Position numbers and translations under genes: made by a program
The notes under the pieces: generated by a model
Database searches by the model: none
Told to the model about the DNA's origin: nothing
What the model saw: the letters and a program-made list of their open reading frames with translations, nothing else
NCBI GenBank assembly: GCA_029210745.1
Contig: JARGFI010000020.1
Coordinates: 1-46,406, forward strand
Reading direction: 5' to 3'
DNA: 46,406 bases
From: Desulfuromonadales bacterium
GTDB lineage: Bacteria; Desulfobacterota; Desulfuromonadia; Desulfuromonadales; JAHYIW01
Part shown: positions 1-46,406 of the stretch, piece after piece
Layout of the letters: each line of letters begins with the position of its first letter
Position numbering within the stretch: position 1 is the first letter of the stretch

Positions 1-3000
1 CTGCCCGGATCGAAACTGTACGAACCGTCGGCGGCGAGGGTGAAGCTGCCGCCATTGTCCCCGGCCACACCGACGCCCACATTGCCGGGCACGCCCGCCA
101 CGGCACTGACGCTGTGGGTGTCGCTGGTGTCAATATCGGTGTCGTTGACAAGCACGCCGCTGGCCACATCGACGGTCAGAATCGCATTCTCCGAGGTGGA
201 ACCGGTATCGGCAACCGCCACCGGGGTATCGTTGGTGCCGGTAATGGTGATGGTGACCAGCTGCTCATCAAACCCGTCATGGTCATCAGTGACCCGAACG
301 GTAAAGGTGTCCGTAACACTCTGGCCTGCCGCCAAATCCTGAACAGCAGAGGAGGTGCCATCCGTCCCGTTATTGAGGGTGTACGTCCACTCGCCGCTGT
401 TCCCGTTGAGTGCCAGTCCGCCGTAATCACCGGCGGCACTCCCTTCAATACTCCAGGTGGGTGGGGCGACGGCATCCAAATCGTCGGAGGTCAAAGTCCC
501 GGTAGCGGTCAGCTTAATGTCTTCCTCAACACCGCCGGTGGCGTCACCGCTGATGACGGGATCGTCATTGGTTCCCGTGATGGTGACGGTAATCACCTCC
601 GGCGTGCCGTCGGCAGAGGTGACGGTGATCGTATCTTCATAAGTAACGCCATCAACGAACTCGTTGTGGGCATCATTCATGGTATAGACCCACGCCCCGG
701 TACTATCCATCGAGAACTTGCCGTAACCATTGTCGCCCGGCACAAGCGTCAGAACGTTGAATTCAGCGGGGTTGTCGACATCGGTGACGTTGAGATCACC
801 GCTGATGATCTGTGCCGCGTCGGTTTCGACAGCTGTTCCGCTGATGTCACCGCTAATCTGCGCCTCATCGTTGGTCCCGTTGATGGTACTGGTGATATCG
901 GCGGGGGTTCCATCGGCGGTAATAACAGCAATCGTATCCGTCAGTGTTTCGCCAGCGCCCAATTTCTGGATTGCCTCCAGGCTATTGTCGACAAGATAGC
1001 CCCAAGTTCCATCCGCATTGAGACTGATACTTCCATAATCACCAAGGATGTTCCCGGGAACAAATTCGTCCAAGCCGTCGACATCATTGATTGTCAAAGC
1101 TCCCCCGGTTAGCAACACATCCGCCCCAGCGACGACGGAGACGTCCATGTCTTCAGTTACACTGCCGCTGGTGTCGCCACCGATAACTGCCGCATCGTTG
1201 CTGCCGGTGATGGTTATCGTCACCGTCTCGCTGTCCGACAACGGCGTCGCATTGTCGTCCGTCGCCGTGACCGTATAGGTCAAGATCAGCGTCTCGTCGT
1301 TCGCCAGGTAATCGAACGCTTCGCTGCCGGAATCAAAGCTCCAACTCAGAGTGCTAGTCGTCTGCATGTTGTCCAGAACGGGCACTGGGGTCACGCTGAA
1401 CATCGCCTGTAACTCTGCATCCGTCGGCGCCGCCGCATCCAGACGGTCGGATGACCCACTCACCGCCAAAGAGAAGGTCGCACTCACCACATCGGTGACA
1501 TCAGTGTCCGAGACCGTCAATGTCCCACTTGTACTCAACGCCGCGTTTGTCTCAGCCAGGCCCACGGCGTCAGGTCCGTTGGTAATCACAGGCGCATCGT
1601 TGCTGCCGGTCACGGCGATAGTGACGGTCTGAACCGCGCTGGTCGCACCCATGTCGTCGGTGGCGGTGTAGGTAAAGCTGACGACTCGATTTTCTCCAAC
1701 CGCCAGATCGTCGAAAGCGCTTCCGGGATCGAAGGAGTAACTGCCGTTCGCGGCGAAGCTCAAAGTTCCCTCGGCAACGCTATCGACCAGCTGGTAGCTG
1801 GCGATGGTGCCGTCCACGTCGGTGGCGGCCGGGACGTTGCTGGTGAGGAGTGCGTTCTCCCCGGTGGTCGCGCTGCTGTCGACGGCCACCGGAGCGTCGT
1901 TCACCGGCGTGATATCGAGGGTGGCACTGCCGGTTACGCGCTGTGGGTCGGAGATGCCGTTGGTGGTGCCGTTGTCGGTGATGTCGTAACTGAAACTGAC
2001 GCTGGTATCGTCATCGGTCGCCGGGGTGTAGCTCCAGGTGCCATCGCCGTTATCGACCAGAGTCCCGCTGCCGGAGCTGATCCCCAGGTTGCTCGCCGTG
2101 AGGGTGTTACTTTCGACATCGGCAGCGTTGCCCAGCAGTTCGGCCTGAGTGATGAGGCGCACTCCGCTGTCTTCGGCGATGGAGCCCAGTGTGACCGTGC
2201 TCGTCGTCGGTGCGTCGTTGACCGGAGTAATATCCAGGGTGGCGGTAGTGTTGATAGTGCTGGTTCCGTCGCTGATATCGTAGCTGAAGCTGACATTGGT
2301 ATCGTCGTCAGCTGCCGGAGTGTAGTTCCAGGTGCCGTCGCCGTTATCGCTTAGGGTGCCGCTGCCGGAGTTGTTGATCAGAGTGCTGGCGGTGAGGGTG
2401 TCGCCGTCGATATCGGTGGCGCCCGCCAGCAGTTCGGCCTGGGTGATGATCAGCACGCCGCTGTCTTCAGCGATCGGGGTCAGTGTCACGGCGCTTGATG
2501 TCGGCGCATCGTTCTGCCCGGTGATCGTCACGGTTACCGTCTCGGTGCTTGTAGCACCGGCGGCATCGGTCACTGTATAGGTAAAGCTGTCGGTAGCATT
2601 CTCGCCTGCCGCCAGATATTCGAACTGTCCATTGGGAGCGTAGCTGAAGGTGCCGTCACTGTTGTCGGTGACGCTGCCCAGCGTCCCGGTCGTGTCGATG
2701 GCAAAGGTATGGGTATCGCCGGTATCGGCATCGCTGTAGATGGAACTGATGGTGATGCTCGGGCCGTCCTCGGCCACAGTATCTGTCACCGCCAGCGCCA
2801 GCGGCGCATCGTTGACGTCATTGACCGGGATATTCAGCGCCTTGGTATAGCTCAATCCACCAGCATCGGTCACCTGTACATTGATAGCCAGGGACGGATT
2901 CGTTTCGAAATCGATAGTGCCGTTAACGCGTAATTCGTTGCCGACAATCGTGACCAGACCGTTGTCGAGATCATTGCTGCCATCACCGGAAACAAGGGAA

Positions 3001-5837
3001 TAAGTGAAGCTGTCACCGGCATCGTCATCCGTGGTGGTCAGGAGCCCAATCACCGTTCCGGGCATGGAATTCTCGTTAACCGTGCTTGACGATAACGAGA
3101 TATCAGTCGGAAATTCGTTGACATCGGTAACGTTAAGGACGACATCGGCGACAACAGAGATATTCCCTGCCGCGTCCTGGGCTTGAACGCCGAGGGTGAA
3201 GTTGCTCGGCAGGTTCTCGAAGTCGTTAGCGGGCGCAGCGGCATCGATTCCGGCGGTGGTCAGGGTGATCCGACCGCTATTGTCGATAGCGAAGTAGCCG
3301 TTATCATTACCGCTGGTTATCTGAAAGGCCGTTACGCCAACGGCGTCGGTGGCAACCACCGTGCCGACGACTGTCCCGACCAGGGACTGGTTTTCATCAA
3401 AGCTGAAAGCTTGTCCGCTGGCAACAGCGGGCCCGGTGCTATCCAAAGTCAAAGTCAAGCTGCCGATGTTACTGGTATTTCCGGCGACATCGGTCTGCCT
3501 GATGTCGACGCTGTTGGCACCCTCAATCGCCGTAAAGTTCGATGTCCAGGTTGATCCACCATCGATCGAGTACTCAACCACGGCACCGGCCTCGATGCCG
3601 GTCAGGCTCAGGGTGCCACTACTGCTGATTTTGTCGGTGGAGCTGCTGCCGCTATCGAGGGACAGCGCCACGCTCGGGGCGATCGGTGCGGCGGTGTCGA
3701 GAGTGAAGGTCAGGCTGCCGACGCTGCCGGGGTTTCCAGCGGCATCGAGCTGCCGGACCGTGACCGTGTTGACCCCTTCTGCCGGGGTGAAATTTGTCGA
3801 CCAGTTCAGACCACCGTCGATGGAGTATTCGAGCGTAGCTCCGGCTTCGACAGCGGTTAGCGCGAGAGTGCCGACCGTGCTGATCTGGTCCGCGCCGCTG
3901 GTGCCGCTGTCTGTGGTCAGGGAGACTCCGGGAGCAGTCGGTGCAATCAAATCAACGGTGTAACTTGTGGTGGCGGTGGCGGTGCCGATGCCCCCGCCGA
4001 AACCGGTGACGATGGCAGCATTGACTGTGTTGTCTGCTGCGAGGTCGGTGCCGCTGACATTGATGCTAAAGGTTTTGTCGGCCTGAACCAGGCCGGTGGA
4101 ATCGACGCCGTTGACCGTCAAGGTAATTGTATCACCGACCTGGGCATCGCCGCCGACGCTGCCGGTGATCGCAACGATACCACCGGCTTCGGCGATATTG
4201 ATGATATTATCGCCAGTAATCGTCGGAACCAGTGCGATCGTCGGCACCGGGACGGTGATGTCGACGGTGTATTCTGCGGAGTCGGTGGCAGTGGCGGGGT
4301 TGCCGGCGGGATCGCTGGTAGTGATACTGGCAACGACTGTTTTGTCACTGTCAGCAACCAGATCGGATCCGGCGACAGCGATACTGAAGGTCATGTCGGT
4401 CCGCACCTGACCGGTATATTCAAGGTCATTCACCAACAGGGTAACGGTGTCACCAATCTGGGCATCGCCGCCAGCCGTGCCGGTAATGGCAACGGCACCG
4501 TTAGCTTCGGCGATATTGATGATGTCGTCAGCGGTGATATTTTGATCAAGGGTAATCGTCGGGACTGGTGGCGTAATGTCGACCGTGTAACTTGCGCTGT
4601 CGGTGGCGCTGCCGGGGTTGCCCGCTCCGTCGCTGGTGATGATGCTGACAGTGACGGATTGATTGCTGTCGGCGACCAGGTCGGACCCGGCCACGTCAAT
4701 ACTGAAGGTCATGTCGGCGCGCACCAGGCCGGTGTAGTCAACGTCGTTCACCGTCAGGGTGATCAGATCACCGACCTTGACCTCGCCGCCGAGCGTGCCG
4801 CTGACCACAACATCTCCAGCTGCTTCGGCAATATTAATGACGCCGTCGGCGGTGATCGCTGGATCAAGGGTGATGGTCGGGGCTGGAGCCGTGATGTCAA
4901 CACCGTACCCTTCACTGTCGGTGCCGGGGTTGAGAGCGCCATCCGTGGTGGTGACAGCGTCGATCGTTTGATCGCTGTCGGCGGCCAGATCGGCACCGGC
5001 AACATTGATGCTGAAGCTTTTATTGTCGAGAACCGTGCCGGAGTATTCAACACCGTTCACTGTCAAGGTGACGGTGTCACCGACCTGGGCTCCGCCGCCG
5101 ACTGTTCCGCTAAGAGCAATGGTACTGTTCGATTCGGCAATATTAATAATATCATCGGCGGTAATGTCGTTATCCAGGGTGATGGTCGGGTCGGAAATGT
5201 CGACAACTTTTTGCGCGGCTTTGTACACTGAAGGCCGGGGGGTGATGACCGGCACAACCGGATCTGTCTCGACATCGACAAGCAGTTCGTTGGGCATCGG
5301 CGAGCCCAGACCGGGGCCTTTCCCGGATACAGCGGTTCCGTTGCTGACCTGGGTCATCGGTGCGGTTAATGTTGCTTTGTCGATGAGCGGGATATTGTCG
5401 GGGTTGTCTGCCGGTGTTTCCAGTGAGTCTGGTTCTGCGTCAGGCTCAAGGACGTCAACATGTTCACTCACCACCCGCAAGCTGCCGGCTTTGGCCAGAT
5501 TGGTGATGCCAACCATTTTGAAAAGATCGGCCAGGGTTGTCTGTTCGCTCCCTGCGAGCGGCTCACTACCGGTGTCGCCGGTGAAGGACGCATCGAAAAT
5601 GACCGGATAGACTGTATTGCCAAGAGCCTCAAGGGCACCATTGGGGATGATCACGTAACTGCCATCGGTAAAGCTTAACAACAAATCGACATCCGCGACA
5701 TCGACCGCACTGAGCTCTGTCGCCCCATGCGGAATGATAATCGTTCCGTTCGGAGTAATAACGGCACGGACAATGTTTTGTCCTGCTCCGAACGCTGTTG
5801 CCGCCGGGCCCTGTTGGTTATCGTTATGGTTTGCCAT
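1..5837 (-). CDS. Giant repeat adhesin secreted by type I secretion (partial, runs off left edge)
   Basis: The frame opens at an ATG preceded by AGAGG and was in frame at each of several points read down to base 3, so at least 1,945 residues lie in the window and the C-terminus is missing. There is no N-terminal signal peptide, as expected for a type I substrate. Residues 1-211 form a non-repeated head containing DLLLSFTDG, reminiscent of BapA-type prefix domains. Next come four Ig-like repeats of about 105 residues (roughly 212-630, each starting near TITLD), two Ig-like repeats of about 85 residues with EYSIDGG, two cadherin-like repeats (DENQSL, VNENSMPG), then many VCBS/cadherin-like repeats ending in NDAP or GTNDxP, probable calcium-binding linkers. 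It follows the exporter genes by 50 bases. A C-terminal secretion signal is inferred, not seen. No LapG-type dialanine site was recognised. Confidence 0.9.
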   Translation of the reverse strand, partial: MANHNDNQQGPAATAFGAGQNIVRAVITPNGTIIIPHGATELSAVDVADVDLLLSFTDGSYVIIPNGALEALGNTVYPVIFDASFTGDTGSEPLAGSEQTTLADLFKMVGITNLAKAGSLRVVSEHVDVLEPDAEPDSLETPADNPDNIPLIDKATLTAPMTQVSNGTAVSGKGPGLGSPMPNELLVDVETDPVVPVITPRPSVYKAAQKVVDISDPTITLDNDITADDIINIAESNSTIALSGTVGGGAQVGDTVTLTVNGVEYSGTVLDNKSFSINVAGADLAADSDQTIDAVTTTDGALNPGTDSEGYGVDITAPAPTITLDPAITADGVINIAEAAGDVVVSGTLGGEVKVGDLITLTVNDVDYTGLVRADMTFSIDVAGSDLVADSNQSVTVSIITSDGAGNPGSATDSASYTVDITPPVPTITLDQNITADDIINIAEANGAVAITGTAGGDAQIGDTVTLLVNDLEYTGQVRTDMTFSIAVAGSDLVADSDKTVVASITTSDPAGNPATATDSAEYTVDITVPVPTIALVPTITGDNIINIAEAGGIVAITGSVGGDAQVGDTITLTVNGVDSTGLVQADKTFSINVSGTDLAADNTVNAAIVTGFGGGIGTATATTSYTVDLIAPTAPGVSLTTDSGTSGADQISTVGTLALTAVEAGATLEYSIDGGLNWSTNFTPAEGVNTVTVRQLDAAGNPGSVGSLTFTLDTAAPIAPSVALSLDSGSSSTDKISSSGTLSLTGIEAGAVVEYSIDGGSTWTSNFTAIEGANSVDIRQTDVAGNTSNIGSLTLTLDSTGPAVASGQAFSFDENQSLVGTVVGTVVATDAVGVTAFQITSGNDNGYFAIDNSGRITLTTAGIDAAAPANDFENLPSNFTLGVQAQDAAGNISVVADVVLNVTDVNEFPTDISLSSSTVNENSMPGTVIGLLTTTDDDAGDSFTYSLVSGDGSNDLDNGLVTIVGNELRVNGTIDFETNPSLAINVQVTDAGGLSYTKALNIPVNDVNDAPLALAVTDTVAEDGPSITISSIYSDADTGDTHTFAIDTTGTLGSVTDNSDGTFSYAPNGQFEYLAAGENATDSFTYTVTDAAGATSTETVTVTITGQNDAPTSSAVTLTPIAEDSGVLIITQAELLAGATDIDGDTLTASTLINNSGSGTLSDNGDGTWNYTPAADDDTNVSFSYDISDGTSTINTTATLDITPVNDAPTTSTVTLGSIAEDSGVRLITQAELLGNAADVESNTLTASNLGISSGSGTLVDNGDGTWSYTPATDDDTSVSFSYDITDNGTTNGISDPQRVTGSATLDITPVNDAPVAVDSSATTGENALLTSNVPAATDVDGTIASYQLVDSVAEGTLSFAANGSYSFDPGSAFDDLAVGENRVVSFTYTATDDMGATSAVQTVTIAVTGSNDAPVITNGPDAVGLAETNAALSTSGTLTVSDTDVTDVVSATFSLAVSGSSDRLDAAAPTDAELQAMFSVTPVPVLDNMQTTSTLSWSFDSGSEAFDYLANDETLILTYTVTATDDNATPLSDSETVTITITGSNDAAVIGGDTSGSVTEDMDVSVVAGADVLLTGGALTINDVDGLDEFVPGNILGDYGSISLNADGTWGYLVDNSLEAIQKLGAGETLTDTIAVITADGTPADITSTINGTNDEAQISGDISGTAVETDAAQIISGDLNVTDVDNPAEFNVLTLVPGDNGYGKFSMDSTGAWVYTMNDAHNEFVDGVTYEDTITVTSADGTPEVITVTITGTNDDPVISGDATGGVEEDIKLTATGTLTSDDLDAVAPPTWSIEGSAAGDYGGLALNGNSGEWTYTLNNGTDGTSSAVQDLAAGQSVTDTFTVRVTDDHDGFDEQLVTITITGTNDTPVAVADTGSTSENAILTVDVASGVLVNDTDIDTSDTHSVSAVAGVPGNVGVGVAGDNGGSFTLAADGSYSFDPG

Positions 5838-5887
5838 GGCCACCTCTGTTTACATGCATCGTCTTCAGTGCACTTGAATAATTTGTC

Positions 5888-8023
5888 TTACGTGGTTGTT
5901 TCCGTGTCGTTCAGTGCGTCTGCGTCAGTTTCCGGCGCAACAGCGCACGGTTCTGTTTCTGGGGGTTCGGGAGCCCGCAGCTCGGACAGGGCATCAAACC
6001 GGTTACAGATTTGTTGCGTGCCGTGTGCGGCGTGGTGGACGAGGGTTTCGAGTTGCCTGCCAAGCTGTTGCAGCGTGGTGCAAACCTCGCCCTGCGCCTC
6101 CTCAAGTCGCTGCTGCGACGCTTCGATGGCGGCCGTCAGGGGGGGAACCAGTGCGGAAATTCGGGAACAGATTTCCTGGCCACCCGTGTCGGTCGTCTGC
6201 GCGATGGTGTCGAGTTGACCACGGAGCTGTTGCAGATCCTGACTGAAATCGCGCTGTGTATTGCGCTGGATCTGCTGCGATTCTTTGACCCCGGTGGCCA
6301 GCTGTTCGATCACTTCGGAAACTTTTGAACGGACGGCTTCGTTGCCGGTTTCGGTCGCATTCAGAATTGTGTCAAGTTGGACGCCCAGCTGCTGCAATCC
6401 TTCGTGCAAGGCCCTGTTTGCACTGGCGAAAAATTGGCTGGACTTGTCGGCATCAGCGGCCAGGCGGGACGCCAGCGTCGAGATTTGGGTGCCGATGGTG
6501 TCCGTGCCGTTTTCCGCGGAATTTAAAATTGCGGTGAGCCGGTCGCCAAGCTGCTGCGATTCCTGACGGAAGGTATTGTTGGCGTGGTTGAGTAAAATGT
6601 GTGTTTCCCTGGCATCGGCTGCAAGGTGCACCGTTAATTCGGAAATTTGCGCGCTGATTTCGCCGTTGCCATTCTCCATGCTGTCGAAAATCGTGCCGAG
6701 CCGGGTACCCAGCTGCTGCAACTCCTGGCGGAAACCGTTCCCGGCCTCGGTCTGCTCAACCAGTGCCCGCAACATATCGGCGCGTTGGTTCTGAAAGTCG
6801 TCGATTTCAGCGGCCAGCGCCCGTTGTTGCAAGCGCGCCGCCTCAGCCAGCCTTTCCCGCTCTTCGATCTGGTGCGCATCGATCAGCGCTCTTGATTGCC
6901 GTTGTTCATCAACCTGCATGTTCAGCAGTTTATGTGTTTCTTTCGCGGTTCCGGCCAGATGAACGGTCAATTCAGAAATTTGGGAGGCAATTTCTCCGGT
7001 CCCTTTACCCAGCACGGTGAATGCGGCATCGAATTGCCTGCCAAGCTGTTGCAGTTCGCCACGGAAATTATTGTTGGCCACATTTTGCTCTGTCAGGGCA
7101 TGGAGCATGTCCGCCCGTTGTTTTTTGAAATCGTCGATTTCAGCGGCCAGCGCGCGTTGGCGCTGCCGACCGGCTTCAGCCAGGCGTTCTTCAATGCGGA
7201 GCAGGATGTTCGTTGTTGCGTCACTGGCAACCGCTTCACCGGTGGCGGCGGAGGGCGCTCTGAAACTGACACTTTCGAACGACAGCGCAGTTTCAATATG
7301 GCGGGCAATTTCCGAGCTGAGCAGGGAGAAAATATCCCCCTGCAAGCGCCGGATGCCGACCATCATCAAGCCCAGAATAATCGATCCGAGCAGGCCGAAC
7401 ATCGAGGCCGAAAAGGCAATCCCCATCGACTGCATCGGCGCCTTCATGCGTTCGATCATGGTCCTAAATACCAGCAGCGGACTTGCATTCTGCATGTCGA
7501 TATCGGCAAAACTGCTGATCAGGACGGAAATATCATTGAGGGTCGCCAGCAGGCCGATAAAGGTTCCGAGCAACCCCATTCCGACCAACAGCCCGGTCAG
7601 GTATTGAGGTAAGGCGTTGCGGCGCACCAGTCGCGCCCTGGCATTGGTCAGTTCATGTTCAATCGCCACCTGCTCCTGGTGGGAAATAGAGCGATTGCCT
7701 GATGAGGCCACCATTTGCAGCAGGCAGGCAATATCGACTGTGTACTTGGCGGCCATTTCCCGCAAAGTCGCCGAGTCGGCTTTATTATGGATCGCCCTGG
7801 AAAATTCGACCAGTACCCTGGCTTCGCGAACCAACCGCACAGCGTTGAGAAGGGTTAATATCCCGCCGACCAGAATAATCGTAAAGATCGTGTAGTTGAT
7901 TTGCGGATGGGGGTTGCGGGTGATGGTTAATTTGATCGCATCCAGAAAAATTGCCGATCCGGTCAGGAGAAACACAAAGGGCAGCGATATCAGGATGTAG
8001 TAGACTTTGAGTTGTTTAAACAT
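5888..8023 (-). CDS. MotA/TolQ/ExbB-like proton-channel protein with long repeated helical tail (SiiB-like)
   Basis: 711 residues. Predicted membrane segments lie near 9-29, 44-64, 141-163 and 198-223. The last two carry GMGLLGTFIGLLATL and GIAFSASMFGLLGSIILG, typical of the MotA/TolQ/ExbB family. Residues 270-680 are a glutamine-rich helical tail. It holds a 111-residue duplication (QRALAAEIDDF followed by QRADML, starting near 281 and 392) and then QLG-type units whose key leucines fall at 438, 492, 546, 600 and 654, exactly 54 residues apart. The start has GAGGG seven bases upstream. It lies between hlyD-like and adhesin genes. By analogy with SPI-4 SiiB it would form a proton channel with the MotB-like protein at 9368-10045. 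The domain family is clear, while the secretion role is inferred from context. The Zorya ZorA protein is another long-tailed relative. Confidence 0.85.
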   Translation of the reverse strand: MFKQLKVYYILISLPFVFLLTGSAIFLDAIKLTITRNPHPQINYTIFTIILVGGILTLLNAVRLVREARVLVEFSRAIHNKADSATLREMAAKYTVDIACLLQMVASSGNRSISHQEQVAIEHELTNARARLVRRNALPQYLTGLLVGMGLLGTFIGLLATLNDISVLISSFADIDMQNASPLLVFRTMIERMKAPMQSMGIAFSASMFGLLGSIILGLMMVGIRRLQGDIFSLLSSEIARHIETALSFESVSFRAPSAATGEAVASDATTNILLRIEERLAEAGRQRQRALAAEIDDFKKQRADMLHALTEQNVANNNFRGELQQLGRQFDAAFTVLGKGTGEIASQISELTVHLAGTAKETHKLLNMQVDEQRQSRALIDAHQIEERERLAEAARLQQRALAAEIDDFQNQRADMLRALVEQTEAGNGFRQELQQLGTRLGTIFDSMENGNGEISAQISELTVHLAADARETHILLNHANNTFRQESQQLGDRLTAILNSAENGTDTIGTQISTLASRLAADADKSSQFFASANRALHEGLQQLGVQLDTILNATETGNEAVRSKVSEVIEQLATGVKESQQIQRNTQRDFSQDLQQLRGQLDTIAQTTDTGGQEICSRISALVPPLTAAIEASQQRLEEAQGEVCTTLQQLGRQLETLVHHAAHGTQQICNRFDALSELRAPEPPETEPCAVAPETDADALNDTETTT

Positions 8024-8062
8024 GAAATACCCTCTTTTGAAAAATTATATTTGTTATGAAAC

Positions 8063-9367
8063 TCAATTGGCTCGAAAGGCGCCGTCACGAAATTTCAATA
8101 GTGGTGAAAGAATGTATGACAAGATGGTTCGTTTGCCGACAGCAATATCGGCGCTCGCCGCCATGCCGGGCATCAGCACTCCCGGTTGCCGCGCGCGTGA
8201 CCGCAGCGTTGAGATATCAACCTCCACGTTGACCCGGTAATAATGGTTGTCCCGCTCATCGCGCAGCGTGTCGGCACTGACATCGGTCACGTAGCCTTCA
8301 AAAGTGCCGTAGGTTGCATAGTCATAAGCGCCCACCCTGACGCGAGCCGGTAAACCACGGCGCAGGTGGGCGCGGTCGTTCGGGTTTGAGCGGGTCTGAA
8401 TGACGATGCGCTGATCACTCGGCGTGATTTCGAGCAGCACTTCGCTGGGACGAACAACCGCGCCGATAGTCGTGATATTCAATTTATTGATGAGTCCAGC
8501 CACCGGGCTGCGGACGATATTTCGATCAAACCGGTCAGCACTCGATTTAATTTCGTGTGTCAATTGCTGAATTTCCTCACGCACTTTTGTCAAGGCGGAG
8601 GAGGCTTCGGCGCGAAAGCGTGCAACAGCTTCCTTGATCCGCGATTCAGCCTCCGCATGTGCGGCTTCCAGTCGCGGCATCGCATTGGTTGTTGCGGCGA
8701 TTTCCGCGTTAAGCTGCTGAATACGCATTTGGGCATCGAGTACTTCAAGTTCGGAGGCGGCGTTATCTTTTCTCAATTTATCGATAACCTGATATTTCTG
8801 TTTTGCCAGATCGAGTTCATCGAGCAGATTCCGGTGTTTGGAATTAAGTTCGGCAAGTTCACTTTCCTTCTGCCTGCTCATCGCCTCCAGGACCTTGACC
8901 TCTTCGGCAAGTTGGGTACGCCGCGCCTGCCAGGCGGCGGTTTCCACGTTGATCACGCGGGGATCACCCAGCCCTGGCGGAAAGGCAATCGTGTTATTGC
9001 CGTGCAGTTCGGCGTTCAAGCGGGCTTCGCGTCCGAGCAAGGCATCAATCTTCGACTGCTCTTGTCCCAGGCTGGAGCGGGTCTGGATATCCGATAGCTC
9101 AATCAACGGCTGTCCGGCCGCCACGACCTCCCCCTCCCGGATCAATATGTTGCGAACAATGCCCCCCTCCAGATGCTGGACAAGCTGCGATTTTCCGGCC
9201 GGGATGATTTGACCTTCGGTCCGCACGATGACGTCAACTTCGGCGAATCCGGCCCACAACATCACGCTGCTACTGCTGAGCAACAACAACAGCACAAAAG
9301 TGCGTTGTGGTGACAGCCCCGTAAAAAAGGCCGTCAGTTTGCGTTGGTTGAGAAAGCGCGACATCAT
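8063..9367 (-). CDS. HlyD-family type I secretion periplasmic adaptor (membrane fusion protein)
   Basis: 434 residues. It has a short cytoplasmic N-terminus, one membrane segment near 22-42, and a biotinyl-lipoyl-like segment containing QHLEGGIVRNI and REGEVV. A long coiled-coil hairpin follows (about 100-285, rich in E, L and Q), then the second lipoyl half (RSPVAGLINKL) and a beta-barrel region. It ends in the HlyD-type signature LSYILSPL followed by LKFRDGAFR. Such proteins join the inner-membrane ABC exporter to TolC. Its ATG directly abuts the TGA of the preceding MotB-like gene (TGAATGATG), so translation is probably coupled. Either of the two adjacent ATGs could be the start. Confidence 0.95.
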   Translation of the reverse strand: MMSRFLNQRKLTAFFTGLSPQRTFVLLLLLSSSSVMLWAGFAEVDVIVRTEGQIIPAGKSQLVQHLEGGIVRNILIREGEVVAAGQPLIELSDIQTRSSLGQEQSKIDALLGREARLNAELHGNNTIAFPPGLGDPRVINVETAAWQARRTQLAEEVKVLEAMSRQKESELAELNSKHRNLLDELDLAKQKYQVIDKLRKDNAASELEVLDAQMRIQQLNAEIAATTNAMPRLEAAHAEAESRIKEAVARFRAEASSALTKVREEIQQLTHEIKSSADRFDRNIVRSPVAGLINKLNITTIGAVVRPSEVLLEITPSDQRIVIQTRSNPNDRAHLRRGLPARVRVGAYDYATYGTFEGYVTDVSADTLRDERDNHYYRVNVEVDISTLRSRARQPGVLMPGMAASADIAVGKRTILSYILSPLLKFRDGAFRAN

Positions 9368-10045
9368 TCAATAGGCCCGAACCCTGACCACCGAGGCATT
9401 CGGATTTTCGTTTCCTTCAAGCACCGAGATATCGATATTCTCGCTCGGCATCAACATCTCGATCAAGATATTGCGGACCGACATGGCCCGATAGAAGCCC
9501 ATGCGCCGGGCTTCGGAGAAACCGACCGGGACTTCAACATAGATTCCGGCTTTTTGGCTGGCAGCGACCGGTGCCAGCAATTCGGTCAACTGTGCGTGCT
9601 CGTCAGGAGTAAATGCCACCGCATCATTTTCGAAGCGCACGACAACTTCTGACTCATAGCTGTTGGTTACATCGATTCCCTTGAGCGGTTTTGGCATGTC
9701 GAATTTAGCTTCGATGGTTTGTGCCGAACCGGCGGATTGAACGTCCTGAGCCGCGCGCTGTGCAAGGAGCATATTCAACCGTTTGATCTCGCGTTTCAGC
9801 GCAACATTTTCGCTCATTGCGTCGGTGGCGCTGGCGCTAACTGGCGGTTTTTGTTGTTCGACAATCGGCGGTTGCTGGGTAGCAGGCTGCTTGCTCGATC
9901 GCCCCAGTTCGAGGGCGAACATGAAGACCGCAACGATCAGAATCGTCAGCAGAAAAAGCAGGTTCAAAATCAGGTTGGTCGTGGCGTCGACATAGCCCGG
10001 CCAGAAAATATCCGAGCCGTCATTATCATCGTGACGTGCAGACAT
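9368..10045 (-). CDS. MotB/SiiA-like inner membrane protein with OmpA-like periplasmic domain
   Basis: 225 residues. WPGYVDATTN is followed by a single membrane helix (about 23-47). Asp20 sits just before the helix, as the proton-binding aspartate does in MotB, TolR and ExbD. A proline/glutamine-rich linker (51-70) and a short helix (76-97) follow, then a C-terminal domain (about 133-225) that looks OmpA-like: FENDAVAFTPDEHAQL, YRAMSVRNIL and a terminal RVRAY. The canonical peptidoglycan-binding aspartate and asparagine positions are not evident, so wall binding may be altered or lost. The gene sits nine bases after the TolC gene and abuts hlyD. By analogy with SPI-4 SiiA it would pair with the MotA-like protein at 5888-8023. 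The role is inferred. Confidence 0.82.
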   Translation of the reverse strand: MSARHDDNDGSDIFWPGYVDATTNLILNLLFLLTILIVAVFMFALELGRSSKQPATQQPPIVEQQKPPVSASATDAMSENVALKREIKRLNMLLAQRAAQDVQSAGSAQTIEAKFDMPKPLKGIDVTNSYESEVVVRFENDAVAFTPDEHAQLTELLAPVAASQKAGIYVEVPVGFSEARRMGFYRAMSVRNILIEMLMPSENIDISVLEGNENPNASVVRVRAY

Positions 10046-10054
10046 AGTGACTAC

Positions 10055-11779
10055 CTATCCTTTTGCTGGGGGTGCAGAGAATACTTGCCCCCTTTGATTG
10101 AGGTACGAAGTTCGGTCCCGCCCGGTAGCGGCGGTGTCATCGGCCGTTGCCCACGGGGTGCCGAAGGTCAGGCGAATCAGCTGGGCCACGGCATTCATTT
10201 CAAGAATATGCAGGCTGACCAGGCGGGAACGGACCTGATACATCCGGTCATAGACATCAAGGAGATCCAGCAGCGACTGGTTGCCGGACAACATCCGTTT
10301 TGACATGGCTTGCGCCGCGGTTGTAATCGATTTCAGTTCCTGATAGCCCGACGCAATTCGCCCACGGGTTGTGGTCAGCGCCGCGTAGTTGACCGACAGC
10401 GATTTAACTACCAGCCGTCGCTGATCGTCGAGTCGGTAGAGCAATTCCTTGTGGCGCAGGGCACGTTCGGTGAGGTAGTGGTAATCACTGCCGCCGCTGA
10501 ACAGATTCCAGTTCAATACCAGCATGGCCCGTCGATCCCGCTGCCCCGCAGAGCTGGTGTCGCCGCCGGCATGAAGCGAGTGCGTGTCGGTGTATTCAGC
10601 ATCCAGCCGCGGCAAAAAGCGACTTCGTGCGGCGCGCTGATCAACCTGCGCCGCTTCCAGTTCGGCCGCCAGGGAGGCAATTTCAGGATTGAGCTCGATG
10701 GCTGAGGCAACCGCTTCATTGAAGGACGTTGGCAGTAGCGCACCACCGATGTCAGCAAGTTCCGGCAAACGGATTTTTTGTGGCACAAGATTGGTCAAAC
10801 GAACAAATTCGATCCTTGCCGCGGTATGCACGGACTCCTGTTCCAATCGGGATGACAGGGTCGCCTCAATCCGCGCGCGAACCCGCGCCATGTCGGAAAT
10901 ACTGGCGGCACCCGCCTCGGCGCGTTTTTCAATGTAGCTGAGAAGTTCCGCGAGCTGAACTTCGTAATCACGGGTCAAGTCGGTCTGCAACCGGCTTGAC
11001 ACCAGTGAAAGGTAGGCTTCAACCGTCGCGATATAGGCATCACCGTCGCTGATGCGGTAATTTTCTTCACGCGCCTTTTCGAGCAGCAGGCGTCGGCGCC
11101 AATCAAAATAAGTGGGCAGGTTGAAAATCGGCAGGCGCAAAGTTAACGCGATATCGCGCCGCGAGTGGTTGTCGGATGGGACGAGTTCCCCCGTTGTCTT
11201 ATCGGTTTCAACGCCGGGTTCAGACCGCTCGACGCCTCCGGCAACGCGCAACGTTACTGAAGGACGCAACAACGACAGCGCCTGCTCGGCTTGCGCTTTG
11301 GCCTGACCGCTACGCGCCATTGCAGCGAGACTTTGCCGATTGAAGGTGCGCCCGGCATGAATTGCTGCCGATAAATCGGTCTCTTCGAGCAGACGCGCAA
11401 ACTCATCGGGCAGGAGCTGATTTTCAGCCATGGTTTCGACAAACTGCTCGTCAATGTTCGCGAGCATCGAGACTTCCGACATGCCGACCAGCCCGGCCAG
11501 ATTTTGGGTTGCAGGAAGAGCAAAACTGCCCCCCCCTTGAGGCCCCCCTTCGGTTGGTGCGGTCACAGGCGCTGCTGGCGCAGAGCTGTCAGGCCCGGAT
11601 AATCCGTCTTGCCGCGATGCAGCGGGCGGCGTGGTAACTGGTTGGGACGCCGCCGGGGGCTGGTTCGAGTCGGGCAGAACGTTATCAGCAGCGACTGTCG
11701 TCGCTGGCGCCAGAACGAATTGCATGATCAGGATAAGAACGGCACAATGGCGCCACGTGAATCGGTTAATCACAAACAT
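10055..11779 (-). CDS. TolC-family outer membrane channel of type I secretion
   Basis: 574 residues from this ATG. A signal peptide (VLILIMQFVLAPATTVAA) is followed by a proline/alanine-rich stretch, a predicted helical segment, and two outer-membrane efflux (OEP) repeats. The repeats show TLRVAGGVERSEP, LSGNQSLLDLLDVYDRMYQ and HILEMNAVAQLIRLTFG, the last typical of the type I secretion branch. It is the first gene of the secretion cluster. Start choice is uncertain. AGGAG lies only one base before this ATG but seven before the in-frame GTG at 11773, which may be the true start. An upstream GTG at 11863 has no ribosome-binding site and would put 28 extra residues before the signal peptide. 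Confidence 0.9.
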   Translation of the reverse strand: MFVINRFTWRHCAVLILIMQFVLAPATTVAADNVLPDSNQPPAASQPVTTPPAASRQDGLSGPDSSAPAAPVTAPTEGGPQGGGSFALPATQNLAGLVGMSEVSMLANIDEQFVETMAENQLLPDEFARLLEETDLSAAIHAGRTFNRQSLAAMARSGQAKAQAEQALSLLRPSVTLRVAGGVERSEPGVETDKTTGELVPSDNHSRRDIALTLRLPIFNLPTYFDWRRRLLLEKAREENYRISDGDAYIATVEAYLSLVSSRLQTDLTRDYEVQLAELLSYIEKRAEAGAASISDMARVRARIEATLSSRLEQESVHTAARIEFVRLTNLVPQKIRLPELADIGGALLPTSFNEAVASAIELNPEIASLAAELEAAQVDQRAARSRFLPRLDAEYTDTHSLHAGGDTSSAGQRDRRAMLVLNWNLFSGGSDYHYLTERALRHKELLYRLDDQRRLVVKSLSVNYAALTTTRGRIASGYQELKSITTAAQAMSKRMLSGNQSLLDLLDVYDRMYQVRSRLVSLHILEMNAVAQLIRLTFGTPWATADDTAATGRDRTSYLNQRGQVFSAPPAKG

Positions 11780-12139
11780 ACTCCTGCGCCTGAAAATAGT
11801 TGCGGCGGAAAAGATTTGCGGCGGAAAAGATTTGAACGCGTTATGTGCATAGCAGGGGTACACGTCAGCCAGACGGTGTTTTCACCGCTTGGCATGGAGG
11901 TAAATGGCGGTTTTTCTGAGAAAAAACTCAACACAAAAAATCAATCAACGGACTGATTTACCGTGATGAATTCATGCCTGGGCGATTCGTCGAAACGGTT
12001 CAGGCCGACGACAGAAAAACAACCTATAATGTATCTGCAATCATCGCGCCGACCTGCCGCGAGTCGCGGGGCGAGATGATCGGCAAGACAACCGTTCTGT
12101 TCTTTCCTTTCGCCCCCCCTTCCCCTATAATGCCGCGCG
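11780..12139. other. Divergent intergenic region between secretion operon and helicase gene
   Basis: About 360 bases with no convincing gene. A 16-base unit containing GGCGGAAAAGATTTG is repeated in tandem near 11803-11835. TATAAT hexamers occur on the plus strand at 12025-12030 and 12126-12131, but neither has a good -35 box 17 bases upstream. The second would start transcription almost at the helicase ATG, giving a nearly leaderless message. The promoter for the minus-strand secretion operon must lie here, but I cannot place it. Confidence 0.4.
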
Positions 12140-14686
12140 ATGAGCAATGTAACGATTGAAGATGATTACTCGACCGACGTGCGAGACGAGATGCGGGTGG
12201 CGATTGCGGCGGTCGGTGGTAATGAGGTTTTTTTTCGCGGATTGACCGGTGCCGACCGCTTTGTGGTTGCGGTCGAAGTGCTGGCGCGCGGCAACGACGG
12301 CGCGGTTCCGGCTCTCACCCAACGCTGCCGTTACGGTGATGTGGTTATCCACAACCACCCCTCCGGCGGCCTCCAGCCCTCAACGGCCGACCTCTGTGTC
12401 GCGGGAAGCCTGGGGGAGTTGGGGGTCGGCTTTCATATCGTCGATAATTCGGTTGAAAATGTATACAAGGTGGTTGAGGCGTTCGACCGTCGGGAGACGT
12501 TGCGGATTGCTCCTGAGCGGATCAATGAACTGCTTGGTGCCGCAGGTCTTGTCGCCAGCCAGTTGGCGGGGTACGAAGATCGTCCCGAGCAGTTGCGGAT
12601 GGCGTTCAACGTTGCCGAAGCGTTCAACCATGATCGTCTGGCGGTGATCGAGGCCGGCACCGGCACCGGAAAAAGTCTCGCCTATCTGGTTCCCGCCGTC
12701 CTCTGGGCACTCGCGAATGAAGAACGGATCGTCATCTCGACCAATACGATCAATCTCCAACAGCAGTTGATCAGCAAAGATATCCCCCTTTTGCAGCGCG
12801 CCAGTGGTCTCGAATTCCGCGCCGAACTGGTCAAGGGGCGCAACAATTATCTCTGCCGCCGTCGGGCGGCAACCGTGCAGCGCGAACCGACCCTTTTCGG
12901 CGGCGACGACGGCGGAGAACTGACGACGATCTATGCCTGGGTCGACCAGACCGCCGACGGGTCGAAAGAAGATCTGCCGTTCGTGCCGAAGCACGAGGTG
13001 TGGGAAGAGGTGCGCTGCGAAGTCGACCAATGTCCGCGCGTCAAGTGCGCCCATTATCAGCAATGTTTCTTCCATCGCGCCCGGCGCCGCGCGGCGAACG
13101 CCAATATCCTGGTGGTCAATCATGCCCTGCTACTGGCCGACCTGGCCCTGCGCCTGGAGACCGCCAATTATACCTCCAGTGCCGTACTCCCCCCCTTCGC
13201 GCGCATCATTCTCGATGAAGCACACCGTCTGGAGGATGTCGCGACCAGCTTCTTTTCCGCCGCGGTCTCGCGTTACAGTTTCGCCCGCATCCTTAACCGT
13301 CTCAGCCACCAGCGCAAAGCCGAGCGCGGGCTGCTGCCGCTGTTGCACAAACAGCTCGGGGGGAATCTCGGGCAACATGCTGCAAACCAGTATCGCGAAC
13401 TCAACGGGCGTATCGAACGTTTGCAGAGTGCGCGGTTGACCTTGCAGGAGAGTGCTGCGGGGGAGGTCGAAGAACTCGGCCAGCTACTCTGTGGTGGCCA
13501 CGGCAAGCATGTCTCCGCCGGGTTTGAGGTGAAGCAGCGGCTGGTGCGCCCCTTTGTCGATGGCGACGACTGGCAGGAAATCAAGGCGCGGGTGCGTGAG
13601 CTGATGTCCCTGACGGGGGACCTGGCACGCGATCTGCGCGCCTTGATCAAGGCGGTCGAGCTGCTGCCCGACGATGAGCTGGTTGCCAAAACGGCGGCCA
13701 CCTGCACCGATCTGTTCGGCCTCGGTTTACGCCTTGACGGGCTGAGTGCGGATCTCGGCGCGTTCATCGGTGGCGACGACCAGGTGTGTTCCTGGTTTGA
13801 ATGCCGCGAAGCGCGGATCGGTCGCGGGCGGGGGTTGATCACCCGGTTGTGCGCGGCCAACCTCGATGTCGCCGTGCAACTTAACAAAGCGCTCTACAGC
13901 CGTTTCAAGACGGTAGTCATGACCAGCGCGACACTCACCGTCGCCGGATCGTTCACCTTTTTGCAGCGGCGGGTTGGTCTCGATCTGGCCGAAGCGAATC
14001 GCCTGAGCGAGCTGCTGCTCAACTCGCCGTTCGACTACGCCCGCCAGGCACTCCTCGCCGCACCGGCCGACATCCCCGAGCCGAACCGGCCCGGTTTTGC
14101 CGAAGCGGTACGCGACCTCAGCGAGCGGGCGCTACTGCTGGCGGGCGGGCGGTCTTTCGTCCTCTTTACCGCCTACTCCCTGCTCGCGCGAGTTTACGGT
14201 GAGCTGGCACCACTGCTCGCCGCCCACGGTTATCGCTGTCTGCGTCAGGGGCAGGACAGTCGTCACCGCTTGTTGCAACAGTTCACCGACGATCCGACCA
14301 GCGTGCTGTTTGCCACCGATTCGTTCTGGGAAGGGGTCGATGTTCCAGGGCGGGCGCTCGAACAGGTGATTATTGCCCGCCTGCCGTTCAAGGTGCCGTC
14401 GGAGCCGATCCAGGAGGCGCGCGTCGAGGCGATCGAGCGTGCCGGAGGCGATCCGTTCATGGACTACTCGGTGCCGCAGGCGGTGATCAAGTTCAAGCAG
14501 GGTTTCGGGCGGCTGATTCGCAATAAGGAAGATCGTGGCGTCGTGCTGATTCTGGACAGCCGGGTGGTGCGCAAGGGCTATGGCCGGATGTTTCTGCGCT
14601 CCCTCCCCGGTGTCCCGGTGGCGTCCGGCACCAGCGCGGAAGTGTTCGCCAGGATCAAGGAGTTTTTTGCGACGGAAGAGTGGTGA
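12140..14686 (+). CDS. dinG: JAMM/RadC-like domain fused to DinG-family iron-sulfur helicase
   Basis: 848 residues. The N-terminal 115 residues hold a JAMM motif: Glu29 (NEVFFRG), His71 and His73, Ser81 and Asp84 (HNHPSGGLQPSTAD), the arrangement found in RadC and JAB metalloproteases. The rest is an XPD/DinG superfamily 2 helicase. It has Walker A EAGTGTGKS (171-179), DEAH box (359-362), motif V FATDSFWEGVDVPG and motif VI QGFGRLIR. Cys239, Cys298, Cys303 and Cys309 match the four iron-sulfur ligands of DinG by spacing (x4, x5), and Cys293 is an extra. It probably unwinds DNA or R-loops, while the target of the JAMM domain is unknown. No Shine-Dalgarno is visible before this ATG. The next ATG (residue 18) would still keep the JAMM motif. 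Confidence 0.92.
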   Translation: MSNVTIEDDYSTDVRDEMRVAIAAVGGNEVFFRGLTGADRFVVAVEVLARGNDGAVPALTQRCRYGDVVIHNHPSGGLQPSTADLCVAGSLGELGVGFHIVDNSVENVYKVVEAFDRRETLRIAPERINELLGAAGLVASQLAGYEDRPEQLRMAFNVAEAFNHDRLAVIEAGTGTGKSLAYLVPAVLWALANEERIVISTNTINLQQQLISKDIPLLQRASGLEFRAELVKGRNNYLCRRRAATVQREPTLFGGDDGGELTTIYAWVDQTADGSKEDLPFVPKHEVWEEVRCEVDQCPRVKCAHYQQCFFHRARRRAANANILVVNHALLLADLALRLETANYTSSAVLPPFARIILDEAHRLEDVATSFFSAAVSRYSFARILNRLSHQRKAERGLLPLLHKQLGGNLGQHAANQYRELNGRIERLQSARLTLQESAAGEVEELGQLLCGGHGKHVSAGFEVKQRLVRPFVDGDDWQEIKARVRELMSLTGDLARDLRALIKAVELLPDDELVAKTAATCTDLFGLGLRLDGLSADLGAFIGGDDQVCSWFECREARIGRGRGLITRLCAANLDVAVQLNKALYSRFKTVVMTSATLTVAGSFTFLQRRVGLDLAEANRLSELLLNSPFDYARQALLAAPADIPEPNRPGFAEAVRDLSERALLLAGGRSFVLFTAYSLLARVYGELAPLLAAHGYRCLRQGQDSRHRLLQQFTDDPTSVLFATDSFWEGVDVPGRALEQVIIARLPFKVPSEPIQEARVEAIERAGGDPFMDYSVPQAVIKFKQGFGRLIRNKEDRGVVLILDSRVVRKGYGRMFLRSLPGVPVASGTSAEVFARIKEFFATEEW

Positions 14687-14773
14687 GCGGGGGGCGGCAG
14701 AGCCTTTTTGTCAGCTGTCTTTCAGTGAACCGCAGCAGCGCATTTCGCGGCGTTCTTTTCTCCTCCCCCGCCC

Positions 14774-14802
14774 TTGACAACCCCGGAGCCCGTTGTTATG
14801 TT
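14774..14802 (+). promoter_or_regulatory. Sigma-70-type promoter of the hrcA operon
   Basis: TTGACA at 14774-14779 is a perfect -35 box. After a 17-base spacer, TATGTT at 14797-14802 matches four of six -10 positions. Transcription would begin at about 14809, right at the edge of the CIRCE operator, so HrcA binding would block initiation. Confidence 0.8.
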
Positions 14803-14809
14803 GACACCA

Positions 14810-14836
14810 TTGGCACTCCAATGATATGAGTGCCAA
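14810..14836. promoter_or_regulatory. CIRCE operator (HrcA binding site)
   Basis: A perfect inverted repeat TTGGCACTC - 9 bases - GAGTGCCAA. It differs from the CIRCE consensus (TTAGCACTC-N9-GAGTGCTAA) by one compensated base per arm. It lies between the promoter and hrcA, giving autorepression of hrcA-grpE-dnaK that is relieved by heat shock. Confidence 0.96.
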
Positions 14837-14886
14837 GTTTTGCTGTAGGCCGGGTTGCGACCGACTTGCTTTTTGGAGGAGTCATC

Positions 14887-15918
14887 ATGTCTTCGCCGCT
14901 TAAAGAACGTCATCGCCTCATTCTTGTCGCGATCATCGAAACCTATATCGCTACCGCCCAACCGGTCGGGTCGAAGGCTCTTGCCGCGCGCGATGACATC
15001 CCCTGGTCTGCGGCCTCGGTGCGCAACGTCATGGCCGAACTTGAATCACTGGGGTATCTGCGCTCACCGCACACCTCTGCGGGACGGGTTCCGACCGAGA
15101 GCGCCTACCGCGTCTACGTGCAGAGTTTGCGCGGGGTGGCCGGTCTCGATGCCTCGGCCCGGTTGCGAATGTCGAACAGCTATCCTCATCCTGAACATCA
15201 GTCGGTCGAGGAAAAATTGCGGGCGGCCGGACGCCTGCTGTCTTCCCTGACACAATGTGCGGGGGTGGTCGTGGTGCCGCGACTGGAGACGACCATCTTT
15301 CGGCAGATTAATTTTGTGCCGCTCCAGGGGCAGCGCATTCTGGCGGTTTTTATTACCCAGTCGGGGTTGCTGCAGCAAAAACTGATTGAGCTTGACAGGC
15401 CGTTGCAGCGCAGCGAGCTGGAACAGATGAGCAACTATTTGAACGCGACCCTGCGCGGGCTTAATATGCAGCAGGTCAAGTTGCGGATTGCCGCTGAAAT
15501 GGCGGCCGAGCGCGCCCTCTACGATCACCTGCACGCGCAGGCTTTGCAGTTGTCGAAAACGGTCTTGCATGGGGATGGTTTTGAACAGGTTATTATTGAG
15601 GGAACGGTCCAGATGTTTGATCAACCGGAATTTTCCGATGCCGACCGGATGAAACGGTTACTGCACGCATTTGAACAAAAAAGTCGTTTGATTGAAATGC
15701 TGGAGAAAAGTCAGGAATCTGCCGGAGTTCAGGTGGTGATCGGTGAGGATGGCGATTTTGCCGGGTGCAGTTTGATCTCTGCCCGCTATACTGGACGTGG
15801 CGGACCGAGCGGGACGCTCGGTGTGATCGGTCCGAACCGCATCGATTATTTACGCGTGATTCCAATGGTTGGCTACACCGCCCGCATGCTCGGGCGGGCA
15901 CTCGATGATAAATCCTAA
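14887..15918 (+). CDS. hrcA: Heat-inducible transcription repressor HrcA
   Basis: 343 residues, normal for the family. An N-terminal winged-helix domain (LKERHRLILVAIIETYI, SVRNVMAELESLGYL, SPHTSAGRVPTE) binds CIRCE. A central GAF-like part and a C-terminal region (IGEDGDFAGCSLISARY, LGVIGPNRIDY) follow. The start at 14887 has GGAGG nearby and matches the conserved N-terminus. An in-frame start at 14830 lies inside the CIRCE and is rejected. It is the first gene of the operon, with grpE 19 bases downstream. HrcA depends on GroEL for activity in studied bacteria, but no groEL gene lies in the window. Confidence 0.98.
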   Translation: MSSPLKERHRLILVAIIETYIATAQPVGSKALAARDDIPWSAASVRNVMAELESLGYLRSPHTSAGRVPTESAYRVYVQSLRGVAGLDASARLRMSNSYPHPEHQSVEEKLRAAGRLLSSLTQCAGVVVVPRLETTIFRQINFVPLQGQRILAVFITQSGLLQQKLIELDRPLQRSELEQMSNYLNATLRGLNMQQVKLRIAAEMAAERALYDHLHAQALQLSKTVLHGDGFEQVIIEGTVQMFDQPEFSDADRMKRLLHAFEQKSRLIEMLEKSQESAGVQVVIGEDGDFAGCSLISARYTGRGGPSGTLGVIGPNRIDYLRVIPMVGYTARMLGRALDDKS

Positions 15919-15937
15919 GTAAGGGGAATATGTTTTA

Positions 15938-16555
15938 ATGAGCAAGAAGAAGACGCAACAAAACCAGGCGGACACGTCCGCAGAGCACCAGGGGAACGAC
16001 ATGGATGGGGAAATAACCGCTGGCGAGATCAAGGAGCCTGCGGAAAACACCCCGCCGACGCTGGAGGAACAGCTTGCTGCCAGTCGTAGCGAGGCTGAAG
16101 AGAACCGCGATCAATATTTACGGGCCTGTGCCGAGCTGGAAAATTTCCGCAAGCGCGCCCAACGTGAAAAGGAAGATATCTGTCGCTTTGCCAACGAAAA
16201 AATCTTGCGTGAAATGCTGCCGGTAATCGACAATCTCGGGCGTGCCATTGAGCATGCCGATGGCGAGGCCGCCGATTCCAAGGGGCTGATCGAGGGGATA
16301 CAACTGACCCTTGATCAGTTTGCCAAGGTGCTCGACCAGTTCGGTGTCAAGGAGATTGCCGCACTCGGCGCGCCGTTTGACCCGGCTTTTCACGAGGCGA
16401 TGGGGCAGATTGAAAGTGCCGAGCATCCGGTCAACTCGGTCGCTCAGGTCTTTCAAAAGGGCTATCTCCTTAACGAGCGTTTGTTGCGTCCGGCACTGGT
16501 GATGGTGGCCAAGGCGCCGGCGGCTCATGAACCGAAAAGCACCGACACAGAATGA
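15938..16555 (+). CDS. grpE: GrpE nucleotide exchange factor
   Basis: 205 residues. A charged, variable N-terminus leads into a long helix (EEQLAASRSEAEENRDQYLR), the conserved ENFRKRAQREKEDICRFA segment and MLPVIDNLGRAIEHA. The C-terminal beta domain has FDPAFHEAMGQ and VFQKGYLLNERLLRPALVMV. It releases ADP from DnaK. It lies between hrcA and dnaK, preceded by AGGGGA at a rather long spacing of about 11 bases. Confidence 0.98.
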   Translation: MSKKKTQQNQADTSAEHQGNDMDGEITAGEIKEPAENTPPTLEEQLAASRSEAEENRDQYLRACAELENFRKRAQREKEDICRFANEKILREMLPVIDNLGRAIEHADGEAADSKGLIEGIQLTLDQFAKVLDQFGVKEIAALGAPFDPAFHEAMGQIESAEHPVNSVAQVFQKGYLLNERLLRPALVMVAKAPAAHEPKSTDTE

Positions 16556-16610
16556 CGACAGAGTCGTGTTAGCGATCTAAAAATCATACGACCAGGGAGG
16601 TTACAGCATT

Positions 16611-18521
16611 ATGGGTAAAGTTATCGGGATCGATTTGGGGACCACTAATTCGTGTGTGGCGGTCATGGAAGGCGGCGAGCCGGTTGTCATCGCCAATGCC
16701 GAGGGCGCGCGCACCACGCCGTCGATGGTGGCATTTGCCGAAAGCGGTGAGCGTCTGGTTGGTCAGCAGGCCAAGCGTCAAGCGGTGACCAATCCGGAAA
16801 ATACGTTGTTCGCCATCAAGCGGTTGATCGGACGCAAGTTCGATTCAGATGCCGTGCGGCGGGATATCGAAATCAGTCCGTTCAAGATTATCAAAGCGGA
16901 TAACGGCGACGCCTGGGTTTCAGCGCGCGACAAAAAATACAGCGCGCCGGAAATCTCGGCGATGATTTTGCAGAAAATGAAGCAGACTGCCGAGGACTAT
17001 CTTGGTGATAAAGTTACCGACGCCGTCATTACGGTCCCGGCCTATTTCAACGATTCGCAGCGCCAGGCAACCAAAGATGCCGGCAAAATCGCCGGACTTA
17101 ACGTGTTGCGGATCATTAACGAGCCGACCGCAGCGGCACTTGCCTACGGTCTTGACAAGAAAAAGGAAGAGAAAATTGCGGTTTTCGACCTTGGCGGCGG
17201 AACCTTCGACATCTCGATTCTGGAGCTGGGCGACGGTGTTTTCGAAGTTAAGTCGACCAATGGTGACACCTTTCTGGGCGGCGAGGATTTTGACCAGCGC
17301 ATCATCGACTATATTGCCGATGAGTTCAAAAAAGAGCAGGGCATCGATCTGCGTAACGACAAGATGGCGTTGCAGCGGCTCAAAGAAGGCGCAGAAAAAG
17401 CCAAATGCGAGCTGTCGAGTTCCGTTGAGACCGACATTAATCTGCCCTTCATCACCGCCGATCAGTCCGGCCCGAAACACCTCAATGTCAAGTTGACGCG
17501 CGCCAAGCTTGAAAGCATCTGCGCCGACCTGATCAATAGTCTGGTCGAACCGTGCAAAATCGCGCTCAAAGATGCCGGGCTCAAGGCTGCGGAAGTCGAT
17601 GAAGTGATCCTTGTCGGTGGCATGACCCGCATGCCGGCCGTGCAGAAGCGGGTTGAGGAAATCTTCGGCAAAGTCCCGAATAAAGGAGTCAACCCCGATG
17701 AAGTGGTCGCCATTGGTGCCGCAATTCAGGGGGGCGTTTTGACCGGGGATGTCAAGGACGTGCTGTTGCTCGACGTGACCCCGTTGTCACTCGGCATTGA
17801 AACCCTCGGCAGCGTCATGACCAAGCTGATCGAGAAGAACACCACCATCCCGTGCAAAAAAAGTCAGGTGTTTTCGACTGCGGCGGACAATCAACCGGCG
17901 GTGTCGGTGCACGTCCTGCAGGGCGAGCGTGAAATGGCGGCGGATAACAAGACAATTGGTCGCTTTGAACTGGGTGACATCCCGACCGCGCCGCGCGGCG
18001 TTCCGCAAATTGAAGTGACCTTTGATATTGACGCCAACGGCATCCTGCATGTTTCCGCCAAAGATCTCGGCACCGGCAAGGAGCAATCGATACGCATCAC
18101 CGCTTCGAGTGGATTGTCTGAAGAAGAAATCGCCAAGATGGTCAATGATGCTGAAGCGCATGCCAGCGAAGACAAGGCAAAACGCGAGTTGATCGAAGCG
18201 AAAAATCAGGCTGACAGTCTGGTTTATTCAACCGAAAAAACCCTCAAAGAGCACGCCGACAAGGTTGACGAAGAGACCAAAAAGAAGATTGAGGCGGCAC
18301 TCGAAGAGCTGAAAACAGAAATTGCCAGTGACAGTCTTGACGGGATCAAAACCAAGACCGAAGCTCTGGCCCAGGTATCGCACAAGCTGGCGGAGGCAAT
18401 GTACGCCGAAGCACAAAAAGCCGCGGCGTCAGGCGAAGGTGAAGCTGCCGCTGACGGTGCCGGAGATGAGGGTGTCGTTGACGCCGAATTCGAGGAGGTT
18501 GACGATCAGGAGAAGAAGTAG
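16611..18521 (+). CDS. dnaK: Molecular chaperone DnaK (Hsp70)
   Basis: 636 residues, full length. The ATPase domain begins with [20 protein letters not shown] and contains [32 protein letters not shown] and [14 protein letters not shown]. The substrate-binding domain has [13 protein letters not shown] and a helical lid. The C-terminus ends in an acidic [11 protein letters not shown] like other DnaKs (EEVDD). GGGAGG lies about ten bases before ATG. It works with GrpE and DnaJ from the same cluster. A strong intrinsic terminator follows within 35 bases, so dnaK is the end of the main heat-shock message unless there is read-through. Confidence 0.99.
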
Positions 18522-18554
18522 TCTTTCCCCTGCTCTTGTCGGAGATTACCAATG

Positions 18555-18602
18555 AACAACGGGCGGCCACACCATTGAAAAGTCGGTCGCCCGTTGTTTT
18601 TA
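18555..18602 (+). terminator. Intrinsic terminator between dnaK and dnaJ
   Basis: AACAACGGGCGGCC (18555-18568) pairs with GGTCGCCCGTTGTT (18585-18598) over 14 bp (one mismatch, G opposite T) with a 16-base loop, followed by a short T-run. It lies 33 bases after the dnaK stop and 45 before the dnaJ start. It would reduce dnaJ expression relative to dnaK. Confidence 0.85.
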
Positions 18603-18646
18603 CCTTGACCAATGCCAAACCGGGTCGAGGGTGAAGGAAATATGTT

Positions 18647-19759
18647 TTGTCGAAACGCGATTATTACGAAATTCTCGAAGTGAACCGCAATGCCGGTGAA
18701 ACCGAGATCAAGAAAGCCTACCGCAAGCTCGCTTTGCAGTACCACCCGGATAAGAACCCGGGGGACAAGGCTGCCGAGGAAAAATTCAAGGAGCTGACCG
18801 AGGCCTATGCGGTTCTTTCTGATCGGCAGAAACGGGCCAACTATGACCAGTTCGGCCATGCCGGGGTTGATGGCGGTGGATTCTCTGGCGGTGGTTTTGA
18901 TTTTGGCGGCAGTCCGTTTGAAGATATTTTTGGTGACATCTTTGGTGACATCTTTGGTGGCGGAGGGGCGCGGCGCAGTCGCGGACGGCGTGGAGACGAC
19001 CTGCGTTTCAATCTGACGATCAGCTTTGAGGAAGCCGCTTTCGGCAAAGAGACCAAGATCCAGATCCCCCGGCGTCAGCCCTGTCAGGAGTGCTCCGGGT
19101 CGGGCGCGCGCAAGGGGACCACGGCAACCACCTGTGGAACGTGTCGCGGCGCTGGCCAGGTCCGTTATCAGCAAGGGTTTTTCTCTCTGACGCGCCCTTG
19201 CCCCGACTGTGGAGGGAGCGGAAAGGTGATCAAAGATCCCTGCTCCGCATGCCATGGAGAGGGACAAATCAAAGCCAAGCAAACCCTTTCGTTAAAAATC
19301 CCCGCCGGGGTCGAAACCGGCAGTCGTCTCAAATTGACCGGCGAAGGGGATGCCGGTAGCGGGGGCGGCCCGGCCGGTGATCTTTACGTGGTGTTGAGTG
19401 TTGACGAACACCCGATCTTCAAGCGCGAAGGGCAGGATGTGCTCTGTGAATTACCGATCAACTTTACGCAGGCGGCTCTCGGCGCGGAATTTGAGGTGCC
19501 GACGCTGGAAGGCAAGGTGCGGCTTAAAGTCCCGGCCGGAACCCAGTCGGGAAAAGTTTTCAGGCTCAATGGCAAAGGGATTGCCAGTTTGCGCGGTTAT
19601 GGCCGCGGCGATCAACTGGTGGTGGTGACCGTCGAAACACCGACGCAATTGACGAGTCGTCAGAAGGAGCTGCTCGAAGAGTTTGCCCGCGAAAGCGGGG
19701 AAGATGTCAATCCGCTCGGCAAAAGTTTTTTCGATAAAGTCAAAGAACTGTTTGAATAG
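18647..19759 (+). CDS. dnaJ: Co-chaperone DnaJ (Hsp40)
   Basis: 370 residues. J domain with the HPD motif (YHPDKNPGD) and a G/F-rich region with [15 protein letters not shown], a small tandem repeat. Four CxxCxGxG zinc-binding motifs follow ([32 protein letters not shown]), then the C-terminal substrate-binding domains and dimer tail. The start is a TTG with AAGGAA seven bases upstream and gives the conserved SKRDYYEIL. The ATG five bases earlier (18642) is out of frame and would make only a 13-residue peptide. It stimulates DnaK ATPase and delivers substrates. Confidence 0.97.
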
Positions 19760-19849
19760 CTCCGCGAATTTGTGGATAATCAGCGGTCAATGAATTTTGT
19801 GTGGTACTGGTGGTAACTGCCCATCTTGTGTCGGGGGCGGGAGGATGTG

Positions 19850-21739
19850 ATGAAACGGATTATTCTCGGAATCCTGCTGGGGTTCATGTTCCTTTGCGGG
19901 CTCGTTCCGCTGCCGGTTGCCGCCCTCGACAATAATCCTTCGTCCGCCATTTCTGTGCGCCGGGGGATCGATCTTTATCATGCCGGGCAGCCGCAACAGG
20001 CCCTGGCATTCTTTAATAACTTCATCGTCAATCATTACGACTCGCCCCTGCTCGGGGAAGCGTATCTCTATCTTTCCCGCATCTTGCTCGACCAGAATGA
20101 TGGTGATCAGGCGCTGCGTTATCTGCGCCAGTTGCCCGCTGGCGCGCGTAACGCGACGACGCAGCTGCTTGAAGGCCGGGCGCTGCTCAGTAGCGGAGCG
20201 GCTGACGAAGGTGCTGCGCTGCTGTTGGCGCTCGATCCGTCATCGCTGAGCGCTGCTGACCGCCTGCAACGGCTGACCGCGCTGGTCTCTGTTCGGGTCA
20301 GCCAGGCGCGTGATCTGGAAGCCCTTTATTTTCTTAACCAGGCGCTTGCCGAGGCGCAGACCTTGCGGCGCGATCAATTGCTTCAGGATGCCGAGCGGAT
20401 CCTCGGCCAACTCGACGACCCGGAACTGGCGGAGGCGACCTTGCTCTACCAGGGGACGGCGATCGGTCAGGGGGCGCTCTGGCAACTGGCTGATCGTGCC
20501 GCCGCCGCCGGGCGCGCGGAGGAGGCTCTGAGCCGCCTGAACAGTTTGATCAACGACCCCACACCTTTTTTGCATCGCCCTGACGCCGTGACCCTGTGGG
20601 AACAGCTCAGTGGCAAAACCTGGCAACGGCGAACGGTCGGGGCCGTGTTGCCGCTGACCGGTCGTTTCGGGCCATTCGGCAATCAGGTCAAGCGTGGGAT
20701 GGAACTGGCGCTGGCGCTGCACAATGCCCAGAATCAGCCGATCGACATTCTTTTTCGGGACAGTGCCGGAGAGGCGCTCCGCGCTGAACAGGCGGTTGCC
20801 CAGCTGGCCAACGAAGAACGGGTTCTCGCCATTGCCGGGCCATTGACCGGGCAGGGTGCGGTTAATGCGGCCCGCCTGGCGCAACATGAGCGGACGCCGT
20901 TGCTGACCCTCTCCCAGCGTGACGGTCTGCCCGACATCGGCGAGTATGTGTTTCGCAACGCCCTGACCAATCGCCAGCAGGTAAAGGCGCTGGTGCGCTA
21001 TGCCATGGAGCAGGGCAAGAAGTCCTTCGCTGTGCTGGCCCCCGACAGTCCCTTCGGTCACAAAATGGCGCAACTTTTTGCTGAAGAGGCGTTGTCGTCT
21101 AACGGCCTGGTAATCGCGAGCGAATTTTATCCCCCCGAAGCGACCACCTTTGATCGGGAGATCAAGCGTTTGATGGGGGTTGACCCCGATCGCCACGAGG
21201 ATGAGATCAGCCCCGCAGAAAAAGAAGCGACTGAGCTGGCCGACCTCTTCTATCCCGAGATGCCCTCGGTTGATTTTGATGCCCTGTTTATTCCCGATTA
21301 CGCCGCGCGAATCGGCCTGGTGGCACCGCAGGTTGTTTATTACGGGATTGATGATGTTCAGTTGCTCGGTATCAATGGCTGGAATTCCCCCGATCTGACC
21401 CGTCTGGCCGGGCAGTTTGTTGAGGGGGCGATATTTGTCGACGGCTTTTTCCGCTACAGTCCCTATCCTTTTGTGCAAGAGTTTGTCGAGCGTTTTTACA
21501 CGCGTTACAATGAAGAACCGCAGATCCTAGAAGCGTTGGGGTTTGATGCGGCAGGAATCATTCTGACGCTTTTGGCGCGCCCCGAGATAACGACGCGCGA
21601 CCAGCTGCGCCTGGCGTTGTTGCAACTTGCAAACTATCCCGGCGTTACCGGAGCAACCAGCTTTACCCTGAATGGTGACGTTGACAAAGTGCTTTTTCTG
21701 CTTCAGGTGCAGAATGGCAACATCGTGCAAATCAATTGA
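19850..21739 (+). CDS. LpoA-like/periplasmic-binding-fold envelope protein (penicillin-binding protein activator family)
   Basis: 629 residues with a signal peptide (IILGILLGFMFLCGL then VPLPVAA). The first part (about 30-255) is helical and TPR-like (GIDLYHAGQPQQALAFF, AYLYLSRILLDQNDGDQAL). The second part is a type I periplasmic-binding fold: AVLPLTGRFGPFGNQVKRGM, LAIAGPLTGQGAVNAARLAQ, FAVLAPDSPFGHKMAQLF, FDALFIPDYAARI, ALGFDAAGIILTLL. This two-part layout is that of LpoA-type activators of peptidoglycan synthases, although a transport role cannot be excluded. No lipobox is visible, unlike E. coli LpoA. GGAGG lies five bases before ATG. It precedes a lipoprotein gene by two bases. Confidence 0.75.
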   Translation: MKRIILGILLGFMFLCGLVPLPVAALDNNPSSAISVRRGIDLYHAGQPQQALAFFNNFIVNHYDSPLLGEAYLYLSRILLDQNDGDQALRYLRQLPAGARNATTQLLEGRALLSSGAADEGAALLLALDPSSLSAADRLQRLTALVSVRVSQARDLEALYFLNQALAEAQTLRRDQLLQDAERILGQLDDPELAEATLLYQGTAIGQGALWQLADRAAAAGRAEEALSRLNSLINDPTPFLHRPDAVTLWEQLSGKTWQRRTVGAVLPLTGRFGPFGNQVKRGMELALALHNAQNQPIDILFRDSAGEALRAEQAVAQLANEERVLAIAGPLTGQGAVNAARLAQHERTPLLTLSQRDGLPDIGEYVFRNALTNRQQVKALVRYAMEQGKKSFAVLAPDSPFGHKMAQLFAEEALSSNGLVIASEFYPPEATTFDREIKRLMGVDPDRHEDEISPAEKEATELADLFYPEMPSVDFDALFIPDYAARIGLVAPQVVYYGIDDVQLLGINGWNSPDLTRLAGQFVEGAIFVDGFFRYSPYPFVQEFVERFYTRYNEEPQILEALGFDAAGIILTLLARPEITTRDQLRLALLQLANYPGVTGATSFTLNGDVDKVLFLLQVQNGNIVQIN

Positions 21740-21741
21740 GC

Positions 21742-22527
21742 ATGCCAGTACAAACCGGCCGCCTGACGTGCCTGCTCATGGCTCTGCTGTTCAGCGCGGG
21801 GTGTGCCGCCGCGCCGCGCAAGGCCACGTCGCTTGCCGCTGAAGTTGGCACCACCGGGGTGCGCGGCCAGGTCCTTGATCCAGATGGAGAAATATTGCCA
21901 GGTGCCTACGTTTATGCCTATCGCAGCGCGCGTGGCGGTCTGCGCGGACCAGCTGATTTTGCCGCAGCGGTTGACCCCCAGGGTCACTACTTCCTTGATC
22001 TGGTCGAAGGAACCTACCATCTCACCGCGCGATGGCGCAAAACCGGAGCGGATGAAGGACCACCGCGCGCCGGTGACGCGTGGGCGCTCTTTCCGCACAA
22101 TCCGGTGATTGTACGTCCCGGTTACACCGCGCGTGCGGATTTTGTGTTGCGCACCCAACAGCGTACGCACATTGCCCGTGAGGGGAGTCTGGCCAGTGGT
22201 GACACCGGCTTCCGGGGACAGTTGGTCGCTGGCGATGGCACGCCGCTGGCGGGGGCATTTGTCCTTGCCTACCGCAATGCCGATTTTCGCCGGATCCCCG
22301 ATTATACGTCACTCCCCGCGGATGCCGGGGGGAACTTCACGCTCTATCTGCCCACCGCCGGTTCCTGGTGCCTGGCGGCGCGCACCGCGACACGCGGCCA
22401 GCCGCGTCGCGGTGAGCCGTACGGTCGTCTCGGCGCGGGAGAAGCCGCCTGCCGTCAGCTCGCTCAGGGCGAGATCAGCGATGTCGGTACCATTGTTCTG
22501 ACGCCGTACCATCCGGCAGCGGATTGA
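21742..22527 (+). CDS. Lipoprotein with two carboxypeptidase-regulatory-like (Ig-fold) domains
   Basis: 261 residues. A lipoprotein signal ends at FSAGC, so the mature protein should be lipid-anchored. Two similar beta-sandwich repeats follow: GVRGQVLDPDGEILPGAYVYAYR (about 41-63, split here for reference only) with FAAAVDPQGHYFLDLVEGTY, and GFRGQLVAGDGTPLAGAFV with LPADAGGNFTLYLPT. Such domains are non-enzymatic scaffold or binding modules. It starts two bases after the LpoA-like stop without a clear Shine-Dalgarno, suggesting translational coupling. A TTG at 21736 could also serve as start. I do not recognise a named family. Confidence 0.8.
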   Translation: MPVQTGRLTCLLMALLFSAGCAAAPRKATSLAAEVGTTGVRGQVLDPDGEILPGAYVYAYRSARGGLRGPADFAAAVDPQGHYFLDLVEGTYHLTARWRKTGADEGPPRAGDAWALFPHNPVIVRPGYTARADFVLRTQQRTHIAREGSLASGDTGFRGQLVAGDGTPLAGAFVLAYRNADFRRIPDYTSLPADAGGNFTLYLPTAGSWCLAARTATRGQPRRGEPYGRLGAGEAACRQLAQGEISDVGTIVLTPYHPAAD

Positions 22528-22760
22528 CCATTGCGGGGCGATCCCGGTGAGGCGCTGTGCACGGTTCCCGCCCCCCTTCTTTCGGTTTTATACCCCCCTC
22601 GTTTCACACCTGAAAATCCACATTTCAGATTATCAATAAAACGCACTGTTGTTTTTTGACTGTGGGTAACTATCAGCGCGTGAAAAGGGGAGCGCATGGC
22701 GGCAGCGGATGCGGGAGAGAAGGGACGGAGGTGGCTGATGAGAACCGATCCGGGGCGATT
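22528..22760. other. Convergent intergenic gap without recognised gene
   Basis: About 230 bases between a plus-strand lipoprotein gene and a minus-strand antiporter gene. It holds a weak CTGAAA/TTTCAG hairpin near 22611-22629 and a T-run near 22651-22657, which might terminate plus-strand transcription. I see nothing else. Confidence 0.4.
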
Positions 22761-24758
22761 TTATTGCAACGATGACGCCGTGGTTGATAAGGGAGCGCTG
22801 GTCTGAATATAACTCCGGAACGTTTCAAGTTGCGCGGTGTCGCCGATTGCGGCAATCAGATCCCCGGCGGCAAACTCAAAATCAGCGTCCGGATTCGGCA
22901 TGAACTTTTTGTTGCGAATAATGCCCACGATTGACACGCCGGTACGCTGACGAATTTCCAGTTCGCGCAAACTTCTCCCCGGCAGCGAGGTTTTGCTTGT
23001 CAATCGCTCCCAGGAGAGTTCCAGCAGGTTCCGGGCATCTTGCAGGAGTTTGAGATCCTGATGGGCATCGCCTCCGACCGAGAGCGGGTGATAAAGTTCC
23101 TTGCGAATGGTGTCGGTATATTGCTGGATGACCGGAATCGGCATTTTCAGCTGTAGCAGCGCCTGGCGCGCAATCTCCAGCCCGGCTTCCAGTTCCGGAA
23201 GAATAACCATGTAGACCCCGAGCTGATAGAGTGTGCGCATCTGTTCTTCTCCCGCAGCCCGCACGACAATGTTCAGCTCCGGGTGAAACTGCTGTACGTA
23301 GACGACGATCTGTTGCGTCTGAATAATCGCCGGTGCGGTGATCAGCAGCTGGTGGGCCCGTTCAACGCCGGCCGCGACGAGTACCTGCCCCAGGCTGGCA
23401 TCGCCATAGATGGTCGGGAAATGGGCCGCTTTGCATTCCTCGAAGCGGCGGTGGTTGACCTCGATGATAACAAAAGGGACCTCCAGCTGTTGCAGAACTC
23501 TGGCGACATGCTGCCCGACCCGACCACCACCGACCACCACCACATGCTTTTTGAGCGCATGGTGGGGAAGGTTGATGCTTTCCAGCGGGTTATTATTCCT
23601 GGAATAGTTTTGAAACAGGGTGTAGAGCGGTTTTGTCAACCCGGAGAGTAACGGGGTGAGAACCATACTGACGACGGTCGCGCAGAGGATCAGCGAATAT
23701 TGATCCTGGGTCAATGCGCCGCTTGCGTACCCTTCCTGGGCGAGCAGAAAGGAGAATTCGCCGATCTGAAACAGGCCCAGCCCAACCGCCAGCGGGATCA
23801 CATTGACATAACCGAAGCCGCGCGCCATGACCGCCATGACCGCACCTTTACCCGCTCCCGCCAACAGCACCAGGGCAAGGACGCTGGTCCAGTTTTCGCG
23901 AAAAAATGACGGATCGAGCAGCATCCCCACGGAGGTGAAAAAGAGCAGTCCGAAGAGGTCGCGCAACGGGATGATATCGCTCAGCGCCTGATGGCCGTAA
24001 TCGGACTCGCTGAGCACGATCCCCGCTACAAAGGCGCCGAACGCAAAGGAAAGTCCGAACAGGTAGGTGATATAACCGATCCCCAGACCAATCGCGGTGA
24101 TCGACAACAGAAAGAGTTCCCGCGATTCCCAGCGCGCGATGATCGCCAGGAAGCGCGGGAGCCATTTGGTTCCCAGATAAAGCATCAAGGTCAGAAATAC
24201 GGCCGCCTTGAGGGCCGCCAGCCCGAGCATCGGCAAGCCGGCTTGCGGATCGCTCAACTGGGGGAGCATGATCATCAGCGGGACAACCGCCAGATCCTGA
24301 ACAATCAGGATGCCGATCATCACCCGGCTCGACAGTGTCCCCATGACCCCCTGATTGACCAGGGTTTTCAGGATTACCATGGTGCTCGAAAAGGAGATCA
24401 GCGCACCCAGCCAGATCGACGGCAACACCTCCCACCCCAACCAGCGACCGATAAAAAAGCCGAGGATGGTGGTCACAATAATTTGCAGGGGAGTCCCGAG
24501 GAGTGCGATGGAACGCACCGACCGCAGTTCGGAGAGGGAGAATTCCAGCCCCAGGGCAAAGAGCAGCAAGGCCACGCCGATTTCCGCGAGTTTTTCAATC
24601 TCGTGAACATCGCCGACGCTGACCCCGCCGGTAAAGGGACCAACCAGCACTCCGGCCAGAATATAGCCGAGCATCAGCGGTTGCCTGAGGCGATGGGCGA
24701 TCAGTGCGCCCGCCAGGCCGGTGATAATGATAATGACTATGTCAGCGGCGATGCCCAT
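22761..24758 (-). CDS. KefB-type monovalent cation/proton antiporter with TrkA-N and TrkA-C domains
   Basis: 665 residues. The first 390 form a CPA2 antiporter membrane domain of about 12 helices, with [26 protein letters not shown] and [21 protein letters not shown]/TrkA-N nucleotide-binding domain follows ([20 protein letters not shown]), then a TrkA-C ligand domain near the C-terminus ([25 protein letters not shown]). It probably exports potassium or sodium in exchange for protons, gated by a nucleotide or other ligand. No KefF/KefG-like ancillary protein is adjacent. Its start lies 30 bases past the Mrp gene stop, so both may be cotranscribed. Confidence 0.93.
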
Positions 24759-24788
24759 ACGTTAACCGAAACCCTGTGACACGTTTTA

Positions 24789-25652
24789 TTAAGTGATCAG
24801 GTTGCGTGCAATGGTCACAAAGGCCTCTGCCGCAGGCGCGGTGGCGTGGAGACTGACCAGCGGGGTGCCGCAGTCACCGGCAATGACCATTTGCGGATCC
24901 CCCGGAATCCGGCCCAGAAAAGGAACCTTCATCTCACTGGCCAGTTGTTCGCCGCCACCGGTGCCGAACAGGTTGATCAGCTCCTGGCAATGCGGGCAGT
25001 GAAAGCCGCTCATGTTTTCGACAATCCCGGCGATCGGCAGCTCCAGATTACGGCAGAAGGTAATCGATTTGCTGACATCGAGCAGCGCAACCGCCTGCGG
25101 GGTGGTGACGATCACCGCCTGGGCGGTAGCACCGACCAGCTGCACGACGGAAAGTGGTTCGTCGCCGGTGCCGGGAGGGCAGTCGATGATCAGGTCGTCA
25201 AGCTCGCCCCAGTTGACTTCGCTGAGGAACTGGCGGATTGCGCCGTGTTTCATCGACCCGCGCCAGATCACGGCATCGCTTGAATTTTTTAGCAGGAAGC
25301 CGATCGACATCACCTTGACCCCCTGGCAGAACGCCGGTTCGATCCCGTCCCCGTCCCTGACTTCCGGTCGATAGTCGTCAAGGCCGAGCATTTTCGGCAC
25401 ACTTGGACCGTGAATATCGACATCGAGCAGCCCCACCTTGCGCCCTTCTTTGGCCATCGCCAAAGCCAGGTTAACGGCGGTGGTGCTCTTGCCGACTCCC
25501 CCCTTGCCGGACATGATCAGCAACTTGCGACTGATCCGGCAGAGCCGCTGCTGCAACTGACGCCGATCACTCAATTCCTTGTCTGTTTCATTGCCCTGGC
25601 GGGTGCGTGCCGCGCACCCGGTGTCGGCACAACTGTTACAATCGCTTCCCAT
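24789..25652 (-). CDS. Mrp/NBP35-family iron-sulfur cluster carrier ATPase
   Basis: 287 residues from this ATG. A deviant Walker A SGKGGVGKST lies at 48-57, with DVDIHGPSVPKMLG, DCPPGTGDEPLSV and the C-terminal FHCPHCQEL cysteine pair that holds a bridging 4Fe-4S cluster in the dimer. The N-terminus carries Cys5, Cys8 and Cys13 (CNSCADTGC), an NBP35-like cysteine patch. It would deliver clusters to apo-proteins in the cytoplasm. An upstream in-frame start at 25715 is rejected because this ATG has AAGGA upstream and fits the cysteine-rich N-terminus. Confidence 0.93.
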   Translation of the reverse strand: MGSDCNSCADTGCAARTRQGNETDKELSDRRQLQQRLCRISRKLLIMSGKGGVGKSTTAVNLALAMAKEGRKVGLLDVDIHGPSVPKMLGLDDYRPEVRDGDGIEPAFCQGVKVMSIGFLLKNSSDAVIWRGSMKHGAIRQFLSEVNWGELDDLIIDCPPGTGDEPLSVVQLVGATAQAVIVTTPQAVALLDVSKSITFCRNLELPIAGIVENMSGFHCPHCQELINLFGTGGGEQLASEMKVPFLGRIPGDPQMVIAGDCGTPLVSLHATAPAAEAFVTIARNLIT

Positions 25653-25910
25653 AAGTGACAGTATCCTTTCTTGCGGTGACCGTGAAGTTATAAGCAATTC
25701 ACCACAAAAACTCAAGTCACTTCGGGAGTTCAGGGGCTAAGGGCCGGTAAGAAAATAATGTGGCCAATATTGCGCTCAGATTTGGGTCAGATTTGGTTGC
25801 AGCAATTGAACAAAACCGCAGGCCTAGCTGTGCTAAGTCGAGGATTTTGTGATTGAGCTGCGACCGAAGATGGCCGGAAGATGAGATGCAAGATGGTCAT
25901 GTTTATTTTC
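25653..25910. other. Intergenic region upstream of the Mrp gene
   Basis: About 258 bases with no supported gene. TCAGATTTGG occurs twice within 15 bases near 25777-25795. It probably contains the promoter for the Mrp-antiporter pair, but I could not identify -35 and -10 boxes with confidence. Confidence 0.35.
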
Positions 25911-26540
25911 TTATCGGCCCTGAAGTGCGCCCGATTTTTTCAGCAGCGTGGCAAGGGCTTCGGCAATTTTTCGGTAGCCCGCAGCGTTGGGGTGAATGGT
26001 GTCACTTTTAAGCTCACGGTCGGTGAGGATGTCGCTGATGACATCTTCAGCAAAGGGCAACTCAAGCTCTTTGGCAAGTTGTGCATAGAGAGGGGCGGTA
26101 TCAATAAATAAACCAAGTTGCGGCACCCCGACCAGCACCACCTCGACCCCCTGGGCACGGGCCAGTGCAATCATGGCACGGATATTTGCGGCAGTTTCCT
26201 CTGCTCCCAGACGACGCAAAAAATCGTTCCCGCCATGGCAAAGAATCAACAGCCGGGGTTGATGTTCGGCGAGCGCCTCAGGCAACCGTTTTAATCCGCT
26301 GGCGGAAATTTCTCCCGGTACGCCGGCGTTGATCACTGTGCGTCCGGTGATCTCGGCCAGAGATGCCGGATAACTTTCAGTCCGTTGTGCGCCGGTGCCG
26401 TAGGTGAGACTGTCACCGAAGGCCAGAATCGTTGCGTCGGCGGAGAGGGGGATCAAGCGGGGGCGATCACAGCCGGTCATGACCAATAGCAACAGTACGA
26501 GCAGAAGATGGAGAACAATTTGGCGAGAGATGCGGTTCAT
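25911..26540 (-). CDS. GDSL-family esterase/lysophospholipase lipoprotein (TesA-like)
   Basis: 209 residues. A lipoprotein signal (LLLVLLLLVMTGC) suggests envelope anchoring. SGNH hydrolase blocks are present: block I FGDSLTYGTGA with the nucleophile Ser, block II glycine near NAGVPGEIS, block III HGGNDFLRR, and block V SDTIHPNAAGY with the catalytic Asp and His. Family members hydrolyse acyl esters or thioesters such as lysophospholipids. TesA itself is not normally a lipoprotein, so the exact substrate is open. It begins eight bases after the alpha/beta hydrolase gene, so the two are probably cotranscribed. Confidence 0.92.
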   Translation of the reverse strand: MNRISRQIVLHLLLVLLLLVMTGCDRPRLIPLSADATILAFGDSLTYGTGAQRTESYPASLAEITGRTVINAGVPGEISASGLKRLPEALAEHQPRLLILCHGGNDFLRRLGAEETAANIRAMIALARAQGVEVVLVGVPQLGLFIDTAPLYAQLAKELELPFAEDVISDILTDRELKSDTIHPNAAGYRKIAEALATLLKKSGALQGR

Positions 26541-26548
26541 AAATGACT

Positions 26549-27910
26549 CTAAAGGGGTCGTTTTGCAGTGACCGGAAAAACGTCGTGAAGGACCTGTTGC
26601 CCGGCGGGCGTCTGCCCCAGACTGACGGAAAACAGCAAGCGGGACGGATTCCCCGCGCCGCCAACCAGTTGCTTGCCACGTGCCTTTAAGGTGACGCCGG
26701 CAAAATCGAAACTGCTCTGCTCAGTGAGAATTGGCAGATCAGCACTAATGTCCAGTGCCGTGGCGAGGAGGTAAGAGCGCACCGCGTGCAGGCCGACGGC
26801 GTTGCCGTTGATGACACTGCGTTCAATCGTCACGTGCGAATCAATTGCCGACAGCTCATGGGTGGTTACATCAACGATTCGGGCCGATTGACAACGCAGG
26901 AGCTCAATGCGGCGGTAATGACCGCTGAAATGGGCATCTTCCTGATCTGTGCAACGCCCCACCCGGTCGCTTTCAGCTGCGCTGCCCGGTGGAATGATGA
27001 CCGGCGGGGTCTGTAGAGCCCGCCACAATGCCTGACGAAAAGCGACCGGTTGGCGCTGCATCGGCACATGCCCCCCTGCCGGGAGCAGCTCCAGTTGCGC
27101 CTGCGGCAGACGCATGGCCAAAAGCCGTCCGGTGCGCAGCGGCGCAACTTCGTCATCTTCCCCCCAAAGCAGAAAGGTCGGGGTCGCAACCTGGGGGATC
27201 AGCAGCGTAAAGTTGGTCTGCACCAGAGCCAGACCGGCAATTTTGTTTGGATCGGCGCCGAGAAATTTGTCGCGCAGAAAGGCACTGTTCAGGAGCAGAT
27301 CAAGACTGACGGGAAAGCCCTGAAACTTCTCGACCATCGTTCCGGCCAGTCGTTCCAGCCAGGAGAGTGAAGCCGAAGGGGCGTACGCCTGGCCGTCGGT
27401 AATTTTAAAATGGAGAAAAAATTTGGTCAGTACGGCGCGGTGCAGGATTCCTGCCGCATCGATCAGAATCAGTTTGTCCGGTTTGACCGCGGCGGTGGCC
27501 GCATAGTGCAGTGCCAGGGCGCCGCCAAGGGAATGCCCGACGAGGATAAAGCGCCCGGAAGTGGTGCGCTTGACCAGCCAGGTGAGAAATTTGCTGAAAT
27601 TTTCCGGAGAGTAGAGGACGTTCGGTTTGTCGGACTTGCCAAAGCCGGGCAAGTCGCAGGCGACAACATGGTAGCTCCGCGCCAGTTCCGGAAGCAGCCC
27701 CCGCCAGATTTCAGCCCCTTCGTCACCAACCCCGTGGACCAGCAGCAGTGTGGTTGTTTGCCCCTGCCCCGCTTCGAGCAGCCTGACTTTGGTGCCGAAG
27801 ACCGGTTCGCTGGCAAAGCTCTCCACCACTTCGGCGCTGTAAAGTGGACCAGCAGCAAACACGAGCCCCAACCAGAGCAGAGGAAAAAACAGGGCACCTG
27901 AATGCATCAT
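26549..27910 (-). CDS. Exported alpha/beta hydrolase with an extra C-terminal domain
   Basis: 453 residues with a signal peptide (ALFFPLLWLGLVFAAG). The hydrolase core runs to about residue 290: LLLVHGVGDEGAE (oxyanion region), VVACDLPGFGKSD, the nucleophile elbow GHSLGGALAL, an acid-region LLWGEDDEVAP and the catalytic His in PAGGHVPMQRQP. The last 155 residues are unusual, short beta-like strands (RIELLRCQSARIVDVTTHEL, HVTIERSVINGNAVGLHA) that I do not recognise. It follows prc by 42 bases and precedes the GDSL lipoprotein, suggesting an envelope operon. The start is chosen at an ATG with AGG eight bases upstream, though a GTG at 27919 is possible. Confidence 0.88.
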   Translation of the reverse strand: MMHSGALFFPLLWLGLVFAAGPLYSAEVVESFASEPVFGTKVRLLEAGQGQTTTLLLVHGVGDEGAEIWRGLLPELARSYHVVACDLPGFGKSDKPNVLYSPENFSKFLTWLVKRTTSGRFILVGHSLGGALALHYAATAAVKPDKLILIDAAGILHRAVLTKFFLHFKITDGQAYAPSASLSWLERLAGTMVEKFQGFPVSLDLLLNSAFLRDKFLGADPNKIAGLALVQTNFTLLIPQVATPTFLLWGEDDEVAPLRTGRLLAMRLPQAQLELLPAGGHVPMQRQPVAFRQALWRALQTPPVIIPPGSAAESDRVGRCTDQEDAHFSGHYRRIELLRCQSARIVDVTTHELSAIDSHVTIERSVINGNAVGLHAVRSYLLATALDISADLPILTEQSSFDFAGVTLKARGKQLVGGAGNPSRLLFSVSLGQTPAGQQVLHDVFPVTAKRPL

Positions 27911-27952
27911 CAAAAGCACCTGTAATTCTGATTGTTGATCAGACGGAGATCC

Positions 27953-30058
27953 TTATCCGGCGACGATGTCGTCAAGAATATTGATGGTTTCAAGCAGGTA
28001 CGGATCTTCATTTAATTCATCAAGCCACTTTTGACGACGTTCTTCGGCCGTTTGCGACTTGCCCGCCTTGCGCCTGTCGTTGGCGGCAGCCTCCGCCTGT
28101 TCGGGGTGAAGGGCATTCTCCTCGGCACGCTCCGCTTTGATCGCGTCGATGCGCAGCGACTGCCGGGTGTCTTCACTCCTCTTCCTGGCGCGTTCCGCAT
28201 CCCTGTCAATTTCGGCAAAATCAGTATTCGCGGATACCCGCTGCAAGCTCTTTTGTTTCAACCGGTCAATACTTTTCGCGTCTTTGTCCCACCGTCGAAA
28301 GGGGGACGGGGCAACTTCATCCCACGGCAGAGCATATTCGGAATACTTTTCACCACTTTTGAGATATTTCATACGGTCCGGCAGGATGATGTCGGGAATA
28401 ACGCCCCGTTCCTGGGTTGATTCCCCGTTGATCCGGTAAAATTTCTGCGTGGTGACCTTGAGTGCGCCAAGCGGGCGATACTTTCCCATCCCTTTGAAGG
28501 ACAGGCTCCGATCCAGGTCGACCATGGTCTGCACCGTCCCCTTGCCGTGGGTGTGGTCGCTGCCGACAATCAGTGCGCGACGGTAATCCTGCAACGCCCC
28601 GGCGAGAATTTCTGAAGCGGAGGCGCTGAACTTGTTGACCAGAACCACCATTGGACCGCGATACGCGATGTCCTGATCACGATCACGCAAGACCTGAATC
28701 CGATCTCGACTGTCCTTGACCTGCACCACCGGCCCGCTTTCGATAAAGAGTCCGGCGATCGCCACAGCATCGGTCAGCGCCCCCCCGCCATTGTTGCGTA
28801 AATCAACGATCAAGCCGGCGATTTTTTCCCTGGACAACGTTTCCAGTGCCGCCCGCACATCGTCGGTCACGTTGCGCCCGTCGCCACCATTGCGGGTTTC
28901 CTTAAAATCACGATAAAAGGAGGGGATGCGGATATAACCGAACAAATTCCCCGAGGAATCCTTCAGCGTCGTCGATTTAACAAAGGTTTCTTCAATTTGA
29001 ACGACATCACGGATGATCGGGATAATCAGTTTGCGCCCGTCACTTTTCTTTACCGTAAGGCGAACTTCGGTGCCCTTTTTGCCGCGAATCAGGCTGACCG
29101 CATCACGCAAACGCATGTCGGTAATCTCGACCGGTTCGGCGCGCCCCTGAGCAACCGTGAGAATAATATCGTCAGCGGCAAGCTGCCCCTGTCGATCAGC
29201 GGCGCTGCCCGGGATGATCTGGATGACCTTGATATACCCGTCTTCCTCACGCAACGTCGCGCCGATCCCTTCGAGGGAGCCGCGCATGCTGATATCAAAG
29301 TCTTCCTTGATTTTTGGCGGCAGATAGTTGGAGTGTGGATCGAACGCCCGGGTGACCGCATTAAAGTAGCGATCAACGCGCTCCTGCGGCTGTTCTTCAA
29401 GCAGGCGGGAAAAATAATCCGCAAACTTTTTGCGGGTTTTTTCCCGCGCTTGTTCGCGCAATGCCGCTTGCGTTACGGTCTTTTTTGCCAGCGCCTCGGA
29501 TTCGTCTTCGAGCAGGTTGAGATAGCGGGTGATCGTCTGATATTTAACGATTTTTCGCCAACGGTCACGCAGTGCGGCAGCGTTAATACAATAATCAAGC
29601 TTGTCAATATCCGTTTCGAGTGTTTCATCGCGATCAAAATCGAATTTTCCCGCAAAGAGTTGCTCGACCATCTTTTGTGCCTCGCCGATGCGCCGCTGCA
29701 TGATCGTGCCGGCAACGAACGGCAATTCTACGTTGCCCGATTGCATTTCGTCGTCAATTTTTGTCGCAAACCGGCGCAGCTCGGCAACGTCGCCTTGCAG
29801 CAGAAAACGCTTCTGGGAGTCGAGCTGTTTAAGGAACAGAGAGAAAGCGGCGGTTGAAAACGTGTCATCAAACGGCTTGCGGCTGTAATGCTCCTGCCGC
29901 AATTTCTCGCGCAGCAGATAACCGAGAAGCTTGGTGCGGTTTGCCAGTTCATCGTCGTCCTGACCGATCTTTCCAAAGCTGCCCCCGGTAACCAGCAGCA
30001 GACCGAGAACGACGGTCAAAAGCAGGGCGATGATACGTGAAAGTTGCTTGAATCTCAT
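27953..30058 (-). CDS. prc: Tail-specific (C-terminal processing) protease Prc, peptidase S41
   Basis: 701 residues, close to E. coli Prc (682). An N-terminal membrane anchor or signal (IIALLLTVVLGLLLVTGG) is followed by a helical domain (about 35-230) and a PDZ domain (GSLEGIGATLREEDGYIKVI, DIILTVAQG). The S41 core has VDLRNNGGGALTDA, the catalytic serine in NKFSASASEI and the lysine in HTHGKGTVQ. A DUF3340-like C-terminal tail completes it. It cleaves periplasmic proteins with nonpolar C-termini, including peptidoglycan enzymes in E. coli. AGGA precedes the ATG. Confidence 0.96.
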   Translation of the reverse strand: MRFKQLSRIIALLLTVVLGLLLVTGGSFGKIGQDDDELANRTKLLGYLLREKLRQEHYSRKPFDDTFSTAAFSLFLKQLDSQKRFLLQGDVAELRRFATKIDDEMQSGNVELPFVAGTIMQRRIGEAQKMVEQLFAGKFDFDRDETLETDIDKLDYCINAAALRDRWRKIVKYQTITRYLNLLEDESEALAKKTVTQAALREQAREKTRKKFADYFSRLLEEQPQERVDRYFNAVTRAFDPHSNYLPPKIKEDFDISMRGSLEGIGATLREEDGYIKVIQIIPGSAADRQGQLAADDIILTVAQGRAEPVEITDMRLRDAVSLIRGKKGTEVRLTVKKSDGRKLIIPIIRDVVQIEETFVKSTTLKDSSGNLFGYIRIPSFYRDFKETRNGGDGRNVTDDVRAALETLSREKIAGLIVDLRNNGGGALTDAVAIAGLFIESGPVVQVKDSRDRIQVLRDRDQDIAYRGPMVVLVNKFSASASEILAGALQDYRRALIVGSDHTHGKGTVQTMVDLDRSLSFKGMGKYRPLGALKVTTQKFYRINGESTQERGVIPDIILPDRMKYLKSGEKYSEYALPWDEVAPSPFRRWDKDAKSIDRLKQKSLQRVSANTDFAEIDRDAERARKRSEDTRQSLRIDAIKAERAEENALHPEQAEAAANDRRKAGKSQTAEERRQKWLDELNEDPYLLETINILDDIVAG

Positions 30059-30229
30059 ATTAATCCTGACATCGAAGAGTCACTGAGGGCGAACTCGTGT
30101 GCGTTGTTGAATCGCGTTTTAAAGCAGGCCGGGGCGGCTGCCAGCCGGGCAACTCAAGGGGTTCGCTTCGAGAAGAAGGGGCAGCGCTGAATTTTCAACG
30201 TCGCAGCAGCGAACAGGGCGTGCCAGCAG

Positions 30230-30409
30230 TCACTTTTCGTCGAAATCGAGTGCCTGATGGGGGCATGCCGGAATACAGATACCGTCCAGATCACAGCTGT
30301 CATGATTGATGACCGCAGCCCCATTAACAATAGTGATTGCGTCGATCGGACAGGCGATTATACAGTTTCCACTGGCACGGCATTTATTTGTATCAACAAC
30401 GATTTTCAT
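30230..30409 (-). CDS. Small ferredoxin with two altered 4Fe-4S motifs
   Basis: 59 residues. AAAGGAA lies seven bases before ATG. Motif 1 is C10-x5-C16-x3-C20-P and motif 2 is C39-x5-C45-x3-C49-P. In the usual CxxCxxCxxxCP pattern the second cysteine is Ser13 in motif 1 and Asp42 in motif 2, so each predicted cluster keeps three cysteines plus Ser or Asp. This could hold 3Fe-4S or atypically ligated 4Fe-4S clusters, as Asp does in Pyrococcus furiosus ferredoxin. It should be a cytoplasmic one-electron carrier, partner unknown. It lies between darP and prc. A frameshift is unlikely because the whole frame is well formed. Confidence 0.9.
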   Translation of the reverse strand: MKIVVDTNKCRASGNCIIACPIDAITIVNGAAVINHDSCDLDGICIPACPHQALDFDEK

Positions 30410-30499
30410 CGAAAATTCCTTTCATGAGGTCGGTGTGTCATCCTAAATGAATTCATCCCGGCGGTCAAGAAATAGCCTGCCAACCAGAAATGGCCGTCA

Positions 30500-31018
30500 T
30501 TAACCCGCCGCGTCGTCCGCCGCACTGCGCAATAAGCGAAAAATCTCCCGGTAGGCTTTTTTGTCCCCATTGGCGAGAACCGATTTCTGTAAATTGCGCA
30601 ACCGTTTGTGGTCAAGAAGGGGCCAGCGCTGACATATTTCGGCGTATGTGGCCGCCGCGTCGTGTGCAGTCACCAGTCGTTCGCGCCATGCTTCCAGTTC
30701 GTGCTGGCGGGCATTGGCGGCGTACTGTTCGGCAGCGTTTCCAGCCAGAAAGTCGCGCAGCCACTGGACGTCATCTTCACGCTTGCGCAGCACCCCGGCC
30801 AGATGCCTGATCTGGCGCCGCTGACCGCCACGCGCATCGATCGCGCGCAACAGCAGCAACTCGGCACGCACTTCTTCACCCACTTCCAGCTTCGGCAGAT
30901 CGGCGTCGCCCAGTTCCAGCAGTTGCCAGACCAGATCCTCGACCGCTTTGGCGTCGCGCTTGAGCGCCGATTTGCTCGGCCCATCCCATTGCGGGGTATC
31001 TTGATCGTCGCTGTCCAT
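30500..31018 (-). CDS. darP: Ribosome biogenesis factor DarP (YjgA/DUF615)
   Basis: 172 residues. The family hallmarks are SKSALKRDAKAVEDLVWQLL near the N-terminus, RAIDARGGQRRQIRHLAGVL in the middle and LRNLQKSVLANGDKKAYREI near the C-terminus. DarP binds late 50S ribosomal precursors. Its ATG overlaps the dtd stop by one base (TGATG), so it is translationally coupled to dtd. A TTG codon just upstream is in frame but less likely. Confidence 0.92.
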   Translation of the reverse strand: MDSDDQDTPQWDGPSKSALKRDAKAVEDLVWQLLELGDADLPKLEVGEEVRAELLLLRAIDARGGQRRQIRHLAGVLRKREDDVQWLRDFLAGNAAEQYAANARQHELEAWRERLVTAHDAAATYAEICQRWPLLDHKRLRNLQKSVLANGDKKAYREIFRLLRSAADDAAG

Positions 31019-31467
31019 CAATCTCTCTTCCGGCTGTCGAGGAGCATGGTGATCGGTCCCTGGTTGACCAGTTTAACATCCATCGTTGCCTGAAAGACAC
31101 CGGTCGCTACCGTCAGGCCCTGTTCGCGCAATCGCGCGACAAAATCTTCATACACGGGGTTTGCGATCTCCGGCGGGGCGGCAGCGGAGAAACCGGGACG
31201 ACGCCCCTTGCGGCAATCGGCAAGGAGGGTGAACTGGGAAACGACCAACACCTCGCCGCCGATCTCCTTGACCGACCGGTTCAGCTTCCCGGCGTCATCC
31301 TCAAAAATCCGCAACCCGGCAGTTTTTTCGACCAGATATCGCGTATCGGTGACGGTGTCCCCCTGCTCAACCCCGAGCAGCACCAGCAACCCCGGACCGA
31401 TGGCACCGACCGTTGCCCCGGCGACCTCGACGCTGGCGGAGGAGACGCGTTGCAGTACAGCTTTCAT
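31018..31467 (-). CDS. dtd: D-aminoacyl-tRNA deacylase
   Basis: 149 residues, typical length. Conserved motifs are [15 protein letters not shown] at the start, [17 protein letters not shown] in the middle and [11 protein letters not shown] at the end. The last is the chirality-proofreading GPxT loop, here GPIT instead of the commoner GPVT. It removes D-amino acids (and glycine from tRNA-Ala) from charged tRNAs in the cytoplasm. It is coupled to darP downstream. Confidence 0.97.
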
Positions 31468-31493
31468 TCTTGACCTTTTTCCCCTGCAAAAAC

Positions 31494-31521
31494 CCTTCGC
31501 GGCTGAAAGCCGCTCCCACAG
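31494..31521 (-). repeat. REP-like palindrome
   Basis: On the minus strand the sequence reads GTGGGAGCGGCTTTCAGCCG followed by CGAAGGG. The stem is GCGGCT/AGCCGC with a three-base loop and a GTGGGA head, the form of REP elements spread by RAYT transposases. It lies between dtd and nfo. Only one copy was noticed in the window. Confidence 0.6.
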
Positions 31522-31579
31522 AGGATGGGCTGCGATAATGGACTGTCACTGGAGCGAGGCACATAAACAAAAAACCAAA

Positions 31580-31636
31580 GAGTGCTTTCTCCGTGCCCTC
31601 CGTGTCCTCCAGTGAGCGCAGCGAACGGGTGGTAAA
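31580..31636 (-). repeat. Dispersed repeat, copy A (TTTACCACCCGTTCG type)
   Basis: On the minus strand TTTACCACCCGTTCGCTGCG continues with CTCACTGGAG and then ACACGGAGGGCACGGAG. A 29-base core matches copy B at 37676-37735 with three mismatches. It fills the gap between nfo and dtd together with the REP-like palindrome. Confidence 0.6.
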
Positions 31637-31639
31637 TAA

Positions 31640-32482
31640 TCACTCGCCCGCCAGTTCGCGCAACAGCGCCAGATTTTTCACATCCATCTCCCCGTCATCC
31701 CCTTTCGGGGTTTCGAGAATTTTGGGGATACTGGCGAAACGTTCGTCGCGCATCAGGGCGCGAAAACCCTCCAGCCCGATCGCCCCCGCGCCGATATGCG
31801 CGTGCCGGTCCACCCGTGAGCCGCACCCTTTCTGGCTGTCGTTGAGATGGAAGGCGGCGATCTTGTCGCACCCGACAATGCGGTCGAATTCAGTCATCGT
31901 CGCCGCATACCCGGCGGTGGTGGAAATGTCGTAGCCGGCAGCGAAGACATGACAGGTGTCAAAGCAGATGCCGAAATTTCCACCGGGAACCCCGGCGATA
32001 ATCGCCGCCAGTTCCTCGAACCTGGCCCCGAGGTAACTCCCCTGTCCGGCGGTTGTTTCGAGCAGCACGGTCACCGGCGGAGCGTTGGCAAAGATCTCCC
32101 GAAACGCGGCACAGACGCGTTCGATCCCGGTCGTAACGCCGCTTTCCAGGTGAGCTCCGGGGTGCATCACCAGTGCCGGAACGCCGAGCAGCTGACAGCG
32201 CTCCAGTTCGTCACTGAAGGCCGCCTTGGCCTTTTCCCATTTGGCGTCATCCGGCACGGCGAGGTTGATCAGATAACTGTCGTGCGCCACCACCGGACCA
32301 ATCGCACTGGCTTTCCAGGCGGCCTTGAACTGCGCGGCATCCTGGTCGCTGATCGCTTTCCCCGCCCAGCGGTTCGCGTTTTTGGTAAAGATCTGCAAAG
32401 CGCTACAGCCCGCTGCTGTTGCGTGTGCAAAGGCGTTGTGCAGCCCGCCGCTGATCGACATATGTGCACCGAGTGGTTGCAT
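31640..32482 (-). CDS. nfo: Endonuclease IV (AP endonuclease)
   Basis: 280 residues. AP endonuclease 2 signatures are LETTAGQG (first metal ligands), CFDTCHVFAAGYDI and HLNDSQKGCGSRVDRHAHIG, which place the three-zinc active site of a TIM barrel. It starts with PLGAHMSISGGLHNAF as usual. It nicks DNA 5' to abasic sites in base excision repair. Its ATG overlaps the stop of the HAD gene (TAATG), so it is translationally coupled as the last gene of dapF-HIT-HAD-nfo. Confidence 0.97.
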   Translation of the reverse strand: MQPLGAHMSISGGLHNAFAHATAAGCSALQIFTKNANRWAGKAISDQDAAQFKAAWKASAIGPVVAHDSYLINLAVPDDAKWEKAKAAFSDELERCQLLGVPALVMHPGAHLESGVTTGIERVCAAFREIFANAPPVTVLLETTAGQGSYLGARFEELAAIIAGVPGGNFGICFDTCHVFAAGYDISTTAGYAATMTEFDRIVGCDKIAAFHLNDSQKGCGSRVDRHAHIGAGAIGLEGFRALMRDERFASIPKILETPKGDDGEMDVKNLALLRELAGE

Positions 32483-33150
32483 TAGACTATTCCTTTATGT
32501 GTGCCGGTGGCAGGAGTGCCCCCCTGCCAGCCGCCGATCACCGCCGCCGCCTGTGACGCCGTCGCCACCTGCGCGTCAAAGCCGTTAGGTCTGGCGTGGG
32601 GACCGACCAGCACGGTGCGCATCCCCAGTTGTTGGGCGGTCAGCAGATTGTTGTGTGAATCCTCGACCATCACACAGTCCTCACCGGCAAGGTCCAGTTC
32701 CATGAGCACCTGACGATACGGTTCGGGGAATGGCTTGGGTAGATAGGCGGCGACGCGAATATCGAAAATTCCCGCAAATCGATCCGCGATGCCGAGTGCA
32801 GCGAGGACGCGCTCGGCATGACCGCGCGAACCGTTGGTGAAAACATAGCAGGGGATGGTCAAACTTTCCAGCTGCTTACGCAGAGCTGGATCGGCGTGCA
32901 GGCGCGACGTGACATCAACATCATGGACATAATCAAGATAGTCTTCCGGGTCGACACCATGGTGGCGAATCAGTCCTTGCAGCGTAACCCCGTACGCTTC
33001 CCAATAGTTGCGGCGCAAACTGTCAACGTTGGCCGCCGGGATTCCGGCCACGTCTTCCATATAGCGGTTGATGCGCACGTCGATCAGCGAGAAAAGCTCG
33101 CGTTCGGCAGCGTAGAGGGTGTTATCGAGGTCGAAAAGGACAGCTTGCAT
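32482..33150 (-). CDS. HAD-family hydrolase, pyrimidine 5'-nucleotidase (SDT1-like)
   Basis: 222 residues. HAD motif I FDLDNTLY (Asp nucleophile and acid), a helical cap (about 15-90), motif II FTNGS, motif III lysine in YLPKPFPEPY and motif IV VMVEDSHNN. The DNTLY form is typical of the pyrimidine 5'-nucleotidase subgroup that dephosphorylates UMP or CMP, but the substrate is not proved by sequence. It begins 11 bases after the HIT gene and overlaps nfo by one base. Confidence 0.9.
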   Translation of the reverse strand: MQAVLFDLDNTLYAAERELFSLIDVRINRYMEDVAGIPAANVDSLRRNYWEAYGVTLQGLIRHHGVDPEDYLDYVHDVDVTSRLHADPALRKQLESLTIPCYVFTNGSRGHAERVLAALGIADRFAGIFDIRVAAYLPKPFPEPYRQVLMELDLAGEDCVMVEDSHNNLLTAQQLGMRTVLVGPHARPNGFDAQVATASQAAAVIGGWQGGTPATGTHKGIV

Positions 33151-33161
33151 CAGGATTCAAT

Positions 33162-33608
33162 CTAGATTACCGGGAACAGCTGTGCCTGCCGTCCCGTTTT
33201 GCGCAGCGCGCCCTTGATACTGTCGAGGGTCGCTGCAGTCTCGACCGCGCTCAAATACTTTTCAGCATGCGGTTCGCTCCAGATCGGTCGCGGCCAGAGC
33301 GGATCGCTGCTAAAACGCGGCACCAGGTGCCAATGCATGTGCGGCACCATGTTGCCGAGTAATTCGTAGTTGATCTTGGTCGGCTGATAAACGACGTTGA
33401 GCGCCGCCGCTACCCGGTTTACCTCCTCCATGATCGCACCGCGCGTCGGCGGGTCAAGATGAAAGAGTTCGGTTACGTGCGCTTTGGTGAAAACCAGGCA
33501 GTAGCCGGGGAAAAACTGGTCGCGATTGAGCACCACGTAGCAGTGTTCCAGCGTGGTGATTCGCAGCTCGGTGTCATCGTCCCATTTGCTGCACATTGAA
33601 CAGTTCAT
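33162..33608 (-). CDS. HIT-family nucleotide-binding protein
   Basis: 148 residues. The histidine triad is HMHWHLVPR (H-x-H-x-H) near residue 90, preceded by [31 protein letters not shown] is the conserved mid-domain. Cys3 and Cys6 at the N-terminus (CSMCSKW) resemble the zinc site of some HIT proteins. Such proteins hydrolyse or transfer nucleoside phosphates (Hint or AP4A-type). Its ATG overlaps the dapF stop as ATGA, so it is translationally coupled. Confidence 0.93.
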
Positions 33609-34444
33609 CGTGGAATATATACCCCGTTAAAAACCTCAACCGCCGGGCCGGTCATCAGCACCTCGCCGGTCTCGCGCCATTCCATTTCGAGGTCACCGCC
33701 GCGCAAGTGGTTGACAATCTTGCGATCGGTCAGCCCATTGAGCACACCGGCCACAGTCACTGCCGCCGCTCCGGTCCCGCACGCCAGCGTTTCCCCCGCG
33801 CCGCGTTCCCAGGTCCGTTGTTTCACCTCGGTGCGTGACATCACCCGGACGAACTCGACGTTGGTGCGGTTGGGAAAAAAGGGGTGGCGCTCGATATGAC
33901 GACCGAATTCGGAGACCGGAAAAGCCGCCAGATTGTCGACAAAAATCACGCAGTGTGGATTCCCCATCGAGACACAGGTTGCGCGGAAGGTACGTTCCAG
34001 CACTTCAATCGCAATATTCAGCGCTTTCTTCTCCGGGTCGCCGGTCATCGGAATATCTCCGCGCAGCAGTCGCGGAGTGCCCAGATTGACCTGCACCTGC
34101 TCGACCAGGTCGGCCGCTTTGGTCAACAGCTCGACGGTCAACACCCCGGCGCCGGTTTCAATATTCATCCGCTTGCGCCGCACCAGTCGGTGATCGTAGG
34201 CATATTTGGCAACACAGCGAATCCCGTTACCGCACATCTCCGCCTCGCTGCCGTCGGCGTTGAACATCCGCATCCGCACATCGGCGACGGTCGAGGGCAT
34301 GATGAGGACCAGCCCGTCGGAACCGATACCGAAATTACGATTACTGATCTCTACCGCTAGCGCGGTCGGTTCGGCAACCGCCTCCTCGAAACAATTGACG
34401 TAGATATAATCGTTCCCGGCACCGTGCATTTTGGTAAATTTCAT
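33605..34444 (-). CDS. dapF: Diaminopimelate epimerase
   Basis: 279 residues. The first active-site cysteine lies in [13 protein letters not shown] and the second in [12 protein letters not shown]. The N-terminal [15 protein letters not shown] is the family start, and [14 protein letters not shown] is conserved. It interconverts LL- and meso-diaminopimelate for lysine and peptidoglycan synthesis. It is the first gene of the tight cluster with HIT, HAD and nfo. Confidence 0.98.
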
Positions 34445-34809
34445 CCGTCACCTCCTCGCTCCGGTTCCCTGATTATAGGGCGAAGGGACACTGAATCACA
34501 AGGAACAATCGACGTTACCATGATTTCAGCTTCGGCGCTGATCAACGATTCAAATCTGGCGCATCGCCTGAGCCGGGTGGCCGGTGTATCTCCACGGAGT
34601 TTCCGCCGGTTTATGCGCCATGCTGACTCGCGCGGGCTTGACCGGAAGTAATAATGGGGATAACTTTGTAATAAAAGCAAAGACAAGCAGGATTCGGGGC
34701 AGATAAGAGGAATAGCCGGGAAGTCTGACACGGGTCTTTTTTATGATGTGCCCCGCAGTTCTTTGTGCCGATACCACGTTGAGTGTCTGTCGCAAAAGGC
34801 GAGGTAACG
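34445..34809. other. Divergent intergenic region between dapF and msrA
   Basis: About 365 bases between divergent genes, expected to hold promoters in both directions. Short open frames exist on both strands, but none shows a family motif or a good ribosome-binding site. AT-rich DNA near 34650-34690 is the likeliest promoter area. I cannot assign boxes with confidence. Confidence 0.35.
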
Positions 34810-35415
34810 ATGAAAGTACTCTTGATGATCGCTCTCGGGCTGTTGCTGGCCTGGCCAGGCTGGGGAGAAAAAACGATGAATTCCACACCACATAAGGCAA
34901 TCTTTGCCGGGGGGTGCTTCTGGTGCATGGAGCCCCCTTTTGAAAAGCTGGCCGGAGTCTTTGCGGTGGTCTCCGGGTATACCGGCGGGGAGCGCGCCAA
35001 TCCGCGCTATGAAGAGGTTTCCGCCGGAGGAACCGGCCACGTTGAGGCGATCGAGATCAGTTTTGACCCGACGCTCGTCAGCTATCGACAATTACTCGAT
35101 GTTTTCTGGATGAATATCAACCCGGTGGACGACGGCGGGCAGTTTGTCGATCGCGGCACTCAATATCGCTCGGCGATCTTTTATCTGGATGAAGAGCAGC
35201 GCCAGCAGGCCGTTGCATCGAAGGCGGCCCTCGCCGCATCCGGACGCTTCAGTGCGCCGATAGTCACGGAAATTATCCCGGCGGGGAACTTTTATCCGGC
35301 AGAAGAGCACCATCAGGACTACCACAAAAAGAATCCGCTGCGTTACAACTATTATCGCTACGGCTCCGGACGGGACCGTTTTCTTGACAAGTTCTGGAGC
35401 AAAGAGCGCAACTAA
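34810..35415 (+). CDS. msrA: Peptide-methionine (S)-S-oxide reductase MsrA, exported
   Basis: 201 residues. A signal peptide (VLLMIALGLLLAWPGWG) precedes the MsrA domain. The catalytic cysteine is the first one in FAGGCFWCMEPPFEKL, with GYTGGERANPRYEEVSAGGT, HVEAIEISFDP and AEEHHQDYHKKNPLRYNYYR also conserved. It repairs oxidised methionine. The signal implies action in the periplasm. No MsrB domain is fused. GAGG lies five bases before this ATG, and the longer frame from 34783 would put nine residues before the signal. Confidence 0.95.
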   Translation: MKVLLMIALGLLLAWPGWGEKTMNSTPHKAIFAGGCFWCMEPPFEKLAGVFAVVSGYTGGERANPRYEEVSAGGTGHVEAIEISFDPTLVSYRQLLDVFWMNINPVDDGGQFVDRGTQYRSAIFYLDEEQRQQAVASKAALAASGRFSAPIVTEIIPAGNFYPAEEHHQDYHKKNPLRYNYYRYGSGRDRFLDKFWSKERN

Positions 35416-35444
35416 AACCCTGTAACGTTTACTTTTTCGCAGCA

Positions 35445-35518
35445 AACCCCTCCAAACCTCCCCTTGACAAGGGAGGCTTCGAAACTTCCCTCCTGTCAAG
35501 GGGGGATTGAGGGGGGTA
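35445..35518. repeat. Imperfect inverted repeat between convergent msrA and hemL
   Basis: Left arm 35445-35476 and right arm 35487-35518 are imperfect inverted copies built around CCCCTTGACAAGGGAGG and its reverse-complement-like CTCCTGTCAAGGGGGG, with a loop containing CTTCGAAAC. It lies 30 bases after msrA and 20 before the hemL stop. It may act as a two-way terminator and looks like a dispersed genomic repeat. Confidence 0.65.
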
Positions 35519-35537
35519 GATTTGGATGTCAAGACAA

Positions 35538-36821
35538 TTACAGGGTCTTGAATGCCTTGGCCGCCGCCGCGATCGTTTTGTCCAGATCGTCGGTCGAATG
35601 GGCAGCGCTCATGAAGCCCGCTTCGTACTGGCTTGGGGCAAGGTTGATCCCCTCGTCGAGCATGCTACGGAAGAATTTGGCGAAGATCGCCGGGGTGGCG
35701 GCTTTGACGTCGGCAAAAGCGAAAACCTCGTCCGCCTGAAAGTAGGTACAGAACATCCCGCCAACGCGTTGCAGTGAGGTCAGCACCCCCGCCGCGCTGG
35801 CCGCTTCCGCCAGCCCCTTGCACAGATAGGCGCTCTTCTCCTCGATGATGTCGTAGAAGCCTTCCTCCTTGAGCAGCGTCAGCGTCGCGATCCCGGCACT
35901 CATCGCCAGCGGATTCCCCGACAAGGTGCCGGCCTGGTAGACGCCGCCATCAGGGGAGAGACAGCTCATGATCTCCCGCTTCCCGCCGAAGGCGCCGACC
36001 GGCAGACCGCCACCGATAATCTTGCCGAGGCAGACCAGGTCGCCGTAAACCTTGAAGCGTTCCTGCGCGCCACCGTACGCAACACGGAAGCCGGTCATGA
36101 CCTCGTCGATAATCAGCACGATCCCTTCAGCATCACACAAGGCGCGCAACCCTTCGAGGAACCCGGCGCGGGGCGCAACGCACCCCATATTGCCAGCAAT
36201 CGGTTCGAGGATGATGCAGGCGATCTCGCCCTTGTTGGCGGCGACCAGCTGGCGGGTCTCTTCAATATCGTTATAGGTTGCGGTCAGGGTGTGTTTGGCA
36301 AAATCCGCCGGGACACCGGGAGAGGTCGGCACGCCGAAGGTGGCAAGCCCCGAACCGGCCTTGACCAGCAGGCTGTCAGCGTGACCGTGGTAGCAGCCGT
36401 CAAATTTGAGAATCTTGTCGCGTCCGGTATAACCACGCGCGAGGCGAATGGCGCTCATCGTCGCTTCGGTGCCGGAGGAGACCATGCGCACCATCTCGAT
36501 ATTCGGATAGGCGTCGCAGACCATCTCGGCCAGGGTGATCTCCTTTTCGGTCGGCGCGCCGAACGAAGCGCCGCCCGCCGCCGCCTGCTGAATCGCTTCA
36601 ACCACCTTCGGGTGGCAGTGGCCGAGGATCATCGGCCCCCAGGAACCAACGTAGTCGATATAGGCGTTGCCGTCGGCATCGTAGATCTTCGAGCCGGTCG
36701 CACGGCTGATAAAGAGCGGATCACAACCGACCGATTTAAAAGCCCGCACCGGACTGTTGACGCCACCGGGGATCAGGCGTTTGGCTCGATCAAAAAGTGC
36801 TGTGGATGTCTCGCGATTCAT
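35538..36821 (-). CDS. hemL: Glutamate-1-semialdehyde 2,1-aminomutase
   Basis: 427 residues, standard length. A PLP class III aminotransferase: [15 protein letters not shown] at the N-terminus, [33 protein letters not shown], and the PLP-binding lysine in [16 protein letters not shown]. It makes 5-aminolevulinate from glutamate-1-semialdehyde for haem synthesis by the C5 route. AGGAG lies eight bases upstream. It is the last gene of the minus-strand run that begins upstream with yggS, maf and trmFO, with a 127-base gap before it. Confidence 0.98.
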
Positions 36822-36948
36822 ACTGTGGTCTCCTGTTTAACGGGGATAAAAGAACAGGTTTAACAACAAAACTGCCTGCCTTGGTAACACAGGGAGAACG
36901 ACGTGTCAAGAATGACCGATTGACTTTAATATCAGCGACTTTCCAGTC

Positions 36949-37656
36949 TCATCTTTTTCCGCCATCACAACGTTCCCCGAAGATCGCCGACCCGACCCGT
37001 ACCAGCGTCGCCCCTTCCTCAATCGCCACCTCAAAATCGTGACTCATCCCCATCGACAATTCGTTCATCTCCACCTGGGGGATATGCAGCGCGTCAATTC
37101 CGGCGGCCAGTTCGCGCAGTTCGCGGAAGTAACGGCGCACCGCTTCGGGGTCGTCCTCCCACGGTGGCAACGCCATCAGTCCGCGAATGCGGAGGTTTGG
37201 CAGCATGGCGACCTGACGCACCAGCTTTTCGAGGGCGGCGGCGGTGGTGCCGGATTTGGTCTGCTCGGCACCGAGATTGAGCTGAAGGAGGATGTCGGCG
37301 ATTGCCCCGTCCTTGCCCCACTGCTTGTCGATCTCCTCGGCCAGCGACAGGCGATCGACGGAATGGATCAGGGCGACATGGCCGCGCAGATACTTGACCT
37401 TGTTCGATTGCAGCCCGCCGATAAAGTGCCAGACGACCGGGGCGCTGATCTGCTCGGCCTTGTCTCGCAACTCCTGCGCGTAACTTTCGCCGAAAACGGT
37501 TTGTCCGGCGGCAAACGCCGCGCTCACATCGGCCGCCGGTTTGATCTTGGAAACCGCGACCAGCCGAACTGCTGACGGATTGCGGCCGGAACGAGCACAC
37601 GCAGCAGCAATCCGGGTATGAATGGCAGCAAGATTCGCGGCGATATTTTCAGGCAT
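36949..37656 (-). CDS. yggS: PLP homeostasis protein (YggS/PLPBP family)
   Basis: 235 residues. An alanine-racemase-like TIM barrel: [14 protein letters not shown] contains the PLP-binding lysine, followed by [47 protein letters not shown] and [20 protein letters not shown]. It buffers pyridoxal phosphate and affects amino-acid metabolism. Two ATGs are six bases apart. The second (37656) has GGGGAG at a normal six-base spacing, while the first directly abuts it. It lies upstream of hemL, a PLP enzyme. Confidence 0.96.
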
Positions 37657-37675
37657 TGTCATCTCCCCTTTCTGA

Positions 37676-37735
37676 TTTTTACCACCCGTTCGTTGCCTTC
37701 ACTGGAGTTACGAAGGACACGAAGAGCGCACGCCG
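37676..37735 (+). repeat. Dispersed repeat, copy B (TTTACCACCCGTTCG type)
   Basis: TTTTACCACCCGTTCGTTGC continues with CTTCACTGGAG and then TTACGAAGGACACGAAGAG. The core matches copy A (31580-31636, minus strand) at 26 of 29 bases. It lies between maf and yggS. Confidence 0.6.
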
Positions 37736-37796
37736 GGTTAGCCGATTCAAGATCCGCCTTGATCAGATTTGATCAGCGGCCCTTTGCCCTTTGCCC

Positions 37797-38408
37797 TTAA
37801 GTGGTCTCCGTTGCGCCGAACATGCGGTGCGCGCCGAGTGCTTCGAGGCGCGTGACGACTTCACAGACCGGCAGTCCGACGACATTCGGATAGCTGCCGT
37901 CGATGGCGCGGACCATGAACATGCCGCGTCCCTGGATGGCATACGCTCCGGCCTTGTCCATCGGTTCACCGGTGGCAATATACCCCGCGATTTCGGCGTC
38001 GGTCAACTCCTTGAAGGTGACCTCGGTGACGCAGGCGTGGGCCTCTTCGGTTGCGCTGTGGCGGTCGATGATGGCGTAGCCGGACCAGACGCGGTGACTG
38101 CGGCCGGAGAGGGAACGCAACATCGCCGCCGCATCGGCGGCGTCGCGCGGCTTGCCGAGGATTACGCTGTCGCGCACCACGACGGTGTCGCTGCCGATGA
38201 ACCAGCGCCCGGCAACCTCGGCGCGGGCGGCGACCTCGCGGGCCTTGGCGAGGCTCAGGCGGGTGACATGGGCCTGCGGGGTCTCGTCCGGCAAGACCTC
38301 TTCCGGCGCGGTGCTCGGCACCACAGTGAACTGCACTCCGACCTGAGTCAGCAGTTCACGCCGTCGCGGTGAGGCGGACGCCAGGATAATCTGCTTATTC
38401 TCCGGCAT
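37797..38408 (-). CDS. maf: Maf-family nucleoside triphosphate pyrophosphatase
   Basis: 203 residues. Maf motifs are [17 protein letters not shown] near the N-terminus, [18 protein letters not shown] with the catalytic aspartate, [18 protein letters not shown], and [15 protein letters not shown] toward the end. Family members hydrolyse dTTP, UTP or modified nucleotides to monophosphates. The spacing and residues fit the YhdE-type group, but substrate choice is inferred. Its start overlaps the 3' end of trmFO by 14 bases. Confidence 0.95.
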
Positions 38409-39726
38409 CGCGGCGCTCCTCCATGAGCTGTGCCCACCACGGGGCGAGATCGGTCAGTGCGCGTTCCGCCTGGGCGAGGCGCCGGTCGGCACGTTTGAGT
38501 TTACGGGTTTCTGTCAGCGGCGGAAAGAGGCCGTAATTGACGTTCATCGGCTGAAAATTTTCGGGGTCGGCACTGCGCAGGTGGGTCAGCAGCGCGCCGA
38601 GTGCGGTGGTCTGCGGCGGCGGGACGACGGTCATCCCTTTTAGTGTCCGGGCGGCAAATATCCCCGCCAGAAAACCGCTCCCGGCCGACTCGACGTATCC
38701 TTCAACGCCAGTGATCTGACCGGCGAAGAAGATGCGTGGATCGGTGCTGGCGCGCAACCGCTCGTCAAGGACGCGCGGGGCGTTGATAAAGGTGTTGCGG
38801 TGCATGCTGCCGAGCCGCGCGAAGCGGGCGTCGTGCAGTCCGGGGATGGTGCGGAAGATACGGCGCTGCTCCGGGTAGGTCAGTTTGGTCTGGAAGCCGA
38901 CGATATTGAAGAGGGTGGCGTGGCGGTTGTCCTGGCGCAGCTGGATCACCGCGAACGGTTCCCGCCCGGTGCGCGGATCGGGCAAGCCGACCGGCTTCAT
39001 CGGTCCGAAGGCGAGGGTCAGCGGGCCGCGCGCCGCCAGCTCCTCGATCGGCATGCACCCTTCAAAGTGAATGGCCTGTTCAAAGTCGCGCGGCTGGACT
39101 TTTTCCGCCCCGTTGAGGTCGTCGATAAAACGCAGGTACTCCTCCTTGCCAAGGGGGCAGTTGATGTAGTCGTCCCCCCCCTTGGCGTAGCGGGAGGCGC
39201 GCCAGGCGCGGGAGAAATCGATCGAGTCAGCTTCGATGATCGGCGCGATGGCGTCATAAAAATAGAGTTGCTCGGCTCCGGTGAAGCGAGCGATGTCGGC
39301 GGCCAGGGGCGGGGAGGTCAAAGGGCCGCTGGCGATAATGACCGTCCCTGCAGCGGGAATCGCGGTGAGCTCTTCGCGGATCAGCTTGATTCGTGGATGA
39401 GCGGTAAGCCGCGCGGTGATGAAGGCGGCGAAGGCTTCCCGATCAACCGCCAGCGCCCCGCCCGCCGGGATCGCCGTGGCATCGGCGGCGGCAAGGAAGA
39501 GACTGTGGCAACGCCGCAGCTCTTCTTTCAGGCAGCCGACGGCGTTATTCATCCCGGCGCCGCGCAGGCTGTTGGAGCAGACCAGTTCCGCCAGCTCTTT
39601 GCGCTGATGGGCCGGTGAATAGCGCAGCGGTTTCATTTCGTAGAGGGTGACGTGCAGCCCCTCAGCCGCCGCTTGCCAGGCCGCCTCACAGCCAGCCAGT
39701 CCGCCGCCGATAATGGTAATGTCCAT
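38395..39726 (-). CDS. trmFO: tRNA (uracil-54-C5) methyltransferase, folate-dependent TrmFO
   Basis: 443 residues. An FAD-binding GxGxxG-type start ([18 protein letters not shown]) is followed by [49 protein letters not shown] and the C-terminal [19 protein letters not shown]. It makes ribothymidine-54 in the T-loop using methylene-tetrahydrofolate and FADH2. The ATG at 39726 has AAGGG upstream. A TTG at 39741 is rejected. The order topA-trmFO is common in this bacterial group and in Firmicutes. Confidence 0.97.
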
Positions 39727-39775
39727 CTTGATCCCTTGCAAATAGTGTTGAGTCGAATGATTTATGGTCTGTTTT

Positions 39776-39819
39776 TACCACGGAGTTCACGAAGCTCACG
39801 AAGAAAAATAAAACTGGTG
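39776..39819 (+). repeat. Dispersed repeat, copy C (accacggag/cacgaag type)
   Basis: TTACCACGGAGTTCACGAAG followed by CTCACGAAG, related in style to copies A and B but lacking their CCCGTTCG core. It lies between topA and trmFO. Confidence 0.45.
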
Positions 39820-39879
39820 ATCGTTTCCTCGTCTCCTCAGCGTACTTCACACTGAAATCATTTTTTTTAAACACAAATC

Positions 39880-39901
39880 GGCCGGACCCTGGGGTCCGGC
39901 C
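39880..39901 (-). terminator. Hairpin after topA
   Basis: GGCCGGACCC (39880-39889) pairs with GGGTCCGGCC (39892-39901), a perfect 10-bp GC-rich palindrome 30 bases past the topA stop. On the minus strand it is followed by GATTTGTGTTT, which is only partly U-rich, so termination may be incomplete. Confidence 0.6.
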
Positions 39902-39931
39902 GGAAAGGTGAAACAGTAACCAGATGATCGG

Positions 39932-42298
39932 TCAGGATGACTTTTTTGTCTCTTTTTTCCTGGCCGCAGGCTTCTTGGCGGCAGTTTTTTTCGCGGGTGC
40001 TTTCTTCTCGACCGGCTTCTTTTCCGGCTCGATCAGCACTTTGCTGTATTCGCACTCATCTTGCGGACAGCGCTGCACGGTGCCGAAGCGCTTGGTGGTC
40101 TTGATTACCGTCAGCGGCCATTTACACAGCGGGCACGGCTCTTCTTTCGGTGGATCCCAGAGGGCATATTTGCAGGACGGATAGCGGTTGCATGAATAGA
40201 AGATTTTGCCGTAGCGGCTCTTCTTCTCCATCAATACCCCCTCTTTACACGTCGGGCAGGGAATATCGAGGGATTTCGGCTTTTCCAGCGGCTGAATATT
40301 TTTGCACCCGGGGTAGGCGCTGCAAGCGAGGAATTTGCCGTAGCGGCCCATCTTGATCAGCATCGGCGCACCGCACTTGTCACACTTTTCGTCCGAGACC
40401 TCCGGCTCTTCAGCGGGCTGGCCATCGCTGGTCAGCGGCTCGGTATGGCGGCACTCGGGGAAACCGGAACAGGCCAGAAACCGCCCGGAGCGGCCGAGCT
40501 TGATGACCAGTTCCTTGCTGCATTTCGGGCAGGTTTTGTCGGTCTTTTCAGTGGTGACGTCAGACTTGTTGACCTCGGTGTCTTTTTGTTTCAGCAGGGT
40601 GATAAACGGCTGCCAGAATTCCCGGAGGGTCGGCCGCCACTCTTTTTCACCGCGCGAGATCGCGTCGAGTTTTTCTTCCATTCCGGCGGTAAAGGCGTAA
40701 TCAACGTAAGTGGCAAAATGTTCCGCCAGCAGGTTACTGACGACCATGCCGACATCTTCCGGCTGAAACGCTTTTTTCTCCATTCGGACATATTTGCGGG
40801 TGGTCAAGGTCTGGATAATGCTGGCGTAGGTTGACGGGCGGCCGATGCCATATTCCTCCAAAGTCTTAACCAGACTCGCTTCAGTGAACTTTGGTGGTGG
40901 TTGGGTAAAGTGCTGCTCCGGCGCCAGCTCCTTGAGGGCAACGGTTTCGCCTTCAGCCATGATCGGCAACAACCCCTCCTGGTCCTCATCGCCATTCTGA
41001 TCTTTCCCCTCGATATAGAGTTGCATGAAGCCGGGAAACTCGACGACCTGACCGCTGGCGCGAAGGAGAAATTTTTCCCCGGCGGCGATATCGACGGAGG
41101 TCGCGGCGAGGAGTGCCGCAGCCATTTGTGAAGCGACGGTGCGTTGCCAAATCAGCTGGTAGAGTTTGAACTGATCGGAGCTGAGATATTTCCTGATCGC
41201 TTCCGGGGTTCGTGTGAGGGTCGTGGGGCGCACCGCTTCGTGGGCTTCCTGGGCGTTTTTGCTCTTGGTTTTGAAGACCCGTGGTGTTGGCAAGGCGTAT
41301 TCAGCACCATATTGCGCGGTGATCACCTGAACGGCTTCTTCCAGCGCCACCGTCGACAAGGTGACCGAGTCGGTTCGCATGTAAGTGATCAGACCGACCG
41401 CCCCTTCGCTGCCAACATCGATCCCCTCATAGAGTTTCTGCGCAACGGTCATCGTCTTGCGTGCCGTAAATCCCAGTTTACGACTCGCTTCCTGTTGCAG
41501 GGTACTGGTTGTAAAGGGTGCGCTGGGATTGCGCTTTTTGGTCTTCTTTTCGATCCGGGCGACCCGATAATCGGCTGTGCGCAACGCAGTGGCCAGTTCG
41601 TCAGCATGGGTCTGATTGGTGATGCCGAGTTTGTCGAGTTTTTTGCCATCGACCGCGTGGAGGCGCGCGCTGAACGGCTCTTTGCGCAACGTATCGAGGG
41701 TCGCTTCTATCGACCAGTATTCTTCGGGATTGAAAGCGTCGATCTCTTTCTGCCGTTCGCAGATCAGGCGCAGTGCTACCGATTGAACGCGTCCGGCGGA
41801 AAGCCCGTAGCGAATCTTCTTCCACAAAAACGGCGAGAGATTGAAGCCGACCAGATAGTCGAGGACCGAACGCGCCTGCTGGGCGTCGACCATCTCTTTG
41901 GAGACCGCACGAGGTTGCTGCATCGCGGCGAGGATCGCGCCTTTGGTGATTTCATTGAAAACCACCCGTTTGACTGTTGGTTTGGCGCCCTTTTCGTCGA
42001 TCCCGAGGGCTTGCAGGAGGTGCCAGGCGATCGCCTCTCCCTCGCGGTCAAGGTCAGTGGCGAGGATCAGTTCATCGGCCCCTTTGGCGGCATTCTTCAG
42101 CGTCTGAATGTGTTTTTCGCTGTCCGCCAGGATCTGGTATTGGGGTTCGAAGTCGTTATCGACATCGACCATCCCCTGTTTACTGGGGATGGCGCGGACG
42201 TGACCGTACGAGGCCAGAACCTTGTAGCCCTTGCCGAGAAATTTTTCGATAGTCTTCGCCTTGGCAGGCGATTCGACGATAACAAGCGATTGTGCCAT
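39932..42298 (-). CDS. topA: DNA topoisomerase I
   Basis: 788 residues. TOPRIM domain at the start (LVIVESPAKAKTIEKFLG, ATDLDREGEAIAWHLL), SAGRVQSVALRLICERQ, and the catalytic tyrosine in GLITYMRTDSVTLS. GYGIGRPSTYASIIQTL follows (here written EYGIGRPSTYA in the protein). The C-terminus carries four CxxC zinc fingers starting CPKCSKEL, CDKCGAPM, CPTCKEGV and CPLCKWPL. It ends with a lysine/alanine-rich tail (KKPVEKKAPAKKTAAKKPAA) that may bind DNA. It relaxes negative supercoils. The start chosen has AAAGG six bases upstream. Confidence 0.98.
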   Translation of the reverse strand: MAQSLVIVESPAKAKTIEKFLGKGYKVLASYGHVRAIPSKQGMVDVDNDFEPQYQILADSEKHIQTLKNAAKGADELILATDLDREGEAIAWHLLQALGIDEKGAKPTVKRVVFNEITKGAILAAMQQPRAVSKEMVDAQQARSVLDYLVGFNLSPFLWKKIRYGLSAGRVQSVALRLICERQKEIDAFNPEEYWSIEATLDTLRKEPFSARLHAVDGKKLDKLGITNQTHADELATALRTADYRVARIEKKTKKRNPSAPFTTSTLQQEASRKLGFTARKTMTVAQKLYEGIDVGSEGAVGLITYMRTDSVTLSTVALEEAVQVITAQYGAEYALPTPRVFKTKSKNAQEAHEAVRPTTLTRTPEAIRKYLSSDQFKLYQLIWQRTVASQMAAALLAATSVDIAAGEKFLLRASGQVVEFPGFMQLYIEGKDQNGDEDQEGLLPIMAEGETVALKELAPEQHFTQPPPKFTEASLVKTLEEYGIGRPSTYASIIQTLTTRKYVRMEKKAFQPEDVGMVVSNLLAEHFATYVDYAFTAGMEEKLDAISRGEKEWRPTLREFWQPFITLLKQKDTEVNKSDVTTEKTDKTCPKCSKELVIKLGRSGRFLACSGFPECRHTEPLTSDGQPAEEPEVSDEKCDKCGAPMLIKMGRYGKFLACSAYPGCKNIQPLEKPKSLDIPCPTCKEGVLMEKKSRYGKIFYSCNRYPSCKYALWDPPKEEPCPLCKWPLTVIKTTKRFGTVQRCPQDECEYSKVLIEPEKKPVEKKAPAKKTAAKKPAARKKETKKSS

Positions 42299-42319
42299 AG
42301 TGCCTTTCCGGTAACTCAA

Positions 42320-42355
42320 AGCAAAGGGCCGCGGGGTGTCCCGTGGCCCTTTGCT
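42320..42355 (-). terminator. Strong hairpin between smg and topA (terminator or attenuator)
   Basis: AGCAAAGGGCCGCGGG (42320-42335) pairs with CCCGTGGCCCTTTGCT (42340-42355), a 16-bp stem with one mismatch and a four-base loop. It begins at the base next to the smg stop codon and ends 21 bases before the topA ATG. On the minus strand it is followed by TTTGAG, a weak U-tract. Confidence 0.6.
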
Positions 42356-42838
42356 TCAGTGATAGAGTCGTGACCAGTCATCCTCCAGGATGCAGTCGAC
42401 TTCGCGGAGCCAGTCGTAATGGGCGTGGGCGAAGAGGGTCAGAATGGTCAGCGTTTTGAGCTCCTTTAACCCAATATCATCATCGTAGCCGTGAACCGCT
42501 TTATCGATAATCTCCTCAAGGACAATGTCGTCAAGAATGCCGAGATTGCGCAGTTGGGTCAGAAAACCGCGGGCATCCGCCGAGAGAACGCGTGTTTCTG
42601 TCTGACTGAAGACACGGTTGGTGGGATGAATATTCCCCAGCGAGGTCGGTGCGCGATGCGGTAACGAGACGTTTTCCATCCACGAAAAAGCCGCATCGAT
42701 TTCCTCTTCCCTGAAACCGACCGACAGTAACTCATCGACGATATCGCTGTTGGCGGGAATTTCGTTATCATCCAGAACATATTGAGCGATCAGGCTGACG
42801 ATGGCCAGAACCCGTTCACGAAACGGTTTTGAATTCAT
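42356..42838 (-). CDS. smg: Smg family protein (DUF494)
   Basis: 160 residues. The Smg/DUF494 pattern is visible: RERVLAIVSLIAQYVLDD at the N-terminus, ELLSVGFREEEIDAAFSWME, RVLSADARGFLTQLRNLGIL, and a C-terminal region ending DCILEDDW. The biochemical function is unknown. The gene is regularly found between dprA and topA in proteobacteria, as here. It starts 16 bases after dprA. Confidence 0.93.
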   Translation of the reverse strand: MNSKPFRERVLAIVSLIAQYVLDDNEIPANSDIVDELLSVGFREEEIDAAFSWMENVSLPHRAPTSLGNIHPTNRVFSQTETRVLSADARGFLTQLRNLGILDDIVLEEIIDKAVHGYDDDIGLKELKTLTILTLFAHAHYDWLREVDCILEDDWSRLYH

Positions 42839-42854
42839 GAGACTCTTTGCTGAA

Positions 42855-43940
42855 CTAAAAATCGGCGCGGATATAGCGCGTACCGGGGAGTTGCGTTATG
42901 CCTCCCTGTAGCTCCAGGTGCAGTAAAATAGCGGAAAGCTCTATAGGTGTCAAGCCGGTTTTCCGCACCAGATCGTCACCATGCAACGGCTCCGGACCGA
43001 GGGCAAGATAGGTTTTAAGTGCCGCGCCGGTCAATGTTTCGGCAAAGCTCTGGTGCTTCTGCACAATTTCGCGCGGGGGGGTTGCAGGCCAGAGATGTTC
43101 AAGGATATCGCGTGCTTCGATCACCGGGTGAGCCCCCTCTTTCAACAGCCGATTGACGCCAATACTGCCGGAGGCATAAACCGCGCCGGGCGCGGCAAAA
43201 ACTTCGCGGCCCTGTTCAAGGGCAAAGTCGACGGTAATCAATGAACCACTTTTTGCGGCGGCCTCGACGACCAGGACGCCTTTGCTCAGTCCGCTGATAA
43301 TCCGGTTGCGACCGGGAAAATGACCGGCAACCGGCGGTGCGTCTGGCGGGTATTCCGAAATAATAGCGCCCTGCTCGGGGATTCGCTCAAACAGCCGGGC
43401 GTTTTCTCGCGGGTAGATGCGATCGATGCCGCAGCCGAGGACCGCGATGGTTTGTCCTTTACCTTCCAGCGCGCCGGTGTGTGCGGCACTGTCGATTCCG
43501 CGGGCCAGCCCGCTGACAATCGTGATGTCATGGGCCGCCAGTTCCGCGCACAGGGCGGTTGCCCACTGGCGGTTCCCGGCCAGAGGCTGGCGACTGCCAA
43601 CAACGGCAAAGGCGTCTTGTGCCGGCAACTGGCCGCGGACATAGAGGAGTGTTGGCGGATCGTGTATTGCCGCGAGCTGTTGCGGGTAGGCGGGGTCAAA
43701 GATCGAGATAATGCGCACCGAGAGCTGGTTCAGGCGGTCGCACGTTGTGGCAAAAAAAGCGGCAGATGGACGATTATGTGCAACATCGGGGCGGGTTCCG
43801 GCGCGGCTGATCCAGTCGGCAGGGGAAGCGCTACACGCAGCAGCTGGCGAGCCGAAAGTGCTGACGAGACGTAACAGACCGGTGCGACCGAGTCCGGGGG
43901 TCAGGTGGAGACGCAGCCAGTGCTGTTCTGTTTCGGTCAT
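42855..43940 (-). CDS. dprA: DNA processing protein DprA (Smf)
   Basis: 361 residues. An N-terminal SAM-like/HhH region (LTPGLGRTGLLRLVSTFG) precedes a Rossmann core with AVVGSRQPLAGN, VSGLARGIDSAAHTGALEG, FPGRNRIISGLSKGVLVVEA and KSGSLITVDFALEQGREVFA. A C-terminal winged-helix-like domain completes it. It loads RecA on incoming single-stranded DNA during transformation. No other competence genes lie in the window. Its GGAAAGG ribosome-binding site lies right after the T-tract of an upstream terminator. Confidence 0.97.
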   Translation of the reverse strand: MTETEQHWLRLHLTPGLGRTGLLRLVSTFGSPAAACSASPADWISRAGTRPDVAHNRPSAAFFATTCDRLNQLSVRIISIFDPAYPQQLAAIHDPPTLLYVRGQLPAQDAFAVVGSRQPLAGNRQWATALCAELAAHDITIVSGLARGIDSAAHTGALEGKGQTIAVLGCGIDRIYPRENARLFERIPEQGAIISEYPPDAPPVAGHFPGRNRIISGLSKGVLVVEAAAKSGSLITVDFALEQGREVFAAPGAVYASGSIGVNRLLKEGAHPVIEARDILEHLWPATPPREIVQKHQSFAETLTGAALKTYLALGPEPLHGDDLVRKTGLTPIELSAILLHLELQGGITQLPGTRYIRADF

Positions 43941-43952
43941 AAACCTTTCCCG

Positions 43953-43980
43953 AAAAAACAGCCAGCGCGTTTGCGCTGGC
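43953..43980 (-). terminator. Intrinsic terminator after the LysM gene
   Basis: On the minus strand GCCAGCGC, loop AAAC, GCGCTGGC is followed by TGTTTTTTC. The stem is a perfect 8 bp and the U-tract is good. It lies 27 bases past the LysM-gene stop and 13 before the dprA start. Confidence 0.88.
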
Positions 43981-44006
43981 CGACGTGCAGTAAAAAACGG
44001 TTGCAG

Positions 44007-45029
44007 TTACTCGCTGATCGTGACGACCTGGTCGCCATTCTCGATGTAGTTGTTGGCACTCAGGGTCAGGGCCGTTGCCGTTGTGGCACGGACTTCGATG
44101 ACCACCGCCTTGCCCAGTTGAGTGTCCGGCATCCGGGTCTCCGGTTTTTGCAAGCCAAGTCCGGTCGCCTGTCCGGGACGGAAAATTTGCAGCATGTTCC
44201 CTGGCGCAAGTCCGTCATTTTTGCCCAGATCAATGTAGACGATTTCGTTGGAGCCGATCGTTACCCGATCATTCGCTGAGGTCAGCAGGTAGCCTTCGAG
44301 CACCCGCCCTGTTTTTCTCAAGGCCACTTCCCTGGGGGTTTCAATGTACGGACGCAGACGTGCTCCGCGCTCAATTTCCCGGTCGACGGCAATGATTCTG
44401 GCGGTGGCGACATCTTTGCCGATAGACAGAACTTCAAGTTGACCGAGATTGAATACCTTAAAGCCAGCGGGTTGCTGTGTGAGCGGATGAAGAACCTGCT
44501 CGTCCACTTTAAAAAGGGTGAACTTGTCACCCGGAATGGTCGCGGCAAGATCGCGCATTTTGACGAAAACGATATTTTCCCGGCTGATCAGGGCGCGTTC
44601 ATCGACGGTGTCGACCAGCGTGCCACTATCTTTCAGTTCCTCGGGGGTGATAAAGCTGATGGCAACCGGGGGGATTTTGACCATTTTGCTCGGAGCTGAT
44701 GTTGCCACCGTCGCTACTTGATCCGGCTCGGCGACGACGGCCACGGCCACATCTTCCGCTACCTGCTGCGGTTCAGGGGCGACCGGCACAACCTCGATAC
44801 GGTCACTGTAGATAAACAGCTTTTGTCCCGGATAAATCAGATGGGGATTGGGGATTTCAGGATTTTTTGACCAGAGACTCGGCCAGAAATGTGGATCTTT
44901 GATGAAGCGCTCGGAAATCCCCCAGAGGGTATCGCCTTTCTTGACGACATACACGCGCGGGGTCTCGGCGAACGTTCCCGTCGCTGTTCCCAAAATCAAA
45001 ACCAATAGAAGGATTCCACGTAACAACAT
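44007..45029 (-). CDS. Exported LysM-domain protein
   Basis: 340 residues. A signal peptide (GILLLVLILGTATGTFA) is followed at once by one LysM domain (VYVVKKGDTLWGISERFIKD, then NPEIPNPHLIYPGQKLFI), which binds peptidoglycan. A valine/alanine-rich linker follows (about 85-115). The remaining 220 residues form a region with RLRPYIETPREVALR and YIDLGKNDGLAPGNMLQIFR that recurs in LysM proteins of this group and has no assigned activity. It is probably a wall-associated periplasmic protein. It lies 29 bases after the CpoB/YbgF-like gene and is followed by a terminator, so the two form a small envelope operon. Confidence 0.9.
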   Translation of the reverse strand: MLLRGILLLVLILGTATGTFAETPRVYVVKKGDTLWGISERFIKDPHFWPSLWSKNPEIPNPHLIYPGQKLFIYSDRIEVVPVAPEPQQVAEDVAVAVVAEPDQVATVATSAPSKMVKIPPVAISFITPEELKDSGTLVDTVDERALISRENIVFVKMRDLAATIPGDKFTLFKVDEQVLHPLTQQPAGFKVFNLGQLEVLSIGKDVATARIIAVDREIERGARLRPYIETPREVALRKTGRVLEGYLLTSANDRVTIGSNEIVYIDLGKNDGLAPGNMLQIFRPGQATGLGLQKPETRMPDTQLGKAVVIEVRATTATALTLSANNYIENGDQVVTISE

Positions 45030-45058
45030 TCTCTCCCCCTTCGGGCGGTGTGCGCTGC

Positions 45059-45712
45059 TCAGTTTAACGGCTTGCGTGCTTCGCTGCTGCCGGGATAGCG
45101 TTTGCGCAACGTGGTCAGAACTTCGGCTGCTTTCTGTGTCGCGCCGCTACGCTCGTACGTCACGGCCTCTTTCCATAAGGCTTTTGGCGCAAGTGCGGAA
45201 CGAGGATAATCCTCAGCGATGCTGTGGAAGGTTGTCGCCGCTTGCGGATATTTACTTTGCGCCAGATAACATTCCGCCAGCCAGAACCGTGCATTGGTGA
45301 CATATTCGTTGTTCGGAAACAGGGCGACGAAGCGGATGAAATCGGTTTCTCCCTGGGGATAATCACCCGCTGCATACGCGGCAAAAGCTTTGCGATAAAG
45401 TTCGGCCGGGGTGATTTCTGTCTGTGGCACTGTTGCAATAGCTGCTGGAGCAGAAGGGGCTGCCTCGCGCAACTGCTCGATCAGCGCCTGTTGATCCATA
45501 AACCGTGCTTCGAGGAGCAACAGATTGTCCTGAAGCTGGACGAGGCGCTGGTCAAGTTGCTGCTGATCAGCGGCCAAACGTTCCAGCGCATCCGCAGATG
45601 CCGAGGAAAGCGCCGTTGTCCGAGGTGTCGCGGCACAGGCAGTAAGCAACAAGGGCAAAATCACCGTGACGATCAGTACGCATTTTTTGAAGAAGGATGG
45701 ATCGTTCTGCAT
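45059..45712 (-). CDS. CpoB/YbgF-like TPR lipoprotein
   Basis: 217 residues. A lipoprotein signal ends at LLLTAC. A coiled-coil segment follows (about 38-85, LERLAADQQQLDQRLVQLQD), then TPR repeats (ELYRKAFAAYAAGDYPQGET, NARFWLAECYLAQSKYPQA, KALWKEAVTYERSG). This coiled-coil plus C-terminal TPR layout is that of YbgF/CpoB, which links Tol-Pal to peptidoglycan synthesis. The tol-pal genes may lie further right but are not in the window. A lipobox is not seen in E. coli CpoB, so the name is tentative. Confidence 0.85.
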   Translation of the reverse strand: MQNDPSFFKKCVLIVTVILPLLLTACAATPRTTALSSASADALERLAADQQQLDQRLVQLQDNLLLLEARFMDQQALIEQLREAAPSAPAAIATVPQTEITPAELYRKAFAAYAAGDYPQGETDFIRFVALFPNNEYVTNARFWLAECYLAQSKYPQAATTFHSIAEDYPRSALAPKALWKEAVTYERSGATQKAAEVLTTLRKRYPGSSEARKPLN

Positions 45713-45903
45713 AGTCTTTCCAAGGGTTTAATTACGCAAAATTATAGCTTTTTCCGATAACTGTCAAGCGGTAAAGGGCCGGATGCAGGGTAAATTCGTC
45801 CCAACCCACAACCCCCGCTACCTTGCCGATTTCATCTTTTTTCTGGTCAAACAGCCACAGATCGCGTATAAAGGAAACTCCTTCATCCTCGGAGAATTCA
45901 ACA

Positions 45904-46406
45904 TTGAGTTTAAACGCGATCCACGTTCGCCCCGTTGTGTCATTTGAAGAGACTCGTTATCGGGAACTGATGCAACGTCATCACTACCTTGGGGATCTGC
46001 CTAAAATCGGTGAAACCCTCTGGTATGTCGCGACGTTAAATGACGAATGGGTCGCATTATTGACCTTTTCTGCCGCCGCTTTAAAGTGCGCGGCTCGGGA
46101 TCAATGGATTGGTTGGAGTTACCGACACCAGTATGATCGTTTAAAGCTGGTGGCCAACAATAGTCGATTTTTGATTCTGCCTCAGTGGCACATCCCGAAC
46201 TTGGGATCACGCACCTTGTCGTTGTGCGAAAAAAGAATCCAAAACGACTGGCTGGTGCGGTTCGGCCATCCCCTGCTGTTGATGGAAACCTTTGTTGACC
46301 CGCAGCGCTACCATGGCACCGTCTACAAGGTGTTGATTCCCACATTATTCGGACTTACCTTTCCTGATTATTTGGCACCATTTGCGATATCGTCACCTTA
46401 TTCGGA
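45904..46406 (+). CDS. DruA/DUF4338-type protein of a transposable element (partial, conserved part interrupted)
   Basis: The frame stays open to the window end (167 codons). A TTG start has GGAG nine bases upstream. Residues from about 5 on match the DUF4338/DruA pattern: LNAIHVRPV, RYRELMQRHHYLGD, GETLWYVATLNDEWVALLTF, AAALKCAARDQWIGWS, RLKLVANNSRFLILP, FGHPLLLMETFVDPQRYHGT. Relatives continue with a CYxAANW-like segment. Here the text after GTVYK (about 46329) is unrelated, so the gene may be cut by an insertion. This domain occurs in transposases and in the Druantia defence protein DruA. No other Druantia gene is visible. Confidence 0.75.
   Translation, partial: MSLNAIHVRPVVSFEETRYRELMQRHHYLGDLPKIGETLWYVATLNDEWVALLTFSAAALKCAARDQWIGWSYRHQYDRLKLVANNSRFLILPQWHIPNLGSRTLSLCEKRIQNDWLVRFGHPLLLMETFVDPQRYHGTVYKVLIPTLFGLTFPDYLAPFAISSPYS
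46330..46406. mobile_element. Possible end of an inserted element (direct repeats TTATTCGGA)
   Basis: TTATTCGGA occurs at 46345-46353 and 46398-46406, 53 bases apart, just after the point where the DruA-like protein loses family similarity. Repeated short motifs at a boundary suggest recombinase-binding sites of a nested element. The rest of the element would lie beyond the window. Confidence 0.4.

Follow-up and report, generated by a model that had tools for sequence, protein, structure and literature searches.

A type I secretion locus combining a giant adhesin with a MotA-like protein and a SiiA homologue in a Desulfuromonadales bacterium

Control of adhesin retention by the proton-motive force is known only for Salmonella (PMC6272769), in which SiiA and SiiB form a proton channel with a mutant phenotype in adhesin retention (PMC6272769, PMC12607715). 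Both have been called ‘unique’ accessories to a single Salmonella island (PMC5466336), and how they work is described as open (PMC12607715). According to a 2026 paper, non-Lap control of adhesin display still awaits identification (PMC13090378). Here, we analysed a locus from a Desulfuromonadales bacterium in which a MotA/MotB-like pair accompanies a type I exporter and a giant adhesin.

Layout of the locus

The window, i.e. the entire contig C31 with its 46,406 nucleotides, carries five genes on the minus strand: tolC, motB-like, hlyD, motA-like and giant adhesin. ORF positions and domain matches confirmed these genes, which the first-pass annotation had described as tightly spaced on one strand.

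10055..11779, minus strand: TolC-type outer-membrane channel, SiiC position (Pfam OEP, E = 3.6e-30; TIGR01844, E = 5.9e-43, under that model's cut-off)
9368..10045, minus strand: MotB/SiiA-like stator protein, 225 aa, with one predicted TM helix, a linker and a peptidoglycan-binding-type domain (AF2 model, structure matches, SiiA profile match)
8063..9367, minus strand: HlyD-type membrane-fusion protein, SiiD position (TIGR01843, E = 3.8e-106)
5888..8023, minus strand: MotA/SiiB-position channel protein, 711 aa (Pfam/NCBIfam matches, predicted fold, conserved motifs)
3..5843, minus strand: giant adhesin, N-terminal 1,947 aa, with cadherin/VCBS/Ig repeats (Pfam/NCBIfam); ends at the contig end and resumes on contig C67

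The motB-like stop codon ends at 9368 and hlyD starts at 9367, a gap of 0 nt that bears out the abutting stop and start codons noted earlier; the other intergenic gaps measure 9 nt (tolC–motB), 39 nt (hlyD–motA) and 44 nt (motA–adhesin). While the tolC reading frame is open from a GTG at 11863, the ATG at 11779 is the likelier start because a signal-peptide-like stretch comes right after it. In a promoter and terminator scan, sites were no commoner than in shuffled sequence, leaving an operon promoter without support.

The adhesin reading frame is cut off because contig C31 ends inside the gene. Contig C67 (locus L061) shares an exact 68-bp overlap with the window end and supplies both the RTX repeat-bearing C-terminal part, for a total of about 3,045 aa across the two contigs, and the ABC transporter gene, none of which lies within the window. 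Adhesins of other related loci span 2,000–3,000 aa or more. Within this family, the adhesin N-terminus is conserved (median local score 209), whereas later 150-aa segments are not (52–66). The corresponding domain is the part of the protein that we propose to act in retention. Searches of Pfam, NCBIfam and PDB sequences yielded nothing strong for this domain, and the window copy went unmatched in all three.

5454..5843, minus strand: N-terminal domain conserved among the family adhesins, about 130 aa, proposed to act in retention (sequence conservation)

The channel pair: a SiiA homologue and a distinct MotA-like lineage

The smaller member of the pair is a demonstrable SiiA homologue. It consists of a TM helix with an aspartate, a linker and a SiiA-type peptidoglycan domain, the two diagnostic elements mapping as follows.

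9986..9988, minus strand: codon of Asp20, the expected ion carrier, in the WPGYVDA motif (conservation)
9371..9682, minus strand: SiiA-type peptidoglycan-binding domain, residues 122–225 (AF2 model, PDB structure comparison, sequence profile)

Asp20 sits inside the sole predicted TM helix, is invariant in 19 close homologues and at least 90% conserved in 52 homologues. Among 350,542 PDB chains, the SiiA crystal structure (6qvp) was the top match of the predicted peptidoglycan domain, with a Foldseek E-value of 9.6e-7 and a VIA Z-score of 12.8 (runner-up 10.6; MotB about 9). The sequence profile of the isolated domain likewise ranked SiiA first among PDB sequences (E = 6.5e-4), whereas the full-length profile did not match SiiA in the same set. 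The family-invariant residues R181 and R186 align with R162 and R167, the peptidoglycan-binding arginines of SiiA (PMC12607715).

The larger partner divides into a channel domain and a long tail.

7259..8023, minus strand: channel domain, residues 1–255, with four hydrophobic helices and invariant T154 and S205/S207 (model and alignment)
5891..7258, minus strand: cytoplasmic coiled-coil tail, residues 256–711, with a 54-residue repeat (model; length differs between homologues)

Its similarity to described families is limited: Pfam MotA_ExbB matched at only E = 0.017 and NCBIfam ZorA_3 at E = 1.8e-7, and the predicted fold matched ExbB, TolQ and ZorA, weakly by E-value (ExbB, E = 3e-3). Conservation within the family is pronounced, with the motifs NPHPQINY, GMGLLGTFIGLL and AFSAS, and with T154, S205 and S207 invariant in a 32-row alignment. 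The pair thereby displays the features of the MotA/TolQ/ExbB superfamily, namely a motor-type TM core with polar ring residues and a B subunit with a TM aspartate. Kinship to SiiB is set by gene position only, the fold being of the MotA/ExbB/ZorA type. In the tree, the T1SS-linked MotA family makes up one side of a branch with 100/100 support; the protein is thus its own clade, a separate lineage as the first-pass annotation had suspected. Tail length showed no correlation with adhesin length (rho 0.07, p 0.72).

A fixed six-gene module in two phyla

Related loci were taken from named genomes of Desulfobacterota and Betaproteobacteria. As far as their contigs reach, all 67 follow the order tolC–motB–hlyD–motA–adhesin–ABC without a single exception, and the arrangement is therefore far beyond chance. 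All six parts are present in 28 of these loci, each thus having ABC, HlyD-type and TolC-type genes beside a large repeat substrate, as expected of type I secretion. Translated into Sii terms, the order reads C-A-D-B-E-F as opposed to A-B-C-D-E-F, which, together with the SiiA homology of the MotB-like protein, supports the initial view of the locus as a rearranged Sii-like set. In 32 of 52 homologous loci, the motB-like gene shares 1 or 4 nt with hlyD. Divergence is correlated between the genes of the operon (Mantel r 0.94–0.98), for part of which shared species descent can account. A survey of the class found the six-gene system in 20 of 194 genomes, and plasmid searches returned no relatives. 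Weak matches in G242 and G352 were rejected as members since they represent different loci.

Inside the family, we checked whether most homologues of the channel pair are encoded outside type I adhesin loci, the outcome named beforehand as speaking against the Sii-like view, and found that they do not. A more distant family with a PRK09039 partner does sit outside such loci. This alphaproteobacterial MotA-like/PRK09039 pair was the nearest sequence family in a 398-genome survey (MotA-like E-values of 1e-13 to 1e-26). Searching Alphaproteobacteria for further pairs like that of locus L174 gave mostly low-scoring matches (E = 2e-10 or weaker, L174 itself excepted), and phmmer with the MotB of L174 gave no match.

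As a gene set of its own with a fixed make-up, the ion-motor add-on to an adhesin exporter occurs in dozens of bacteria from the environment, which are distributed over two phyla and in part cultured (Methylobacillus, such as M. glycogenes JCM 2850; Methylovorus, such as sp. MM2; Rhodoferax; Limnohabitans). Such breadth allows deep alignments and work in non-pathogens, and it offers candidate contact surfaces (adhesin N-terminal domain, MotB–HlyD coupling and MotA tail), through which the role of an ion motor in type I secretion becomes testable.

Possible roles of the motor and comparison with known systems

We consider it probable that the six genes make up a type I secretion system dedicated to a giant adhesin with Ca2+-binding repeats and equipped with its own 5:2-type ion motor that controls adhesin retention. 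Five MotA/SiiB-position subunits would form a ring and two SiiA-like subunits its axle, with Asp20 carrying the ion and the peptidoglycan-binding domain extending into the wall. The adhesin would leave C-terminus first via ABC–HlyD–TolC, such that its family-conserved N-terminal domain would emerge last and remain in the conduit. There, a proton (or sodium) gradient may drive the peptidoglycan-anchored motor, presumably in contact with HlyD or the adhesin, so that the N-terminal domain is held or let go; the motor would take the place that the LapG/LapD protease switch has in Lap-type adhesin systems. Contact with the ABC transporter or with a cytoplasmic signal would likely be made by the long tail that the MotA-like ring extends into the cytoplasm. 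By analogy with Salmonella SiiAB, which acts in retention rather than export, holding and release of the adhesin by a proton-driven 5:2 motor is the most likely function. The first-pass annotation had ion flow gating or powering adhesin release, which found no support here; ‘retention control’ is the better wording because loss of SiiAB in Salmonella leaves secretion intact but affects surface retention (PMC12607715, PMC6272769).

Substrates as huge as the present one (about 3,045 aa; 2,000–3,000 aa or more elsewhere), and the overlap or near contact of motB-like and hlyD genes in the majority of loci, might suggest that the motor powers or restarts export, pulling on or opening the HlyD–TolC conduit besides ATP hydrolysis to help thread out a very long substrate. 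This seems rather unlikely given that SiiE is still secreted after deletion of siiA and siiB in Salmonella (PMC12607715), and that LapA and other giant T1SS adhesins are exported without such a motor. Alternatively, the motor could turn or tug the surface-held adhesin and transmit force for adhesion or surface movement, comparable to GldLM with SprB, or AglRQS, in gliding bacteria. Adhesin movement is known for members of the motor family (PMC9389320) and the SiiA-like domain retains the peptidoglycan-binding arginine pair required by a wall-anchored stator, yet no motility role is described for Salmonella SiiAB in the cited literature, and we regard this role as improbable.

The ZorA_3 match (E = 1.8e-7), the variable tail length and the likewise long, essential cytoplasmic tail of ZorA (PMC11890865) would fit a channel pair that senses wall state or membrane potential and signals via its tail, in a Zorya-like or defence role, its place in the adhesin operon reflecting co-regulation only. 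However, the genes flanking the pair in every locus are those of a T1SS rather than defence effectors, the six-gene order is strict across two phyla and the peptidoglycan domain is SiiA-type, making a sensor highly improbable. A bolder reading, which we deem rather unlikely, is that of an undescribed class of adhesin machines that Desulfobacterota and Betaproteobacteria would have exchanged by gene transfer. In it, a wall-anchored rotary motor would be mechanically coupled via HlyD to a TolC-parked adhesin, the cell reeling, holding or actively moving its surface tether by the proton-motive force.

Among known systems, Zorya ZorA/ZorB shares the motor fold, the motif GxGxxGTFxGL, an A subunit with a long helical extension at its C-terminus and a peptidoglycan-binding B subunit; unlike there, T1SS genes adjoin the pair here, the B-subunit domain is closer to SiiA and ZorA matches are weak. 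Lap/Dvh-type systems also have a giant T1SS adhesin held by its N-terminus, as proposed here, but release it through a LapG-type protease under c-di-GMP control, and the Lap scheme as given in PMC13090378 and PMC6272769 contains no motor pair. LapG (PF06035) was unmatched in six carrier genomes (own, sister and four others), while a Caulobacter control genome matched; this negative refers to one Pfam model, which a divergent protease could escape. Owing to the gene neighbourhood and the absence of a LapG match, we judge Zorya and Lap readings of the locus unlikely. The partner in the alphaproteobacterial pair carries a WPGFVDA motif (PRK09039 being assigned by NCBIfam in one example), but the sampled loci lack adjacent T1SS or adhesin genes, one separate case (L174) excepted.

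The Salmonella SPI-4 system (SiiABCDEF) differs in gene order (siiA-B-C-D-E-F, compared with C-A-D-B-E-F in 67/67 loci here), in its adhesin (SiiE is described as non-RTX, whereas the C-terminus here bears RTX repeats, and the N-terminal domain here is without a close database match) and in taxonomic distribution, Enterobacteriaceae being absent among our named loci, which belong to other phyla. The differing gene order, the RTX-bearing adhesin and the weak fold match of the MotA-like protein count as points against the proposed mechanism. Common to both are TolC, HlyD and an ABC exporter, a MotA/MotB-like pair, a giant Ca2+-binding repeat adhesin and a SiiA-type peptidoglycan domain, whose R162/R167 pair is kept in the MotB-like protein.

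Operon genes and their continuation on a second contig

The window spans the full length of contig C31, one of 118 in a 2.7 Mb genome, and its minus strand carries five genes in a row:

10055-11779, minus: TolC-type channel (clear by Pfam and NCBIfam)
9368-10045, minus: MotB-like protein (PRK09039, E 1.4e-6, with the match confined to its TM part)
8063-9367, minus: HlyD (clear by Pfam and NCBIfam)
5888-8023, minus: MotA-like protein, 711 aa (marginal: Pfam MotA_ExbB, E 0.017; ZorA_3, E 1.8e-7)
From 5843 past the contig end, minus: giant adhesin (repeat content clear by Pfam and NCBIfam)

The successive intergenic gaps measure 9, 0, 39 and 44 nt. Plus-strand neighbours (12140-19759) are ordinary: a DinG-type helicase, hrcA, grpE, dnaK and dnaJ.

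Type I secretion systems (T1SSs) require an ABC transporter, and no gene for one was found within the window. Searching the same genome placed the best ABC match on contig C67. At the start of this contig lies the end of an adhesin gene (C-terminal 1,120 aa), with the ABC gene after it, and the contig's first 68 bases are the last 68 of the window's reverse complement. The joined adhesin spans ~3,045 aa and ends in RTX repeats. A false join through repeats is possible in principle, but the C67 transporter shares 65-74% identity with the ABC proteins that eight other genomes encode at this position. The first 150 residues of this transporter (L061:3360-5447, the C67 locus) gave no match to the C39-like N-terminal domain of LssB/HlyB-type transporters, and it seems to have no recognisable domain of this kind.

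A six-gene module and its distribution

The neighbourhood survey across Desulfuromonadia proposed in the first-pass annotation returned a close MotA-like homologue in 20 of 194 genomes of the class, with flanking genes identical in kind and order at every fetched locus. When 84,980 species genomes were scanned, 67 loci were recovered, distributed over Desulfuromonadia, Geobacteraceae, Desulfobulbaceae, Rhodocyclales, Methylophilaceae and Comamonadaceae; as the scan was seeded with two conserved peptides, more distant relatives are under-sampled. Six-frame profile checks revealed the order tolC-motB-hlyD-motA-adhesin-ABC in 67/67 loci, and no channel gene on the opposite strand in any of them. 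All six parts were present in 28 loci, the remainder being cut by locus or contig ends. The operon genes co-diverge (Mantel r 0.94-0.98), and in 32 of 52 loci the motB and hlyD reading frames share 1 or 4 nt. In five loci from Limnohabitans and other Comamonadaceae-type genomes (L119, L124, L127, L128, L132), a second tolC-ABC-hlyD set lies directly upstream, placing two complete exporters side by side.

A second, divergent pairing of motor and T1SS genes was found in an alphaproteobacterium (L174:1-8636 and L186:1-17388; genome G656, contig C23), in the order adhesin (>5,300 aa), glycosyltransferase, hlyD (other strand), ABC, motB and motA. Its MotB-like protein (255 aa) retains an ExxR...YR...RN motif, and its MotA-like protein has 563 aa. 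This separate pairing suggests that motor and T1SS adhesin came together, or were rearranged, on more than one occasion. Two distinct motor-type T1SS loci have a glycosyltransferase next to their giant adhesin (L066:8712-10007 and L174:1144-2388). The two enzymes share an N-terminal FPGQF motif, the L174 protein being Glyco_trans_4_3 by Pfam; adhesin glycosylation is possible at both.

Relatives of the two motor-type proteins

An AlphaFold2 model of the MotB-like protein, built from 52 sequences, was confident in the C-terminal domain, whose best match among 350,542 PDB chains was the peptidoglycan-binding domain of SiiA (6qvp; Foldseek E 9.6e-7, TM 0.75; VIA Z 12.8, rmsd 2.2 over 99 residues). 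The next VIA match scored 10.6, and MotB about 9. A profile of the isolated domain pointed the same way: of all PDB sequences it placed SiiA at the top (E 6.5e-4), and it aligned RMGFYR of the window's protein with SiiA RLGYER. With chain numbering inferred from the structural-match residue range (sequence position + 102), the arginines of the latter are R162 and R167, which are needed for pH-dependent peptidoglycan binding (PMC12607715). The corresponding R181 and R186 never vary among the 52 homologues, and Asp20 in the TM helix is kept in at least 90% of them. Judged by model, structure matches, domain profile and aligned arginines, the MotB-like protein is a relative of SiiA.

In the MotA-like protein, residues 1-255 form a predicted motor-type helical core matching ExbB, TolQ and ZorA with weak E-values (3e-3 and up). 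T154, S205 and S207, which occupy the positions expected for the polar ring when the TM motifs are aligned, do not vary across an alignment of 32 sequences. Behind the core, a long helix carrying a 54-residue repeat makes up the tail, and the whole protein measures 404 to 742 aa across the family (median 498).

Among 398 Pseudomonadota genomes, the family itself (E about 1e-116) occurred in only two, and a weaker relative (E 1e-13 to 1e-26) in some 95. In sampled loci, the latter usually adjoins a MotB-like protein with a WPGFVDA motif (PRK09039 in one example) and, in contrast to the present family, has no T1SS genes nearby, with one exception. The proposed tie to type I adhesin loci holds throughout the 67 family loci but, with that one exception, not in the sampled loci of this relative. 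The T1SS-linked family occupies one side of a 100/100 branch, bearing out the earlier suspicion of a separate lineage. In the tree as drawn (unrooted), the betaproteobacterial members fall between those of Desulfobacterota, a placement that suggests gene transfer between the two groups. A further gene pair weakly related to the family (L059:8798-11026, genome G242; a MotA-like gene of 314 aa, then one of 426 aa) is possibly another motor system.

Proposed adhesin retention and comparison with known systems

T1SS substrates exit C-terminus first, so the adhesin N-terminus emerges last. In a comparison of 44 adhesins, residues 1-150 are conserved (median local score 209), whereas the segments after them are not (52-66). 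The copy of this domain encoded in the window had no match in Pfam or NCBIfam, nor its family profile in PDB sequences; one homologue's domain weakly matched a BapA prefix (E 0.0036). In Salmonella, SiiAB is a proton channel whose loss leaves secretion intact, and surface retention of the giant adhesin SiiE rises with acidification and falls with CCCP (PMC6272769, PMC12607715). Going by homology and anatomy, the most likely task of this motor is to control whether the N-terminal domain of the adhesin stays held in the conduit. Ion flow, an A5B2 assembly, contact with HlyD or adhesin, and even the retention role are all inferred.

Lap-type systems switch release through the protease LapG. The Pfam model PF06035 found no LapG in the source genome, a sister genome or four other carriers, though it matched in a Caulobacter control, so the release device is not obviously a protease switch of the Lap type. 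The MotA-like tail is comparable to the essential cytoplasmic tail of Zorya ZorA (PMC11890865). SiiAB is counted among 5:2 motors (PMC12204202) and described as unique to SPI-4 (PMC5466336); a 2025 survey of 379 motor proteins leaves HlyD/TolC neighbours unmentioned and uses 'secretion' once (PMC12505986). The terms 'SPI4-like' and 'SiiA-like' were not found in the open-licence papers searched, and a subscription journal may already have carried a description. A SiiA-type protein is common to SPI-4 and the present locus, but the SPI-4 gene order is not kept. By sequence and model, the locus is a variant of the Sii kind, with a SiiA homologue, a rearranged gene order and a MotA-like protein matched to SiiB by position alone.
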